Shown here piece by piece: positions 1-55,655 of a stretch of 55,655 nucleotides of DNA. A program made the position numbers and the translations under genes. The stretch spans positions 1-55,655 of the forward strand of contig DYFF01000005.1 of assembly GCA_020725335.1 (NCBI GenBank), given 5' to 3'. How positions within the stretch are numbered: the first letter of the stretch is position 1; every line of letters begins with the position of its first letter. Source of the stretch: Thermodesulfovibrio sp. Its GTDB lineage: Bacteria; Nitrospirota; Thermodesulfovibrionia; Thermodesulfovibrionales; Thermodesulfovibrionaceae. The notes under the pieces were generated by a model, which was not told the DNA's origin, made no database searches, and saw only the letters and a program-made list of their open reading frames with translations.

Positions 1-396
1 ATCACAAGCAGGAATATGAAGGATTTTTATGAGAGATTTAAGGATGTATATCCCCTTGAGATTAAGTCATGGTAGAGTGATAATGGTTCAGAGAATCTTG
101 GAGAATTTGATGAGCAACTTAAAAAAGAAGGGATACCTCATTATTTTTCTTATCCTCATTGTCCAAAGATAAATACATACATAGAAAGATATAATAGAAC
201 ACTGCAGGAGGAATTCATAGATTACAATATACATTTGATTTTTGATAAATCTATATTCAATCAAAAGCTCGCAGAATACTTAATATTTTATAATACCCTA
301 AGACCGCATAAGTCTTTAGGATTAAAAAGTCCATTAGAGTATTTAATTGAAAAAGGAGAAATGTCGCATATGTCGGTATCTTATACAGGGATTTGA
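1..396 (+). pseudogene. Transposase C-terminal remnant (IS3/IS481-like integrase core)
   Basis: Frame 1 runs from the window edge to a TGA at 394-396 and encodes the end of a DDE integrase core. The SDNGSE block (second catalytic Asp) is at about residues 26-31, and the block YIERYNRTLQEEF carries the catalytic Glu. The typical end of the family follows, with FYNTLRPHKSLG and a final SPLEYL. An in-frame TAG at 73-75 sits directly before SDNGSE, where Gln (CAG) is usual, so one C-to-T change would explain it. The copy is therefore dead as it stands. The 5' part lies outside the window. No terminal inverted repeat could be identified at its 3' end. Confidence 0.8.
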
Positions 397-412
397 CTTT
401 TTCCGTAAGACT

Positions 413-2524
413 TTATTTAAGGATGAAATCTACCCTGCTGTCCTTTATTTTATCCTTCTTTTCAGGTGCAAGGCTTTCAGGTTCAATTATAAAGACTCTG
501 TCTATTGTGACCTTTTCTGTCTTAAGTAGCATCTCTTTTACAGACATAGCCCTTTGATTTGCAAGACTCCTTAAGTCATTATCGGTTACATCTATGTGGG
601 TATAAATTAGTTTTTCCATCTCCTGAGGCGGTAGGGACTTAACAGTGCCTATGATAGTTCTTGGTTTTGCAAATTTTTCCTCACCATAAGCCATCTTCAG
701 GTATTTCTCATACTCAATAGGTTCTATCTTTACATCATCTACGGGAATTGCTTTTTCGCCCTTTTTTATCATCTCCTTCAGTTTCTGAGTCTTCAGCTTC
801 CTTAAAAATAAAGTCTTCTTTAACCCGTCTCTATCATTTTCCATATCTACATGACCCCTTATATCCAGTTTAAGGGAGGGTCTTTCATACAAAGCCTTTG
901 CAAGATTTTCTATTTTTTTAATGTTTTGTTCGCTAATCTTGTAGTCACCATAATCAAATTCAATATAACTCATATCCTCACCACCGCCAAAAAGTGAACC
1001 CAAAAGCGCAAAAGGTGCTGTAGCTGCTTTGGTGAGAAGATTTAAAATAATTTGGAGGACTATCCTCCACACGCTGAATTTTGGATCGTCAAGACTGCCT
1101 GATACAGGTATATCAAGCTTAATCTGACCGTTTCGGTCTTTTAGAAGGGCTATAGCAAGTCTTACTGGAAGCTTTGTAGCATCGGGACTTTCAACTCTAT
1201 CCCCAAGGGTAAGCTGGTCTATGAATATTTTGTTCTGAGAATCAAGGTTTCTTTTTTCAATTAGGTATTTTAGGTCTAATGAAAGTTTTCCCTTTTCTAT
1301 CTTGTAGCCTATGTATTTCCCAGAATAAGGGGTAAAGGGGCTCAAATCAAGACTGTTGAATCTGGCATAGAGGTCAACAAGGAGATTTTCCTTGGCAGGA
1401 TTTATTTTTCCTGCAATCTCTAATGGTACAAATTGATTTATTTTGCCTCTTAGGATTAAGTCTGCAAGCTTGTCTCCTTTTAAAGTGATATTCGATATTT
1501 TTCCTGCAATTTCTGTAAGGTTTGCCGTGTAGCTTGGTTGAATAGTCTTATCTATAAACTCTATTGTTCCACCTTGAAGAGTAATGTTGCCTATTTTTAT
1601 ATCCCTTTCTGATTCTTTGGACTTTTCCACCTGTGTAGGCGGTTGAGTTTGTGCTGATTCCTGCGGCTCTTCGGGCTTTTCTTCCTCTGTTATTATATTC
1701 TGTAGATTAAGCCTTCCATCAGGGTTCACGATTATCTTGGCAAAAAAATCTGTAAGGGATATTCCGTCTGCATGGATGGAAAGAGGGTTTGAATTGAAAT
1801 TTAAATTGCTTATAGAAAAGGCTTTCCAGTTAATGAGTGATTCCTCATTTGTTTTGTCAATGGTGGTAAGCTTGGATACAAGTACCTTGCCTTTATATCT
1901 TATTGAAGTTCCTGTCTTATCAGATACATCAACTGTTGCTTTGCCAGATGTAGTAAATGCACCTTCAGTTATGTTGATGTTTATCTTGTCTGTAAAATAA
2001 GGTTGAAATATATTTATGGAGATATTTTTAATATCCACTCCAATGTCTGCAAAGACAGGATTTATCTTAAAAGCACCTTGTAGTTTTATAGAACCACCTT
2101 TATCAAATGTAAAGGAAAGTAGAAGATTTGAAATATTATTCTCTTCAAGGGAAATGTTATCTGCTTTTAAATCAAGATTCTTTATAATTAAATTCATCGG
2201 TTGAGAGGTTGTTAAGTCATCAAAGGTGATTTTACCTTTTTGTATAATCACTTCATTTGTATTCAATGCAATTTGCTTTTCTTCATACTTTTTCTTTTCT
2301 TCATACTTTTTCTTTTCTTGTTTTTTTATATCATCTTTTTCTCCAACTTTTTTCTTTTCAGGCTTTTCTTTTTCAAAGAGTTTCTGGAGATTCAATACTC
2401 CTTCTTTTTGCCTTTGAATAGAAACCTCAGGCGACTGAAAAAATAGTTTTGAGATATTTATATTTTTTTGAAATGGCTCAATAGATTTTATATCTATATC
2501 TATATTGGGGAGACTAAAAAGAAG
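413..2524 (-). CDS. DUF748 family envelope protein, C-terminal part downstream of a frame change
   Basis: This open frame, about 703 codons, continues the protein that starts at 3405. An internal ATG at 2395 would give 660 residues, but coding-quality sequence extends upstream to 2524, where it meets the -1 frame of the N-terminal part. It carries AsmA/DUF748-like beta-rich repeats, a Lys/Glu-rich linker with a duplicated KKKYEE unit, a Pro/Gln/Glu linker, and a C-terminal region of the OmpA-like kind found in DUF748 proteins (IEFDYGDYKIS, then LDIRGHVD). DUF748 proteins are thought to act in the periplasm or envelope; the exact role is unknown. It may be translated only by frameshifting, by internal initiation, or not at all. 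Confidence 0.7.
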   Translation of the reverse strand, partial: LLFSLPNIDIDIKSIEPFQKNINISKLFFQSPEVSIQRQKEGVLNLQKLFEKEKPEKKKVGEKDDIKKQEKKKYEEKKKYEEKQIALNTNEVIIQKGKITFDDLTTSQPMNLIIKNLDLKADNISLEENNISNLLLSFTFDKGGSIKLQGAFKINPVFADIGVDIKNISINIFQPYFTDKININITEGAFTTSGKATVDVSDKTGTSIRYKGKVLVSKLTTIDKTNEESLINWKAFSISNLNFNSNPLSIHADGISLTDFFAKIIVNPDGRLNLQNIITEEEKPEEPQESAQTQPPTQVEKSKESERDIKIGNITLQGGTIEFIDKTIQPSYTANLTEIAGKISNITLKGDKLADLILRGKINQFVPLEIAGKINPAKENLLVDLYARFNSLDLSPFTPYSGKYIGYKIEKGKLSLDLKYLIEKRNLDSQNKIFIDQLTLGDRVESPDATKLPVRLAIALLKDRNGQIKLDIPVSGSLDDPKFSVWRIVLQIILNLLTKAATAPFALLGSLFGGGEDMSYIEFDYGDYKISEQNIKKIENLAKALYERPSLKLDIRGHVDMENDRDGLKKTLFLRKLKTQKLKEMIKKGEKAIPVDDVKIEPIEYEKYLKMAYGEEKFAKPRTIIGTVKSLPPQEMEKLIYTHIDVTDNDLRSLANQRAMSVKEMLLKTEKVTIDRVFIIEPESLAPEKKDKIKDSRVDFILK
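2281..2316 (+). repeat. Two perfect 18-bp tandem copies inside the DUF748 gene
   Basis: The unit CTTCATACTTTTTCTTTT occurs twice in direct succession and encodes a duplicated Lys/Tyr/Glu-rich hexapeptide in the linker of the C-terminal part. The repeat length is a multiple of three, so copy-number change would keep the frame. Confidence 0.8.
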
Positions 2525-3405
2525 TTTTTTTGAGGGTCCTCATCAGTAAGTTGCCTAATTATTACATTACCACACACAACAACGGAAGAGCCTTTATCTT
2601 TATACTCAATAAAGGACACTTTGCCAGCAATATCCAGACTGCCGGATATCAGTTTGAAGTTCATCTTCATAGGAGAATAGGAAAGATATTTGGGTAAATC
2701 GAGGTCCTGGATATTGATATCAATATATGACTCATGGGATTCTGCAAAAGGTTTAGCATTACCTTTGATTTCGTATACATCATCATTTATCTTTGCAGAG
2801 AAATAAGGTTGAACAAAGATATCTATATGATGAGCAAAATTGGATATAAAGGGGATTTTTATATTCAATTCCCTTATAGTATGTCGGGCATCAAAGGGGC
2901 TATCATAAAAATCTATGCTTCCTTCAATGATAGATACATTATTGAGAGAAAAATGAAAAGGTTTTTTCTTTTTCTCTTCTGTCTTTTTAAGTTCAGTTTC
3001 CTTACCTTTATCTGCCATTTCTAATAAGTCAGAGAAGTTATATGTTCCGTCTTTGTTTCTTATGATATTTAAATAAGGCTTTTTTATGGCTATCTCTTTT
3101 AAAATCAGAGCACGTCTAAATATAGAAGATAATTCTGCATTGACGAAAAGTTCTTCCATGGAGAACATGGTGTCGGTTTTACCTTTTTCTTTTATATTTA
3201 TGCCTGATAACTTTATGGTTAGATTTAAAGGATTAATATCAATTTTTGCTATTGATACATCCCTTTGAAGTGTCTTTGAGATATTTTTTATAAGAAGGGA
3301 TTTTAGGATGGGCGGGGCAATGAAAAAGCCAAATAAAGTAAAGATGAGGAAAATACACAAGAGTGTTATAAAAATTTTTGAAAAGAGCCTCTTTTTTTTA
3401 ACCAT
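2500..3405 (-). CDS. DUF748 family envelope protein, N-terminal part, frame broken
   Basis: The frame encodes 301 residues: a short basic start, one membrane anchor at about residues 8-30, then the AsmA/DUF748 signature with SISKTL-type helix, DVSIAKIDINPLNL and GINIKEK. It stops at 2500-2502 shortly after PQKNFF. The -1 frame from the same point continues smoothly into the 413-2524 frame, and a joined product would be about 997 residues, a usual size for DUF748 proteins. So these are two halves of one gene. The break lies in a run of seven A on the coding strand. A true frameshift mutation, a read error in the homopolymer, or programmed slippage are all possible. Confidence 0.75.
   Translation of the reverse strand: MVKKKRLFSKIFITLLCIFLIFTLFGFFIAPPILKSLLIKNISKTLQRDVSIAKIDINPLNLTIKLSGINIKEKGKTDTMFSMEELFVNAELSSIFRRALILKEIAIKKPYLNIIRNKDGTYNFSDLLEMADKGKETELKKTEEKKKKPFHFSLNNVSIIEGSIDFYDSPFDARHTIRELNIKIPFISNFAHHIDIFVQPYFSAKINDDVYEIKGNAKPFAESHESYIDINIQDLDLPKYLSYSPMKMNFKLISGSLDIAGKVSFIEYKDKGSSVVVCGNVIIRQLTDEDPQKNFFLVSPI
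2524..2530 (-). other. Slippery heptamer A AAA AAC at the DUF748 frame change
   Basis: On the coding strand the zero frame reads CAA AAA AAC TTC. The heptamer A AAA AAC is therefore in the correct register for simultaneous -1 slippage, a known arrangement for programmed -1 frameshifting. A -1 shift here enters the frame that stays open down to 413. No downstream pseudoknot or upstream Shine-Dalgarno-like stimulator was confirmed by eye. Confidence 0.45.
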
Positions 3406-3540
3406 GATAGCACCGGTTTAATAACAACTATTTACAGGAATTATGTAGTATTAGCTTAAATATATCAAGAAAAAAATAACATCCCCTGTCCTTCTTATTT
3501 TTTTAAGATTTTGTTTGAGAATTTTTATTGTCTACATGAT

Positions 3541-4563
3541 TTAAAAATTATAAAAAGCCTTGACTTTTAGATAAAGCTCTCTTAGTTCCTTCTCTGGGTC
3601 TGAGTCCCAGACAATGCCACAGCCTGCATAGTAGGAAAGTCGATTGTCAATGCCTACCGCAGTTCTTATAAGAACCGACAGGGTAAAATCTGTCTCATTT
3701 CTAACCAATCCTGCGGTTCCGCAGTAGTATCCACGGGCGTGGGGTTCAAGTGTATCAATCTTTTCAACTGCTTTTCTTTTTGGTGCACCTGTTACAGAGG
3801 CAGGCGGAAATGTTGTCTTTATTATTTCAATAATTGATTTATCCGTATCCCCTATTACAGTAGAGTGCATCTGATATAGGGTTTTGTATTTAGTGATTTT
3901 AAAAAGTTCGGGCACTCTTACACTTCCAATGTTAGCAATACGTCCAATGTCATTACGCATCATGTCTGTAATCATGAGGTTTTCTGCTTTGTCTTTGTCA
4001 CTGTTTTGAAGAATTTTTAGGACTTTAGATGTTCCTTTGATTGGTTTACTTATGAGAGTATTTGCTCTTTTTTCTAAAAAAAGCTCCATTGAGCCAGAGA
4101 CTATAAAAAAATCACCGAGGTTCAAACAAAACCCGTAAGGCACAGGCTGATTTTTATAGAACTTTAAAAACAAACTCAGAGGGTCTCCATAAAACTCAAA
4201 ATCAAAGCGATTTGTAAGATTTATCTGATAAACAGTGCCATCTTCAATGAGCCGGCGTATTTTTTGAACTCCTGAGATAAACTCTCTGTCTTTTAAACTC
4301 ATGATGCTTGGCAGAAGACTATAGTAACCCTCTGTTTCTTTAATTTTTTTAAATTTCTTTATTTTTACAATTATGGCTGCTGGCAAGTCTGATTTTTTCA
4401 AATTCAAAAGTAGAGTTTCACCTGAAAGGTCATAGGAGAATAAGACAAAACTTGGGTATTCAATTTTCTCTATTTCAGAAAGGCTTTGATAAAAATTTAC
4501 CTCTTCAATTTCTGCCTCATAAAATCCATTTTTGTTAAGCCAACTACCACAAAGGATTAACAT
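3541..4563 (-). CDS. pabB: Aminodeoxychorismate synthase component I
   Basis: Chorismate-binding enzyme that aminates chorismate to 4-amino-4-deoxychorismate on the way to p-aminobenzoate and folate. The 340 residues hold the family blocks MTDMMRNDIGR, PPASVTGAPKRKA, RGYYCGTAG and YYAGCGIVWDSDP. The motif PIKGT carries Lys where anthranilate synthase (TrpE) has Ala (PIAGT), which marks PabB rather than TrpE. It is shorter than E. coli PabB (about 450), mainly at the N-terminus. The start overlaps the end of the pabC-like gene by 7 nt, so the two are probably co-translated. No glutaminase subunit (pabA) is present in the window. Confidence 0.88.
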   Translation of the reverse strand: MLILCGSWLNKNGFYEAEIEEVNFYQSLSEIEKIEYPSFVLFSYDLSGETLLLNLKKSDLPAAIIVKIKKFKKIKETEGYYSLLPSIMSLKDREFISGVQKIRRLIEDGTVYQINLTNRFDFEFYGDPLSLFLKFYKNQPVPYGFCLNLGDFFIVSGSMELFLEKRANTLISKPIKGTSKVLKILQNSDKDKAENLMITDMMRNDIGRIANIGSVRVPELFKITKYKTLYQMHSTVIGDTDKSIIEIIKTTFPPASVTGAPKRKAVEKIDTLEPHARGYYCGTAGLVRNETDFTLSVLIRTAVGIDNRLSYYAGCGIVWDSDPEKELRELYLKVKAFYNF

Positions 4564-5303
4564 TTAGGGGAGTTTTCCTCCTCAATCATAGAGTTTATAG
4601 AGTTAAGGAGTTCGAGAGTTATAGAGTAAGGTTGATTCTCAAATTGGACTACTGGTAATGCTCCGATAAGGCTGTTTGTGATAAAAATGGCTGAGGCATG
4701 ATAGAGGTCATTTACAGTAAGTCTTTCTTCCTTTACATTCATTTTTTGAATCAAAATCTCGATTGTTGTGCCCATCAATAGTCCACATTTTCGGGAAGGA
4801 GTGAAAAGTTTGCCATCTTTAACTATCAAGATATTTGAAGCTGAACACTCTGTTATTTCATCTCTTTCATTAAGCATAATTGCGTCATCAAAGCTTTTTG
4901 AGAGAGCCTCTCTTTTTACAAAAATATTTGGAAGATAGTTCATTGTTTTGTGATATATAACAGGGTTCGAACTGTGTCTCTTTATGCTCGAGAGACATAG
5001 TTTTTTCGGATTAGTATCAGGGAAAAAATCTTTCACTATAACTAAAATTCCTGACTCTTTAGGCATGGAATAATAAAGAGCCTCTCCCTTTGAAAGAAGA
5101 CAGAATTTTACATAGAGATTTTTTCTCCCTTCTGTCTTTTTCTCAATTTCTTGACAGAAAGTCTCATAATCAGGGCATGGAATCAGGAAAAACTCTGCGG
5201 AATTTTTAAGCCTTCTGTAGTGTCTGAGAAGTTTAGTTGTTCTACCACGCCAAAGTATTGTCTCAAAAAGTCCTTCACCAAAAAAGAGTGTTCTTGTTTC
5301 CAT
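4557..5303 (-). CDS. pabC: Aminodeoxychorismate lyase (class IV PLP enzyme)
   Basis: A 248-residue fold-type IV aminotransferase homologue. YHKTMNYLPN carries the probable PLP lysine and ITECSASNIL is the usual cofactor-binding block with its Glu. PabC removes pyruvate from aminodeoxychorismate to give p-aminobenzoate. Family members also include branched-chain and D-amino-acid transaminases, but the position directly upstream of, and overlapping, pabB argues for PabC. The start is the ATG at 5301-5303, in a short divergent region shared with the gene at 5371. Confidence 0.85.
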   Translation of the reverse strand: METRTLFFGEGLFETILWRGRTTKLLRHYRRLKNSAEFFLIPCPDYETFCQEIEKKTEGRKNLYVKFCLLSKGEALYYSMPKESGILVIVKDFFPDTNPKKLCLSSIKRHSSNPVIYHKTMNYLPNIFVKREALSKSFDDAIMLNERDEITECSASNILIVKDGKLFTPSRKCGLLMGTTIEILIQKMNVKEERLTVNDLYHASAIFITNSLIGALPVVQFENQPYSITLELLNSINSMIEEENSPKC

Positions 5304-5370
5304 GAGTTTTATTGTAAATTAAATTTTTATTGCTTGTCTAAAATTCTCAAAGCTTAATATAATAGGTTTA

Positions 5371-6177
5371 ATGATAAAAAATACTTTTATACTACTTGAT
5401 GGAATAGGTGAAAAAAGGGAAAGAAGGCTCTGGAAAGAGGGAATTCTTACTTGGGAAGACTTTTTCATTTTCAAAGAGGTTTTGGATATTGATTATGAAA
5501 AAAAGAAAATTTATGATGATTTCCTTCATAAAGCTTTTGAAGCTCTTTACTGCAAAAATTGCTGTTTTTTCTCAGAAAGTTTGAAAAAAAGAGAACACTG
5601 GCGGCTTTTTGATGAATTTTTAAATGATGCAGTATGTCTTGACATTGAAACCAATGGTCTTATTCCTGAAAAAGGTGGATATGTCACGGTCGTAGGGCTT
5701 TATTCCTTAAATGGATACAAGGCATTGGTGCGAGGAGAAGATTTATCAGAAGAGTCACTTCAAGAAGCTCTTTATAGTCATAAGTATCTAATTACCTTTT
5801 ACGGAAGCATCTTTGATATACCCTTTTTAAAGAAAGAATTTCCTAATTTAAAAATTGAGCATATCCCTCATTTTGATCTATTTTTTGCAGGCAAGAGATT
5901 GGGAATTCAAGGTGGACTCAAGAAGCTTGAAACTCTTTTTCTCATTGAAAGAGAAGATGAGCTTAAGGGATTGAACGGTTATGATGCAGTAAAATTCTGG
6001 AAGGCTTACTTAAATGGAAATACAGAGAGTTTGGAACTTTTAATTTCCTACAATAAAGCTGATACAGAGAATTTATTTAAGATTGCTAAAATTTTTTACG
6101 ATATGTTACGCACTCAGGCAGGAATAGAAGAGTTCATGGGTAATGGAACAAAAAGAACTACTCAAAAAGTTTCTTAA
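5371..6177 (+). CDS. RNase H-like (YprB-type) exonuclease domain protein
   Basis: 268 residues. After a helical N-terminus of about 80 residues comes an exonuclease-like RNase H fold: CLDIETNGL supplies the first acidic pair (DxE), FDIPFLKKEFP is exo-II-like, HFDLFFAGKR follows, and the final YNKADTENL gives the last Asp. This matches the RNase_H_2/YprB family, whose members are predicted 3'-5' nucleases with poorly known substrates. The C-terminus overlaps xerD by 35 nt, so the two genes are probably expressed together. The precise role is unknown. Confidence 0.75.
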   Translation: MIKNTFILLDGIGEKRERRLWKEGILTWEDFFIFKEVLDIDYEKKKIYDDFLHKAFEALYCKNCCFFSESLKKREHWRLFDEFLNDAVCLDIETNGLIPEKGGYVTVVGLYSLNGYKALVRGEDLSEESLQEALYSHKYLITFYGSIFDIPFLKKEFPNLKIEHIPHFDLFFAGKRLGIQGGLKKLETLFLIEREDELKGLNGYDAVKFWKAYLNGNTESLELLISYNKADTENLFKIAKIFYDMLRTQAGIEEFMGNGTKRTTQKVS

Positions 6178-7027
6178 CTTCTGTCTTACAGAAAAAGCCC
6201 TCTCCATTAACACAATAAAATCCTATGAAAATGACCTAAGGGCGTTTATCAATTATCTGGAGGAACAGAAAGTTAACCTATTAAACTGTAAAAAAGACGA
6301 CATAATGCAGTATCTTTTAACTTTGAAAGAAAAGGGTTATAGCTCAGCATCTATTGCAAGGATGCTTTCATCGCTAAAGCAATTTTTTAGATTTCTTATT
6401 TTTGATAGCAAAATAGAGCATGACCCTGTTGAAGGATTTAAAACTCCAAAACTCTGGCTAAGGCTTCCAAAGGCGCTTGATATGGAAGAAATGAAAAAGT
6501 TACTTCAAATTATCCTTAGCAGTAAGTATTTTCAGAGAGATATCGCTATGCTTGAGTTGATGTATGCCTGTGGATTAAGAGTTAGCGAGCTTGTGAAGAT
6601 TAAACTAAGAGATTTAAATTTTGAAGCAGGATTTATAAGAGTAAAGGGAAAGGGAGATAAAGAGAGAATTGTTCCTGTTGCTCAGAGAACATTGGAAAGA
6701 ATTAAAAAATACCTATTGGAACTTAGACCTAAATTACTAAAGAAAAGAGCCTCTGATTTCCTTTTTCTTAACAATCGTGGACAGGCTATGACAAGGCAGA
6801 GATTTTGGCAGAATTTAAAGGCAATGGGAAAGCTGGCAGGAGTAAATGTAACGCCCCACATGATAAGGCATAGCTTTGCAACCCATCTTCTTGAAGGTGG
6901 AGCAGATTTACGTGCTTTGCAAAAGATGCTTGGTCACAGTGACATCTCAACGACTCAGATTTATACGAAAGTTTCAATGGACAGGCTTCGCAAGGAATAC
7001 TTAAAACACCACCCAAGAGCAAAGTAA
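6143..7027 (+). CDS. xerD: Tyrosine recombinase XerD
   Basis: 294 residues, the standard XerC/D length, with an N-terminal SAM-like core-binding domain (about 5-85) and a C-terminal catalytic domain. Visible catalytic residues are Arg in CGLRVSEL, Lys in VKGKGDKER, HxxR in HMIRHSFATH, His in LGHSDIS and Tyr in TTQIYTKV (about residue 274). The C-terminus ending in HHPRA resembles XerD more than XerC. The expected role is resolution of chromosome dimers at dif with a partner Xer protein. No dif site was recognised in the window. The start lies inside the preceding gene. Confidence 0.85.
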   Translation: MEQKELLKKFLNFCLTEKALSINTIKSYENDLRAFINYLEEQKVNLLNCKKDDIMQYLLTLKEKGYSSASIARMLSSLKQFFRFLIFDSKIEHDPVEGFKTPKLWLRLPKALDMEEMKKLLQIILSSKYFQRDIAMLELMYACGLRVSELVKIKLRDLNFEAGFIRVKGKGDKERIVPVAQRTLERIKKYLLELRPKLLKKRASDFLFLNNRGQAMTRQRFWQNLKAMGKLAGVNVTPHMIRHSFATHLLEGGADLRALQKMLGHSDISTTQIYTKVSMDRLRKEYLKHHPRAK

Positions 7028-7029
7028 TC

Positions 7030-7461
7030 TTAAATCTTTTCTATTAGGTATTTGATTTTCTTAGCGGTAATATTCTTTTTCTTAAGTAAGGGCAGGATTT
7101 CAATAAATGCTTCTTTTACCCATTCTGAATAAGCTTTTACTTCTTCCTCTGTAAACTCACTTCTGCGTAAAGGGCTATATTCGGCAGTTGTTCTTCTATC
7201 ATAAAGATTTCCCAGATATCTTCCTATTTTAGGAGAAATAGCACCTGATTTAATAAAGTGCATACTAAACATGATTTTTACTCCCTCATGAGATTTTGGT
7301 TCAATGCCAACACTTGCAAGCAGAGCTTTTACAGCATGTTCCAGAGCAAAATAGAGATTTACTGTTGCATTCCCCCATCTTTGTCCTTTTTTGTCATCTA
7401 AAAAAGCTTCAAGTTTTTCTCTTGCGATTTCAATTTCAGCTAATGCTAATTCCTTTCCCAC
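7030..7461 (-). CDS. HEPN domain protein, partner of a nucleotidyltransferase
   Basis: 143 residues, all-helical, with a GTG start at 7459-7461. The pattern WGNATVNLYFALEHAVKALL followed by LYDRRTTAEYS matches HEPN proteins of the R-x(3)-[AD]-[ED]-Y type. HEPN proteins are frequently toxins or RNases paired with a minimal nucleotidyltransferase that AMPylates or otherwise restrains them. The upstream MNT-type gene overlaps by 16 nt, as expected for such a module. The 3' end is two bases from the convergent xerD stop. Target and toxicity cannot be read from sequence. Confidence 0.75.
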   Translation of the reverse strand: MGKELALAEIEIAREKLEAFLDDKKGQRWGNATVNLYFALEHAVKALLASVGIEPKSHEGVKIMFSMHFIKSGAISPKIGRYLGNLYDRRTTAEYSPLRRSEFTEEEVKAYSEWVKEAFIEILPLLKKKNITAKKIKYLIEKI

Positions 7462-7802
7462 AGAATTACTCCATCTTTGTTTATTTCTTTAATAAGGACT
7501 CTGTCTAAGTTAATTTCCTCTTCAGATAATATGATGAGTGATAGAGGAAATTCTTCTAAAGAGAGCTTTTCAAGGACTTCCCATTTAATATCCCAAAGTC
7601 TATCCCATAGATTTTTATTTAAAGGAGATTTGACAACGATAGCAATATCAAGATCACTGTCTTCGTCCGAAAGACCACGAGCACGAGAACCGAATAAAAT
7701 GATTTTAACTGCCTCAGGCATTTTGTGCTCTATTTTTGAAGACAACAATTTAAGGATTTTTTCTTCAGCGTAGGATAGAGTTAAATTTTTTGTAGTAATC
7801 AT
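7446..7802 (-). CDS. MNT-type nucleotidyltransferase
   Basis: 118 residues with the minimal nucleotidyltransferase signature GSRARG followed by SDLDIAIV (GSx10DxD), which binds nucleotide and Mg. It lies upstream of, and overlaps, the HEPN gene, the usual order of MNT/HEPN toxin-antitoxin pairs. The ATG overlaps the stop of the mscS-like gene (ATGA), so the pair may be expressed from the upstream operon as well. Antitoxin activity by AMPylation is known for related pairs and is inferred here. Confidence 0.8.
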   Translation of the reverse strand: MITTKNLTLSYAEEKILKLLSSKIEHKMPEAVKIILFGSRARGLSDEDSDLDIAIVVKSPLNKNLWDRLWDIKWEVLEKLSLEEFPLSLIILSEEEINLDRVLIKEINKDGVILWERN

Positions 7803-8833
7803 GAATTAATTATATCATTTTTGAGCCAGACAACTCTTTGAGGTAAAGGAATTTCTATGCCTTCCTCCTGAAAGCGCTTGAAAATTCTTTTCCTTAGTTC
7901 ATGCTGAACAGGATATTGATAAGAAACTTCCTGTATTTGACAGACAATAGTAAAATCAAGAGAACTTTCACCAAAGCCGGGAATGAATCTTACCACTGGT
8001 TCAGGTTCGCGAAGCAACCCTGGAACTTCTTCAACAGCCTTTTTTAGTTCTTCAAGCAATATCCTTTCAACTTTTTCTATGTCTACAGAATAGCTTACAC
8101 TTATAGGAATCTGTAAAGACATGCGTTTTTCAGGGAGAAAGTAGTTAACAACAATACTCTGGGCAAGTTTACTGTTGGGAATTACTATCATATTATTGGG
8201 AATCATTCTAATTCTTGTTGTTCTCCATGAAATATCCTCAACGAAACCTTCTTGTCCATTTTCAAGTCTTATAAAGTCTCCAACTCTTACCGTTTTTTCT
8301 GCCATAATGTGTATGCCTGCAAACAAATTCTCAAGAGTGTCTTTGAGTGCCAGCGCAACGGCTAATCCACCTATTCCAAGTGCTGTTATTAAGGGTGCGA
8401 TGGAAATGCCGAAGATGTTAAGGATTATTATAAAACCAATTAAGTAGACTGCACCTTTAATTATTGTATTTAAAAGACCTGTTGATTGAACAGAAACCGA
8501 GGAGCGTTCTACATACTGAATGAAAATTCTATTAATAATATTTGCAGCAGCTACAGTTATTGATAATATTATCAATACATGAATTGCCTTAATTACATAA
8601 GAGGTGTATTTCGAAGGAATTTCCGAGCTTTCAAGTCCAATGTAAAGAGCTATACCAATGCACCAGAAAACAGAAGGGACTTTAATTGTATTGATTATTA
8701 AATTATCTATACTTGTTTTTGTTTTTTTAGCCCAGTGATGAAGTATTTTAAATAGAAAGAATCTTATAAGCAGTAAAACCCCTGCTGAAGCTAATACAAC
8801 AATAGAGGAAATGAGAACTTTTTCAATATTCAT
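7799..8833 (-). CDS. MscS-family mechanosensitive channel
   Basis: 344 residues. The N-terminal half has about four hydrophobic segments. A pore-lining helix rich in Ala and Gly follows (ALGIGGLAVALALKDTLENL), then the MscS beta domain (VRVGDFIRLE, GFVEDISWRTT, IPNSKLAQ) and a soluble alpha/beta C-terminal domain. Channels of this type open under membrane tension and release solutes after hypo-osmotic shock. The start overlaps the stop of the upstream 2-oxoacid oxidoreductase gene by one base (TAATG) and the stop overlaps the MNT start, so the genes form one transcription unit of unrelated functions. Confidence 0.88.
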   Translation of the reverse strand: MNIEKVLISSIVVLASAGVLLLIRFFLFKILHHWAKKTKTSIDNLIINTIKVPSVFWCIGIALYIGLESSEIPSKYTSYVIKAIHVLIILSITVAAANIINRIFIQYVERSSVSVQSTGLLNTIIKGAVYLIGFIIILNIFGISIAPLITALGIGGLAVALALKDTLENLFAGIHIMAEKTVRVGDFIRLENGQEGFVEDISWRTTRIRMIPNNMIVIPNSKLAQSIVVNYFLPEKRMSLQIPISVSYSVDIEKVERILLEELKKAVEEVPGLLREPEPVVRFIPGFGESSLDFTIVCQIQEVSYQYPVQHELRKRIFKRFQEEGIEIPLPQRVVWLKNDIINS

Positions 8834-9909
8834 TATTTTACAGTTAGCATAACCTTCTCAGTAGATGCATAGTTAGAGAGTGCTTCATAAACATCTTCTG
8901 CTGTTACTATATTTCCTCCTGGTCTTCCATAAAGATAAACTTCTGCCATGCCATTTACTGCAAGTTTTACATCTTCAACCATCTGTCCAGCATTGAACTC
9001 AACAACAATAAATTTTTCTATTTCCTGTGCAAGCTGTCTTATTGGTTCTTCAGGGAAAGGGAAAAGGGTAACGGGTCTTAAAAGTCCGATTTTTATTCCT
9101 TCTTGTCTTAGTTTTCTTATGGCAGAAAGAGAAATTCTTGCAGCAGAACCAAAGGCTACAACTATAACTTCTGCATCATCTAAAAAATAAGTTTCATATC
9201 TTAATTCTTTTTCTTTCCAAAGCTTATACTTTTCCTGTAGCTTCCAGTTGTGTTTCTCAAGCTCTCCCTCACCCATAAGGAGAGTTCTTATAAATCTTGA
9301 TGGTCTGTCTTTTGCACCAGTTAGTGCCCAAGAGGATTTATCATAAATTTTTAACTCAGGAACTATTGGCAACATAGGTTCCATCATTTGGGCAATAACA
9401 CCATCTCCAAGAATCATCACAGGATTTCTCCACTCATCAGCCTTTTCAAAGGCAAGGATTGTATAATCCCACATTTCCTGAACACTGAAGGGAGCATATA
9501 CTAAGAGATGGTAATCACCATGCCCGCCACCTTTTACTGCCTGAAAGTAGTCTGCTTGGCTACCTGATATGTTTCCGAGCCCGGGTCCACCGCGCATCAT
9601 ATTTACTATAACTGCGGGAAGTTCAGCTGATGCCATATAGGATATTGCTTCTTGTTTAAGGCTTATACCCGGTGAGCTTGATGATGTCATTACTCTTACT
9701 CCGCAAGCAGAAGCACCATAAATCATGTTTATTGCTGCAATTTCACTTTCAGCCTGAATGAAAACCCCACCTACCTCTGGTAGTCTTTTTGATAAATATT
9801 CAGGAATTTCATTTTGAGGTGTTATTGGGTAGCCTGCATAAAATTTTAATCCTGCTTTTATTGCTGCTTCTGCTACAGCTTCGTTTCCCTTCATTAAGAC
9901 TTTATTCAT
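8833..9909 (-). CDS. 2-oxoacid:ferredoxin oxidoreductase alpha subunit (KorA/VorB type), orphan
   Basis: 358 residues of the pyrimidine-binding and domain II type found in the alpha subunits of 2-oxoglutarate or branched-chain 2-oxoacid:ferredoxin oxidoreductases: GNEAVAEAAIKAGLKFYAGYPITP, MTSSSSPGISL and GGPGLGNISGSQADY. These enzymes decarboxylate 2-oxoacids to acyl-CoA and reduce ferredoxin. The beta (TPP), gamma and ferredoxin-like subunits that normally sit next to it are absent: MscS lies downstream and a divergent lipoprotein upstream. It may pair with subunits encoded elsewhere. Substrate specificity cannot be assigned safely. Confidence 0.8.
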   Translation of the reverse strand: MNKVLMKGNEAVAEAAIKAGLKFYAGYPITPQNEIPEYLSKRLPEVGGVFIQAESEIAAINMIYGASACGVRVMTSSSSPGISLKQEAISYMASAELPAVIVNMMRGGPGLGNISGSQADYFQAVKGGGHGDYHLLVYAPFSVQEMWDYTILAFEKADEWRNPVMILGDGVIAQMMEPMLPIVPELKIYDKSSWALTGAKDRPSRFIRTLLMGEGELEKHNWKLQEKYKLWKEKELRYETYFLDDAEVIVVAFGSAARISLSAIRKLRQEGIKIGLLRPVTLFPFPEEPIRQLAQEIEKFIVVEFNAGQMVEDVKLAVNGMAEVYLYGRPGGNIVTAEDVYEALSNYASTEKVMLTVK

Positions 9910-9974
9910 CCCTACCTCCGTAAAGGCTGTTTTACAATTTTTTTATTTTAACACATTATTGATATAATGAAATT

Positions 9975-10502
9975 ATGAAGCTTAAATACTGCATATTAAC
10001 TTTTTTCTTTCTTTTCCTCTTCGGATGTGCAACTTTGCCAAGACCATTACAAGAGACGCCGGCTTTGAGAGATGTTCCTTTTACAATAGTTAAGAAAAAT
10101 CCAGATAAATATTTAGATGCCTCTCTTTTATGGGGCGGAAGAATTACAAACTGCACAAATGCCGAAGAAGGAACAGTTTTTGAAATACTTCATCTACCCC
10201 TTGAAAGAGATGGCTATCCTTCTGAAACTGATGCTTCTGAGGGTAGATTTATTGCTAAATCTAAAAACTTCCTTGACTGCGCTGTTTACACAAAAGGAAG
10301 ATATCTAACAGTTGTGGGTAAGTTTAGAGGTTTAATGGAAGGGAAAATAGATCAGATGCCTTACACTTTTCCTGTAATTGAAACACAGGCAACTTATCTA
10401 TGGAAAAAGAGAGTTCCAAAATATCATTATCCCTACTGGAGACCTTCTATCTGGTTTTGGTATGGACGTCCTCATTGGTGGTTTGAGTACGGTCCTTGGT
10501 AA
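9975..10502 (+). CDS. Slp-family outer membrane lipoprotein
   Basis: 175 residues. A hydrophobic signal peptide ends in the lipobox LFGC with Cys at about residue 18, so it should be lipid-anchored. The mature part has the Slp pattern (PFTIVKKNPDKYL, LLWGGRI, GRFIAKS, GRYLTVVGKF, and TFPVIETQATYLW). The last 30 residues are strikingly rich in Trp, Tyr, His and Pro. Slp lipoproteins are starvation-inducible in enterobacteria but their function is unclear. The stop codon is followed immediately by the mutL ATG, so translation is probably coupled. Confidence 0.85.
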   Translation: MKLKYCILTFFFLFLFGCATLPRPLQETPALRDVPFTIVKKNPDKYLDASLLWGGRITNCTNAEEGTVFEILHLPLERDGYPSETDASEGRFIAKSKNFLDCAVYTKGRYLTVVGKFRGLMEGKIDQMPYTFPVIETQATYLWKKRVPKYHYPYWRPSIWFWYGRPHWWFEYGPW

Positions 10503-12137
10503 ATGGCAAGAATTAAGATACTTCCCGCGTCCCTTGTTGGCAAAATTGCTGCGGGCGAGGTAATAGAAAGGCCTGCTTCTGCTCTTAAAGAACTTATTGA
10601 AAACTCAATTGATGCAGGGGCAAAATTAATACAAATCTATATAAAAGAATACGGAACTGCCGAAATAAAAGTAGTTGATGACGGAGAGGGTATTCCTTCG
10701 GAAGATGTCTTTTTAGCCTTTCAACGACATGCTACAAGCAAGATAGAAAAAGAACAGGACCTATTTAATATAAACACTCTTGGTTTTAGAGGAGAAGCTC
10801 TCTATTCTATAGCTCAAGTTAGTAAGTTAAAGGTTATTACTCAACATAGACTTGAGGAAACAGGAACAGAGATTTATTTAATTGGCGGGGAAGTTATAGA
10901 AAAAAAGCCTATTGTAACAAAAGGAACAACAATAGAAATAAGAGATCTTTTTTTCAATACTCCAGTAAGAAAAAAATTTCTCAAATCCCCCTTCACTGAG
11001 AAGGCTCATATAATAGAGACTGTTCAGAATTATGCTCTTAGTTATCCGGAAGTATCATTTTATCTCAACATCGATGGTCAGGAAATTTTAAACGCTCCAA
11101 TAGCAGAGTCCCTTCAAGATAGAATTTTGCAGATTTTTGGTTTAGAATTCATGGAAAAAGTCAAATCTAAAACTCTTTCACAAGGTAAATACAGCGTTGA
11201 ACTTTTCTGGGGCGGAGAGGAGTTGTCAAGAAGGCAGAGAACAAAACAGCTTATTTTCATAAATAGACGTCCAGTAAGGGATGCTATTATCGTTAACACT
11301 CTTTATAAGGCTTTTCAGGTAAAGGAAAATCACCCTCAATTTTTATTTTTCCTCACCATTCCACCTGAAGAAGTTGATTTTAATGTTCATCCGACAAAAA
11401 GAGAAGTGAGATTCCGTAATACATCCAAGATTACAGAGTTAATTTTTAGAATTACACTACCTGAGAAAATCTCCACTGTAGCAGAGTCTACTGTAGAATG
11501 GAAGAGTGATGTAGGTTACTTATCCTCCTCTTGTCAGCCTTCTTTTTTTGAAGTTGAATCTGCTTTTAACAAGGAAGAAGTTTTACAATTTTTAAGTTTG
11601 GGTAATGCTATTGTCGCACTGCAGCAACCTGAAGGCATACTGTTTATTGATTATCATGCAGCCCATGAAAGAGTGAATTTTGAGAAAATTTTGAAAGCAA
11701 TGCCTGAAAATAAATTAAGATTTGTTTTTCCTCAGGTAATTAATTTAAATCCACAAGAGTATACGATAATTAGAGAGAATCTTCATATTCTTAGTGAGCT
11801 ACTCATAGATGCTGAAGATTTTGGGAAAAATTCAATAATTATAAGAACTATTCCTGAGATTCTCAAAAATGCAGATATTGTGGGAATTATTGAAAGCATA
11901 GTGGTTACCTTAAAAGAAGAATTAGGTAAACCAGATTTTGATAGCATAAAGAAAAAAATTGCAGAAACAATTGCTTGTCACAGTTCACTGCGGGCAAATA
12001 ATAAAATAAATTCCTTTGAAATCAAAGAATTATTATGTGAGCTTGAAAAGACATCTGACCCAGAACACTGCCCTCATGGAAGACCTGTTAAAAAGTTTTT
12101 ATCTTTTAATGAGATAAAAAAGTGGTTTTTAAGATAG
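10503..12137 (+). CDS. mutL: DNA mismatch repair protein MutL
   Basis: 544 residues. The N-terminal GHKL ATPase is clear (KIAAGEVIERPASALKEL, DAGA, DDGEGI, RHATSKI, GFRGEAL), followed by the transducer domain with NRRPVRD and NVHPTKREVRF. The C-terminal dimerisation domain has the nicking-endonuclease metal motif (DYHAAHERVNFE at about 383), ACHSSLRA and a CPHGRP motif near the end. This is the nuclease-active MutL found in bacteria without MutH. It is shorter than many MutL proteins because the linker is short. The gene directly abuts slp, and PEP carboxylase follows 24 nt later. Confidence 0.95.
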   Translation: MARIKILPASLVGKIAAGEVIERPASALKELIENSIDAGAKLIQIYIKEYGTAEIKVVDDGEGIPSEDVFLAFQRHATSKIEKEQDLFNINTLGFRGEALYSIAQVSKLKVITQHRLEETGTEIYLIGGEVIEKKPIVTKGTTIEIRDLFFNTPVRKKFLKSPFTEKAHIIETVQNYALSYPEVSFYLNIDGQEILNAPIAESLQDRILQIFGLEFMEKVKSKTLSQGKYSVELFWGGEELSRRQRTKQLIFINRRPVRDAIIVNTLYKAFQVKENHPQFLFFLTIPPEEVDFNVHPTKREVRFRNTSKITELIFRITLPEKISTVAESTVEWKSDVGYLSSSCQPSFFEVESAFNKEEVLQFLSLGNAIVALQQPEGILFIDYHAAHERVNFEKILKAMPENKLRFVFPQVINLNPQEYTIIRENLHILSELLIDAEDFGKNSIIIRTIPEILKNADIVGIIESIVVTLKEELGKPDFDSIKKKIAETIACHSSLRANNKINSFEIKELLCELEKTSDPEHCPHGRPVKKFLSFNEIKKWFLR

Positions 12138-12161
12138 CTTTTTGTTGTAAAATATTCTTAC

Positions 12162-13661
12162 ATGAATAACTTAGAGAGAAAAATTCCAAGGGTAATGTCT
12201 ACACAACATCCTGATAATGTGTCTATTCCCTTTTTTGCTGAAACCTCAGATATGTCAGGAGAAGATGAAATTCAGGAAGCCTATTATGCCTTTTCTCATC
12301 TCGGCTGTTGTGAACAGATGTGGGACAGTGAAGGTAAAGAAGTAGATAACTATGTAGTTAAAAAGCTTCTTACAAAATATACTCATTTTTTCAAACAGAA
12401 AAGAATAGGGAGAGAGGTTTTTCTTACATTACGAGTTCCTAACCCAAGCGTAGAAAAAGATGAAGCTAAAATTCTACTTGAAACCCTTGAAAGCATTCCT
12501 CGTTCAATGGATGTGGCAAAGATTTTCTATGGCGATGAGAATTTCCCTCCGGTTTTCGAGGTTATCCTTCCTCTAACAACAAATGCTGCAGAATTAAACA
12601 GAATTTACTATTTTTACAGAAATTTTCTCATAGAGAGACAACACAAACAGATATTTAATGGTGACATAACTCTTGCTGAATGGATAGGTAAATTTCTACC
12701 TGAAAATATAAACGTAATACCCTTATTTGAAGATATAGAATCGATGCTTAGATGCGATGAGATAGTGTCAGCTTTTCTCGAAGATAAAGGTTTTTCGTAT
12801 CAGCGAGTATTTTTAGCTCGTTCTGACCCTGCTATGAACTATGGCGTTATTAGTGCTATTCTTGGTAACAAAATAGCATTGAAAAAATTAGAATATCTCT
12901 CAAAAGAAAGAGACATAGAAATATATCCTATATTGGGTGCTGGTTCTCCTCCTTTTAGAGGTAATTTAACCCCCTATACAGTTGATAAAGTATTAGCTGA
13001 GTACTCCTCTGTGGAGACTTTTACAGTGCAGTCAGCCTTTAAGTTTGACAATCCTGTTGAGGATGTTATTGAAGGAATTAGAAAATTGAAACATTTTACA
13101 AGATATCCATTAAAGGATTTTGATGAGGAGTTTGCTCTCTCTATGATAAAAAAGACCTCTGAAGAATACAAAAAAGTTGTAGAGATTATTGCTCCTTTAA
13201 TTAATGAAATATCTAATTTTGTGCCTAAAAGAAGAATGAGAAAGCTTCACGCAGGTCTTTTTGGTTATTCAAGAAGCATTGGTAAGGTGCGTCTACCAAG
13301 AGTTATTGGTTTTTGCTGTTCTTGTTACTCTATTGGACTTCCTCCAGAATTAATTGGACTTAGCTCACTAACAGAGGAGGAAATAAGAGGAATAAAGGAT
13401 ATTTACAGAAATATTGCACTTGACCTATCAATAGCCATGCAATATTTCAATCCAAAATGTCTTGATATATTACCAAAGGAATGTAAAAAAGCAGTGCTTA
13501 CTTCTATAGAGTTGTTAAATTCACTTAATTTGTCTTATGAACCTAACCTTAATCATAGAGAGATAACCTCTCAAATAATCAGAATAATTAAGCAAGGATT
13601 TAATAAGTCTTTAACCGAACCAATCATAGAAGCAGCTCATATCAGGAAGTTTCTCGGTTAA
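12162..13661 (+). CDS. ppcA: Phosphoenolpyruvate carboxylase, archaeal type
   Basis: 499 residues, about half the length of ordinary bacterial PEP carboxylase. It starts with the archaeal-type signature RVMSTQHPDN, and contains SDPAMNYG, GAGSPPFRGNL, TVQSAFKFDN and a late KLHAGLFGYSR block. The enzyme carboxylates PEP to oxaloacetate to feed the TCA pathways and amino acid synthesis. This family is common in archaea and patchy in bacteria, which points to transfer in the lineage. The start is the ATG at 12162; the 24 nt after mutL are AT-rich and contain TAAAAT, a possible promoter element, without a clear Shine-Dalgarno site. Confidence 0.92.
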   Translation: MNNLERKIPRVMSTQHPDNVSIPFFAETSDMSGEDEIQEAYYAFSHLGCCEQMWDSEGKEVDNYVVKKLLTKYTHFFKQKRIGREVFLTLRVPNPSVEKDEAKILLETLESIPRSMDVAKIFYGDENFPPVFEVILPLTTNAAELNRIYYFYRNFLIERQHKQIFNGDITLAEWIGKFLPENINVIPLFEDIESMLRCDEIVSAFLEDKGFSYQRVFLARSDPAMNYGVISAILGNKIALKKLEYLSKERDIEIYPILGAGSPPFRGNLTPYTVDKVLAEYSSVETFTVQSAFKFDNPVEDVIEGIRKLKHFTRYPLKDFDEEFALSMIKKTSEEYKKVVEIIAPLINEISNFVPKRRMRKLHAGLFGYSRSIGKVRLPRVIGFCCSCYSIGLPPELIGLSSLTEEEIRGIKDIYRNIALDLSIAMQYFNPKCLDILPKECKKAVLTSIELLNSLNLSYEPNLNHREITSQIIRIIKQGFNKSLTEPIIEAAHIRKFLG

Positions 13662-13702
13662 ACTAATTGAAAGAGTAATTAACTTTTTCTTATCATATTA
13701 GA

Positions 13703-15493
13703 ATGTCAAAATTATATCTTTCAGGAAATGAGGCAATTGCCTACGGTTTAATTCAAGCTGGAGTGAGATTTATCTCGGGATATCCTGGCACACCTTCAAG
13801 TGAAATTATCCCTGCAGCACAGCAAGTAGTTAAAAATAAGAAAATTAAAGCATTTATTGACTGGGCAATAAATGAAAAAGTTGCTTATGAGATTGCTTGT
13901 TCTGTAGGTCTTACAGGGATTAGTTCTGCTGTGACAATGAAGCAAGTAGGACTTAATGTGGCGATGGACCCTTTTATGAACTCTGCCTATGTGGGAACAA
14001 ACTCTGCTATGGTTGTTGTAAGCGTAGATGATCCTGGACCACATTCCTCTCAAACTGAGCAAGACAGCCGCCTTTTTTCACTGGCCGCCAAAATACCTGT
14101 GCTTGACCCTTCAACAGTTCAAGAAGCCTATGAATTTTCAAAAAGGGCTGTTGAACTAAGCAGAAAATACTCTATTCCAGTGATGCTTAGGAGTACAACG
14201 AGAGTTTCCCACGGAAGGGCTGATGTAGAGATTAAGGAAGATTTTGTAAATGAACCCCTGAAAGCTCAATTTAAAACCCTGAAAGACTGGGACAAAAAAC
14301 TATGGCGATATGCAGCTACTCCCCGCCAAAGACTTATGCTTCACGCTGCTTTGAATGAAAAGATTGCTGAAATAGAGAGAGAAAATGAATTAAGGTTCTT
14401 TTTCAAAGGTGATATTCTTATTGTCTCAAGTGGCGCAGTTTTTTCATATCTCTATGAGCTGATTGAAGAATATGGGTTACAAAACAGGGTTACTCTGGCT
14501 AAGGCAGACATGCCCTATCCACTTAAAAAGTTGGATTTTTCAGGCTACAGTAGGGTAATTAGCGTAGAGGAATCCATGCCTGTCATAGAACTACAACTAT
14601 GCACAGAAGGAAGAAGAAATGGGATAGTGCCAAAGCAGGGAGAACTCATTCCTGAGGTTTGTGAAGAAATCTTAGAAAAAATAGGCTTAATAAAGCGGAG
14701 CAAAACAATAACTGTTCCTCCCCTAAAAAGACCATCTCTCTGTCCAGGCTGTGCTCACAGAATTGCTCTTTATGCAGTAAAGAGAGTTTTCGGCAAAAAA
14801 GCTATTTATGCAGGAGACATAGGCTGTTATACCCTTGCCCTTAACTTTGGAGTTACAGACACAGTTTTATGCATGGGAGCAAGTTTATCCTTTGGTTTTG
14901 GCTTTAAAAAAGCCTTTCAGTTAGCTGACACTGAGCAGGATGTGTTATCAATAATAGGAGATTCCACCTTTTTTCACACAGGAATTCAGCCACTTATTGA
15001 TTCAGTGCATTACAGAGTGCCTTTTTTAACAGTCATACTGGATAACAAAACAGTGGCAATGACAGGAAATCAGAAAACCCTATCTGACGAGCTGAGCTCT
15101 TCAGGTGAACAAGTAAAACCAATAGAAATTGAGAATGTTATAAGGGGCTTAGGAGTTAATTTTGTGCAAACTGTTGATCCTTATAATTTTGAAGCTTCAG
15201 TAAAAGTTTTAAAGGAAGCAAAGAAGTTTCTCAAGGAAAAAAAAGAGCCGGCAGTGATAGTTTTCAGACACCTCTGTATAAATACAAAGGAAGGATTAAA
15301 TTCTAATCCAAGGTATAATGTGGCTTTAGCGAAAGAATTATGCAAAGGCTGTAAACTCTGTATCACTGAGTTTGAATGTCCTGCGATACTGTTTAATGAA
15401 GAGGAAAACAAAGCAGAGATTGACTATACACTCTGTATAGGATGCGGATGCTGTGTTCATGTATGCTTGACAAAAGCGATTCGTTTGATATAA
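13703..15493 (+). CDS. iorA: Indolepyruvate:ferredoxin oxidoreductase, alpha subunit
   Basis: 596 residues. The N-terminal pyrimidine domain (GNEAIAYGLIQAGVRFISGYPGTPSSEI) and a transketolase-like domain II are followed by the TPP-binding domain (CPGCAHR, GDIGCYTL, GDSTFFHTG, ILDNKTVAMTG). A C-terminal two-cluster ferredoxin region follows (CKGCKLC and CIGCGCCVHVC). IorAB oxidises aryl pyruvates from aromatic amino acids to aryl-acetyl-CoA and reduces ferredoxin. The beta subunit is not the next gene but lies two genes downstream, separated by a hicBA pair. The first Fe-S group has wider Cys spacing (CITEFEC) than standard ferredoxins, as is common in IorA. Confidence 0.93.
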   Translation: MSKLYLSGNEAIAYGLIQAGVRFISGYPGTPSSEIIPAAQQVVKNKKIKAFIDWAINEKVAYEIACSVGLTGISSAVTMKQVGLNVAMDPFMNSAYVGTNSAMVVVSVDDPGPHSSQTEQDSRLFSLAAKIPVLDPSTVQEAYEFSKRAVELSRKYSIPVMLRSTTRVSHGRADVEIKEDFVNEPLKAQFKTLKDWDKKLWRYAATPRQRLMLHAALNEKIAEIERENELRFFFKGDILIVSSGAVFSYLYELIEEYGLQNRVTLAKADMPYPLKKLDFSGYSRVISVEESMPVIELQLCTEGRRNGIVPKQGELIPEVCEEILEKIGLIKRSKTITVPPLKRPSLCPGCAHRIALYAVKRVFGKKAIYAGDIGCYTLALNFGVTDTVLCMGASLSFGFGFKKAFQLADTEQDVLSIIGDSTFFHTGIQPLIDSVHYRVPFLTVILDNKTVAMTGNQKTLSDELSSSGEQVKPIEIENVIRGLGVNFVQTVDPYNFEASVKVLKEAKKFLKEKKEPAVIVFRHLCINTKEGLNSNPRYNVALAKELCKGCKLCITEFECPAILFNEEENKAEIDYTLCIGCGCCVHVCLTKAIRLI

Positions 15494-15520
15494 TATTAAA
15501 AAAAAAGCCGAGGACTGTAT

Positions 15521-15769
15521 ATGTTGATAGAATACATTGAAGAAGCATTGAAAAAAGCAAAATATGAAATTATAGAAGATGAAGAATCTTATTATGGAGA
15601 AGTTTCAGAGTTGCCAGGAGTATGGGCAACAGGAAAAACTCTCGAAGAGTGTAGAGAAAATTTAAAACAAACAATTGAAGGTTGGATTATTATTAGTATT
15701 AAAAAAGGATTACCACTGCCTAAAATAGGTGATTTAGAAATTAAGGATTTAGAGGAGTGCTCGGTTTAA
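15521..15769 (+). CDS. hicB: HicB-family antitoxin
   Basis: 82 residues with the partially degraded RNase H fold of HicB: YYGEVSELPGVWATGKTLEECRENLKQTIEGW is the diagnostic stretch (quoted here in two parts: YYGEVSELPGVWATG and KTLEECRENLKQ). It has no obvious C-terminal DNA-binding domain, so it is the short form. HicB neutralises the HicA mRNA interferase. The stop is followed directly by the TTG start of hicA. The order hicB-hicA is the reverse of the E. coli order but is common. The pair is embedded between iorA and iorB. Confidence 0.85.
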   Translation: MLIEYIEEALKKAKYEIIEDEESYYGEVSELPGVWATGKTLEECRENLKQTIEGWIIISIKKGLPLPKIGDLEIKDLEECSV

Positions 15770-15994
15770 TTGACACAGTTAAAGCCTGTAAGCCGAGAGA
15801 AGTTAATAAGGAAATTAAAATTATTCGGATTTGAAGGACCTTTCCCTGGAGGAAAACATCTTTTTATGATTAAGGGCAACTTAAGACTCACAATTCCTAA
15901 TCCTCATAGAAAAGAGATTGGAGTTGACCTTTTAAGCAGAATACTAAAACAAGCAGGGATATCAAAGGAGGAATGGATTAACAGGGAGCCATGA
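15770..15994 (+). CDS. hicA: HicA-family toxin (mRNA interferase)
   Basis: 74 residues of dsRBD-like HicA fold. PVSREKLIRKLKLFGF, then GGKHLFMIKG with the probable catalytic His, then IPNPHRKEIGVDLLSRILKQAGIS, are the family blocks. The start is TTG (15770-15772), chosen because it abuts the hicB stop and gives the full domain. HicA cleaves mRNA in a translation-independent way when unrestrained. Its stop overlaps the iorB ATG (ATGA), so toxin and iorB are probably translationally coupled. Confidence 0.85.
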   Translation: MTQLKPVSREKLIRKLKLFGFEGPFPGGKHLFMIKGNLRLTIPNPHRKEIGVDLLSRILKQAGISKEEWINREP

Positions 15995-16434
15995 AACTCG
16001 TAATCCTTGGTAAAGGTGGACAGGGAGTTATATTTTTTTCAAGAGCAATTGCCCAGGCAGCAATCAACAAGGGATTTTCTGTTCGCTCAACAGAGATAAA
16101 GGGAATGGCTAAAAAAGGTGGTGCTGTTGAGATACAGATGAAAATTGGTGAAGGCATGAGTGGAATAGTAAGAAGAGGCACAGCCGATATGGTTATAGTT
16201 TTAAGTGAAGATTTACTGCCCTATGCAAAAACTTTCGGAGGAAATATCTTTACTTTTACAGATAATGAAATACAAACAGCCAGGGAAAGTGTGCCTGCAA
16301 GATATGTTAATACCTTTTTACTTGGTATTTTTGTAAAGAAGACAAAATTTTTTCAATGTGAAGATTTCACAAATACTCTTGATGAGGAAAACAAAAAATC
16401 ATTCATAAAGGGGTGTGAGTATGTTCAATCCTGA
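15991..16434 (+). CDS. iorB: Indolepyruvate:ferredoxin oxidoreductase, beta subunit, short
   Basis: 147 residues of the 2-oxoacid oxidoreductase gamma/IorB fold: LGKGGQGVIFFSRAIAQAA, then STEIKGMAKKGGAVEIQMKIG. This subunit completes IorA, two genes upstream. IorB proteins are usually nearer 190-200 residues, so the C-terminal part is short. Whether this is natural or a result of the nearby rearrangement is unclear. The 3' end overlaps the start of the phenylacetate-CoA ligase remnant, showing that the original operon ran iorA ... iorB-paaK. Confidence 0.85.
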   Translation: MKLVILGKGGQGVIFFSRAIAQAAINKGFSVRSTEIKGMAKKGGAVEIQMKIGEGMSGIVRRGTADMVIVLSEDLLPYAKTFGGNIFTFTDNEIQTARESVPARYVNTFLLGIFVKKTKFFQCEDFTNTLDEENKKSFIKGCEYVQS

Positions 16435-16945
16435 AAAAGAAACAATGTCAAGAGAAGAGATTGAAAAATTACAGCTTACAGGTTTAAGAAAAACTCTCAG
16501 ATTTCTTAAAAACTCTCGTTCAAAACTCAAGGAAAAATATAGAGACATAGAGCCTGAAGATATCCAAAGCCTTGATGATCTTAAAAATCTTCCCTTTGTA
16601 ACAAAGGATGACTTAAGAGACTACTATCCTTTTGAGCACATTGCAGTTGACCCCTCAGAATGCGCAAGAATGCACATGAGTTCAGGCACCACAGGTATAC
16701 CTGTAATCAACGCTATGACAAAGAATGACATTGCCCAATGGGGAGAGATAATGGCAAGATGCTTGGCTACCGCTAGGCTAACTGAAAAAGATAAGATTCA
16801 GATAATGCCTTCCTTTGGACTTTTCAATGGTGGATTTGGTTTTCATTATGGAGCTGAATGTCTCGGCTGTTTTATTGTGCCCGCAGGTGCTGGTAGGTCA
16901 CTTATGCAGCTTAAGCTTATAAAAGACCTTGGAGTTACAGCTTAA
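16421..16945 (+). pseudogene. paaK: Phenylacetate-CoA ligase, 3'-truncated
   Basis: 174 residues from the ATG at 16421 (a GTG two codons upstream is also possible). The N-terminal part of an adenylate-forming CoA ligase of the PaaK type is intact, including FVTKDDLRDYYPF and the ATP-binding block SSGTTGIPV, then GLFNGGFGFHYGAE and IVPAGAGRS. The frame stops at 16943-16945 just after IKDLGVTA, where PaaK proteins run on for about 250 more residues. The later adenylation motifs are missing, so it cannot be a working ligase. Just past this point the sequence matches a different family, indicating a deletion junction near 16930-16950. Confidence 0.85.
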
Positions 16946-17261
16946 AGTAAGCGGAACTCCTGAAGAAATGATATGGCATATTAATGTTAATAAGACAGAA
17001 GGTAAGTTTATTACAAGAGAACTTTTTGCTAAATCGAAAGCTATTTTTAGCTTAAAAAATGAACCTGTCGACATAATAGGTTTTTATTCAGAAAGTCATT
17101 ATGGGGTTTTTATCAGTGAGTATGCTCCTGCAATAAAGCCTGAATCAGGGCAGAAGAATGCAGTTCATATGCATTTTATTTCACGTAAAACTAAAGCAAC
17201 AGGGCATATTGATGATATTACTTTGGGTAAAGGCATGATGCTTTATTTGCCAGAATATTAA
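16929..17261 (+). pseudogene. Acetolactate-decarboxylase-like protein, 5'-truncated
   Basis: The frame from a TTG at 16929 encodes 110 residues overlapping the paaK remnant. The C-terminal portion matches the alpha-acetolactate decarboxylase fold: IIGFYSESHYG, then VHMHFISRKTKATGH with the zinc-ligand spacing HxH-x10-H, and DDITLGKGMM. Family members are about 240 residues, so the N-terminal half is gone. The simplest reading is that a deletion fused the front of paaK to the back of this gene. A functional short protein is less likely. The assignment rests on the metal motif and the surrounding pattern. Confidence 0.6.
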
Positions 17262-17278
17262 AAGGAGGGAATCAGAAA

Positions 17279-18130
17279 ATGAAAGCAAAAGGAAGTTTAT
17301 TTTTTTTGTTAACAGGATTTTTAATTTTTTTATTCAGTGGACAGGTTTTTGCAGAACTATTATGTACTGACGTTTATGGAAAAGGACAAAACAGAATTTC
17401 TCTTGCTACAGGAAGTCCTGGTGAACTTGGTCTTTTAAAAGTGCTTGTTGAGGAGTTTAATAAAAAAATGCCTCTTTCTGTTTGCTGGAAAAAGGCAGGC
17501 ACAGGAGAGGCTTTAAAATTATTAAAAGATAAGAAGGTTGATATGATTATGGGACATGCTCCAGAAGCTGAGAAAAAAGCAGTAGCTGAAGGTTGGGCTT
17601 CTAAAAGGGTACTTTTAGGTTCTAACGAGTTTTATGTTGTAGGTCCAGTGGATGATCCTGCTAAAATTACTGAATGCAAAAATGTTACAGAAGTTTATAA
17701 AAAAATAGCAACAACAAAATCAAAGTTTTTCTCAAGAGGAGATAACTCGGGTACTCATAAAAAGGAGATGGAAATCTGGAATAAGACCGGTATAGTTCCT
17801 CAGGGTGAATGGTATATTATTACGAAAGCTTTTATGGCAGATACTCTTAAAAGAGCAAATAATGAAAAGGGATATTTTATGACTGATAGCAGTACCTGGA
17901 TAATGATGAAAAAAGAATTGCCAAATTTAAAAGTTCTTTTTAAAGGGGACAAACTCCTGATAAATGTTTATCATGCTTTATGTCATTCAAATTGTGATCC
18001 TGATGCAAGTAAGTTTATTGACTTTTTAGTTTCAGATAATGGGCAGGAGATTATAAGAAATTTTGGTAAAGATAAATATGAAGAGGCATTTTATAAGGAC
18101 GCAACTTCTGCTAGAAAGTATGAAGAATAG
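17279..18130 (+). CDS. Tungstate-type ABC transporter substrate-binding protein, divergent copy
   Basis: 283 residues with a signal peptide (hydrophobic core to about residue 25, ending VFAE). The TupA-like layout is retained (KVDMIMGHAPEAEKKAVAEG, FYVVGPVDDPAKI, FFSRGDNSGTHKKEMEIW, GYFMTDSSTWI), but the ligand loop reads ATGSPGELG instead of the TTTS of TupA. Several Cys residues are unusual for the family. It lies 31 nt before a more typical tupA, with AGGAGG upstream. The substrate may be tungstate, molybdate or another oxyanion. Duplication followed by divergence is inferred. Confidence 0.75.
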   Translation: MKAKGSLFFLLTGFLIFLFSGQVFAELLCTDVYGKGQNRISLATGSPGELGLLKVLVEEFNKKMPLSVCWKKAGTGEALKLLKDKKVDMIMGHAPEAEKKAVAEGWASKRVLLGSNEFYVVGPVDDPAKITECKNVTEVYKKIATTKSKFFSRGDNSGTHKKEMEIWNKTGIVPQGEWYIITKAFMADTLKRANNEKGYFMTDSSTWIMMKKELPNLKVLFKGDKLLINVYHALCHSNCDPDASKFIDFLVSDNGQEIIRNFGKDKYEEAFYKDATSARKYEE

Positions 18131-18161
18131 TTTTTAAAATTAATAAAAAGGAGGATTAAGG

Positions 18162-18971
18162 ATGAAAAAATTTTTAGGTATCCTGTTTATTATTCTTATT
18201 TTTGCAAGTATGGCCTTTTCAGCAGAAAAAACAATACTTATTTCTACAACAACATCTGTTGAAAATTCAGGATTGTTAAGTTATATTTTGCCCCATTTTG
18301 AAAAAAAGACGGGCATTAAGGTTTACGTTGTTGCGAGAGGAACTGGAGCAGCCATTGAGATGGGGAAAAGAGGAGATGCTGATTTGGTTTTTGTTCATGC
18401 AAAGGAGCTTGAACTTGAAGCTTTAAAACAGGGTTATTTTATAAACCGTCATGATGTCTGTTACAATGATTTTATTGTTGTAGGACCTAAAAATGACCCA
18501 GCAGGTATTAAGGGATTGAAAAGGGCTTCAGAGGCATTTAAAAAGATAGCAAATTCTGGAAGTCTCTTTGTTTCAAGGGCTGATAAATCAGGAACACATA
18601 TGAAGGAGTTAAAACTCTGGGAATTTGCAGGCATTAATCCAAAAGAGCAAAGCTGGTATTTAGAGGCAGGACAGGGGATGGAAAAAACTTTAAGAATCTC
18701 AAATGAAAAGCAAGCCTATACACTTACAGACAGAGGAACATGGCTTGCTGTGAAACACAGGCTTGAGGATCTTACCTTGCTTTTTGAAGGTGACCCTATT
18801 CTTTTTAATCAGTATGGAGTTATGGCAGTTAATCCTCAGAGGCATAAACATGTAAGATACAAAGAGGCAATGCAACTTATAAACTGGCTTATCTCAAAAG
18901 AGGGACAAAGTTTGATAGGTTCATTTAAAGATAAAAATGGGAATCAGCTTTTTATTCCCAATGCGAAATAA
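18162..18971 (+). CDS. tupA: Tungstate ABC transporter, substrate-binding protein
   Basis: 269 residues with a signal peptide ending near MAFSAEK. The mature N-terminus has the TupA oxyanion motif STTTS (about residues 27-31). Then follow GDADLVFVHAKELE, NDFIVVGPKNDPAGI, SRADKSGTHMKELKLW and YTLTDRGTWLA, all standard TupA blocks. It delivers tungstate to TupBC for tungsten-pterin enzymes such as aldehyde:ferredoxin oxidoreductases and some formate dehydrogenases. An AGGAGG sits before the ATG, and the permease follows 3 nt after the stop. Confidence 0.85.
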   Translation: MKKFLGILFIILIFASMAFSAEKTILISTTTSVENSGLLSYILPHFEKKTGIKVYVVARGTGAAIEMGKRGDADLVFVHAKELELEALKQGYFINRHDVCYNDFIVVGPKNDPAGIKGLKRASEAFKKIANSGSLFVSRADKSGTHMKELKLWEFAGINPKEQSWYLEAGQGMEKTLRISNEKQAYTLTDRGTWLAVKHRLEDLTLLFEGDPILFNQYGVMAVNPQRHKHVRYKEAMQLINWLISKEGQSLIGSFKDKNGNQLFIPNAK

Positions 18972-18974
18972 AAA

Positions 18975-19688
18975 GTGAGCTTTCTTTTAGAGTCATTTAA
19001 ACAGGCAGTAAACCTAATTTTAAATTTAGACAGGGAGTTACTTCAGATAATTTTTCTTTCTCTTAAAGTTTCTGGAACAGCTCTGCTTTTGGCAATTGTA
19101 ATTGGAGTTCCTCTTGGTACTTTCGTTGGATTAAAAAGATTTGTTGGAAGAGAAGTTGTGATAACAATTCTTAACACCTTTATGGGACTTCCGCCTGTTG
19201 TTGTTGGACTGTTTCTTTATCTAATGCTTTCTCGTAGCGGACCATTAGGCTTTTTGACTTTGCTTTATACTCCTACTGCAATGATTATTGCCCAGATAAT
19301 ACTTGCCTTTCCTATTGTTGCTGCTTTGACTCATTCAGCAGTTGTAAGAGTTCCTCCGATTATAAAGCTTGCCTCAAAAAGTCTTGGTGCAACCTCTTTT
19401 CAAACAACTTTCACAGTTATTAAAGAGGCAAGATACGGTATAATGGCAGCAGTAATAGCAGCACTGGGGAGAGTGATGGCAGAGGTAGGAGCAATTCTAA
19501 TTGTTGGAGGAAACATAGCAGGATATACTCGGGTTATGACAACAACAATAGCTATGGAGACAGACAAGGGTAATTTTGAACTTGCCATGGCACTTGGCAT
19601 AGTTCTTTTATTGATTTCTTTAATTATCAACTTTTGCATGTTTTTAATTCAGAAAAAAGGAGTAAGAGAGGCTCAGCAGTGGGGGTGA
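18975..19688 (+). CDS. tupB: Tungstate ABC transporter, permease
   Basis: 237 residues with a GTG start three bases after tupA. About five membrane helices are visible, with the EAA-type coupling loop in the region VMAEVGAILIVGGNIAGYTR and TTTIAMETDKG. This is the usual TupB/ModB-like integral protein. The stop overlaps the GTG start of the ATPase gene (GTGA), so tupA, tupB and tupC are tightly coupled. Confidence 0.87.
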   Translation: MSFLLESFKQAVNLILNLDRELLQIIFLSLKVSGTALLLAIVIGVPLGTFVGLKRFVGREVVITILNTFMGLPPVVVGLFLYLMLSRSGPLGFLTLLYTPTAMIIAQIILAFPIVAALTHSAVVRVPPIIKLASKSLGATSFQTTFTVIKEARYGIMAAVIAALGRVMAEVGAILIVGGNIAGYTRVMTTTIAMETDKGNFELAMALGIVLLLISLIINFCMFLIQKKGVREAQQWG

Positions 19689-20326
19689 GACTAAATGTTT
19701 CAAATATTTATAAGTATTATAACGGGAAGCCTCTTTTTGAAAATTGTTCCTGCTCTTTTGACCGTAGCGGTGTATATATTTTAATGGGACCGAATGGCTC
19801 TGGCAAGTCAACCTTTTTAAGAATTTGTGCCCTTTTAGAGAATCCTGACAGAGGAGAGATAAACTACTTTGATGGTAACAGAGCTTTACCAAAGGATATA
19901 AATCTTATGAGAAGAATAACCCTTCTTTTCCCAGAGGTAGGGGTTTTTAATACAACAGTTTTTAAAAATGTTGCCTATGGGCTAAAGATAAGAGGTTTTA
20001 AAAATAACAAAATAAAAGAAAAGGTTGAAGAAGCCCTTCAGTTTGTAGGACTTCTTCACAAAAAAGAGCAGAATGCTTTAACGCTTTCTACTGGAGAGAC
20101 AAAAAGAATGGGAATTGCCCGTGCTCTGGTTTTAGAACCAGAGGTTTTATTTCTTGATGAACCAACTGCTTCTGTGGACTGGAAAAACACAGAAATAATA
20201 GAAAGCATAATCATTCAAATCAAGCAGAGGTTAAATTCAATAATAATCATAGCAACTCATGATAAAGAATTTGCCATGGCAACAGGAGATTTTCTGCTTT
20301 ATATAAGAGACGGCAGATTGTATTAG
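19685..20326 (+). CDS. tupC: Tungstate ABC transporter, ATP-binding protein
   Basis: 213 residues from the GTG at 19685, preferred to an in-frame ATG at 19634 because it overlaps the tupB stop and starts right at the first ABC beta strand (VRLNVSNIYKYY). Walker A GPNGSGKST, signature LSTGETKRMGIARAL, Walker B VLFLDEPTAS and the switch His in IIIATHDKE are all present. The signature has LSTGE instead of LSGGQ, which is tolerated in this family. It powers the TupAB importer. Confidence 0.87.
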   Translation: MRLNVSNIYKYYNGKPLFENCSCSFDRSGVYILMGPNGSGKSTFLRICALLENPDRGEINYFDGNRALPKDINLMRRITLLFPEVGVFNTTVFKNVAYGLKIRGFKNNKIKEKVEEALQFVGLLHKKEQNALTLSTGETKRMGIARALVLEPEVLFLDEPTASVDWKNTEIIESIIIQIKQRLNSIIIIATHDKEFAMATGDFLLYIRDGRLY

Positions 20327-20597
20327 AGTATACAGCAGTGCTTAATTATTCTGGATAATTAATCAAATAAGTTTTTAGGATTTTTTTCAATTATTTGTAT
20401 TATCGTGTTATTGTCCAAAAGTATTTATAATAGTAACATAGAGAATATAGAGAACTTATGAGAAAAATAATTATTTTTTTCCTATTGTACCTCCAGCAAT
20501 ATTAGCATTTAATAGGTGTTTAAAACGATGATAAGTCTTGAACAATAAAAAGATAAAACGATTTGCATAAATTAATTAAATAATATAATAATTAATA
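20327..20597 (+). other. 271-nt AT-rich non-coding gap between tupC and the hybrid kinase
   Basis: No gene, RNA or repeat is visible. A short all-AT hairpin (TTAATTAT, loop TCTGG, ATAATTAA; 20342-20362) is followed by T runs at about 20371-20388 and could act as a weak terminator for the tup operon. The kinase ATG at 20598 has no clear Shine-Dalgarno site. Confidence 0.4.
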
Positions 20598-22895
20598 ATG
20601 ATGGAAAAAAATAATTTTCCCGATTGGCAACAAGTTTGTAATTCTATGTTTGACTTAGTTGCTTTTGTAAAACCTGATGGAACAATATTCCATTGTAATC
20701 AGAGGTTTGCTGAGTTTTTAAATAAGGATTGTGACTCTATTGTAGGACAAAAATGCCATGTCCTTATTCACGGAACAAATGCTTTTCTTGAAAACTGTCC
20801 ATTAATTCGTTCTCTTAGGTCAGGAAAAAGAGAGACATGGGAAATAAAAGAGAAAGAAAAATATTTTTCAATACTGGTTGACCCTATAAAAGATACTAAA
20901 GGCAAAATAGTTGGTTTTATCCATATCTTGCGTGATATAACTGAGCAGAAAATTGCCGAAGAATCATTAAAGGAAAGCCTTGAGAGATATAAGTATATAT
21001 CAGAGCTTATCTCTGATTTTGTTTATGCTTTTAATGTAACCCCTGAAGGCGAACTTGTTGGTGAATGGATAACGGATTCTTTCCAAAAGGTTTCAGGATA
21101 TCCAAAAGAGACGCTTTACAAGGAAGGTCTCTGGAAAAGTATGATATATGATGAAGACCTTCCTATCGTTATAGAGCACACAAATAAGTTAATAAGTGGC
21201 AAGGTAGACACATCTGAATTTAGATGTCTAACCCGTTATGGTGAAATTCGGTGGATAAGAAACTACGCAATTCCCATTTTTGATCCGTCAAATAAAAGAG
21301 TTGTGAAAATCTACGGAGCAGCACAGGATATAACCGATTTAAAGGGTTTAATAGCGCAATTAAGGGAAAATGAAGAGAAATATAGAAAATTGGTTGAGAA
21401 TTCCATAGATGCAATAGTTATTGCTCAAGATGAGATGATTAAATATGTTAATCCGAAAGCAATAGAAATTTCAGGATATTCTACCGAAGAGCTTCTATCA
21501 AGACCTTTCATTGAGTTTATTCATCCTGATGATAGAAAGATGGCATTAGAATTTCACAGAAAAATAGTCAACAGAGAAATAAGTATGAAGTCCAACTATC
21601 CTCTAAGAAGTATTGATAAACAGGGGAATATTAGATGGTTTGAGATAAATGCAGTGCCAATAGAATGGGAAGGTAAGCCTGCAGAATTAAACATTATAAG
21701 GGATGTTACAGAGTTAAAAATAGCAGAAGAAGAAAAAGAAAATCTTTACAAACAACTACTTCATTTTCAAAAGATGGAAGCTATTGGTAAATTTTCCGCA
21801 GTAATAGCTCATGATTTCAATAATATGCTCACCGCAATAAAAGGTTTTACACAGCTTGCTATGATGTCTCTTTCAGAAAATGACCCACTTAAGGCTTATC
21901 TTGAAAAGGTTTTATATTCTTCTGAGAGAGCAGAAAAATTGATAAAAAAATTACTTGCATTCAGCAGAAAACAAGTTTTAGAGAAAAAGGTGATAAATAT
22001 AAACGAATTATTAAGAGATATGGAAGATTTAATTAAAAGGTTGGTTGGTGAAGACATAATATTAAATTTAAAGCTTTCTCCTAATATAGGATTAGTTCAA
22101 GCAGACCCTGTTCATATTGAAAATGCTATGGTCAATCTTGTTGTAAATACAAGAGAGGCTATGCCTAAAGTAGGAATGCTTACGATTGAAACTGCAAATA
22201 TTGAAATTAATCAAGAATTTGTAAAGAAACATCCCGATATAACTGTAGGACAATATGTTAGGGTCTCCGTAAAAGATACAGGGATCGGAATTCCCGATGA
22301 AATAAAAGATAGAATTTTTGAGCCTTTCTTCACTACAAAAGATGAAAAAGGCACAGGATTAGGACTTTCAATAGTTTATGGCATCGTAAAACAGCATGGT
22401 GGAAACATATTGGTTGAAAGTGAAGTAGGAAGAGGTACAGTTTTTGATATCTATTTACCAAGAATAGAAAAGGAAAGAGAAGAGGAAATTTTTATTAAAA
22501 CCTATGGAAAGATAATCAAAGGAAATGAAACAGTGTTAGTTATAGATGATGACGAAAAGGTGAGAGCTACTGTTCTTGAAATGTTGAAAAAATTGGGCTA
22601 TAAAACACTGGAAGCTCAAAACCCTGATATAGCCTTATTTTTAGCTCAGTTTTATAATCAAAGTATAGACCTTGTTATTTGCGATGTTGTTATGCCTGTG
22701 ATGAGTGGTCCTAAGCTTTTTAGTAAATTTAAAAATTATCGACCAGATACAAAAATACTATATATGTCGGGTTATGCGGATGAAGTCTTGGCTAAACACG
22801 GAATAGCTGAAAAAGGTATAAACTTCATTCAGAAACCATTTACCATAGAAGCACTCTCAAGGAAAATTAGAGAAGTTCTTGACAAAAAAGACTAA
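20598..22895 (+). CDS. Hybrid histidine kinase with three PAS domains and a receiver
   Basis: 765 residues with no membrane segment, so probably cytoplasmic. Three PAS/PAC units cover about 10-117, 125-250 and 255-380. The dimerisation/phosphoacceptor helix has H in AVIAHDFNNMLTAIKGF (about 410). The catalytic domain shows the N box (NAMVNLVVNTREAMP), G1 (DTGIGIPDEI), FEPFFTTKDEKGTGLGLS and a C-terminal receiver (about 645-762) with DDD, phosphoacceptor Asp in VICDVVMP, and Lys in IQKPF. The signal is unknown, and no response regulator gene is adjacent. The tandem ATG ATG start at 20598 was kept. Confidence 0.92.
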   Translation: MMEKNNFPDWQQVCNSMFDLVAFVKPDGTIFHCNQRFAEFLNKDCDSIVGQKCHVLIHGTNAFLENCPLIRSLRSGKRETWEIKEKEKYFSILVDPIKDTKGKIVGFIHILRDITEQKIAEESLKESLERYKYISELISDFVYAFNVTPEGELVGEWITDSFQKVSGYPKETLYKEGLWKSMIYDEDLPIVIEHTNKLISGKVDTSEFRCLTRYGEIRWIRNYAIPIFDPSNKRVVKIYGAAQDITDLKGLIAQLRENEEKYRKLVENSIDAIVIAQDEMIKYVNPKAIEISGYSTEELLSRPFIEFIHPDDRKMALEFHRKIVNREISMKSNYPLRSIDKQGNIRWFEINAVPIEWEGKPAELNIIRDVTELKIAEEEKENLYKQLLHFQKMEAIGKFSAVIAHDFNNMLTAIKGFTQLAMMSLSENDPLKAYLEKVLYSSERAEKLIKKLLAFSRKQVLEKKVININELLRDMEDLIKRLVGEDIILNLKLSPNIGLVQADPVHIENAMVNLVVNTREAMPKVGMLTIETANIEINQEFVKKHPDITVGQYVRVSVKDTGIGIPDEIKDRIFEPFFTTKDEKGTGLGLSIVYGIVKQHGGNILVESEVGRGTVFDIYLPRIEKEREEEIFIKTYGKIIKGNETVLVIDDDEKVRATVLEMLKKLGYKTLEAQNPDIALFLAQFYNQSIDLVICDVVMPVMSGPKLFSKFKNYRPDTKILYMSGYADEVLAKHGIAEKGINFIQKPFTIEALSRKIREVLDKKD

Positions 22896-22940
22896 TTCTT
22901 AAGAAATTACTATAACATTTAAAGACTTTTAATAAAAAAT

Positions 22941-23018
22941 ATGCTTATTTTTCTCCTGCATGCTGGTAAAGGCACAGGCCTTGGTCTTGCTATTGTATAT
23001 GGAATTGTAAAAAAATAG
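22941..23018 (+). pseudogene. Relic of a second histidine kinase ATPase domain
   Basis: A 25-codon frame contains GKGTGLGLAIVYGIVKK followed by TAG. This is the G2-box region of a histidine-kinase ATPase domain, close to the GKGTGLGLSIVYGIVKQ-like block of the intact kinase 500 nt upstream but not identical to it. Nothing else of a kinase can be read on either side, so it looks like a decayed fragment of a paralogue or of a duplicated 3' segment. Confidence 0.65.
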
Positions 23019-23175
23019 GGGATACAATAATGTTTACAGTAAATTATTAGTAGTAAATACATTAAGAATATAAATTACCTTAAATGAAAAATTTAGTTCT
23101 CCTAATTAATTAATCAAATTGCTCATTTTTGTTTCATAATGCTATAATTTTTTCACTATTTCATAAGGAGTAAGG

Positions 23176-24516
23176 ATGAGGGTAATTATTGTTGGTGCTG
23201 GAGAAGTAGGATATCAGATTGCTAAATTTCTTACCTACGAGGGTGTGGATGTTGTAATTATTGACAGAGATGGAAGTAAATTAAGAAGAATTTCTGAAGA
23301 GCTTGATATTGCCACGATTGAGGCTGAGGGAAGTGACCCATCAGCCTTTAAAGAAGCTGGCGCAGACAATGCAGACCTCCTTCTTGCTGTAACAAATAGT
23401 GATGAGACAAATATGATTGCCTGTCTTCTTGGTAAAGCAATGTTTAATATAAAGCGTAAAATAGCAAGAATTAGAAATCCTGATTACTTTTTCAATAAGG
23501 AACTTCTTGGAAAAACAAATCTTGACATTGACCCTGCCATCAATCCTGAGCTTGAAGCAGCAGAGGCAGTGGCAAGACTAATAGAAAACCCATTTGCCAG
23601 CGAAGTAATAGGCTTTGAACAGGGCAAGATAATGGTTATAGGATTTAAAATTCCTAAAGAAAGCCCTGTAAATGGTAAAAAATTGAAATCTATTAGAGCT
23701 TTATTAGATAAAGACTTGATAATTGGCGTGATAGAGAGAGATGAGAATGTTAAAATTCCCACAGGAGATGATATTTTGCAGGAGGGCGACATTGTTTATA
23801 TGCCTATTCCTAAGGAACAGATACAGGAAGTTGCTCAGAGTCTTGGAGTTCAGTGGAATCCATCCAGGAAAATTATGATACTTGGTGGTGGAAGAATAGG
23901 TTACTACATAGCAAGCAAAATGGAAAACAAGGGAGATATTAAAATAATTGAGAAAAACTCTGAAAGATGTAAATTTTTAAGTAAACATCTTGGTAAAACT
24001 TTGGTTCTTCACGGAGATGGTGCAGATAAACAGCTTTTAATTGAGGAAAATATAAGCAATATGGATACCTATATTGCTTGTTCAAGCAATGATGAATTAA
24101 ATATTATGGCATCGCTTCTTGCAAAAAAGCTTGGCGCTAAAAAGGTTATATCCCTTGTAAACAGAACAGATTATGTACCACTTGCTCATAATCTCGGAAT
24201 ACAGTCTGTTTTAAGTCCCAGACTTATTACGGCGAGCATTATCTTGAGATATCTAAGAAGAGGAGAAGTTATTTCTTTAACTGCAATCGCTGAAAATAAA
24301 GCGGAGATAATGGAAATAGAAGTTCCTAAGAATGCGTCAATATCTGGTAGGACATTAAAAGAAGGCTTTTTCCCCAAAAATTCTATTCTTGGAGCTATTA
24401 TAAGAGGAGATAGAATCATAATTCCTTCGGGTCAGGATATTATAAGAGAAAAAGATAAATTGATAATTTTCACTCTTAAAGACTCCATAAAGGAAGTGGA
24501 AAAACTTCTCACATGA
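23176..24516 (+). CDS. trkA: Trk potassium uptake protein TrkA
   Basis: 446 residues with the duplicated RCK architecture: Rossmann NAD-binding domains begin at GAGEVGYQIAKFL (about 5) and GGGRIGYYIASKM (about 238), each followed by a TrkA-C ligand domain. It is the peripheral, nucleotide-sensing subunit that gates TrkH. AAGGAG lies just before the ATG. The stop overlaps the trkH ATG (ATGA). Confidence 0.95.
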   Translation: MRVIIVGAGEVGYQIAKFLTYEGVDVVIIDRDGSKLRRISEELDIATIEAEGSDPSAFKEAGADNADLLLAVTNSDETNMIACLLGKAMFNIKRKIARIRNPDYFFNKELLGKTNLDIDPAINPELEAAEAVARLIENPFASEVIGFEQGKIMVIGFKIPKESPVNGKKLKSIRALLDKDLIIGVIERDENVKIPTGDDILQEGDIVYMPIPKEQIQEVAQSLGVQWNPSRKIMILGGGRIGYYIASKMENKGDIKIIEKNSERCKFLSKHLGKTLVLHGDGADKQLLIEENISNMDTYIACSSNDELNIMASLLAKKLGAKKVISLVNRTDYVPLAHNLGIQSVLSPRLITASIILRYLRRGEVISLTAIAENKAEIMEIEVPKNASISGRTLKEGFFPKNSILGAIIRGDRIIIPSGQDIIREKDKLIIFTLKDSIKEVEKLLT

Positions 24517-25961
24517 ATTTCAAAACGGTTTTTAACATTGTCGGTATAATCCTTATCATTTTGTCAATTTTTATGCTTGTGCCTATTGGTGTTTCAATTA
24601 TTAATAAATCTTCAGATTTATCAGCTATAATCTTTTCCTTTTTATTCACCTTTTTCTCTGGAACAGTGATGCTTGCTATAACTAAGCAATATAGGAACGA
24701 AGACCTCAAGTATAGAGAATCCTTTATGACAGTAACTCTTTCCTGGTTACTTGTAACTTTTTTTGGTTCACTGCCATATATTTTTACAGGTTCTGTGAGT
24801 TCTTTTACCGATGCCTTTTTTGAGGCAATGTCAGGTTTTACAACCACAGGTGCAAGCATTTTCGCAGATGTAGAGAGTTTACCTGCAGGACTGCTTTTCT
24901 GGAGAAGCATGACACAGTGGATAGGTGGAATGGGAATAATTGTTTTTGCTCTTGCTGTATTGCCTATAATTGGAACAGGTGGTATGCAGCTTTTTAAAGC
25001 AGAGGTTCCCGAAATAAGTGTTGATAAACTAAGACCTAGAATTATTGATACTGCAAAGGCATTATGGTTGATTTATGCTGGACTTACATTGCTAATAGTG
25101 CTTCTTTATATGATAGTAGGTATGGATTTATATGACGCTGTATGTCATGCATTTACTACAATTTCAACGGGTGGATTTTCAACAAAAAATGCAAGTATTG
25201 GTTATTTTGATAGCCCTTTCCTGGATTATGCTGTAAGCATTGGAATGTTTCTTGGAGGAGTTAACTTTGCCCTTTACTTTTATTTTATGCGAGGAAATTT
25301 AAATATATTTTTTAAAAACGCTGAGTTCCGATTTTATTTTTTCGTAATTTTTATAACTATATTATTAGTAACCCTTGATCTTTGGCTTTATAATTATAAG
25401 TCTGCTTTTGATTCTTTTAGATATTCAGTTTTTCAGGTTGTTTCAATAATTACTACAACAGGATATGCTACTGCTGACTATCTGAAATGGAGTTCTTTCT
25501 GTCAGTTAGTTTTATTAATTATAATGTTTTTCGGAGGAATGATAGGCTCAACTGGCGGTGGAATCAAACAGGTAAGAGTTTATCTTATGATAAAACAAAT
25601 ATTTAGAGAGTTTTATCAGCTAATACATCCGAGGGCTGTGTTAGCTTTAAAACTTGATGATAAGTTCCTTACCAAAGAAACTCTTGGTAGTATCTGGGGC
25701 TTTGTTTTTCTTGCCTTGTTTTTATGTGCTGTTGCCAGTATAGCTATGACTGCTACAGGGCTTGATATCATAACTTCTATTTCTACTGTGATATCTGCTA
25801 TGAACAATGTAGGACCTGCTCTGGGAGAAGCTGGGCCTGCTGGTAATTATTCATCTATACCGCCTCTGGGTAAATGGATACTAATTTTCTGTATGCTCGC
25901 AGGAAGGCTTGAGTATTATACTGTTCTTATACTTTTAACCCCTGCTTTTTGGAAGAGATAG
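24513..25961 (+). CDS. trkH: Trk potassium uptake protein TrkH
   Basis: 482 residues, about ten membrane helices arranged as four pore repeats. The selectivity-filter Gly residues are visible in FTTTGASI, ISTGGFSTK, ITTTGYATADY and MNNVGPALG. It forms the potassium-conducting channel regulated by TrkA, with which its start overlaps by 4 nt. It ends two bases from the convergent stop of the SDH-type protease. Confidence 0.95.
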   Translation: MNFKTVFNIVGIILIILSIFMLVPIGVSIINKSSDLSAIIFSFLFTFFSGTVMLAITKQYRNEDLKYRESFMTVTLSWLLVTFFGSLPYIFTGSVSSFTDAFFEAMSGFTTTGASIFADVESLPAGLLFWRSMTQWIGGMGIIVFALAVLPIIGTGGMQLFKAEVPEISVDKLRPRIIDTAKALWLIYAGLTLLIVLLYMIVGMDLYDAVCHAFTTISTGGFSTKNASIGYFDSPFLDYAVSIGMFLGGVNFALYFYFMRGNLNIFFKNAEFRFYFFVIFITILLVTLDLWLYNYKSAFDSFRYSVFQVVSIITTTGYATADYLKWSSFCQLVLLIIMFFGGMIGSTGGGIKQVRVYLMIKQIFREFYQLIHPRAVLALKLDDKFLTKETLGSIWGFVFLALFLCAVASIAMTATGLDIITSISTVISAMNNVGPALGEAGPAGNYSSIPPLGKWILIFCMLAGRLEYYTVLILLTPAFWKR

Positions 25962-25963
25962 AC

Positions 25964-26782
25964 TCATACTTTACTGCTTTTTCTGACAGGGATATATTCA
26001 ACCGACTGTCTTACAGGCTGTGGATAAAGATTCATAAGAAGCATTATCTCTTTTGACATTTCGGTTGAAACGGGTAGACCCATTGCTTTTGCTTCTTCTG
26101 CACTGATAGGATAATCATGAGTCCATTTTCCAGAGACAAGTTTTTCAGCAATCTGTCGGGCTTTTTCTTCTGGATGGCTACGGGATACAATTTCTATAAT
26201 GGTTTGTTTCATTTGTCTTATTGCCTTTTCAGCTTGGTCAGCCAATATGAGGGTATTGTCATCAATTTCATTTATGGGTTTTCTCTGAATAACATTAAGA
26301 ACTGATACAGCAGGAAACTGTCCAAGCTGAGGATCAAGAGGACCAAGCACTGCATGTTCACACATAACAATTTCATCGGCAGAAAGAGCTATCAGTGTTC
26401 CACCTGACATGGCATAATGTGGCACAAACACTGTAACTTTGCCTTTATGTCTTGAAAGAGCTCGTGCAATCTGGGTTGCTGCAATTGCAAGTCCACCTGG
26501 TGTATGGACTACAATGTCGATTGGCATATCATCATCAGTCATGTGTATGGCTCTTAAAACTTCCTCTGAGTCGTGTATATCGATAAATCTCATAATCGGA
26601 AACCCAAGAAAGCTCATCGTCTCCTGTCGGTGGACAAGTAAAATTACACGACTTCCTCTTTGTTTTTCTATCTCAGCAATAAGTTTCATTCGTGCGTTTT
26701 CAAGAAGCCTCTGCCTGATTACAGGCTGAATAGCAATTATAATAAGAAAAATCCAGAAAAAAATTGTTGGGTCAAACTGCAT
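25964..26782 (-). CDS. SDH-family membrane-anchored serine protease (ClpP-like fold)
   Basis: 272 residues with one N-terminal membrane segment (about 8-22). The Clp/crotonase-like core shows IDIVVHTPGG, HYAMSGGTLIALSADEIVM (probable nucleophile Ser in AMSGG) and AVLGPLDPQLG. The block KWTHDYPISAEEAKAMGLPV is typical of the SDH_sah family (PF01972-like), distantly related to SppA. It probably cleaves membrane-associated peptides or proteins; the substrate is unknown. It is a single gene between a convergent trkH and a divergent DUF2703 gene. Confidence 0.82.
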   Translation of the reverse strand: MQFDPTIFFWIFLIIIAIQPVIRQRLLENARMKLIAEIEKQRGSRVILLVHRQETMSFLGFPIMRFIDIHDSEEVLRAIHMTDDDMPIDIVVHTPGGLAIAATQIARALSRHKGKVTVFVPHYAMSGGTLIALSADEIVMCEHAVLGPLDPQLGQFPAVSVLNVIQRKPINEIDDNTLILADQAEKAIRQMKQTIIEIVSRSHPEEKARQIAEKLVSGKWTHDYPISAEEAKAMGLPVSTEMSKEIMLLMNLYPQPVRQSVEYIPVRKSSKV

Positions 26783-26853
26783 ATTTTACCCCCTTCTTTA
26801 TTTTTCTGTTAAAATTATAACATTATCTATTATATTTTGGTGGAACACATATT

Positions 26854-27276
26854 ATGCCTAAACTTATTATCAAATGGCAAAGACTCGTTTATGACAGCAC
26901 TACTTGTCCAAGATGTAGTAGTACAGAAATCGAGATTGAAAAAGCATTTTTAAAGCTTAAAGAAGCTTTAAAACATCTTGATATAGAAGTTATTTTAGAA
27001 AAATATGCATTAAATCAAGATGAATTTAAGAAAAACCCTTTGGCTTCGAATTCGATATTAATTAATAACAAACCTCTTGAGGACTGGCTTGATGCAGAGA
27101 CAGGAAGGTCTCGATGTTGCAGTGTTTGTGGGGATGAGGATTGTAGAACCATTCAGATAAAAGGGCGTATATACGAAACAATTCCTGAAAATCTTATAAT
27201 AAAAGCGAGTTTAATAGCAGCATCTGAATTAATTTCTGCAAATAAAGGCCATCAGTTCTTAAGCGTAAAAAAATAG
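26854..27276 (+). CDS. DUF2703 family protein
   Basis: 140 residues. N-terminal beta strand then CPRC (about residues 19-22), a thioredoxin-like helix and strand pattern, NSILINNKPLEDWL, and the motif CCSVCGDEDCRTI, which together match DUF2703 proteins. The two Cys pairs suggest metal or thiol chemistry, but no function is established. The gene stands alone, and a parS-like palindrome lies 11 nt after its stop. Confidence 0.75.
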   Translation: MPKLIIKWQRLVYDSTTCPRCSSTEIEIEKAFLKLKEALKHLDIEVILEKYALNQDEFKKNPLASNSILINNKPLEDWLDAETGRSRCCSVCGDEDCRTIQIKGRIYETIPENLIIKASLIAASELISANKGHQFLSVKK

Positions 27277-27287
27277 GTTTTCTTGAA

Positions 27288-27303
27288 TGTTCCACGTGGA
27301 ACA
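27288..27303 (+). other. parS-like ParB binding site 1
   Basis: The 16 bp TGTTCCACGTGGAACA is a perfect palindrome and identical to the strong parS sequence known from pseudomonads, and matches the bacterial consensus TGTTnCACGTGnAACA. The symmetry extends three bases further on each side (27285-27306, 22 bp). It lies in the intergenic region between the DUF2703 gene and dapL. ParB loads at such sites to organise origin segregation. Confidence 0.85.
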
Positions 27304-27395
27304 TTCCAATTTAAAACAACATAATTAATCTAAATTTGGAAATATTAGCTCAGTTTTTGTAAACTGAATAAATATTAATTAGCAGGAGGATAAAA

Positions 27396-28559
27396 ATGCA
27401 GATTCAATATGCCGAAAGAATAAGAACTCTTCCGCCCTATCTTTTTGCTGCTATTGACCAAATGAAAAGAGAAGCCCTTGCAAAGGGAGCTGATTTAATT
27501 GATCTAAGCATAGGCGACCCAGATATCCCTACTCCAAAACACATAGTAGAGGCAATGAAAAAGGCGGTTGAGAATCCGGAACATCACCGATATCCAAGTT
27601 ATGAAGGAATGCTAAGCTACAGGCAAGCAGTTGCGAGATGGTATAAAAGGAGATTTAATGTAGAACTTGACCCTGAAAAAGAGGTTCTCTCTCTAATTGG
27701 TTCAAAGGAGGGGATTGGTCACATACCTTTAGCATTTATAGACCCTGGAGATATTGTTTTAGTCCCCTCACCTGGTTATCCTGTTTATCCCGTTGGAACA
27801 AAGTTTGCAGGAGGTATTCCTTATTTTATGCCTCTTAAGGAAGAAAACTACTTTTTACCTGATCTTAAATCCATTCCTAAAGACATATGCAAGAAGGCAA
27901 AGCTAATGTTTATTAATTATCCGAATAATCCAACTTCAGCAGATGCAACATCTGATTTTTATAGGGAAGTTATTGATTTTGCAAATAAATATAATATTAT
28001 TGTATGTCACGATGCTGCCTATTCAGAGGTTTACTATGAGGAGAGACCTTTAAGTTTTATGGAAATTGAAGGCGCTAAGGACGTAGGTATAGAGTTTCAC
28101 TCTCTTTCTAAAACATACAACATGACAGGATGGAGAATAGGATATGCTGTGGGGAACAGAGAGATTCTTGCAGGCTTAGGAAAAGTAAAGACCAATCTTG
28201 ACTCTGGTGTTTTTCAGGCAATTCAGGAGGCAAGTATAGTTGCTCTTGATACAGATGATAGTATTCTTAAAGATATAAGGGATACATTTAAGGATAGAAG
28301 AGATATTCTTTATGATGGGCTAAGATCAAGAGGCTTTGAGGTTAGAAAACCTAATGCTACCTTCTATCTTTGGGTGAAAGTTCCACGTGGAACAAATTCT
28401 ATAGACTTTGTTGGTAAGCTTCTTAAGGAGGCAGAGGTTCTCTGTACGCCGGGAGTTGGTTTTGGTGAGCATGGTGAGGGATATATAAGATTTGCTCTAA
28501 CTCAATCTAAGGAGAGAATTAAGGAAGCAGTGGAAAGAATAGGGAGGCTTAGCCTATGA
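27396..28559 (+). CDS. dapL: LL-diaminopimelate aminotransferase
   Basis: 387 residues, fold-type I aminotransferase. PLP-binding blocks are DLSIGDPDIPTP, GSKEGIGHIPLAFIDPGD, NYPNNPTSA, CHDAAYSEVYYEE and FHSLSKTYNMTGWRIGY with the Schiff-base Lys. DapL converts tetrahydrodipicolinate directly to LL-diaminopimelate for lysine and peptidoglycan. AGGAGG precedes the ATG. The 3' end overlaps the YjbQ gene (ATGA). A second parS-like site is embedded in the reading frame, encoding VPRGT. Confidence 0.9.
   Translation: MQIQYAERIRTLPPYLFAAIDQMKREALAKGADLIDLSIGDPDIPTPKHIVEAMKKAVENPEHHRYPSYEGMLSYRQAVARWYKRRFNVELDPEKEVLSLIGSKEGIGHIPLAFIDPGDIVLVPSPGYPVYPVGTKFAGGIPYFMPLKEENYFLPDLKSIPKDICKKAKLMFINYPNNPTSADATSDFYREVIDFANKYNIIVCHDAAYSEVYYEERPLSFMEIEGAKDVGIEFHSLSKTYNMTGWRIGYAVGNREILAGLGKVKTNLDSGVFQAIQEASIVALDTDDSILKDIRDTFKDRRDILYDGLRSRGFEVRKPNATFYLWVKVPRGTNSIDFVGKLLKEAEVLCTPGVGFGEHGEGYIRFALTQSKERIKEAVERIGRLSL
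28379..28394 (+). other. parS-like ParB binding site 2, inside dapL
   Basis: AGTTCCACGTGGAACA shares 15 of 16 bases with site 1 and contains the perfect 14-bp palindrome GTTCCACGTGGAAC. It lies within codons of dapL, about 1.09 kb from site 1. Location in coding sequence is normal for parS sites. Confidence 0.8.
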
Positions 28560-28960
28560 TAAAAACTCTTACTGTTAAGACTTCATCAAGGGAAGAGTTT
28601 GTTGACATAAGAGCAGAGGTGGAAAAGGTTGTAAAGGATTCAGGAATAAAAAATGGAGTATGTTATCTCTATGTTCCCCATACAACAGCAGGTATAACTA
28701 TAAACGAAGGTGCTGACCCTTCTGTAAAAAAGGATATTATCAATGCACTAAAAAAGATTGTACCTTATGGTGCAGGTTATGCTCATATAGAAGGAAATGC
28801 TGATAGTCACATAAAAACTACTCTGGTGGGTTCATCGGTTAATATATTTATAGAAGGTGGAAGACTTATTTTAGGCCAGTGGCAGAGTATTTTTTTCTGC
28901 GAATTTGATGGTCCAAGAACAAGAAAAGTTTACATGAAAATAATCAAAGAGGAGGAATAA
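28556..28960 (+). CDS. YjbQ family protein (UPF0047)
   Basis: 134 residues with the UPF0047 pattern: GVCYLYVPHTTAGITINEGADP, YAHIEGNADSHIKTTLVGSS and LGQWQSIFFCEFDGPR. The His and Asp/Glu residues form a putative metal-binding site. YjbQ has been reported to provide secondary thiamine-phosphate synthase activity, but its physiological role is uncertain. The start overlaps dapL and the stop overlaps the next gene (TAATG), so it lies within an operon. Confidence 0.85.
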   Translation: MIKTLTVKTSSREEFVDIRAEVEKVVKDSGIKNGVCYLYVPHTTAGITINEGADPSVKKDIINALKKIVPYGAGYAHIEGNADSHIKTTLVGSSVNIFIEGGRLILGQWQSIFFCEFDGPRTRKVYMKIIKEEE

Positions 28961-29724
28961 TGTTAAACATTAATGCAATCGTTCCAGGGGAACTAACTCT
29001 TGAGACAAAATTTAAGTTTCGTTGTTATCCGGGGATTTCCTGCTACAAAAGCTGTTGTAAAAATATAGACATAATGCTTACTCCCTATGACATTATGAGG
29101 CTTAAAAATAGATTCAGCATGTCTTCAGGTGAATTTTTAATGAAATATACCTATGTTTTTGTTGAGCCAAAAAGTGGATATCCCTTTGTTTTCCTAAACA
29201 AAAGTGAAGATGAACAGAAAACTTGCCCTTTCCTCGTTGAAGCAGGCTGTTCAGTCTATGAAGATAGACCCGCTACATGCAGGTATTATCCGATAGGACA
29301 GGCATCGCTCAAGAAATTTGACCTCACAGATGGAATTACAGAAGAGCATTACTTTTTTGTTAAAGAACCACATTGTAAAGGTTTTGAAGAAGATAAGGAA
29401 TGGACAGTTGATGAATGGAGAAAGGATCAGGGAGTTGACCTATATGATGATATGAACAGGGGTTGGCGTGAACTTTTCTTTACAAAGAATATTAAAGCAG
29501 AAAAGCTTGATGATAAAAAACAAAAGGCTTTCTACACAGCATGCTATGATATTGATGCATTTAGAAGATTTGTCTTTGAAAGCAAATTTCTTGATGTTTT
29601 TGATATTTCACAAGAAAAGATAGATAAAATTAAAAATGACGAAGCAGAACTTTTAAATTTCGCCTTTGACTATGTGAAATTTTTATTGATGATAAAAGAA
29701 ACCTTAAAATTAAAAAATAAATAA
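28960..29724 (+). CDS. YkgJ-type cysteine-cluster protein
   Basis: 254 residues. The N-terminal part has the zinc/iron-chelating Cys pattern: CYPGISCYKSCC, later CPFLVEAGCSVYEDRPATCRYYPIG, and a final PHCKGF. This is the CxxCxxxCC family, whose members probably bind a metal cluster but have no established reaction. The C-terminal 100 residues are helical and acidic/basic without known motifs. Its ATG overlaps the preceding stop, so it is co-translated with yjbQ. Confidence 0.8.
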   Translation: MLNINAIVPGELTLETKFKFRCYPGISCYKSCCKNIDIMLTPYDIMRLKNRFSMSSGEFLMKYTYVFVEPKSGYPFVFLNKSEDEQKTCPFLVEAGCSVYEDRPATCRYYPIGQASLKKFDLTDGITEEHYFFVKEPHCKGFEEDKEWTVDEWRKDQGVDLYDDMNRGWRELFFTKNIKAEKLDDKKQKAFYTACYDIDAFRRFVFESKFLDVFDISQEKIDKIKNDEAELLNFAFDYVKFLLMIKETLKLKNK

Positions 29725-29739
29725 TTTAATTTTAAAAGA

Positions 29740-30735
29740 TTACTTACCTTTTTTAATAACACCTGTTAATGGTTTTGTAATTGTTTTAAGGGGAGAGGTT
29801 ATTGTTTTACCGACTTCTTCAGTGATTTGTTTTTTAATTACAGATTCCAAGTCATTTTGAAGATTATCCCATTGCCCCCAAATGTTAAAAGGTAAAACTA
29901 TCTCCTCTTTTTTCTTTAAAAGCTCTATTAATAAAGGTGCGCTTACACCCATTAAAAATCCTTTTGACTCTATCTCAACTTGCTTTGCTTTTAAGACAAA
30001 AGGAGCTTTTACATATCCATTATTTATTGAAAAATCTGAATCCAAACTAATCATACCCCTTTTTACCTTAACATCACCACTCATGTAAGGTCTTAAAACT
30101 TTGATATTTAGATCCTTAATATTTAAAGTTCCTTTTAATTGTTGGTGGGGAAAAGTTCCTTCTGAGTTTATTGTTAAACTTCCACCATCGCTAATTTGAG
30201 CTGAGGCATAGATTAATGTATTACCAGTCTGTAAAATGGAGTTGTTGCTTTTAATTGATACATTAACATCTGTTAATTTTATATAAGACCCTTTGACTTC
30301 ATCTTGAATTATAACGACCCCACTAATTGATTTTAATTCCTTTACTGCAAGATTTATAGAGCTTTTTTGAGTATCTGCGGAGCTAAATAGAGAAGGTAAT
30401 TGCCATTGTCCTTTTTTGTTTTTTATTAAATATAAATGAGGAGATTCCGCCTGTATTTCTTTTATTTCCAATTGTTTTCTTAATAAAGGTAAAAAATATA
30501 ATTTAACCTTGAGTTCTTTTATTTTTAGAAATTCTAATTCAGGGGCTGTTTTTACAGAGATACCGGATGCATAAATGTAATTCCATTTTACATTTATTTT
30601 TTCTATGGAGACATTTTTTCCAAGAGATTGCTCTAATTTTTCCTTTACAATGGTATCAAAGGGAAAGAAAAAATATATTGCAATTATTGATATTGCAATC
30701 ATCAAAAGTATACCAATGATGACTCTCTTTTTCAT
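29740..30735 (-). CDS. AsmA/DUF748-like envelope protein
   Basis: 331 residues with a single N-terminal membrane helix (about 5-25), then a long beta-rich periplasmic region. The early pattern LEQSLGKNVSIEKINVKW and LKIKELKVKLYFLPLLRKQLEIKEIQAESPHLYLIKNKKGQW is characteristic of AsmA-type repeat proteins, which may carry lipids or assist outer-membrane assembly. The stop overlaps nothing, but the start overlaps the rlmN stop (ATGA). It is smaller than the DUF748 protein at 413-3405 and probably from a different branch. Confidence 0.75.
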   Translation of the reverse strand: MKKRVIIGILLMIAISIIAIYFFFPFDTIVKEKLEQSLGKNVSIEKINVKWNYIYASGISVKTAPELEFLKIKELKVKLYFLPLLRKQLEIKEIQAESPHLYLIKNKKGQWQLPSLFSSADTQKSSINLAVKELKSISGVVIIQDEVKGSYIKLTDVNVSIKSNNSILQTGNTLIYASAQISDGGSLTINSEGTFPHQQLKGTLNIKDLNIKVLRPYMSGDVKVKRGMISLDSDFSINNGYVKAPFVLKAKQVEIESKGFLMGVSAPLLIELLKKKEEIVLPFNIWGQWDNLQNDLESVIKKQITEEVGKTITSPLKTITKPLTGVIKKGK

Positions 30736-31775
30736 AAAACCTCCTGATTAGCATAGAGAGCTTTTAATTGACCACAGGCAGCAAGAATATCTTTACCTTT
30801 ACTTTTTCTGATGAATACAGAAAAACCTTTTGATATTAGAATATTTTGAAAGTTTATTATTGCCTCTTCATCTGGTCTTTCTAAATTTGACCCTTCCCAA
30901 GGATTAAAGGGAATAAGATTTATTTTCGAGGGGATGCCTTTTAAAAGCTGAGAGAGCCTATAGGCATCTTCTTCTGAGGTGTTGATATTTTTAATCATTA
31001 CATATTCAAAGGTAATTCGTTGTCCTTGCTTGAGAGGATATTCTCTAAGTGTTTTTATAAGCTCATTTAGGGAATATTTTTTATTTATAGGCATTAGATA
31101 ACTTCTTGTTATTTCATCTGTTGCATTTAGTGAAATGGCGAGTTTTACAGGTGGTGCTTTATCGGGGAGTTCTATTAGATTAGGGATTATTCCAACAGAT
31201 GAAACAGTAATTCTTCTTGGTGAAAATTCCAATAAATTTTTAAATCTCCAAAGCGCGGCAACAACATTATCAAAGTTAAGAAGTGGTTCTCCCATGCCCA
31301 TAAATACAATATTTGTGACCTTTTTGTCTTCATTTTCTAAAATTTTACTAACTTGAATGAATTGATCTAATATCTCCCAAGATAGCAAATTTCTTCTGAA
31401 GCCAATTCTACCAGTAAGACAGAACTTACACTTAAGTGGACAACCAACCTGACTTGATATGCACAAAGTTAGCCTATCTTTATCTGGAATAAGAACACTT
31501 TCAATTTTTTCTCCATCTTCAAGTTTCCATAGGAATTTTTCTGTCTCATCGGAGCTTTTCTTTCGCTCAATTAGTTCTATATTGCCAATATAATATGTTT
31601 CTGATAGAGTTTTTCTTAAGTTTTTTGAAAATTCTGTGATTTCATCTATAGAACTTGCATATTTTTTATAAATCCAATGAGTTAACTGTTTTGCTCTATA
31701 AGAAGGAAGGGAAAGGTTTTTTATTATTCTCTCTATTTGCTCAGCTTCATATTTCTTTAAGTTTTCTTTGTGCAT
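30732..31775 (-). CDS. rlmN: Dual-specificity RNA methyltransferase RlmN
   Basis: 347 residues, radical SAM enzyme. The cluster motif CPLKCKFC (CxxxCxxC) follows the SSQVGC block, and the gene also has VFMGMGEPLLNFDNV, ISLNATDEITR and the C-terminal CGQL Cys required for methyl transfer. It methylates C2 of adenine 2503 in 23S rRNA and A37 in tRNAs. The 3' end overlaps the AsmA-like gene; the LOG-family gene lies 2 nt upstream, so a single operon is probable. Confidence 0.93.
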   Translation of the reverse strand: MHKENLKKYEAEQIERIIKNLSLPSYRAKQLTHWIYKKYASSIDEITEFSKNLRKTLSETYYIGNIELIERKKSSDETEKFLWKLEDGEKIESVLIPDKDRLTLCISSQVGCPLKCKFCLTGRIGFRRNLLSWEILDQFIQVSKILENEDKKVTNIVFMGMGEPLLNFDNVVAALWRFKNLLEFSPRRITVSSVGIIPNLIELPDKAPPVKLAISLNATDEITRSYLMPINKKYSLNELIKTLREYPLKQGQRITFEYVMIKNINTSEEDAYRLSQLLKGIPSKINLIPFNPWEGSNLERPDEEAIINFQNILISKGFSVFIRKSKGKDILAACGQLKALYANQEVL

Positions 31776-31777
31776 TA

Positions 31778-32449
31778 TTAGTATTGGAATTCAGGCAAAG
31801 GGACATTTAACCGGGTGAGATAATTTCTAAGATAACCACAAACGGCTTCAGGATGATCAATTAAGACAAAATAATTTAAATCATCAAGATTAATAGCTCC
31901 TATTGAGTGAGGAGAGGTTTTAAGCCAATCTATTAATCCTTTCCAATATTCAGAGCCATATAGGACAATAGGGAATGATTTAATTTTGTTAGTCTGCACA
32001 AGGGTTAAAGCTTCAAAAAGTTCGTCAAAGGTTCCGTATCCGCCTGGAAATATGATAAATCCTATAGAGTATTTTATAAACATGAGCTTTCTTACAAAAA
32101 AGTATCTGAAATTGAGGGATATATCAAGATATTTATTAGGTTGCTGCTCATGAGGAAGGGATATGTTTAACCCTATTGATTTACCTTTACCAAGCTTTGC
32201 GCCCTTATTTGCCGCTTCCATAATTCCTGGTCCTCCGCCAGTAATAACAGAAAATCCACATAGACTCAGGGCTTTTGCAACTTTGAATGCTTCTTGATAG
32301 TAAAAGCTTTCCTCAGTTAGTCTGGCACTTCCAAATATGGAAACCGCGGGACCTATTCCATGAAGAGTTTCAAAACCTTCAACGAGCTCGGATTGAATTC
32401 TGAATACTCGCCATGTATCTGAGGATTTAAAATCTTCTATCATCTTCAT
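31778..32449 (-). CDS. LOG family protein (TIGR00730 Rossmann fold)
   Basis: 223 residues. The nucleotide-binding motifs GGGPGIMEAANKGA and PGGYGTFDELFEALTL (PGGxGTxxE) mark the LOG/TIGR00730 family, whose members include cytokinin riboside 5'-monophosphate phosphoribohydrolases and other nucleotide hydrolases. The real substrate in this organism is unknown. The start overlaps the GroES-like gene upstream by 23 nt. Confidence 0.85.
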   Translation of the reverse strand: MKMIEDFKSSDTWRVFRIQSELVEGFETLHGIGPAVSIFGSARLTEESFYYQEAFKVAKALSLCGFSVITGGGPGIMEAANKGAKLGKGKSIGLNISLPHEQQPNKYLDISLNFRYFFVRKLMFIKYSIGFIIFPGGYGTFDELFEALTLVQTNKIKSFPIVLYGSEYWKGLIDWLKTSPHSIGAINLDDLNYFVLIDHPEAVCGYLRNYLTRLNVPLPEFQY

Positions 32450-32816
32450 CCTCTAAAATACGTGTTCTAATTAAAGCTACAAGGGCTGAATGTGGAACAA
32501 TTAGATATTTTTTGTCTTCAAACTCTATTTCCAGTGCCGCGTCTTTAAGAAAGAAAGCATAATCTCCTTCCTGTGCTTGAAGGGGAATGTATCTGAGAGG
32601 TTCAGTGGTTTTTTGCTTCCATGGTTCTTCAAGTATAGCTGAAGGGTCATTTACTGGATAGCCGGGTCCTACTTTTATAATTCTGCCAGACATAATTTTA
32701 TCTTTTTCTTTAACAGTAGGAGGTAAGAAAAGCCCTGAGGTGGTTTTATCCATCTTTTCATCTGGTTCTATAAGGACTCTATCACCTACTATTATTAATT
32801 CTCGTTTTGTTTTCAT
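32427..32816 (-). CDS. GroES-like co-chaperonin domain protein
   Basis: 129 residues. The N-terminus has the Cpn10 pattern VGDRVLIEPDEKMDKTTSGLFLPPTVKEKDKIMSG... (GDRVLI, TSGLFLP, GRIIKVGPG are the key blocks). It departs from ordinary GroES (about 95 residues) by an insertion of about 30 residues (PGYPVNDPSAILEEPW, then PLRYIPLQAQEGDYAFFL) and a longer tail. No groL gene is nearby, so a standard GroES partner role is doubtful. It overlaps the LOG gene and follows the B12-dependent ribonucleotide reductase by 18 nt. Confidence 0.75.
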   Translation of the reverse strand: MKTKRELIIVGDRVLIEPDEKMDKTTSGLFLPPTVKEKDKIMSGRIIKVGPGYPVNDPSAILEEPWKQKTTEPLRYIPLQAQEGDYAFFLKDAALEIEFEDKKYLIVPHSALVALIRTRILEDEDDRRF

Positions 32817-32834
32817 TTCTCTTTATTAATTTTA

Positions 32835-35081
32835 TTAACTACATTTGGTAAAACCACAGCTATGACATATTGCACAGCCTTCTTCATAGGATAGACTTCC
32901 TCCGCATTCAGGACAAGCGCCGTAGTGAACTATCTCTAAATCGGATTTCTGATAGTATTCTTCAGATTGAGCATTTTCTTGTTTTTCGATTATCTGAACT
33001 TTAGCTTCTCTAATTTCAGCCTCAATTGCTTTTGCAATGGCATCAGAACAGCTTGTAATTTTACCATTGCTTGACCATACGGGTGAGTGACAGGATATTC
33101 CTTTAAGTTGTTTTACTATTTCTTGTGGTTCAATGCCACTTCTTAAAGCAAGAGAAATGAGTCTTCCAATTGCTTCTGCTTGAGAGGCTGCGCAACCGCC
33201 AGCTTTCCCGATATTTGTAAATACTTCAAATGGTTTATTTTTCTCATCTTTATTTATTGTTATATAGAGATTTCCACATCCTGTTTTCATAAGTCGTGTA
33301 ATTCCCTGAAGGACTTCTGGTCTCCTTCTTGGTTTTAAGCTTATTTGAGAAGTTTCAATTTGGGATTTTCCTTTTTGAATTACCTGTCCTTGCCTTGAGC
33401 CATCTCTATAAACAGTCACCCCTTTACATCCTAAACGATAGGCAAGCAAATAAACCTCTCTTACATCGTCTTCTGTGGCATCATTTGGCAGGTTTACTGT
33501 TTTACTTACAGCATTATCCACGTATTGCTGAAAGGCTGCCTGCATACGAATATGGTCAGAAGGTGAGATTTCATGAGCAGTTACAAAGAGTCTTTTTATT
33601 TCATCTGGGATTTCCTTTATGCCCTGAATAGAACCTGTTTCAGCAATTTTTTCTGCAATTTCATCTGACCAGAGTCCTAATTTTTCCATTTCTCTCTTGA
33701 AATAGGGATTAACCTCTACAAGTCTTGTCCCATCCATTACGTTTCTTGCAAAACATATAGCGAAGAGCGGTTCAATTCCTGAAGAGCATCCTGCTATTAT
33801 GCTCAATGTTCCTGTAGGTGCAATTGTTGTAATTGTGGCATTCCTCAGAGGCATTTTATTGTAATAGATGCTTTTTTCATAGTTAGGGAAAGTTCCTCTT
33901 TCCTTTGCAAGTTCTATTGAGGCTAATCTTCCCTGTTCAAGTATGAATTTCATAATTTTTTCTGCTAAGGAGAGAGCTTCTTTTGAATTATATGGAATTT
34001 TTAACTGAATTAGCATATCTGCCCAACCCATTACTCCCAGACCGATTTTTCTGTTTGCTTTTGTATTTTTCTCAATGAGTTCTAAAGGATATCTATTCGC
34101 ATCTATAACATTATCAAGGAAATGAACTGCTTTCCAAACAGTATCTTTGAGAAGTTCCCAGTCTACAGCCTCGTCCTTAACCATTTTAGCAAGATTTAAT
34201 GAACCAAGATTGCAGGATTCGTAGGGAAGTAATGGTTGCTCTCCACAAGGATTAGTAGCTTCAATCTCTCCGAGTTCTGGTGTTGGGTTAGAGGCGTTTA
34301 CTCTGTCAAGAAATACTATACCTGGTTCTCCATTTTTCCATGCTTGATGTATAATTCTGTCAAAAATTTCCTTTGCTTTTATACGATTTACTACTTTCCC
34401 TGAGCGAGGATTAATTAAATTGTATTCTTCATCGTTTATAACTGCTTTCATAAACTCTTCTGTAAGTCCTACAGAAATATTGAAATTAGTAAATCTTGTA
34501 AGGTCATCCTTACAGGTAATAAACTCCATGATATCAGGATGGTCAACTCTCAGAAGCCCCATATTTGCACCTCTACGACGACCACCCTGTTTTACTGCTT
34601 CTGTTGCAGCGTCAAATACGCTCATGAATGAAACAGGTCCTGAACTGATACCCTTTGTTGAACCTACTACATCACCTTTTGGTCTTAAACGAGAAAAACT
34701 AAAACCTGTTCCACCACCTGACTTATGTATTATTGCTGCATATTTTACTGCATCAAAAATACCTTCCATAGAGTCATCAACAGGAAGCACAAAACAGGCA
34801 CTTAACTGTCCGAGAGGAGTTCCTGCGTTCATTAGAGTTGGTGAATTCGGTAAAAATTTGAGTGATGTTATCAGTTCATAAAATATTTCTTTTGTTTCAG
34901 AAACTTCCTTTTCTGTTTTTCCATAAAGAGCATCTATCTCTGCGATTGCTGTAGCAACTCTTCTAAATAATTCCTCTGGTGTTTCAATTATTCTGCCTTC
35001 TTCATCTTTTTTTAAGTATCTTCTTTTTAGTACTTCTATTGCATTTTTAGTTAAGTTAGGCTTTTGTTCTATTTTTTCCAT
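32835..35081 (-). CDS. nrdJ: Adenosylcobalamin-dependent ribonucleotide reductase (class II)
   Basis: 748 residues. Catalytic barrel blocks: LSACFVLPVDDSMEGIF, HKSGGGTGFSFSRLRPKGD, NPCGEQPLLPYESCNLGSLNLAK, APTGTLSIIAGCSSGIEPLFA. After about 600 residues comes the C-terminal accessory region (TRLMKTGCGNLYITINKDE) and a zinc ribbon ending CPECGG ... CAICHSCGF ... C. It reduces ribonucleotides to deoxyribonucleotides using B12 rather than oxygen, which fits an anaerobe. The 67-nt gap to the divergent antiporter probably holds both promoters; no cobalamin riboswitch is visible. Confidence 0.93.
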   Translation of the reverse strand: MEKIEQKPNLTKNAIEVLKRRYLKKDEEGRIIETPEELFRRVATAIAEIDALYGKTEKEVSETKEIFYELITSLKFLPNSPTLMNAGTPLGQLSACFVLPVDDSMEGIFDAVKYAAIIHKSGGGTGFSFSRLRPKGDVVGSTKGISSGPVSFMSVFDAATEAVKQGGRRRGANMGLLRVDHPDIMEFITCKDDLTRFTNFNISVGLTEEFMKAVINDEEYNLINPRSGKVVNRIKAKEIFDRIIHQAWKNGEPGIVFLDRVNASNPTPELGEIEATNPCGEQPLLPYESCNLGSLNLAKMVKDEAVDWELLKDTVWKAVHFLDNVIDANRYPLELIEKNTKANRKIGLGVMGWADMLIQLKIPYNSKEALSLAEKIMKFILEQGRLASIELAKERGTFPNYEKSIYYNKMPLRNATITTIAPTGTLSIIAGCSSGIEPLFAICFARNVMDGTRLVEVNPYFKREMEKLGLWSDEIAEKIAETGSIQGIKEIPDEIKRLFVTAHEISPSDHIRMQAAFQQYVDNAVSKTVNLPNDATEDDVREVYLLAYRLGCKGVTVYRDGSRQGQVIQKGKSQIETSQISLKPRRRPEVLQGITRLMKTGCGNLYITINKDEKNKPFEVFTNIGKAGGCAASQAEAIGRLISLALRSGIEPQEIVKQLKGISCHSPVWSSNGKITSCSDAIAKAIEAEIREAKVQIIEKQENAQSEEYYQKSDLEIVHYGACPECGGSLSYEEGCAICHSCGFTKCS

Positions 35082-35148
35082 TTGATACCCCCAAAATCAA
35101 AATAAAAATAATTGTTAATATTATAACGTTTAGGTTATAATTTTAAAC

Positions 35149-36156
35149 ATGACTGCTGATTTTTTTCTACTTATTTTTAATTTATTGCTAATACTGCTTA
35201 GTGCAGAGGTTTTTACAAATGGTATAGAGGTTTTTGGTAAAAGACTCAACTTAAGTCAAGCTGTCGTAGGCAGTATCCTTGCTGCTGTTGGAACAGCACT
35301 TCCAGAGACCATTTTGCCAATGGTTGCTATATTTCTTCATAAAGGCGAGGCAGGCCATAGTATTGGAATAGGTGCGATATTAGGTGCACCTTTTATGCTT
35401 GCAACTCTGGCTTTTTTAATGATAGGCATAACTGTTGTGGTGTCCTATTTTTTAAAGAGAAGACCTTTTATCTTTGATGCTGAAATCCTAACACTCAAGA
35501 GAGACATAATATTTTTTCTTATAATGTATTCAGCAGGAATTTTTTTGCCAATGTTTATAAAATACCACATTCTTATTGCCATTTTGCTGTTAGTAGGATA
35601 TATTGCCTATCTTTATATTACCTTTAAAAGTGAAAGTGATGAAATCCTGCATGAAGAAAAACTCTATTTTGAAAAGTTATTTGGCAAAATTTTGCCCATT
35701 GCTAAATTTAAAGTTTTTTTTTCCTTTGCTCAGGTTATATTTGCACTTGCCATAATGATTAAAGGTGCTCACGGATTTGTTGAGGCACTTCAGCATATTT
35801 CTTTTAAATTTGGATTTGACCCTCTTCTTTTTGCTCTCCTAATTGCGCCGGTAGCTACAGAACTTCCAGAAAAGTTTAATTCTGTTACTTGGGCATTCAA
35901 GGGAAGGGATACCTTAGCAATGGGAAATGTAACAGGTGCAATGGTTTTTCAGTCAACCTTTCCTGTTTCTGTAGGAATAATTTTTACAGATTGGAATATT
36001 ACAGGTTATGCTCTTTTGAGTGCTTGTTTTGCTATTTTAGCAGGATTAATAATTTTAGGAGAAATTCACTTTAGGAAGAGAATTTCTCCTGTTACATTGA
36101 TTTTTTCGGGTTCTTTTTATGTTTTGTATGCCTTTTTAGTAATAAAACCCTTTTAA
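35149..36156 (+). CDS. Sodium/calcium antiporter (YrbG-like)
   Basis: 335 residues, about ten membrane helices. Both cation/exchanger alpha-repeats are visible: GSILAAVGTALPETILPM in the first half and LIAPVATELPEKFNSVTWAFKGRDTLAMGNVTGAMVFQ in the second (GxxxATxxPE type). It probably exchanges Ca2+ or another cation against Na+ or H+. It stops exactly where the convergent ferritin-like gene stops, without a base between them. Confidence 0.85.
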   Translation: MTADFFLLIFNLLLILLSAEVFTNGIEVFGKRLNLSQAVVGSILAAVGTALPETILPMVAIFLHKGEAGHSIGIGAILGAPFMLATLAFLMIGITVVVSYFLKRRPFIFDAEILTLKRDIIFFLIMYSAGIFLPMFIKYHILIAILLLVGYIAYLYITFKSESDEILHEEKLYFEKLFGKILPIAKFKVFFSFAQVIFALAIMIKGAHGFVEALQHISFKFGFDPLLFALLIAPVATELPEKFNSVTWAFKGRDTLAMGNVTGAMVFQSTFPVSVGIIFTDWNITGYALLSACFAILAGLIILGEIHFRKRISPVTLIFSGSFYVLYAFLVIKPF

Positions 36157-36453
36157 TTATTCTTCCTCTTCTTCCTCGAGTAATTCTTCAACTTCTTCCT
36201 TTCCTTCTTCAAGCTCATCTTCCTGCTCTTCATCATTCATAAGTAAAAGAGTGAGAAACTCTCCAACATGAGTTTTTTCTTCTCTTGCGATGTCAAGGAA
36301 AATGGTTTTAATTTTTTCGTCTTTTGTTAAAGAAGCAAGTTGTTCATAAAGGTTAATAGCATCAAGCTCTGCAATAAGTCCAACTCTTAATATCTGTTTG
36401 TTAATATCTTCATCGGTAAGGTTTTCCATGTTAAAGGGTATTTTGGAAAGCAT
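36157..36453 (-). CDS. Small ferritin-like (encapsulated-ferritin type) protein with acidic tail
   Basis: 98 residues. Two helices carry a ferritin-like half-bundle: LIAELDAINLYEQLASL with the first Glu, and DIAREEKTHVGEFLTLLL with the ExxH motif. Proteins of this half-bundle size (about 100 residues) pair to make a full iron site, as in encapsulated ferritins. The last 30 residues are nearly all Glu/Asp (EELLEEEEEE), unlike the encapsulin-targeting peptide of that family. No encapsulin shell gene lies in the window. Iron storage or oxidation is inferred, with the target compartment unknown. Confidence 0.7.
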   Translation of the reverse strand: MLSKIPFNMENLTDEDINKQILRVGLIAELDAINLYEQLASLTKDEKIKTIFLDIAREEKTHVGEFLTLLLMNDEEQEDELEEGKEEVEELLEEEEEE

Positions 36454-36556
36454 ACCACACCTCCATTTAAGATTTTCTTAATTATATCCTATCCATCGGG
36501 CTAAATATCAACAAAAAGTGTTAAAATTAAATAAATAAATTAAAGGAGGAAAAAAA

Positions 36557-36892
36557 ATGAGAGAGGAAGGAAAGATTTTAGCAGCTTTTTTATTAGGTGG
36601 AGTAATAGGCGCAGCTTTTGCTCTTTTATATGCCCCTAAATCCGGAGAGGAAACAAGAAGGGACATACAAAAGAAAGCAAAGGAACTTAAGAAAAAAACT
36701 GTTAAAGCAGCTGAGGACTTATATGAAGAGATTGAGGAACTCTCTGAACTATTAAAAGATAAAATGAAAGATATTAAAGAGAAGGGACAGGAGCTCAGCG
36801 CGGACGCTAAAAAAGAAATATTAAACCAGATTGAAAAGCTTTCAAAAATTATTGATGAAAAGAAGAAAAGGCTTCTGGAGAAGTTTGATTGA
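36557..36892 (+). CDS. YtxH domain protein
   Basis: 111 residues. A short hydrophobic Gly/Ala-rich segment at about residues 8-28 (LAAFLLGGVIGAAFALLYAPKSGEETR) is the YtxH signature, followed by a long Lys/Glu-rich coiled-coil-like helix. Such proteins are small membrane-associated stress proteins of unknown action. AAGGAGG sits before the ATG. The TGA overlaps the TTG start of mutS2. Confidence 0.8.
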   Translation: MREEGKILAAFLLGGVIGAAFALLYAPKSGEETRRDIQKKAKELKKKTVKAAEDLYEEIEELSELLKDKMKDIKEKGQELSADAKKEILNQIEKLSKIIDEKKKRLLEKFD

Positions 36893-39234
36893 TAAAAAAG
36901 AAAGCTCTTCAGGAGTTAGACTATTTTAAAGTATTAGATTTAATAGAAGAGTTTTCAAATTCAGAGGCTACAGGTAAGGCTATCAAGCAGATTCATCCTG
37001 CTATAAGTATAGAAGAAGCTGAGAGAAGTCTTAAAGAATTTGAAGATATAAAAGATTACCTTGATAAAGGAGGAGAAATTTTTCTCTCCTCCTTTCCCGA
37101 TATTTCTGATTTACTTCATAGAGCATCAAAGGAAGGTGTTTTTTTTGAAGCTTGGGAATTAACTAAATTTTTAAAAGTACTGAGAGTATTAGATAGACTC
37201 TCTCCATGCATTGAAAAGCTTTTAACCTTCCCTAATTTAACCATAAAAATTAAAGAGATATTAGGCAATTATCTCACTTTAGGACAACCGTACTTGCTCC
37301 TAAAACTTGAAAATACCGTAGATGAAGAAGGAAATATTCTTGATACAGCCTCTCCAATGCTTAAATATTTAAGAAAGCAGGTAAAAATCACCGAAGAAAG
37401 AATAAAAGAAAAGCTTGAAGAAATTATCAATCGCAAAGAGATAAATGTTTTTCTGCAGGACAGATTTATAACAAAAAGAAATGACCGATGGGTTATTCCA
37501 ATTAGGATGGATTCAAAGGGGCAGGTTAAGGGGAAGGTTCAAGATGTATCCCGTTCTGGAGAAACAGCCTTTGTTGAGCCAGAGGAGATAGCTGCTCTTT
37601 CTAAAAAGCTTGAAGAGTTAAAGCTTGAAGAGAGAGTGGAGGAGATAAGAATTCTAAGAGAAATTTCCGATGAAATACATAATATTAGTAGCACCCTTGA
37701 GAGAGAATTTGCTCTTCTTATTTACATTGATAAACTTTATGCTATATATAATTTTTCCAACAAATTTAATGCACAAATACCAGCTTTAACTAAAGAAAAG
37801 CAGATAAGACTTATTGAAGCTAAACACCCTCTTTTGCTGCTTTCAAAAACTCAAGTTGAACCACTCAATTTAGAGCTCAAAGACAAAAAAGTCTTAGTTA
37901 TTACAGGTCCCAATGCAGGAGGTAAAACAGTTACCATAAAAACTATAGGGCTTTTAACAGCTATGGCAATTTCAGGACTTCCCGTGCCAGCCAGTGCATC
38001 TTCAATTGTTCCCTTTGTTAGTTCTATTTATGTTGATCTTTATCATGAAGGTTCTATTGAAGAACATCTTTCAAGCTTTGCTTCCCATGTTATAACTCTT
38101 AGAGAGATAGTTGAAGAGGCAGAAAGCGAAAGCCTTATTCTTCTTGACGAGATCGGAACAAACACAGATCCAGAAGAAGGCTCTGCTCTTGCTTGTGCAA
38201 TTATTGAAGAATTAAGAGATAAAGGAGGATTTACCTTTGTTACAACCCATCTAAGCAAAATAAAACTCTTCGCTGCCACAGAAGAAGGTATGGAAGTTGC
38301 TGCTATGCTTTTTGATGAAAGGACTATGACTCCTCTATATAGATTAAGCATCGGGAGTCTTACCACTTCTTATGCCCTTGAAGTAGCAAAAAAATATGGT
38401 TTTCCTGAAAAACTTATCAAAAGAGCCTATGAACTTAAAGGCACAGAAGATAGAAAACTATATGACCTTATGGATAGCCTTGAAAGAGCAAAGGAGCAGT
38501 ACAGAGAAAAAATTGAAGATTTGGAAAAATTACAAAGAACTCTCTTAGTTGAGAAAGAAAGGCTTGAAAAGGAGTTCATAAGGATTGAAGAAAAGAAAAA
38601 GAAAACAATCGAAGAGGCAAAAACTGAAGCTTCAAGCCTAATTCAAAAAATCAAGAAAGAAATAAACATTCTATATGAAGAAGCTAAAAAAGCTGATAAA
38701 CAGAAACTAAGGGAACTTTCCAGAAAAGCAACTGAAATTGCAAAAGTATTTCTACCTGAAGATAGAAAAACCGCAGAAGAAATTAGAGTAGGAGATTTAG
38801 TCAAAATTAAAACTCTCAATCTTTCAGGTAAAGTTCTAACAATAGAAGAGGGTAGAGCAAAAATTCAGACAGATACAGTACAAATAGAAGCAGGAATTGA
38901 GGAACTTGAAAAATCTATGAGTCAAGATGAAGCAAAGAGAGAGGAGATTTCTATTAGAAAAGTTTTTAATAAAAGAAACATAGAAGATGATGTCCTTAGA
39001 AAACTTGATATCCGAGGCATGAGAGTTGATGAAGCTCTTTCACTTTTAGAGAGCTTTCTGAATGGGCTTTCTCTGAATGAGATTTCAGTGGGTGTAATAA
39101 TTCATGGTATAGGAAAAGGAATTTTGAGAGAAGCAGTTAGAGAATACCTCCGAAACCATCCAGCTGTAAAAACTTTTCAAAAGGGCAAACCAGAAGAAGG
39201 CGGAGATGCAGTTACAGTGGTGGAGATAAAATGA
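36889..39234 (+). CDS. mutS2: Endonuclease MutS2 / ribosome rescue factor
   Basis: 781 residues starting at a TTG that overlaps the ytxH stop. The MutS core has Walker A TGPNAGGKTVT, VDLYHEGSIEEHLSSF, Walker B ILLDEIGTNTDPEEGSAL, and a long coiled coil, with a C-terminal Smr domain (LDIRGMRVDEAL, VIIHGIGKGILREAVREYL). MutS2 does not act in mismatch repair: it is linked to suppressing recombination and, in Bacillus subtilis, to splitting collided ribosomes. The stop overlaps the next gene by 4 nt. A mutL lies at 10503, but mutS is not in the window. Confidence 0.93.
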   Translation: MIKKKALQELDYFKVLDLIEEFSNSEATGKAIKQIHPAISIEEAERSLKEFEDIKDYLDKGGEIFLSSFPDISDLLHRASKEGVFFEAWELTKFLKVLRVLDRLSPCIEKLLTFPNLTIKIKEILGNYLTLGQPYLLLKLENTVDEEGNILDTASPMLKYLRKQVKITEERIKEKLEEIINRKEINVFLQDRFITKRNDRWVIPIRMDSKGQVKGKVQDVSRSGETAFVEPEEIAALSKKLEELKLEERVEEIRILREISDEIHNISSTLEREFALLIYIDKLYAIYNFSNKFNAQIPALTKEKQIRLIEAKHPLLLLSKTQVEPLNLELKDKKVLVITGPNAGGKTVTIKTIGLLTAMAISGLPVPASASSIVPFVSSIYVDLYHEGSIEEHLSSFASHVITLREIVEEAESESLILLDEIGTNTDPEEGSALACAIIEELRDKGGFTFVTTHLSKIKLFAATEEGMEVAAMLFDERTMTPLYRLSIGSLTTSYALEVAKKYGFPEKLIKRAYELKGTEDRKLYDLMDSLERAKEQYREKIEDLEKLQRTLLVEKERLEKEFIRIEEKKKKTIEEAKTEASSLIQKIKKEINILYEEAKKADKQKLRELSRKATEIAKVFLPEDRKTAEEIRVGDLVKIKTLNLSGKVLTIEEGRAKIQTDTVQIEAGIEELEKSMSQDEAKREEISIRKVFNKRNIEDDVLRKLDIRGMRVDEALSLLESFLNGLSLNEISVGVIIHGIGKGILREAVREYLRNHPAVKTFQKGKPEEGGDAVTVVEIK

Positions 39235-39674
39235 AAATAATTGGAGTAATAGGTGCAACTAATGCCTCAGAAGAACTTTTACATTTAGCAGAAAAAGTAG
39301 GAAGATTGCTTGCTAAGGAGGGAGCAATATTAATTACAGGCGGGCTTGGTGGAGTAATGGAGGCAGCATCTAAGGGTGCCTCTCTTGAAGGCGGCATTAC
39401 TGTTGGAATACTTCCATCAATGAGAAAGGAAGATGCAAATCCATACATAAAAATTCCCATTCCAACCGGGATGGGAGAAATGAGAAATGCACTGATAGTA
39501 AGAGCCTCCGATGCATTAATCGCCATAGGCGGAGAGTATGGTACATTAAGTGAAATAGCTTTTGCTTTGAAGAGTGGCAAAAAAGTTATAGGACTTAATA
39601 CTTGGAAGATTAAAGGATTATTAGAGGTTACATCTGCAGAGGAAGCTGTCAGTAAGATTTTGCAAAGGATATAA
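39231..39674 (+). CDS. TIGR00725 family LOG-like protein
   Basis: 147 residues, a compact Rossmann-fold LOG relative with GVIGATNASEE, ITGGLGGVMEAASKGA, GIPTGMGEMRNALIVR-like block and IGGEYGTLSEIAFALKSGK (PGGxGTxxE variant IGGEYGTLSE). TIGR00725 proteins are of unknown substrate. It overlaps mutS2 by 4 nt and is the last gene before the sigma-factor cluster. Confidence 0.8.
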   Translation: MKIIGVIGATNASEELLHLAEKVGRLLAKEGAILITGGLGGVMEAASKGASLEGGITVGILPSMRKEDANPYIKIPIPTGMGEMRNALIVRASDALIAIGGEYGTLSEIAFALKSGKKVIGLNTWKIKGLLEVTSAEEAVSKILQRI

Positions 39675-39720
39675 AATTTTCATTGATTTTTTTAGCTCCT
39701 TTCTTCAAAATAAAGCCATG

Positions 39721-39752
39721 TTTTTGAACTTTTTCTGAGGTTAATATTACTT
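39721..39752 (+). promoter_or_regulatory. Shared bipartite motif, copy A (upstream of the sigma gene)
   Basis: TTTTTGAAC at 39721-39729, then 17 bases, then TTACTT at 39747-39752. The same arrangement recurs before the genes at 43039 and 49848. The GAAC core is like ECF -35 elements. Problem: the last base lies directly before the sigma-gene ATG at 39753, so a promoter here would start transcription inside the annotated frame. Confidence 0.4.
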
Positions 39753-40301
39753 ATGAATGAAGAACAAGAACTTATTAAAAGAATTTCCCAAGGAGATGAA
39801 GAGGCATTAAAGATGGTTTATCAGAATACCTCAAGAAATGTTTATCAATATATTTTCAGGCTTTGCAACAATAAAGAGACAGCAGAGGATTTAATGATTG
39901 AGACCTATACTCAGGTCTGGCTTTCTGCAAAGAGATTTAAAGGTGATTCCAGAGTTTTGACATGGATATTCGGGATTGCAAGAAACTTGACAATGAATGA
40001 AATAAAAAAAAGAGACTACTGGCATGGTGATTTGACTGACATGGAAAATTGCGGTCCAGAGCAGTTTGGGTTTACCCATGAAAGAGAAACAGAGGATTTA
40101 GTTAATATTGCTATTAGACAACTTTCCGTTAAACACAGAGAAATATTAGACTTAATATTTATGCATGAGATGTCCTATGAGGAAGTGGCAAAGATACTTA
40201 ATATACCTATAAATACAGTAAAAACAAGAATCTTTTATGCTAAAGAGAAACTAAAAGAAATTTTTGAGAATATGGGGGTAAACAAAGATGCTTTCTTCTA
40301 A
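39753..40301 (+). CDS. ECF-type RNA polymerase sigma factor
   Basis: 182 residues. Region 2 spans about 20-95 with NKETAEDLMIETYTQVW and FKGDSRVLTWIFGIARN; region 4 spans about 120-170 with SVKHREILDLIF and SYEEVAKILNIPINTVKTRIFYAKEKL. There are no regions 1 or 3, as in the ECF group. It overlaps the anti-sigma gene by 14 nt, the classic sign of a sigma/anti-sigma pair. The ATG has a GAGG 12 bases upstream, slightly far. It probably controls the secreted-protein genes that follow. Confidence 0.9.
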   Translation: MNEEQELIKRISQGDEEALKMVYQNTSRNVYQYIFRLCNNKETAEDLMIETYTQVWLSAKRFKGDSRVLTWIFGIARNLTMNEIKKRDYWHGDLTDMENCGPEQFGFTHERETEDLVNIAIRQLSVKHREILDLIFMHEMSYEEVAKILNIPINTVKTRIFYAKEKLKEIFENMGVNKDAFF

Positions 40302-40905
40302 AAAATTAGAAGAAATTAAATCAATGCTGCCTTTATATTCAAAGAAACTCCTTTCAAAAAAAGACCAAGATACAATAGAGGCTGTTCTTAAGCAAGATCA
40401 GGAAATGCAAAAAGAACTTAATTTTTGGATGATGATTAATAAAGGATATGAAAAATTAAAAAATGAGATGCCAGAACCTCCAAAGAACATTTATTCAAAA
40501 ATAGTTGCCAATATAGAAAACATAGAAAAGGAAAATAAACAAAAATTCATCTTTCCTAATATATTTAAGTTGAATCCCAAAATTTCATTTGCTCTTATTA
40601 TGGCAGAATTTCTTCTTATAATTGGTTTTATATTTTATATTTTTAATTTAAAATACGAATACAGAACACTTTCTGTAAACGAGATAAAAGCTGATACATC
40701 TTATAAGATAAATGTGGTATTCAAAGAAGACATAAGAGAAAAAGAGATAAGAGAGCTTTTAACTAAAATAAATGCAAGAATAATAGATGGTCCATCCAAA
40801 TCCGGGCTTTATGTATTAGGGATTAAAGATGAAAAAAATAAGGATTACGCACTGGATTTTTTAAGAAAAAGTGATGTGGTTTTTCTTGCAGAACCTGTTA
40901 ATTGA
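40288..40905 (+). CDS. Membrane anti-sigma factor with periplasmic propeptide-like domain
   Basis: 205 residues. A cytoplasmic helical N-terminus (about 1-90) with LPLYSKKLLSKKDQ and an FWMMINKGYEKL helix resembles anti-sigma domains but lacks the zinc HxxxCxxC motif. One membrane helix is at about 101-121. The outside part ends with a beta-alpha-beta-beta-alpha-beta pattern: INVVFKEDI, EIRELLTKINARIIDGPSKSG, YVLGI, and ALDFLRKSDVVFLAEPVN. This resembles the propeptide-like domain of subtilases, including the one at 47620-49722. Anti-sigma function is inferred from the overlap with the sigma gene. Confidence 0.75.
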   Translation: MLSSKKLEEIKSMLPLYSKKLLSKKDQDTIEAVLKQDQEMQKELNFWMMINKGYEKLKNEMPEPPKNIYSKIVANIENIEKENKQKFIFPNIFKLNPKISFALIMAEFLLIIGFIFYIFNLKYEYRTLSVNEIKADTSYKINVVFKEDIREKEIRELLTKINARIIDGPSKSGLYVLGIKDEKNKDYALDFLRKSDVVFLAEPVN

Positions 40906-40992
40906 TTTATTAAAAATTATCTCGGTTTCATTATAACATAAGGCTTTACAGGGACAGAGACCTGAAAAGAAATTATACAGATGGAGTTTAAA

Positions 40993-42924
40993 ATGCGAAT
41001 AGTATGTTTGTTCTCTCTATCAATTCTTCTTTTTATTTTTTATGCAGACTTTGCCCAAACTTATTCAGATCTTGAGCAAAAATTAAGGAATATGGGGATT
41101 GAGGTGACTGATTCCTTAGATTTTAATCAATTAATGCAGAAATATAGAGAGATTGTTCCGAATATTATTGATGAAGCCAATATTAAAGCTGGCAAAATTA
41201 CAGGGATTACAGGGATGTATATATCTTCCAGACCTGCTGACACACCTGAAAAGGAGATTGAGCGAAGAAGAGAGATAATTAATAGTCAATATCAATTAGC
41301 AAGACAAATGCTTGGCGGAATTCCAGAAGGAGAGGAAAATCCGCAAATTGTTGAAGCTATTCCAGTGGAAGGATATATTTTAGTTAGAGGAGGCGAAAAA
41401 GTCTTATGGTATAACAATCAGATAAAACGAGATATTTCATATACAATTAAAGAGACTTTTGAGGGAAATCTTCTTGTAATTCATACTTACAATATTCATA
41501 CTGGAAAGTTTGAAAAAGAAAAAGAGTATGCGCTTGACACTCTCTCAACAAACATAAAAATAAATAACTTTATTGGAAAAACTTGCACTAAATGGAGCTC
41601 AGGTTCTCCAACTGTCTGTCTTAATTGGGCAAGTTATCTTCTATATCAAATTGGAGAAGCCGAAATTTATCCTAATTTTCACTCCGGGGTTGTATCTATC
41701 AATCAAATTGATAAGGGAAAAATTGAAATTCAGGCTGCTACTCCCGATATAAGCTTTCATGCTAAAGACGGACTAACCACAGAAACCACCCATATAGGAT
41801 GCACAAGTGGTAGTTGGAAACTTACTAATGAAGAGTTTGAAAAGTTAATAAATTTTGGAGCAGTCACACTAAAAAAAGAAATAGGTAGCAAGTCTCAAGC
41901 TTTCTCAAGTTGCATACCAGGCTCAACAATGACTCTGTATCTTAAGATAAAAAAAGCAGAGCCTGAAAAATGCAGAGAACCTAAAAATGTAAAGATTGAA
42001 ATACTAAAACCTTCTGATAAAGGCAGATATGAATTTACCGATGATGGAAACACAGGCAGACTTATTCTTGAACTTGAGGCAAAAACTTATCCTGCTAAAT
42101 ATGAGAATTCCATAGAATGGGAAATCCCGGAAATGGAAGGTTCACATAGAATTATCCAGCCTGCTACGGGTTCATTAACACTAAAAGGTCCTAAAGCAGA
42201 AGTGATGTATAAAGGCTTGCCTCCAGACATTGAATCCTTTGGTAGAAAAAAAGTTAAAGCTAAGGTTAATGTTGATGGTTGTATGATTGAAGATACAAAA
42301 GAAATAATGTTTTTTTATCCCCGTGATGCTAAAAACAACCCAGAGGGTAAATATCCCAACTGGTTTTATTACTGGAAGCAGACACCTGCCGCTATGCCTT
42401 TTGGACAAAATGTTAACATAGTTTTTGGGGGTACAGAATTTGACCTTTGTAAAGGCGAGCATGTAATGGCAATTTATAAGCCAGACTATCTCTTTAAGGC
42501 AATTCACATATGCAATCTTACAGAAAAGGTTGGTGGAGATTTTAAAGTTACAATTCCTCTTGTAAGTCGCAATGACTCGTCAACTCTTTCAGAGAAAAAA
42601 CTGATTTCCTATACACATATTGATACCTTTGCAGTATTAGTAATTCATGAATTTACCCACTTTAATCATTACCATACTTGGTTGTCAGGCAAATCCCCAC
42701 AACAGAGAAATGAAGAAGACAATGACGGAGATGGGATTCCTGATAGATTAGAACCAGACATGAAATTTGACCCAAAAAAATTCCAGACCTACTGGGGTGA
42801 AGATGAGGAATTTAAGAACATAAATGGTGATGAGGAGTTTCTCGCCTATGAATCAACATACAATTATCCAATAGGCAAGTTTGATGAATATGACTGGGGC
42901 AAACCAGGTAAAAACTGGAAGTAA
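40993..42924 (+). CDS. Secreted HExxH zinc-protease-like protein
   Basis: 643 residues from the ATG at 40993, preferred over an ATG four codons upstream because GGAG lies 6 nt before it and the signal peptide then starts MRIVCLFSL. The mature N-terminal half is of unknown fold, with conserved-looking Cys. Near the C-terminus VIHEFTHFNHYH gives a HEFTH zinc motif at about 552-556, followed by a Ca-binding-like DNDGDGIPDRLEP and DEEFLAYE, whose Glu could be the third ligand. Probably a secreted metalloprotease or a pseudo-enzyme; substrate unknown. First gene after the sigma/anti-sigma pair, with no copy of the shared motif before it. Confidence 0.7.
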   Translation: MRIVCLFSLSILLFIFYADFAQTYSDLEQKLRNMGIEVTDSLDFNQLMQKYREIVPNIIDEANIKAGKITGITGMYISSRPADTPEKEIERRREIINSQYQLARQMLGGIPEGEENPQIVEAIPVEGYILVRGGEKVLWYNNQIKRDISYTIKETFEGNLLVIHTYNIHTGKFEKEKEYALDTLSTNIKINNFIGKTCTKWSSGSPTVCLNWASYLLYQIGEAEIYPNFHSGVVSINQIDKGKIEIQAATPDISFHAKDGLTTETTHIGCTSGSWKLTNEEFEKLINFGAVTLKKEIGSKSQAFSSCIPGSTMTLYLKIKKAEPEKCREPKNVKIEILKPSDKGRYEFTDDGNTGRLILELEAKTYPAKYENSIEWEIPEMEGSHRIIQPATGSLTLKGPKAEVMYKGLPPDIESFGRKKVKAKVNVDGCMIEDTKEIMFFYPRDAKNNPEGKYPNWFYYWKQTPAAMPFGQNVNIVFGGTEFDLCKGEHVMAIYKPDYLFKAIHICNLTEKVGGDFKVTIPLVSRNDSSTLSEKKLISYTHIDTFAVLVIHEFTHFNHYHTWLSGKSPQQRNEEDNDGDGIPDRLEPDMKFDPKKFQTYWGEDEEFKNINGDEEFLAYESTYNYPIGKFDEYDWGKPGKNWK

Positions 42925-42978
42925 TTATCAGACTGCTATTCAAATAAATTTTTAACTTATCTATTAAATTTTCAAAAA

Positions 42979-43010
42979 TTTTTGAACAAAATTTTCATTT
43001 AATTTTACTC
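42979..43010 (+). promoter_or_regulatory. Shared bipartite motif, copy B
   Basis: TTTTTGAAC at 42979-42987, 17 bases, TTACTC at 43005-43010. It lies 28 bp before the ATG of the secreted protein at 43039, a good promoter distance. It partly overlaps a perfect palindrome TTCAAAAATTTTTGAA (42971-42986). Confidence 0.5.
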
Positions 43011-43038
43011 TTTTTTAAAACACTTAGGAGGAAGTGAT

Positions 43039-43971
43039 ATGCAACAAAATTATGTATGTTTTTATGTTAAAAGTTTATTAACTCTTTTATTTTTGTTTAT
43101 TGGTTCATTAGTTTTTGCTGAAAGTGGTCCCTTAACACACAAGCCTAAGGGAGATGCTCCACCATCAAAGGTGGACCAGATGAGAGAATTACTTCCAGAC
43201 TTAATCGTATCAGAAATTTCTGAGGATAGCGCCGGAAATATAATAGTAAAAATAAAAAATATTGGGAAATCTGGAATTAAAGCATCAGAGTATGAAAGAA
43301 GTAGTAATCAGGCATTTATAGAGCTCACAATAGACGGCAAATCCACAAAAAACATGCTTGCAACTGTTGACCCTCAGAGAGCACTTACACATCCAAATAG
43401 AGAGGTTTATTGGAATACAGGACAAAAGGTATGGCAAGATCCTGCAGACCTTAAAACAGAGGTTATTGTAAGAATTGACCCATCCAATCAAATTAAAGAG
43501 AAAGACAAAAACAACAACGAGTTAAAGAAATTATTTTCTCGCTTTATCCCTGTAAAATCTGATTTGATTGTGAAGCGTATTTATAGATGCGGACCTAATA
43601 TATCATTTTGTATGGAATTTGAGAATAAAGGTAATAAGGAATTTAGAGGGTCCTTCGTTTTCAATGTTGATATATTTCAATTTGGAGTGGATTTAGGAAG
43701 CATAGTTAAGGGACATAATATTATGCTTCATAATAGACAAGGCATTGTAGTAGCTCAGATATCTGGTGGAGGTTCTTATTCTTGCAGAAATGTAGTTATT
43801 CCTGCAAATACTACTTTTTTACCTACTGGTGTGCTATGTAGTTTTGAACGAATTTTCTCAATCACTCCAGATATTCCCGAGGAGGGCTTTGACGTTCAGA
43901 TAAGATTATTAATTAATGAAGAAGGGAAACCCGAGAAACATTCCAGATTTAACTTTCATATTACAAAATAG
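43039..43971 (+). CDS. Secreted protein with two CARDB-like domains
   Basis: 310 residues, signal peptide ending near VFAES. The first domain (about 52-165) begins PDLIVSEIS and ends with the CARDB hallmark DPSNQIKEKDKNNNELKK; the second (about 174-310) begins SDLIVKRIY and has four Cys. CARDB is an Ig-like adhesion fold of bacterial surface proteins. AGGAGG lies 5 nt before the ATG, and motif B precedes it. Partner or ligand is unknown. Confidence 0.7.
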   Translation: MQQNYVCFYVKSLLTLLFLFIGSLVFAESGPLTHKPKGDAPPSKVDQMRELLPDLIVSEISEDSAGNIIVKIKNIGKSGIKASEYERSSNQAFIELTIDGKSTKNMLATVDPQRALTHPNREVYWNTGQKVWQDPADLKTEVIVRIDPSNQIKEKDKNNNELKKLFSRFIPVKSDLIVKRIYRCGPNISFCMEFENKGNKEFRGSFVFNVDIFQFGVDLGSIVKGHNIMLHNRQGIVVAQISGGGSYSCRNVVIPANTTFLPTGVLCSFERIFSITPDIPEEGFDVQIRLLINEEGKPEKHSRFNFHITK

Positions 43972-44002
43972 ATGGAACGTTTTCAAAAAGGAGGATTTTA
44001 AA

Positions 44003-45577
44003 ATGAAATTTTTAAGAATTTTAACAACATTAGTGTTTCTTTTATTTACAATAGCTATATTTGCTTACGCACAGAGTGACAAAATTCAGAAACCTTCATT
44101 ACAGGAATTTTCAACTCCTCAACAAACTACGCCTATTTCACCTAAAGTTACATCAGAAACCATTAAAGAACCTAAACCCGGAACTAGCAGTCCATATAGT
44201 CTAAATATAGTTAGCTTTTCTGCCTCATCAACTACCGTTAACTATGGAGATGAAGTGACACTTAGATGGACAATAAGAGGCAATAATCTATCAGGCTTGC
44301 AACTTGAAATAACTCCAGGTATTGGTGCAATTCCCCTTTCACGAACAGATTATAGAAATGAATCTTTTACAATAGAAGGCTCTAAAACAATAAAACCTTC
44401 CAAAACAGAAAAATATATTTTGAGGATTTCAGCACCCGATCCATTCAGATTAGATGTTGACAGAACAGGCCATGTTCATCAACGTACTTTAGAGGCATCA
44501 AAGGCATTAATTATAACTGTAAAAAAACCAAAAATAGAAAATGTTAAACCTTTAGTTGATCAGAAAACAATGAAGATAAAATTCCTTGCGAAAAATACAG
44601 GTGATGGAGATCTCACATCAAGTCCTATACAGGTTGAATATAATGTTATCAATAGCTTATCAGGACCTTCATTAGCTTCAGGCAGATTTACAACCACTAA
44701 TTTAAACATCCGAGCAGGTGAACAGGTTCAGTTAGGGGAGATAACTTTACCAGACCGAGGAAAAGCTTTAAGTGAGGATTCTATCCTCATAGGTGTAGGT
44801 ATCAATCCAATATACAGATTGCCTCTTGAGCGAGATTCCGATACCTATGAGCATAAATGGGATAGAAAACGTTTAACTATTAATAATGATCTTATATCAA
44901 TTTTTGGAGGGTTAATCACAGGTTCTATAAGATTAAACAATTTTGACGGTTCTTCAGGTGCCACTTTGACCCATAATCCATATAAGGCAAATGATTCATA
45001 TGTTGAGATAATGGGAAGAAGGGAGACTTTTTCCATTCCACGTTTTGATCATACTAAGGGGATATATGATTACAGAGGTTTTATAAACAATGTGAACGCT
45101 GCTTTTTCGGGAAGAGATTTATTCTATGTAGAAGATGGAAAGATTAAATTCAGAATAAGTTTTGAGACAAGCGGGACAGAGATTAGGGGTTATGAATATA
45201 CTTGGGGAGTGTGGCATGATGCAACAGCTCCAGATTATAATTTTACAAAATTTGATATTACCGTATATTTCTTGCCAGGATTAAGGAACGGAAAAATTAC
45301 ATACACAGATGTTCAAGTTGTTCCTGATGTAAGAGGTACTTTTGTTGGTGCCTGGGATGCTTTTTTATCTGAAAGACTTGAAAGAGATATTGATGAAAAA
45401 ATTAAAAATGAATTGATAAAAAGAATAAAATCAAAGCTTATGGAAGAATCAATCAGAACAAGAATAGAAAATAAAATTGAAGAATTAATAACCCATAATC
45501 GTCTTTTTAATATTTATAGAGTAGTTAATGTTATTGGAGAAGGTGGAAACATTGTGATTGAATATATTGAAAATTAA
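44003..45577 (+). CDS. Secreted Ig-like/CARDB-containing protein of unknown function
   Basis: 524 residues from the ATG at 44003, chosen because AGGAGG is 9 nt upstream and it begins the signal peptide (MKFLRILTTL ... AYAQ). After a Pro/Thr-rich linker comes an Ig-like segment (SFSASSTTVNYGDEVTLRW), a CARDB-like middle (KIKFLAKNTGDGDL), an unknown beta-rich region with a FDITVYF element, and a final charged amphipathic helix (about 455-510). No catalytic motif was seen. Confidence 0.65.
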   Translation: MKFLRILTTLVFLLFTIAIFAYAQSDKIQKPSLQEFSTPQQTTPISPKVTSETIKEPKPGTSSPYSLNIVSFSASSTTVNYGDEVTLRWTIRGNNLSGLQLEITPGIGAIPLSRTDYRNESFTIEGSKTIKPSKTEKYILRISAPDPFRLDVDRTGHVHQRTLEASKALIITVKKPKIENVKPLVDQKTMKIKFLAKNTGDGDLTSSPIQVEYNVINSLSGPSLASGRFTTTNLNIRAGEQVQLGEITLPDRGKALSEDSILIGVGINPIYRLPLERDSDTYEHKWDRKRLTINNDLISIFGGLITGSIRLNNFDGSSGATLTHNPYKANDSYVEIMGRRETFSIPRFDHTKGIYDYRGFINNVNAAFSGRDLFYVEDGKIKFRISFETSGTEIRGYEYTWGVWHDATAPDYNFTKFDITVYFLPGLRNGKITYTDVQVVPDVRGTFVGAWDAFLSERLERDIDEKIKNELIKRIKSKLMEESIRTRIENKIEELITHNRLFNIYRVVNVIGEGGNIVIEYIEN

Positions 45578-45681
45578 TGTATAATATGGCAGGGAAAAGC
45601 AGATGAAAGCGAAAAATAAGAGTTTAGTAAAATTTGGATTATACATAGTATTTTCTTATAAAAAATCTACGGAGGGATAAC

Positions 45682-47607
45682 TTGATACGGTTTATTATTG
45701 TCTCTATCGGTTTTTTTTCCATTTTTTATAATGCGCTCTCATTTGCGAAAACAGAAAAAGAATTATTGAATGTTCTATCCCCTACAGAAGGCTCTGAAAT
45801 AATTTCCAAAAAGCCAGAGATTAAAGTAGAGTTTGCTGAAACAGTTAAACCGGAAACAATAGTGGTTCTTTTTGACGGAACAGATGTTACTCAATTAATT
45901 AAATTTACTGAAAAGGGTTTTGAATTCAAACCGTTTATGGTAGTTCAGCCAGGTTCTCACACTATTGCCATTACAGCACAGGACAAAGAAGGTAAACAAA
46001 TAGAAAAGACCTTTTCCTTCAAGACCAGGCACTCAGACAATTTTGATGAAGCCTGGTCAAACAATAATGCAACAATAATATACCAGGGGATATTAAAAAA
46101 ACCAGACTCGCTTGGGAATCTGCCTGATTCAAAGATTGAAGGAAATCTTAGCTCTGATACTAAATTAAAAAATCAAACATGGGAGTTCACTTTTAACACA
46201 AATCTTAGATATTTTGACCAAAGTGAACCACTTGCACCACCACAGAAGAAGGGTTATGACATAGTTAATTGGATTTTGACAGGTACATATACAAAAGATT
46301 CGTTTAAAGCAAAAACAAGCATTGGAGATATTCAAATAACAGAAACTCCCTACACTATTTCTGGACTTAGTCGTAAGGGAGGATTGTTCAATTTTGAATA
46401 TGATATTTTTCAGTTAAATGCCTTTACAGTCAAAAGTGAAGCAGTCTATGGTTCAAGAGGCGGAACAGGTATAGAAACATCTAATAATGATCACATAATG
46501 GGTTTATCAGCGGGATTAAAACTCTTTGATAAAAAGATGGAAATTAAAACTGTATACATTACAGGCGGTGAACCTTCAACAGGTTTTGGTATTTCTGGTA
46601 CAGGAGGTAATAAGCAGGGAGAAGTCTTGGGATTTCTTTTGATCTCTAATTTTTTTGAAAACAAATTAAATACAGATTTTGAGCTTGATTTTTCAAGATA
46701 TGACCCTGATAGTTCTGATGAGTTTGGTAAAAGCAGTGATAAGGCTTACAGAGCCAAGTTTTATGGAACAATAGATAGATACAACTATGAAGCAATGTAT
46801 GAGTACATTGGTAGAGATTATCAGGTAGTTGGTAATACTATACAGAAGGACAGAGAGGGTTTAAGCTTAAAAGGTGGAGCTAACTGGGACTGGCACTCTT
46901 TGAATCTTTCCTTATCAAGATACAATGATAACGTGAGAGGAGATGAACTTTTCCCCCGAATATATAATACCCAGTTTGTAGCAGACTATTCGTTCAATAA
47001 AATTCCAGAACTTCCAATGGGTTTGAATTATCAAAAATTTATCCAGAAAAGCACAAAGGAACCTGAAGCTACTACCAAAATAAATACAGAAACGGATACT
47101 CTTTCAGGCAGAATAAGTTATGTGAAGGACAAACTGAATATAGGATTTACAACAGCTTATTCAGTCATGAATGACAAAACAGAAGCTAATAATGATACGA
47201 CTTCTGTAACTTATACATTTACGCCTGCCTATAATGATGTTAATTATTCTGTTAGCACGAGCTTTTCGCTTAATCAGTCTAAGGTCAAACTTACCGGTGT
47301 GAGAACAGATAGTTATGCTACAAATCTTGATTTAAAAACTAAATTCTTAAATCAAAAAGCAACTTTCGATGTAGCCGGAACTTATACAATAACAAAGGCA
47401 AATGATGGTTTAACTAATACGAGGAATTTAAATGGAACGGTTCAACTTGCCTATGACCTTGCTAAATTTGTAAGAGACTACCTAAAACCTGTAATAGCAC
47501 TTAAGGCAACTTACTCAAAAATAACTGATAAAATTTCCTCATCAAATAACAGAGATGAATTTGTCCTTTATCTTGTTTTTACTTCAAACATTCCATTTTC
47601 ATTTTAA
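45682..47607 (+). CDS. Probable outer membrane beta-barrel with N-terminal Ig-like domain
   Basis: 641 residues from a TTG start with GGAGGG 5 nt upstream. Signal peptide to about residue 22. An Ig-like domain (about 30-115: LSPTEGSEIISKKPEIKVEF, VQPGSHTIAITAQDKEG) precedes a region of about 500 residues built of alternating strands and short turns rich in Tyr, Asn and Thr. The protein ends LVFTSNIPFSF with a terminal Phe, the usual recognition signal for outer-membrane barrels. Likely to be a surface anchor or export pore for neighbouring secreted proteins. No named family recognised. Confidence 0.65.
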   Translation: MIRFIIVSIGFFSIFYNALSFAKTEKELLNVLSPTEGSEIISKKPEIKVEFAETVKPETIVVLFDGTDVTQLIKFTEKGFEFKPFMVVQPGSHTIAITAQDKEGKQIEKTFSFKTRHSDNFDEAWSNNNATIIYQGILKKPDSLGNLPDSKIEGNLSSDTKLKNQTWEFTFNTNLRYFDQSEPLAPPQKKGYDIVNWILTGTYTKDSFKAKTSIGDIQITETPYTISGLSRKGGLFNFEYDIFQLNAFTVKSEAVYGSRGGTGIETSNNDHIMGLSAGLKLFDKKMEIKTVYITGGEPSTGFGISGTGGNKQGEVLGFLLISNFFENKLNTDFELDFSRYDPDSSDEFGKSSDKAYRAKFYGTIDRYNYEAMYEYIGRDYQVVGNTIQKDREGLSLKGGANWDWHSLNLSLSRYNDNVRGDELFPRIYNTQFVADYSFNKIPELPMGLNYQKFIQKSTKEPEATTKINTETDTLSGRISYVKDKLNIGFTTAYSVMNDKTEANNDTTSVTYTFTPAYNDVNYSVSTSFSLNQSKVKLTGVRTDSYATNLDLKTKFLNQKATFDVAGTYTITKANDGLTNTRNLNGTVQLAYDLAKFVRDYLKPVIALKATYSKITDKISSSNNRDEFVLYLVFTSNIPFSF

Positions 47608-47619
47608 GGAGGATAGATT

Positions 47620-49722
47620 ATGAAGAAGTATAGTTTATTGATAATGCTCTGGTTAATATTTGGTTTAACTACTTTATCATATGCTCAGGTAACTGTTATA
47701 GCAAGCAAAACCAATATCCCAAGAGGGCAATCAAGTGTGGTAACTTTAAATTATCAGGTAACAAATCCTAATTATACTCCATGCTCTATGACCTCTAACT
47801 TTGGTACCTTTGAAATAGGAAATGTTGCTTTAGGAACAAACTCCACGCCTCTAACAATCAATATTCCATCTAATGTAAATTTTATGCAAGCCATAGAATC
47901 TTTAAATATTCCATTTAGAGTTATTGAAAAGGCAATAAAGATGGGCTTTAATAAGTTTCAATATGTAAGAACGTTTTCTTCCCAAACATGCTTTGGTGCT
48001 TATGTGCCATCTACTACAGTTACATTTTACATAACAACCGAAGCAGCAGCTGATTTTGATATCAAGCGAATTGAGCTATATTTTGAAAATCGCCGTGCAG
48101 AGATTACAGTACCAAAGAACTACAAAGGACTCAAAGCCTTTGCAGACATTAAATTTACAGGCTCAGGACTACTCAAAGGTTACTGGGAAGTAGATGGAAG
48201 AATTATAAGTTATGTTAATCAACATATAACTTATGGACGGGAAGTGACCCTTCAGACTCCTGCTATACCTCCCTTGCCTACTTTTGAAACAGGTACTCAT
48301 ATAGTTAGATTTGTTATCACAAGTCCCTCTGTTGACATTCCTATTCCTTCAGCCCTTTATTTTGTTACCGCCCAAGAAGTCAAGGAAATAGTAAGAATAA
48401 AGCTACTCCACCCTGAAGATAAATCAAAGCTTGATTTTAGCCCTCAGAAATTCACATGGGAAAAACTTGATGGGACGATGCTTTATCTAATTCAGTTTTT
48501 TGATAACAAAGATTCAAAACCCATATTTTCTGCCTATACAAGAGAAGGAGTTTATCATTTGCCGGAATCTATTTTTAAGAAAATATTCCAGCCTGGTAAA
48601 AATTATTACTGGAAAGTCATAGGCTTTGATGAAAGCCACAATACAGTGGGAGAAAGTAATGTATGGGAATTTTCATTTAATATGAGTGCTTTTATCCCGG
48701 GGCAGATAATCATTGCTCTTTCAAGGTCTGATTTTTCAGAAGGATTTATTGAAGAAATAAAACATAAATATGAGGTGGAAGTCCTTGATTTTTTTCCTTT
48801 AGAATCAGTTGGTTCATTTGTGATTCTTCTTAAAACTGATAGAAACATTTTTGAGAAAATTGACCAGCTTAAAGGTGAAAGCAAGATAATTCTTGCCCAG
48901 CCAAATTTTATATTTCAAACCTTTTCAGAACCCATGAGAAAGCTTCAGTACGCCTTTGACCTTATGAAAATTGATAAACTCCATAGGTTTTATAAAGGTA
49001 GAGGCATAAAAGTGGCAATTATTGACACAGGTGTTGATTTTGAACATAGGGATTTAAAGGACAGAGTTGTTTTTGCTAAAAACTTTGTAAAAAATGACTC
49101 CTATAAAAAAGAGATTCACGGAACAGCTGTGGCGGGTGTAATAGGAGCAAATATTAATAACCTCGGGATATGTGGCGTTGCACCTGAGGCAGAAATATAT
49201 GCTTTAAGGGCTTGTAGCCAACTGGGAGAAAAAGCAGAAGGTAGATGCACCAGTTTAAGCATTGCTCAGGCCATGGATGAGGCTATAAAAAAAAATGTAA
49301 GAGTTATAAACATGAGCTTTGGCTCATCAAATTATGACAGGCTGTTGAGCAGAATGATAGATTCTGCAGCAAAGGCAGCTATTTTTGTAGTAGCACCTGT
49401 TTCAAAAATGGGCAACTCAATAACCTTTCCTGCCTCTCATTCAGAGGTAATCTCAGTTGGGGGGATTGACGAAAAGGGGAATCCCTATCCAGCTAAAGAA
49501 ATAGCAGATAAAGCAAAAGTTTTAGCTCCAGCTGAAAATATATTTACTACTATTCCCCATGACAAACATAATTTTATGTCAGGTGTTTCTCTTTCTTCAG
49601 CTTATGTTAGTGGACTTTTAGCTTTGTATTGTGAAAAAGGAAATAGTAAAAAAATCCCAATCTTCAAAGGTAATCTTTGCAAGTGGGAAGAGGAATTATT
49701 TGGTATTTCCTTATGCGACTGA
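47620..49722 (+). CDS. Secreted subtilisin-like (S8) serine protease
   Basis: 700 residues. Signal peptide ending near SYAQ; N-terminal beta-rich part with fibronectin-like segment (about 265-350: LLHPEDKSKLDFSPQKFTW). A propeptide-like domain at about 365-445 (PGQIIIALSRSDF ... AQPNFIFQTF) precedes the S8 domain with D469 (IIDTGVD), H500 (EIHGTAVAGV) and S657 (MSGVSLSSA). The Ser block reads GVSLSSAYVSG instead of GTSMAAPHVAG, and the oxyanion-hole region VVAPVSKMGN departs from VVAAAGN, so activity may be altered. AGGAGG sits 7 nt before the ATG. Only 12 nt separates it from the barrel gene. Confidence 0.85.
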   Translation: MKKYSLLIMLWLIFGLTTLSYAQVTVIASKTNIPRGQSSVVTLNYQVTNPNYTPCSMTSNFGTFEIGNVALGTNSTPLTINIPSNVNFMQAIESLNIPFRVIEKAIKMGFNKFQYVRTFSSQTCFGAYVPSTTVTFYITTEAAADFDIKRIELYFENRRAEITVPKNYKGLKAFADIKFTGSGLLKGYWEVDGRIISYVNQHITYGREVTLQTPAIPPLPTFETGTHIVRFVITSPSVDIPIPSALYFVTAQEVKEIVRIKLLHPEDKSKLDFSPQKFTWEKLDGTMLYLIQFFDNKDSKPIFSAYTREGVYHLPESIFKKIFQPGKNYYWKVIGFDESHNTVGESNVWEFSFNMSAFIPGQIIIALSRSDFSEGFIEEIKHKYEVEVLDFFPLESVGSFVILLKTDRNIFEKIDQLKGESKIILAQPNFIFQTFSEPMRKLQYAFDLMKIDKLHRFYKGRGIKVAIIDTGVDFEHRDLKDRVVFAKNFVKNDSYKKEIHGTAVAGVIGANINNLGICGVAPEAEIYALRACSQLGEKAEGRCTSLSIAQAMDEAIKKNVRVINMSFGSSNYDRLLSRMIDSAAKAAIFVVAPVSKMGNSITFPASHSEVISVGGIDEKGNPYPAKEIADKAKVLAPAENIFTTIPHDKHNFMSGVSLSSAYVSGLLALYCEKGNSKKIPIFKGNLCKWEEELFGISLCD

Positions 49723-49744
49723 ATAGAACTTGATTAAGGAAATT

Positions 49745-49776
49745 TTTTTGAACATTTAGTAGACAAAATTTTACTA
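49745..49776 (+). promoter_or_regulatory. Shared bipartite motif, copy C
   Basis: TTTTTGAAC at 49745-49753, 17 bases, TTACTA at 49771-49776. It lies in the 125-nt gap before the gene at 49848, about 70 nt before its start codon, and would begin a second transcript within the cluster. Confidence 0.5.
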
Positions 49777-49847
49777 AGTAATAACGTTATTAATTGAAAA
49801 GGGAGAAAATCCTTAAAGTCTCAAAAATAAAAAAGAGGAGGTGAAGA

Positions 49848-50354
49848 TTGAACAGAAGGCTATTTATTCTTATCATTTTTTGTTTTTGCTTTGCTTTCAG
49901 TGCTCATGATAGCATCGGACAGCAGACGTTAAATGTTACACAACCAAAAGTTAACGAAAACATTCAAAAGCAACAACAGCAAACACCCCAGCCACAAAAG
50001 CCTAACGAAAACATTCCAAAACTGCAACAGCAACAGAGACCTCAGCCACCAAAGTTTAATGAAAACATCCCGAAACAACAACCGCCACCTACGGTAAAGA
50101 GCCGTGAATTCCGAAACATTGACTTTATCGCCATTCCTTACGTAAAAAGCAGAGAGTTTCTTAACATTGATTTTGAAGCAATCACGCTCACAAAGAGCAG
50201 GGAGTTCTCTAATATTGATTTTACTGCTACTCCCCTAACTAAGAGTAGAGAATTCACTAACATTAACTTTGAAGCAATTAAGGTTACAAAGAGCAGAGAA
50301 TTTACCAACATTGATTTTATTGGTGTAAAAATTCTTGACTTACAGAAAAAATAA
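49848..50354 (+). CDS. Secreted Pro/Gln-rich protein with five KSREF repeats
   Basis: 168 residues from a TTG with AGGAGG 9 nt upstream. Signal peptide to about residue 25. The middle is low complexity with three copies of an NENI-containing Gln/Pro unit. The C-terminal 80 residues are five tandem 16-residue repeats with consensus TKSREFxNIDFxAIxx. No named repeat family is recognised. The alternation of charged and hydrophobic residues suggests a beta-strand per repeat. A structural or binding role on the cell surface is likely. Confidence 0.7.
   Translation: MNRRLFILIIFCFCFAFSAHDSIGQQTLNVTQPKVNENIQKQQQQTPQPQKPNENIPKLQQQQRPQPPKFNENIPKQQPPPTVKSREFRNIDFIAIPYVKSREFLNIDFEAITLTKSREFSNIDFTATPLTKSREFTNINFEAIKVTKSREFTNIDFIGVKILDLQKK
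50094..50333 (+). repeat. Five 48-bp tandem coding repeats (KSREF units)
   Basis: Five consecutive 48-bp units encode KSREF[RLST]NI[DN]F. The protein is more conserved than the DNA: codon choices differ between copies (AGCCGT, AGCAGA, AGCAGG, AGTAGA), showing old copies under protein-level selection and not a recent DNA expansion. Confidence 0.85.
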
Positions 50355-50386
50355 AAAATTGTAAAGAAAGCGTAAGAGGAGGAAAA

Positions 50387-50803
50387 ATGAAAGTAAATTT
50401 TAAAAAGACTTTAGCAATTTTTGGAACAGCAACCTTTTTGGTATTTTCGGTAACTTTTGCATTAGCCCATGACCCTTCAACCACAAATTACCCCCAGTTT
50501 AGTCATGCTCATGTTAAAGGAAAAATAACCGCACCGGATGGCTCTGTTATTCGCCTTCCCGAAGGAGCAATGGTAAGAGCTATGTCAAGTGAAGCATTTC
50601 GTTTTATACCACAGGAATGTCATATGAATCAAAATCCTGTTACTTCTCCTATAAATCCAAATACAGGTGAATATGAATTGATATTTTATTTCAGAGTTGA
50701 TTCTGAGAAATGCAGAGACGAATTTCAAAAAAGACCCTTAGATACATCAAAAATACAAATTATTAATGCTCCTGGATATGAATTTAAAAGAAAAACGAAT
50801 TAG
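50387..50803 (+). CDS. Small secreted protein of unknown function
   Basis: 138 residues. Signal peptide ending FALAH; then SHAHVKGKITAPDGSVIRLPEGAMVRA, which reads like the start of a carboxypeptidase-regulatory or transthyretin-like fold, and two Cys (about 78 and 105) that may pair. AGGAGG precedes the ATG. No motif names it. Nine bases separate it from the next gene, indicating co-transcription. Confidence 0.65.
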   Translation: MKVNFKKTLAIFGTATFLVFSVTFALAHDPSTTNYPQFSHAHVKGKITAPDGSVIRLPEGAMVRAMSSEAFRFIPQECHMNQNPVTSPINPNTGEYELIFYFRVDSEKCRDEFQKRPLDTSKIQIINAPGYEFKRKTN

Positions 50804-50812
50804 GAGGACAAA

Positions 50813-51385
50813 ATGAGAAAGTTATTTGCTTGTATTAGTATTTTTAGTCTAATTTTACTTGCATTTTCTTTAACCTATGCTGAGACACCCATTCAACCAA
50901 AAGAACCTCTTAAATCTCCTGTTGACAAAGAGAAATTAGAAAGGATTAAACCTCCTCCACCTCCAAAAAAATGTCCTGATCCAGCAGTTCAGGGAATTGA
51001 TTTTGCCATTGTATCAAAGACAAGTCAGTTTTCAGGAAAAGTAAAAATAACAGGCGTGGTAAAGAACATTGGCTTAGAGCCATACATTTCAGGACCAAAT
51101 CAGCAGGCTGTTTATCTCTATGAAGTTCCAATGGGAGGAAAAGCTAACCTTGTAGCTACAAAAAAATTCCAGAACCTAAATCCTGGGCAGGAAGTAAAGG
51201 TTACTTATGAGCGTAACTGGAATGCTTCCTCACCTGCAGAAGGTGAATTCCCCCCTTCCTATAAAGTTGTTATAGCATATGACCCTGACATTACATTAGA
51301 CAGTAATCCCAAAAACGATGACTGCAACATGAACAACAATCAAAAGGAAAGAAGCGGTACAGAGATAAACGCACTTTTTAGATAA
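50813..51385 (+). CDS. Secreted CARDB-like protein
   Basis: 190 residues. Signal peptide ending LTYAE, then a linker with a poly-Pro run (KPPPPPKK) and a CARDB-like domain at about 62-180 (AVQGIDFAIVSK, ITGVVKNIG, NLNPGQEVKV, VVIAYDPDITLDSNPKNDDCNMNNN). The closing D/N-rich block is the usual CARDB end. AGGAGG sits 6 nt before the ATG. Same architecture as the proteins at 43039 and 51953, suggesting paralogues that share a partner. Confidence 0.7.
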   Translation: MRKLFACISIFSLILLAFSLTYAETPIQPKEPLKSPVDKEKLERIKPPPPPKKCPDPAVQGIDFAIVSKTSQFSGKVKITGVVKNIGLEPYISGPNQQAVYLYEVPMGGKANLVATKKFQNLNPGQEVKVTYERNWNASSPAEGEFPPSYKVVIAYDPDITLDSNPKNDDCNMNNNQKERSGTEINALFR

Positions 51386-51390
51386 AAAAG

Positions 51391-51427
51391 TTTCCCTGCA
51401 GGAAGCCTCAGGCTTTCTGCAGGAAAA
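51391..51427 (+). other. Long intergenic hairpin
   Basis: An inverted repeat forms a stem of about 16 pairs (core CTGCAGGAAGCC / GGCTTTCTGCAG, one G-T pair) around the loop TCA, flanked by A runs on both sides. On the + strand no T tract follows, so it is a weak terminator but could block or protect mRNA ends. On the - strand the hairpin is followed by T6. Confidence 0.65.
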
Positions 51428-51455
51428 AACATAATTTAGAAAAAGGAGGTTTAAA

Positions 51456-51932
51456 ATGAGAATTTACAGCAAAATATTATTGGTAACATTTTTAGTTTTA
51501 GCAATTTTGAGTTTTGTCTATGCAGAGGAAAAGCTTACAATTAAGGCGATTAAGTGTTGTATAGCTGGCACTTATGAAGGAGTAACAAATGATTCACCAA
51601 ACTGCCCTTACGGTCCTAAGCCTGGAAAATTTACAATGATAATCAAGCAGACAGATTGCAGTTCAGCGGTTTATGGAGAAGTTTTAGATAGTTCAACAGG
51701 AGCACCGAAGACAAAATTTGAAGGGACAGTAACACCCATACCAAGGAGTAATTGTTGTATGCTTACAGGAAAAGCTAAGGGAATGCCTGGAACTCCTGAT
51801 GCTGAATGTATTCATGAAGTGAAGGCAAAAATTTGCAAGAACGCTACAGGGAAGTGGGAAGTGATAAATGGGACATACACAGCAATTGCAGGTAAATGTT
51901 GTAGTGGTACTTTTTCTATTAAGCAAAGATAA
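51456..51932 (+). CDS. Secreted Cys-rich protein of unknown function
   Basis: 158 residues. Signal peptide ending VYAEE; the mature part has about ten Cys including CC pairs at IKCCIAG, SNCCMLTG and GKCCSG near the end, suggesting disulfides in the periplasm or outside. The pattern CCIAGTYEG and YGEVLDSSTGAPKTKFEGTV resembles a small beta barrel or lipocalin-like design, but no family is recognised. AAGGAGG precedes the ATG. It follows the hairpin at 51391-51427. Confidence 0.65.
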   Translation: MRIYSKILLVTFLVLAILSFVYAEEKLTIKAIKCCIAGTYEGVTNDSPNCPYGPKPGKFTMIIKQTDCSSAVYGEVLDSSTGAPKTKFEGTVTPIPRSNCCMLTGKAKGMPGTPDAECIHEVKAKICKNATGKWEVINGTYTAIAGKCCSGTFSIKQR

Positions 51933-51952
51933 AAAATAGAAAGAAGGAAAAA

Positions 51953-52513
51953 ATGAAGATTAAATATTTGATAAGTTTTTTATTGTTGTCTATATTTTTA
52001 TACTCCCATGCTTTTTGCGAAAAAGCAAAAGAGGTCTCTCCAGCACCAGTTAAACCATCAGATTCAACACAGCAGAGGATAGGACCACCTCCGATGCCAG
52101 ACCTTATCATTGTAGCAGATAAAATTGAACTTGTTGGCACACATTACATAAATTTTGCCAGTGCTTGCAGAGGCGAATGTATCATTGCAAGGATAAAATT
52201 TCGCATAGAAAACCGTGGTAATGCTGACGTAAGAGAGAGATTCAAGGTTTCAATCATGCAACAGCTTCCTTCACCTCCGGGAGGAGAACAGGAAGTTTTG
52301 ACAGATGACCCATTTATAAATGGGTTGAGACGGTCTGGAGTGGGCGAGTTTTATGCAAACATTACATGGCCTATATATTTTCCTTTAAGCATGGCAGGGC
52401 AGAAAGTGAAAATAAGAGCAGTGGTGGACAGTCTAAATAATGTTAGAGAGAGCGATGAGACTTTAAATGTGAGCAGATGGCTTGAGATACAACTTCCAGA
52501 GAGAAAAAAGTAA
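51953..52513 (+). CDS. Secreted CARDB-like protein
   Basis: 186 residues. Signal peptide ending FCEK; a short Pro/Ser linker; a CARDB-like domain at about 45-180: PDLIIVADKIEL, ARIKFRIENRGNADVRERFKVSIM, VGEFYANITWPIY and VKIRAVVDSLNNVRESDETLN. Two Cys (about 69 and 73) sit in an SACRGEC loop. It lies 20 nt after the Cys-rich gene, so the two are probably in one transcript. Confidence 0.7.
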   Translation: MKIKYLISFLLLSIFLYSHAFCEKAKEVSPAPVKPSDSTQQRIGPPPMPDLIIVADKIELVGTHYINFASACRGECIIARIKFRIENRGNADVRERFKVSIMQQLPSPPGGEQEVLTDDPFINGLRRSGVGEFYANITWPIYFPLSMAGQKVKIRAVVDSLNNVRESDETLNVSRWLEIQLPERKK

Positions 52514-52536
52514 AGTCAGAAAGGAGATGAATTAAA

Positions 52537-53037
52537 ATGAAAAAATCAAAGATTTTATCAGTCCTATTTATTATAATTTTAATTATACTTTGGAATACAA
52601 TGAGTTATGCTGAACAGAAATCAATTTCTATTCCAAAAGGAACGACTTTAGAAAAACTTGGCTCAGGTCATTTTAAATTTAAACTTCCTAATGGTCGTAT
52701 CATAGAGATAAAGGAATTTAACCCTACAACTGGAATTATCGGATATGTTTCTATCATTGACCCAGAACCACCCGGTAAACCAATAGAGGGGAAGAAAGGT
52801 CAATTTATAGGTTTAGTAAGATCAAAACCCTTAAAGATAATCTCAGGTACAGAATATCTTCAGATTGATAATGAAATTATTTGGATAAAGAAAGCACAAA
52901 AAGTTCCAAAGTCAGATTACGTCATGATTGACGATGACATAGCCTGGTTGCCGTTGGAGCTCCGGTTTCAGACTGAAGAAAGAGAACTAAAGGGGCTTTC
53001 ACCTCAGGCAGATCCACCTGGAATTTTAAGGAAATGA
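52537..53037 (+). CDS. Secreted protein of unknown function
   Basis: 166 residues. Signal peptide ending SYAEQ. The mature sequence is beta-rich (SISIPKGTTLEKLGSGHFKFKLPNGRIIEIKEF) with repeating short strands (GTEYLQIDNEIIWIKKAQ and SDYVMIDDDIAWLPLEL). No Cys is present. No named family is recognised. The ATG has a GGAGATG nearby, and it lies 23 nt after the previous stop. Confidence 0.6.
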   Translation: MKKSKILSVLFIIILIILWNTMSYAEQKSISIPKGTTLEKLGSGHFKFKLPNGRIIEIKEFNPTTGIIGYVSIIDPEPPGKPIEGKKGQFIGLVRSKPLKIISGTEYLQIDNEIIWIKKAQKVPKSDYVMIDDDIAWLPLELRFQTEERELKGLSPQADPPGILRK

Positions 53038-53123
53038 GAAAAAAGACAGAGAACATAGAAATTTAAATACTTAAAAATTTTATCCAAATTTTCTGCTAAT
53101 TTGAGGATAGTAAGGAGGGCAAA

Positions 53124-54269
53124 ATGAGAAATAAAATCTGTATCATGAGTGTATTAGTTTTTATTTTAACAGCTATTACTTTTTCTCTATCTTTTGCAGA
53201 GGGAAGGGTTATTGGTAGGAGTGTACATTTTACACCTTATCCTGTAAAAGTTGGAGAGACTACGAGAATTACGGTAAGGTTTACTGTAACAGGCGCTCCA
53301 GTTAATTTGACAGCGACTGTAGAACAAACAATACCCCGATATGAAGGACCTCCACCTCCTACTATAATTTTAGGAACCTTTAATCCCGGAGAGCATGGAG
53401 TTGATATATTTAGATATACTGTTCCAGCTTCACCTCCAGAAAAGATATGCTTCAATATAAAGATGACGGGCGGAGAATTTCGGAATGTATGCTTAAAACG
53501 CGGAAAAGGATCGACTGGATGGTATATGACAGTTGATAGTTTTGGGCAGTGGATAGAAGCTATTCCTACTCCTGTGCAAGCACCAGTTCCTACTACAGAA
53601 AAACCAGACTTAAGAATTGTAGGCAATTTAGCAATTGATAGAGTTTTATCAATTCAGAATATTGGAAGAGCACCTACTCCTTCAGGAATTGATATAGATG
53701 TAGTCAGAGAATGTTTCGTGGAAGGAAGATGGGTTCCTTCACCTGAGTGGTTATCAATGGGGCTGGGCAAAAGGACCTTGCTTGCTGGAGAGTCTACTGA
53801 TTTAAGGTTAGGGACTTTAATGGGACAATGTCCTGCAGGCACTACAAAAGTGCGTGTTATTGTTGATCCCCGAAACAAGATTGATGAAATGGATGAGAAC
53901 AATAACATGTTAGAGGCTAATGTAATGGCTAATTTGAAGATAGTTCATTTTTCTACTTTTTATCCTATAGTAGGTATTGGAGGTACGCCAGGGTTCAGAG
54001 TGAGTTTTGAAATAAAAAACACAGGCATTGGAGATGCTGGTTCTTTTATATGGGAGATAAGCGTTTTTAGGGATGGACAATGGAGGAGTTTTATTGGAGA
54101 GAGAATCACGAAGTTAAATTCTGGGGAAAATATAGAAATAACGAGAAATGTTGGAGAGAGTATAAGGGAAGGAGAGAGAATTCGATTAAGAGTTGATGTA
54201 TTGAATGAAATTCCTGAAATTCAAGAGGATGATAATATTAGAGAGATTATTGTTAGGGGTAGGGGATAA
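53124..54269 (+). CDS. Secreted protein with two CARDB domains
   Basis: 381 residues. Signal peptide ending SFAEG. An N-terminal Ig-like domain (about 30-125) precedes two CARDB domains (about 160-262 and 265-378), ending RVIVDPRNKIDEMDENNN and RLRVDVLNEIPEIQEDDNIRE, the clearest CARDB endings in the cluster. AAGGAGGG precedes the ATG. Last gene of the secreted-protein cluster. The 86-nt gap before it contains no good copy of the shared motif. Confidence 0.78.
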   Translation: MRNKICIMSVLVFILTAITFSLSFAEGRVIGRSVHFTPYPVKVGETTRITVRFTVTGAPVNLTATVEQTIPRYEGPPPPTIILGTFNPGEHGVDIFRYTVPASPPEKICFNIKMTGGEFRNVCLKRGKGSTGWYMTVDSFGQWIEAIPTPVQAPVPTTEKPDLRIVGNLAIDRVLSIQNIGRAPTPSGIDIDVVRECFVEGRWVPSPEWLSMGLGKRTLLAGESTDLRLGTLMGQCPAGTTKVRVIVDPRNKIDEMDENNNMLEANVMANLKIVHFSTFYPIVGIGGTPGFRVSFEIKNTGIGDAGSFIWEISVFRDGQWRSFIGERITKLNSGENIEITRNVGESIREGERIRLRVDVLNEIPEIQEDDNIREIIVRGRG

Positions 54270-54340
54270 CTTCTTTATATTAATAAAAATTTTAAAACAG
54301 AATTTTAGCCTATTGTTATTAAAACGTTGAAGATGAACGC

Positions 54341-54439
54341 ATGGAAGCCATGAAATTAAACATGGGCAAGGAACATTCATCTGCAAAAGTAAAAAGCTTA
54401 AGGGAATATAATGCTATTTGTGATAAAGCTAGATACTAA
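54341..54439 (+). CDS. Possible 32-residue small ORF or relic
   Basis: An ATG at 54341 opens 32 codons, with the same frame open for six further codons upstream, giving a hydrophilic, Lys/Glu-rich helix-like peptide (MEAMKLNMGKEHSSAK). There is no Shine-Dalgarno site. The rest of the 173-nt gap between the cluster and kdsA shows nothing else. It may be the tail of a lost gene; low confidence. Confidence 0.2.
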   Translation: MEAMKLNMGKEHSSAKVKSLREYNAICDKARY

Positions 54440-54442
54440 TTC

Positions 54443-55273
54443 TTAATGAGTCAGAGATGAATTACATTCCTTTATGAAGGTATGAATCTCAATAAGCGAT
54501 TTAATTAGGTTTTTGAAATTCCTAAGAGGTATCATATTAGGTCCATCGCAGAGGGCTTTTTCAGGCTCTGGATGGACCTCAAAAAACAATCCATCTACAC
54601 CGCAGGCAACTGCTGCTCTGCTTAGGTAAGGGACAAATTCTCTCTGCCCTGATGAGCATGTCCCAGCACCTCCTGGAAGTTGAACAGAATGAGTTGCATC
54701 AAAAACTACAGGCACTCCCATTGAACGTATGATAGGAAAACTTCGGAAATCAACAACAAGATTATTATATCCAAAACTTGTTCCTCTCTCTGTAATCATT
54801 AGCTTTTCATTACCTGTTGATTTAAATTTTTCAACTATATTCTGCACATCCCATGGTGCAAGAAATTGACCCTTCTTTACATTCACAGGTTTTCCTGTTT
54901 TTCCTGCCTCAACAATCATGTCTGTTTGTCGGCAGAGAAATGCAGGAATTTGTATTACATCAAGAATGTCCTGAGCGATTTTAATCTCCTCTACTGAATG
55001 GACATCACTTAAAATAGGAATATTAAATTTTTCTCTTACTTTTTGTAGTATCTCAAGTCCTTTGTGTATGCCTGGTCCTCTGTAAGATTTAATAGAGGAA
55101 CGATTTGCTTTATCGTAGGAGGATTTAAAGATAATTGGTAGATTAAGACTTTCTGAGATTTCCTTAAGAGTCTCAGCTGTTTTAAATACTACATCTTCAG
55201 TTTCAATTACACAGGGGCCAGCTATGAGAAATAGCTGACCCCTTTTTATTTCAATATCACCAAATTTAAACAC
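54443..55273 (-). CDS. kdsA: 3-deoxy-8-phosphooctulonate synthase (KDO8P synthase)
   Basis: 276 residues with a GTG start at 55271-55273. It condenses arabinose 5-phosphate and PEP to KDO 8-phosphate for lipopolysaccharide. Blocks: IAGPCVIE, FKSSYDKANRSS, SDVHSVEEI, IQIPAFLCRQTD, NVKKGQFLAPWD, and DATHSVQLPGG. The Cys in IAGPC is the metal ligand of the metal-dependent subclass (the metal-independent E. coli type has Asn there). Its start overlaps the stop of the upstream gene by one base. Confidence 0.93.
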   Translation of the reverse strand: MFKFGDIEIKRGQLFLIAGPCVIETEDVVFKTAETLKEISESLNLPIIFKSSYDKANRSSIKSYRGPGIHKGLEILQKVREKFNIPILSDVHSVEEIKIAQDILDVIQIPAFLCRQTDMIVEAGKTGKPVNVKKGQFLAPWDVQNIVEKFKSTGNEKLMITERGTSFGYNNLVVDFRSFPIIRSMGVPVVFDATHSVQLPGGAGTCSSGQREFVPYLSRAAVACGVDGLFFEVHPEPEKALCDGPNMIPLRNFKNLIKSLIEIHTFIKECNSSLTH

Positions 55274-55655
55274 TACTTTTTCTGTTGAAGCTCAAATGCT
55301 TTCTTTGCTGCCTCAGCTGCTTTTTTAGCTTCTTCAGCTGCTTTTCTTGCTTCCTCTGCGGCACGTTTAGCTTCTTCTGCATCTTTGTCTTTTGCTTTTT
55401 CCTCTACTTTAACCTTCTTAAAAGTTGGTGTTACAGTAGTAAGTTTATAATTTTTAGGGTCATCTGAGGCTGTTGCCCAATCACTAAGAATTACAATTTT
55501 GCCTGAATTTCTATCAGCTATCCATATTTTATCATTAGCCCAAACCATTCCAGTAGGCATAGAAAGAGAGCTTAAATGTTGGGCAAAATGTTTAGGAATC
55601 AGGACATTCTCTACAACTTTTCCACTATTAGTATCAAGTTTTACTATTTTTACAT
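55273..55655 (-). CDS. Beta-propeller-like protein, C-terminal part (runs off window)
   Basis: The frame is open to the window edge, giving about 126 residues; an internal Met at 55560 is not the start. The visible part resembles NHL/YncE-like propeller strands: IVKLDTNSGKVVENVL, then MPTGMVWANDKIWIADRNSGKIVILSDW. The end is a long Ala/Lys/Glu helix with EEAKRAAEEARKAAEEAKK, likely a coiled coil. The overlap with kdsA implies co-transcription. The function cannot be assigned from this fragment. Confidence 0.6.
   Translation of the reverse strand, partial: VKIVKLDTNSGKVVENVLIPKHFAQHLSSLSMPTGMVWANDKIWIADRNSGKIVILSDWATASDDPKNYKLTTVTPTFKKVKVEEKAKDKDAEEAKRAAEEARKAAEEAKKAAEAAKKAFELQQKK

Follow-up and report, generated by a model that had tools for sequence, protein, structure and literature searches.

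Two putative parS sites, one within dapL, in the chromosome of Thermodesulfovibrio

Two 16-bp palindromes that lie 1.1 kb apart in a Thermodesulfovibrio genome, one of them formed by codons of dapL, are almost certainly chromosomal (centromere-like) parS sites of the standard ParABS type, with binding by ParB predicted from sequence. Several features by which parS sites are recognized are present: a palindrome that fits the consensus, a cognate ParB with its ParA, the specificity residues of that ParB, few and clustered copies, and conservation at the level of DNA. The window that we analyzed is a stretch of 55,655 nucleotides and comprises all of contig C5 of the assembly. The features on which the argument rests are:

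26854..27276, + strand: DUF2703 gene upstream of site 1 (PF10865, E 2.8e-38)
27288..27303, no strand: parS site 1, perfect 16-bp palindrome TGTTCCACGTGGAACA
27396..28559, + strand: dapL, encoding LL-diaminopimelate aminotransferase, host of site 2 (TIGR03540, 663 bits against a cut-off of 593)
28379..28394, no strand: parS site 2, AGTTCCACGTGGAACA, in dapL codons AAA GTT CCA CGT GGA ACA
C9:22305-22829: ParB (TIGR00180, 189 bits), parA adjacent

Sequence, copy number and partner proteins

Site 1 matches TGTTCCACGTGGAACA at every base, and this is the sequence of two established strong parS sites of Pseudomonas aeruginosa, parS2 and parS3 (PMC4368675); the initial annotation had called it identical to known strong parS sites. 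An extended form of the site, GAATGTTCCACGTGGAACATTC, is a perfect palindrome of 22 bp at 27285-27306. Site 1 is intergenic, starting 12 nt past the stop codon of the DUF2703 gene and ending 92 nt ahead of dapL, and has counterparts at the homologous position in three relatives (G008, G005 and G007). Site 2 has a single mismatch to TGTTCCACGTGGAACA, at the outermost base, which leaves both sites with a fully palindromic core of 14 bp, GTTCCACGTGGAAC. The annotation was also accurate in placing both sequences exactly where they occur, in counting one differing base in site 2 and in stating that one site is inside dapL; this is site 2, which there encodes K-VPRGT.

Chance occurrence had been judged very low, and our counts agree. 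The window contains three matches with up to three mismatches versus 0.09 expected from shuffles; the third, at 1565, has three mismatches and is unremarkable, leaving no further copy in the window, as had been claimed. When the whole assembly (1,804,241 bases in 21 contigs, 99.91% complete) was searched allowing one mismatch, only sites 1 and 2 were found, whereas base composition (65% A+T) predicts approximately 0.0002 exact and 0.01 one-mismatch matches in 1.8 Mb; a reversed control pattern had no match in this genome. The sites are therefore not spread over the genome, and on these counts they are very probably its only two parS. The one match with two mismatches, at C3:2619 (TGTTCCACCTGTAACA), was not counted as a further parS, since its non-palindromic sequence is found again in relatives (G014, G009 and G001).

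A chromosomal ParB is present. Exactly one ParB-family protein exceeded the threshold of our profile search in this genome; parA directly precedes its gene, and SMC is also encoded (780 bits). Its N-terminal motif GERRWRA is of the CTP-binding type, and the nearest solved structures are those of ParB, Spo0J and Noc. The recognition region, GKDRATIAN...LTVGHAK, includes Q162, G170, K171, R173, N178, Y179, K184 and G201 in Caulobacter numbering and deviates from the listed parS contacts at positions 172 (D for S) and 204 (K for R) (PMC7383237). R173 and G201 are absolutely conserved in ParB, whereas Noc, the nucleoid-occlusion protein, has Q173 and R201 (PMC7383237).

These residues bear on whether the palindromes could instead be Noc-binding sites (NBS). 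Although much of the protein matches the Noc model (score 245.8, under the cut-off of 315) and position 184 is a lysine, it carries R173 and G201, together with Y179 and K184, and is not of the Q/K/K/R type that Noc represents. Moreover, the NBS is TATTTCCCGGGAAATA (PMC7383237) and both sites have the parS bases instead, while no second ParB-family protein in this genome reached the search threshold. We consider the probability that these are NBS to be close to nil.

By analogy with known ParABS systems, a single ParB dimer, encoded on C9, would recognize each parS site through its helix-turn-helix, close as a CTP-dependent clamp and slide onto the neighboring kilobases, over dapL and its neighbors. 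ParB would then be expected to recruit and load SMC, and after replication ParA would draw apart the origin region coated with ParB.

Conservation of site 2 within dapL

The six codons at site 2 are letter-identical in 10 Thermodesulfovibrio genomes, our own and nine relatives. In an alignment of dapL from 13 members of the genus and 17 relatives from the order, one of which (L127) aligned badly, the invariant run that the 10 share at site 2 covers six codons (19 nt) and is the longest in the gene, the runner-up being two codons (8 nt). Among the 247 amino-acid-invariant positions other than Met and Trp, 31 are codon-invariant (approximately 13%) with the six site codons included, and approximately 10% without the site. 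Three members of the genus lack the in-gene site, having VPKET (G014), VPNG-K (G002) and VPQKI (G001) in its place; in these genomes dapL lies elsewhere in the chromosome and a parS is kept after paaK, a gene for phenylacetate-CoA ligase.

If the enzyme needed V-P-R-G-T, the palindrome might simply follow from codon choice as a by-product of protein constraint, and it is true that VP is widely conserved in DapL and that V-P-x-G-F is common in the order. However, all 10 genomes agree in the six codons down to the synonymous third positions of V, P, R, G and T, against codon invariance of 10–13% elsewhere, and the relatives from the order mostly have S, K, T, D or E for R and F or Y for T, with VPRGT itself absent from those aligned. 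Together with the other residues found in the three genus members without the site, this makes an origin in protein constraint exceedingly unlikely. Since six codons are invariant where codon identity is otherwise rare, and since the residues have changed where the site was lost, the conserved entity is the DNA word and not the protein. Judged from the alignment, the DNA of site 2 is conserved more strongly than constraint on the protein or the background would explain. Our literature search on synonymous constraint found nothing relevant.

We also observed that in one relative (G008, L227 12497-12925) the upstream parS occupies final codons in a DUF2703-like gene and again encodes V-P-R-G-T.

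The hairpin at site 1 and the paaK junction

Site 1 and the parS that follow paaK in three relatives lie at the apex of inverted repeats:

27277..27317, + strand: imperfect hairpin immediately past the DUF2703 stop codon, with site 1 at its apex (-13 kcal/mol, z -3.0)
L181 (G002) 5800-5870: parS at apex of a long inverted repeat, directly 3' of paaK
L160 (G012) 18785-18860: parS at apex of a long inverted repeat, directly 3' of paaK
L211 (G014) 7176-7250: parS at apex of a long inverted repeat, directly 3' of paaK

The repeats of the relatives, which contain 13 (G002), 10 (G012) and 8 (G014) extra perfectly paired positions, fold at -21 to -27 kcal/mol (z -5.4 to -6.6) and are flanked by convergent genes. 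Their arms differ with compensatory changes, several pairs being altered on both sides between genomes. The extension in the window is shorter than in these three relatives, G008 and G006 have hardly any, and site 2 has none. From fold and gene order, a shared bidirectional terminator at the paaK-parS junction is plausible, and the hairpin in the window is possibly a transcript-end element. A literature search on terminator hairpins returned nothing relevant.

Could site 1 then be primarily a transcription-terminator hairpin and not a parS? Its position just past a stop codon, its predicted fold and the extended arms of the relatives, with pairs changed on both sides, would suit such a role. 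However, the central 14–16 bases remain an exact parS while the arms vary, there is no U tract after the hairpin, and arm extension is scarce or missing at other copies of the site. A terminator in place of a parS is thus very unlikely, and we continue to read site 1 as a parS.

Two further observations concern paaK in the window. The gene (16415-16945) seems truncated, with a match to residues 1-174 of the 425-aa G002 protein at 92% identity. It is followed by a stretch of about 6 kb (16.94-23.1 kb) that includes genes for a PAS hybrid histidine kinase and a probable ABC transporter and that has no counterpart at the same place in G008 and G013.

Origin proximity, displaced parAB and comparison with known systems

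The initial annotation suggested that the sites mark a region close to the origin of replication. This holds for relatives with complete chromosomes; for the genome under study it is likely, judging from the positions of blocks of the window in G002, most of which map within approximately 140 kb of the origin. Three relatives are assembled as single contigs. In G009, dnaA is at 22 and the sites are at 25,446 and 29,018 (25–29 kb away); in G012, dnaA is at 1,564,561 and the sites are at 1,549,219 and 1,553,813 (11–15 kb); and in G002, dnaA is at 14,006 and the site at 25,831 (12 kb). Since gene-orientation effects swamp raw GC skew, a clear origin emerged only when per-gene third-position skew was fitted with gene orientation as covariate. 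The fitted origins, at approximately 20 kb in G009 (703 genes), 1.56 Mb in G012 and 20 kb in G002, are within approximately 20 kb of the sites; the modal bootstrap coincided with the fitted region in each, with a minority of bootstraps elsewhere.

In G001, a single contig carries both dnaA and the site, at a distance of 10 kb. In G013, the dapL contig starts on its left with the sequence expected to follow directly on the right end of the dnaA contig; in this arrangement dnaA and the dapL site would be approximately 36 kb apart, and a similar contig-end argument would give approximately 9 kb in G004, where dnaA is on another contig. In our own genome dnaA is on C1, and positions within the contigs place it at least approximately 60 kb from the window; because dnaA and the window are on different contigs, origin proximity is here inferred from the relatives and not from a dnaA distance. 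The exception is G014, whose only exact site (C1:747205) is 261 kb from dnaA in a three-contig assembly with unclear skew. This site travels with an iorA-iorB-paaK block, raising a question of rearrangement or assembly. In the stretches scanned, relaxed DnaA boxes never formed a cluster of at least four in 400 bp, and oriC was therefore not pinpointed by boxes.

The position relative to parAB, which could not be seen by the earlier reader, is different: parAB lies away from the sites. parB is 470 kb from dnaA in G009, 485 kb in G012 and 114 kb in G002. In other families of the order, by comparison, a site and parB share a contig in 24 genomes, and the distance between the two is at most 2.4 kb in 18 of these and at most 15 kb in 22. 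Since parB is far from dnaA in the genus and usually beside parS in the other families, the partition operon has been separated from the centromere. As read from gene positions, most members of the genus have kept the centromere close to the origin while parAB became separated. The site itself is widespread: with up to two mismatches, it is present in 15 of 16 genomes of the genus and in 93 of 101 relatives, 94 of which encode ParB. Our literature search found no treatment of parS in Thermodesulfovibrio.

In G009 (C1:470221) and G012 (C1:1079309), parAB is separated from dnaA and parS by about a quarter of the chromosome and so departs from its usual place in the ori domain, to which parS has kept. 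A DAHP synthase gene lies at the right end of the window (54443-55273), and its homologue adjoins parB in both genomes.

This distribution also bears on whether the palindromes are sites for a local transcription regulator of dapL or a neighbor. Site 1 is approximately 90 bp upstream of dapL, the next gene in our genome, as such a regulator might require. However, three relatives (G002, G001 and G014) have the site downstream of paaK, where two genes converge, and away from dapL; the same 16-mer adjoins parB in the other families; and site 2 is deep within a gene. We therefore assign a local regulator a minute probability and retain parS as our reading of both sites.

How does this arrangement compare with known systems? 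P. aeruginosa shares the identical 16-mer, the clustering of parS near oriC and the location of some parS within genes (PMC4368675), but it has ten putative parS where we find two with parAB not close. Bacillus subtilis and Caulobacter crescentus likewise have a 16-bp palindrome with a CACGTG center (consensus TGTTTCAC-GTGAAACA; PMC7383237), an origin-proximal cluster, ParB with R173 and G201, and SMC; the differences are TTCC/GGAA here for TTTC/GAAA, the presence of only two sites and the displacement of parAB in the genus. The other families of the order have the same 16-mer in one or two copies and a ParB, but their parS is usually at most 2.4 kb from parB, whereas that of Thermodesulfovibrio is beside paaK or dapL.

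Since both intragenic parS and the exact 16-mer are known from Pseudomonas (PMC4368675), sites of this kind are not new. The informative and mildly surprising parts are the codon-locked conservation and the displaced parAB. We tentatively suggest, as a possibility that we do not favor over its alternatives, that parS in this genus is dual-use DNA: the site in dapL would fix codons and amino acids, the other would serve as both ParB loader and transcript-end hairpin, and parAB would have left parS behind and shifted away from the origin by as much as a quarter of the chromosome.

At the level of sequence, these findings would demonstrate that a bacterial centromere can override the choice of codons, and probably of residues, in a biosynthetic gene. 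Natural experiments are available within the genus, with relatives that keep the in-gene site and relatives that lack it and have dapL at another place, and with a parAB operon that has wandered 114–485 kb from dnaA while parS stayed.

Follow-up and report, generated by a model that had tools for sequence, protein, structure and literature searches.

An ECF sigma factor and its predicted regulon of exported proteins in Thermodesulfovibrio, with a subtilase-propeptide-like domain on the anti-sigma factor

Introduction

Does a sigma/anti-sigma gene pair that is followed by a long co-oriented series of genes for exported proteins control a built structure, a set of secreted products, or simply stand beside unrelated genes? 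This question is raised by a locus in Thermodesulfovibrio sp. The window analysed here is the whole 55,655-nucleotide stretch of contig DYFF01000005.1 (GenBank assembly GCA_020725335.1, positions 1 to 55,655 of the forward strand), in which an ECF sigma/anti-sigma pair is followed by twelve co-oriented genes on the forward strand (39753-54269). The original prediction described the pair and eleven genes with signal peptides; the pair and the exported series are confirmed, and the count becomes twelve. Each product begins with a hydrophobic segment, followed in most of them by an A-X-A-like cleavage site. The best overall explanation, to which we give an even chance, is an ECF regulon of exported products with SIG, ASIG, barrel and subtilase as its core, in which the sigma factor would be released by proteolysis. 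The genes are, in order:

39753..40301, +, SIG, ECF sigma factor, 182 aa
40288..40905, +, ASIG, membrane anti-sigma factor, 205 aa, overlapping SIG
40981..42924, +, HEFTH, 647 aa, zinc-protease-like motif only
43039..43971, +, CARDB1, exported CARDB protein, 310 aa
44003..45577, +, U553, exported, of a family without a name, 524 aa from the likely start
45682..47607, +, BARREL, Ig-like domain and large outer-membrane beta-barrel (predicted), 641 aa, ending in PFSF
47620..49722, +, SUBT, fusion of SUBT_N, prodomain and S8 subtilase, 700 aa
49848..50354, +, REP168, exported, Gln/Pro-rich, five SREFxNIDFxAI repeats
50387..50803, +, U138, exported, always preceded by REP168
50813..51385, +, CARDB2, exported Ig/CARDB-like protein, 190 aa
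51456..51932, +, U158, exported, Cys-rich
51953..52513, +, CARDB3, exported CARDB protein
52537..53037, +, U166, exported
53124..54269, +, CARDB4, exported, two CARDB domains

Results

SIG consists of sigma2 and sigma4 domains only, in about 180 residues, and is matched by Sigma70_r4_2 (E 4.7e-13) and Sigma70_r2 (1.3e-11) in Pfam, and by sigma70-ECF (1.3e-26) in NCBIfam. Four or five CARDB/Ig-like proteins had been proposed for the cluster; three proteins have a significant CARDB match (CARDB1, 1.8e-5; CARDB3, 4e-5; CARDB4, 4.5e-14; Pfam), and CARDB2 is Ig/CARDB-like. U553 probably starts at 44003 rather than at 43916, because a good ribosome-binding site is present at the former position. RNA elements and tRNAs are absent from the window.

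The cluster has predicted promoters of its own with a GAAC-type -35 element, as for ECF sigma factors. The consensus, derived from sequence only, is TTTTTGAAC-N19-ACT, and is found before SIG, CARDB1 and REP168:

39721..39751, +, predicted promoter 1, TTTTTGAAC-N19-ACT, before SIG
42979..43009, +, predicted promoter 2, upstream of CARDB1
49745..49775, +, predicted promoter 3, upstream of REP168

The 1.8 Mb genome has only four exact sites, three of which belong to the cluster and precede genes in the same orientation. In promoter 1, a single nucleotide separates the end of the -10 element from the SIG start codon, and the Shine-Dalgarno sequence (GAGG) is located between the -35 and -10 elements, a geometry that is repeated in five relatives, one of which (G128) belongs to another family. 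Of the 21 exact sites in the five carrier genomes, 17 immediately precede SIG or a gene of a cluster family, among them those of the dispersed operons of G004 and G005. The other four, unassigned, indicate the background in carriers, and eleven core-less genomes are at roughly that level (11 exact sites); none of these 11 coincides with a retained cluster gene among those read. A relaxed pattern, TTGAAC-N17-WNACT, occurs at genome background (20 sites, versus 24 in the reversed control), and therefore the strong promoter form alone was used.

The same site follows the accessory genes when they leave the cluster, and decays where the sigma factor is missing. REP168 has its own operon and motif at unlinked loci in both G004 and G005, and an unlinked motif of its own is likewise present for U158 with CARDB3 in G005, and with CARDB2 in G004. 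In the sigma-less G001, the -35 element of the REP168-operon promoter has changed from GAAC to GAAT, and upstream of the retained REP168 operon in the sigma-less G015 it has changed to GAAA. G015 further shows a deletion scar: a 65-bp stretch homologous to the region upstream of SIG is fused to the start of REP168 (local score 85, compared with a best score of 42 in 500 shuffles). Scattering of the genes among relatives had been named beforehand as an observation that would speak against a common system. Accessory genes are indeed scattered in two relatives, yet the promoter site is retained at the dispersed loci, and the scattering therefore outlines a regulon and does not refute ECF control. 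The promoter is specific to the cluster, persists at dispersed loci and has degenerated where the sigma factor has been lost, which argues that the cluster is very probably under ECF control of its own, as originally proposed.

ASIG has an N-terminal anti-sigma domain (residues about 1-90) with profile matches to ChrR (6e-5) and RsiW (1.4e-3), followed by a transmembrane segment (97-120), a linker (about 121-137), and a C-terminal domain of bab-bab topology (138-205). A zf-HC2 domain is found in 18 of the 23 ASIG-family members; the Zn-ligand Cys residues are absent from the ASIG of the window. The linker is disordered in the AlphaFold2 model, which would be compatible with regulated intramembrane proteolysis of the RseA/RsiW type, where an extracytoplasmic protease cuts at site 1 before the cut at site 2. 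The C-terminal domain was overlooked in the original prediction, and is the most informative feature.

The fold of this periplasmic domain, modelled as bab-bab with a pLDDT of about 95, is supported as subtilase-propeptide-like (Fervidolysin_NPro-like). In Pfam, Fervidolysin_NPro-like matches ASIG at 7e-4 (20.3 bits, just under the cut-off of 21) and the SUBT prodomain at 0.016, and reaches an E-value of up to 0.01 in 6 of the 23 ASIG-family members (best 3.7e-5). The subtilisin propeptides 1spb, 1scj and 3whi are among the top structural matches, with Z-scores of 8.2-8.3. A direct hhalign comparison of the domain with S8 prodomains is weak (probability 14%), and the case for homology therefore rests on the Pfam matches together with a bridge over GspD secretins, which also carry an ASIG-type domain (ASIG_C to GspD_C, 97.5%; GspD_C to S8 prodomain, 96%). 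The ASIG sequence stops short of the tail that would fill the subtilase active site. A conserved acidic residue was considered as a subtilase-specific mark of the domain and rejected, being present in ten S8-linked members and missing from the Nitrospirales and gammaproteobacterial ones.

Among loci with a domain-bearing anti-sigma factor, 32 of 35, partly close relatives, adjoin a gene for an S8, caspase-like or CHAT protease. Leaving aside loci that had been retrieved by way of the protease or core searches, the association holds in 25 of 27, and it is found for none of 20 control anti-sigma factors that lack the domain. For the genome scan, a narrower anti-sigma alignment was used (20 loci). 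The domain thus accompanies caspase-like and CHAT proteases as well, and it need not be a subtilase inhibitor, because the active sites of these enzymes are not subtilase-like.

These observations can also be read in a simpler way, namely that the pair responds to an envelope signal through a sensor domain of an ordinary kind (ligand-binding or stability), that protease and barrel are products acting outside the cell (e.g., in nutrient proteolysis or surface display), and that the propeptide likeness concerns the fold only. We regard this as a serious possibility, although short of probable. Ferredoxin-like folds such as that of the ASIG domain are common, and the unrelated Mesd and ribosomal protein S6 score as high as the propeptides; the weak direct profile match, and the presence of the domain next to genes for caspase-like and CHAT proteins, and in secretins, would fit as well. 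A mere likeness of fold accounts less readily for the Pfam hits to the family of subtilase prodomains and for the bridge by way of GspD tails, or for a near-perfect protease association that tracks the domain and not the anti-sigma N-terminus alone. In several loci the protease gene is located directly behind ASIG, often overlapping it (L034-L036, L100-L101, L166-L168, L172-L173).

Judged from gene order, the conserved core is SIG, ASIG, the outer-membrane barrel and the subtilase. The order of these genes is common to G128 and G162, and BARREL-SUBT_N-SIG-ASIG-S8 is found in Gammaproteobacteria and Nitrospiria; because this order reappears in further genera and also in a different phylum, the cluster is more than chance. 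The barrel and the subtilase had both been listed in the original prediction. The probable barrel gains support from the AlphaFold2 model of BARREL, in which an Ig-like domain (29-116) precedes about 23 long strands (198-636). The subtilase is identified by Peptidase_S8 (1.3e-34, Pfam), and its catalytic triad (Asp, His, Ser) is complete. At the usual place of the oxyanion-hole Asn, the aligned residues are SK in the window and SI in G012 and G013, with a shifted GN after them, and the protease activity of SUBT may therefore be reduced. SUBT_N, the N-terminal half of SUBT, is an exported Ig-like/FN3-like domain that in Gammaproteobacteria is encoded by a separate gene.

The barrel invites the alternative of an export or assembly system, in which BARREL would serve as a translocator or usher-like pore with SUBT_N and the CARDB/Ig proteins as passengers, SUBT would mature them, and the sigma factor would match supply to the state of assembly. 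BARREL adjoins SUBT_N even in loci whose SUBT_N lacks a subtilase domain (L029, L032, L114). Its predicted structure starts with an Ig-like domain and most closely resembles a MtrB-type barrel (Z 19.6 over 403 aligned residues) and the ushers FimD and PapC (Z about 18; FimD 18.0). Many large barrels, TonB-dependent receptors included, give Z-scores in this range, however; genes for a chaperone, a plug and a periplasmic energiser are absent from the cluster, and the passenger set differs among species. We consider such a system improbable. Because the accessory set varies from species to species, a regulon of secreted proteins fits better than a fixed machine.

The edges of the regulon are less sharp than its core. 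HEFTH has the zinc-protease-like motif and no Pfam match, and it was rejected as a system component: it is unlinked in four carriers (G004, G005, G012 and G013), present in three sigma-less genomes (G001, G011 and G015), and has no promoter motif upstream. On these grounds we take HEFTH for a neighbour of the system and not for a part of it, and the notion of two proteases in one system does not hold. CARDB1 is conserved in G005, G012 and G013. Membership is uncertain for U166, which has no relatives among the carrier loci read, and for CARDB4, which is present only in the genome of the window (1 of 16 genomes of the genus). That the sigma/anti-sigma pair simply landed between mutS2 and kdsA, next to exported genes with which it has nothing to do, is hardly credible: HEFTH, U166 and CARDB4 do look like local neighbours, and the core is missing from 6 of the 11 near-complete genomes of the genus, but gene order, cluster-specific promoters, dispersed genes that carry the promoter, and its decay after sigma loss all contradict it.

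Discussion

For the preferred reading, an ECF regulon with protease-driven release, the following sequence of events can be envisaged. SIG would, very probably, read the TTTTTGAAC-N19-ACT promoters, giving CARDB1-U553-BARREL-SUBT and REP168-U138-CARDB2-(U158-CARDB3...) transcripts. In the resting cell, the cytoplasmic domain of membrane-bound ASIG would in all likelihood sequester SIG, as is known for this family. ASIG would display its propeptide-like domain in the periplasm on a flexible linker; the domain itself is supported, and its use at this point is our inference. Active subtilase in the periplasm might then dock and clip the linker or stem of ASIG, and further proteolysis would free SIG, a step we propose only tentatively; equally tentative is the assignment of a caspase-like or CHAT protease to the role of the subtilase in related loci. 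Since predicted promoter 1 overlaps the SIG start codon, its transcript should start inside SIG and deliver ASIG alone. This would provide negative feedback, with SIG itself supplied by read-through from the mutS2 operon, an arrangement to which we assign somewhat less than an even chance. In its most specific form, the propeptide-like domain would be bait for the cognate exported protease, such that its binding or cleavage by the subtilase, or in sister systems by a caspase-like or CHAT enzyme, would report active protease outside the inner membrane and switch on a regulon of barrel, protease and surface proteins, while only the inhibitor is induced through the SIG promoter overlap; as a whole, this version is rather unlikely.

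RseA/DegS in Escherichia coli and RsiW in Bacillus subtilis are systems in which ECF sigma factors are activated by proteolysis of a membrane anti-sigma factor. The present locus resembles them in the ECF sigma factor, the overlapping gene for a single-pass anti-sigma factor with an N-terminal anti-sigma domain, and the exported protease. It differs in that the putative site-1 protease would be a product of the same cluster and regulon, in the propeptide-like domain as putative sensor, and in having no DegS/PDZ element.

In three further systems, ECF sigma factors are linked to proteases. ECF54 neighbourhoods in Actinobacteria contain subtilase and CHAT-domain proteins, proteolytic control has been proposed for them, and the group is described as lacking an anti-sigma factor (PMC8999054); the subtilase context is shared, whereas here an anti-sigma factor is present and carries a new domain. 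In CASP/Craspase (Csx29-Csx30-CASP-sigma), a TPR-CHAT caspase-family protease relieves inhibition of an ECF sigma factor that controls its own locus (PMC10028731). Unlike the present cluster, in which Cas7-11, Csx29, Csx30 and other CRISPR genes are absent, that system is cytoplasmic and CRISPR-gated, and Csx30 does not have the form of a membrane protein that bears a propeptide-like domain. Kaur and co-workers described ECF sigma genes coupled to caspase-like peptidases in conflict systems with EACC/TRADD-N adaptors, with no anti-sigma factor noted (PMC8195603), in contrast to the exported proteases and membrane anti-sigma factor found here.

The statement that the gene set belongs to no named system stands: Pfam and NCBIfam give domain-level matches only and no named secretion system, PADLOC returned generic domain-level matches (subtilase, IetS, caspase, TPR) and no defence system, and the literature searched for such a combination held no description of it. 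The locus is likely to be a new variant of protease-linked ECF signalling, in which the protease step is the inferred part. This class of sigma factor, in poorly studied bacteria, can be traced genome-wide by two features: a recognisable anti-sigma domain, which predicts a neighbouring protease gene, and an exact promoter, which delimits the regulon. If the docking idea is true, a protease-folding module would have been reused as a signalling receptor, with the same scheme serving three unrelated protease families.

With subtilisin propeptides (inhibitor I9-like/Fervidolysin_NPro-like, PF22148), the ASIG domain shares the bab-bab fold and a last strand of the ..AEPN type. It differs from them in forming the C-terminus of an anti-sigma factor, in being encoded apart from the protease, and in lacking the active-site tail. 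A close structural match is 3a3o, the Tk-propeptide minus its last five residues, which was solved bound to subtilisin. BARREL is a large barrel with MtrB-type and usher barrels as best structural matches, and differs from these in having no sequence relation to them, in its gene neighbours, and in its N-terminal Ig-like domain.

Gene content and regulation

The cluster begins with a pair of overlapping regulatory genes:

39753-40301, SIG, ECF sigma factor; sigma domains significant in Pfam
40288-40905, ASIG, membrane anti-sigma gene; overlaps SIG

These are followed by twelve co-oriented genes extending to 54269, all with N-termini of the exported type, so that the original prediction of signal peptides holds while its count of eleven genes does not. 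Besides the sigma domains, subtilase and CARDB domains are significant in Pfam, which gave no useful match for HEFTH (zinc-protease-like) or for the exported proteins U553, REP168, U138, U158 and U166. REP168 (49848-50354) contains five SREFxNIDFxAI repeats, and in other families exported proteins adjoining the barrel have similar repeat tails (L028:6896-7744; L029:4058-5344). CARDB2 and U158 are separated by a stretch (51385-51456) with a GC-rich inverted repeat (CCTGCAGGAAGCC...GGCTTTCTGCAGG), which has no T-run on the + strand. The cluster is flanked upstream by the housekeeping gene mutS2 and a TIGR00725-like gene, and downstream by kdsA. Two further genomes of the genus carry it between the same flanking genes, and in a third the two flanks directly adjoin and the cluster is absent.

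Ahead of SIG, CARDB1 and REP168, each intergenic region carries the motif TTTTTGAAC-N19-ACT at identical spacing (promoters 1, 2 and 3), and these are the only perfect sites in the window. Genome-wide (1.8 Mb) there are four, the additional one being outside the cluster and ending AAACT. Across five carrier genomes, 17 of 21 perfect sites immediately precede SIG or a cluster-family gene. In G004 and G005, portions of the accessory set are found at unlinked loci, with the promoter present or immediately beside the operon:

REP168-U138
CARDB2-U158-CARDB3
U158-CARDB3
REP168-U138 with a 422-aa gene
CARDB-like gene adjoining a 474-aa exported protein

In eleven genomes that lack the core, the perfect sites total 11, none of them at the cluster genes read in these genomes. 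Two of them, G001 and G015, retain REP168-U138-CARDB2 (L208/L237, L230/L236). Upstream of the retained genes, G001 has TTTTGAAT-N19-ACT with a decayed -35, and G015 carries 65 bp homologous to the sequence upstream of SIG, its -35 likewise decayed (GAAA replacing GAAC), fused at GAGG to the REP168 start; this junction is a deletion scar of the sigma core. Because the sites precede cluster genes and dispersed operons, and the motif is altered where the core is absent, the predicted sigma-dependent control of the cluster is well supported at the sequence level, as the original prediction had proposed.

In promoter 1 (39721-39755), one or two bases separate the end of the -10 element from the SIG start codon, and the -35 and -10 elements enclose the ribosome-binding site. 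The window shares this geometry with four genomes of its genus (G004, G005, G012, G013) and with G128 from another family. A transcript from promoter 1 should begin within SIG and would deliver the anti-sigma and not the sigma factor, from which we infer negative feedback.

Conserved core and accessory genes

The subtilase is carried by 5 of 11 near-complete genomes of the genus. In G012 and G013 the order is mutS2-TIGR725-SIG-ASIG-CARDB1-U553-BARREL-SUBT-REP168-U138-CARDB2, where BARREL combines an Ig-like domain with a barrel and SUBT is the subtilase. G128, from another family of the order, has the reduced set SIG-ASIG-BARREL-SUBT, and in G162 the same four genes are divided between two contigs. 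The order BARREL-SUBT_N-SIG-ASIG-S8 is found in three Gammaproteobacteria (L166, L173, and L174, counted here though its contig stops just after ASIG) and one Nitrospiria genome (L036/L165); L183 has BARREL-SUBT_N-SIG before its contig ends. The SUBT of the window is a fusion of SUBT_N and S8, which are separate proteins in these loci. BARREL and SUBT_N stay paired even without the protease domain (L029, L032, L114), and the Nitrospirales module is SIG-ASIG-S8 without a barrel. Module composition across Thermodesulfovibrionales, Gammaproteobacteria, Nitrospiria and Nitrospirales thus defines sigma, anti-sigma and protease as the core, to which a second unit, BARREL plus SUBT_N, is often added; the CARDB and small proteins form an accessory set that changes between carriers.

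In the BARREL model (pLDDT 73), an Ig-like domain is followed by about 23 long strands. MtrB (Z 19.6 over 403 residues) and FimD (18.0) lead its structural matches, which include many large barrels. The product is an outer-membrane barrel, for which a pore for the regulon's proteins, an anchor and an uptake channel are candidate roles.

CARDB4, found within the genus only in the window's genome, probably does not belong to the system. HEFTH was rejected as a member, being at unlinked places in four carriers (G004, G005, G012, G013) and present in three sigma-less genomes, in all cases without the promoter motif. The proposed built structure with two proteases is accordingly reduced to one protease in the regulon.

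A propeptide-like domain in the anti-sigma factor

In the AlphaFold2 model of ASIG (23-sequence alignment, mean pLDDT 85.9), a helical anti-sigma domain is joined through one membrane helix and a disordered linker (residues 123–133 with pLDDT below 50) to a compact bab-bab domain (residues 138–205, pLDDT about 95). Subtilisin propeptides match this last domain at Z 8.2–8.3, a level also reached by Mesd and mitochondrial S6-like chains, and structure alone is therefore no proof of propeptide identity. Sequence comparison adds support. The Pfam family Fervidolysin_NPro-like matches the window ASIG (E 7e-4, just under the cut-off), the prodomain of the window subtilase (0.016), 6 of 23 anti-sigmas (E up to 0.01) and the tail of one type II secretion (T2SS) secretin (1e-14). 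Profile comparison connects the anti-sigma domain to T2SS secretin tails (97.5%) and these tails to subtilase prodomains (96%); the direct comparison of anti-sigma domain and prodomains is weak (14%).

An anti-sigma profile search of 296 Nitrospirota genomes found members adjoining subtilases, others adjoining Peptidase_C14/DUF4384 proteins (Nitrospira-like family), and one adjoining a TPR-CHAT protein. With one HMM set, 32 of the 35 domain-carrying loci contain a subtilase, Peptidase_C14/DUF4384 or CHAT gene. Two of the three exceptions are at contig ends, with a subtilase on another contig of the same genome, and the contig of the remaining one also ends close by. When eight loci fetched via protease or core searches are excluded, the count is 25 of 27. 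Among 20 anti-sigma loci recovered through the N-terminal part alone, none has a protease gene of these kinds within about 5 kb; the contrast is strong, yet gives no clean probability, since many loci are related, flank lengths are somewhat unequal and the HMMs were built from the positive set. The Nitrospira-type anti-sigmas beside exported Peptidase_C14/DUF4384 proteins (L103-L113, L106, L124), which belong to this same anti-sigma family, often have a divergent DUF4384 gene, and in L107 (G248) a caspase-like gene and a TPR-CHAT gene are both present.

On the most economical reading, the exported protease would dock on the propeptide-like domain and act on the anti-sigma, whereby the sigma factor would be freed. 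Alternatively, the ASIG domain may work as a sensor of the ordinary kind, and the protease may be no more than a target gene. The domain is without the C-terminal tail that, in a propeptide, occupies the active site, and a propeptide minus its five C-terminal residues still complexes with its subtilisin (title of 3a3o). The window subtilase (47620-49722) may bind better than it cuts, because the position aligned with the oxyanion-hole Asn reads SK, as in L023, with the triad intact; in the L024 and L025 subtilases the aligned Asn is replaced by SI, also with an intact catalytic triad.

That ECF anti-sigmas can be controlled by proteolysis is long established. Related precedents are the ECF54 neighbourhoods, where subtilase and CHAT genes occur together but, unlike in the window cluster, without an anti-sigma (PMC8999054), the CRISPR-linked systems in which Csx29 cleaves Csx30 to free an ECF sigma (PMC10028731), and recorded caspase/ECF neighbourhoods (PMC8195603). 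No description of a propeptide-like anti-sigma or of this gene set was found in the literature searched, to which the main ECF reclassification paper did not belong, and given these precedents the system appears, within that literature, to be an undescribed variation on known proteolytic ECF control.

A subtilase-propeptide-like C-terminal domain is also found in GspD secretins of several Thermodesulfovibrionales families (L117-L121, e.g., L119:2302-4545 and L120:4398-6635). The end domain of the L119 GspD matches PF22148 (E 1.1e-14), and in L120 an S8+FN3 gene is located two genes upstream of gspD. By displaying a propeptide, such a secretin could offer a docking site to a secreted subtilase.
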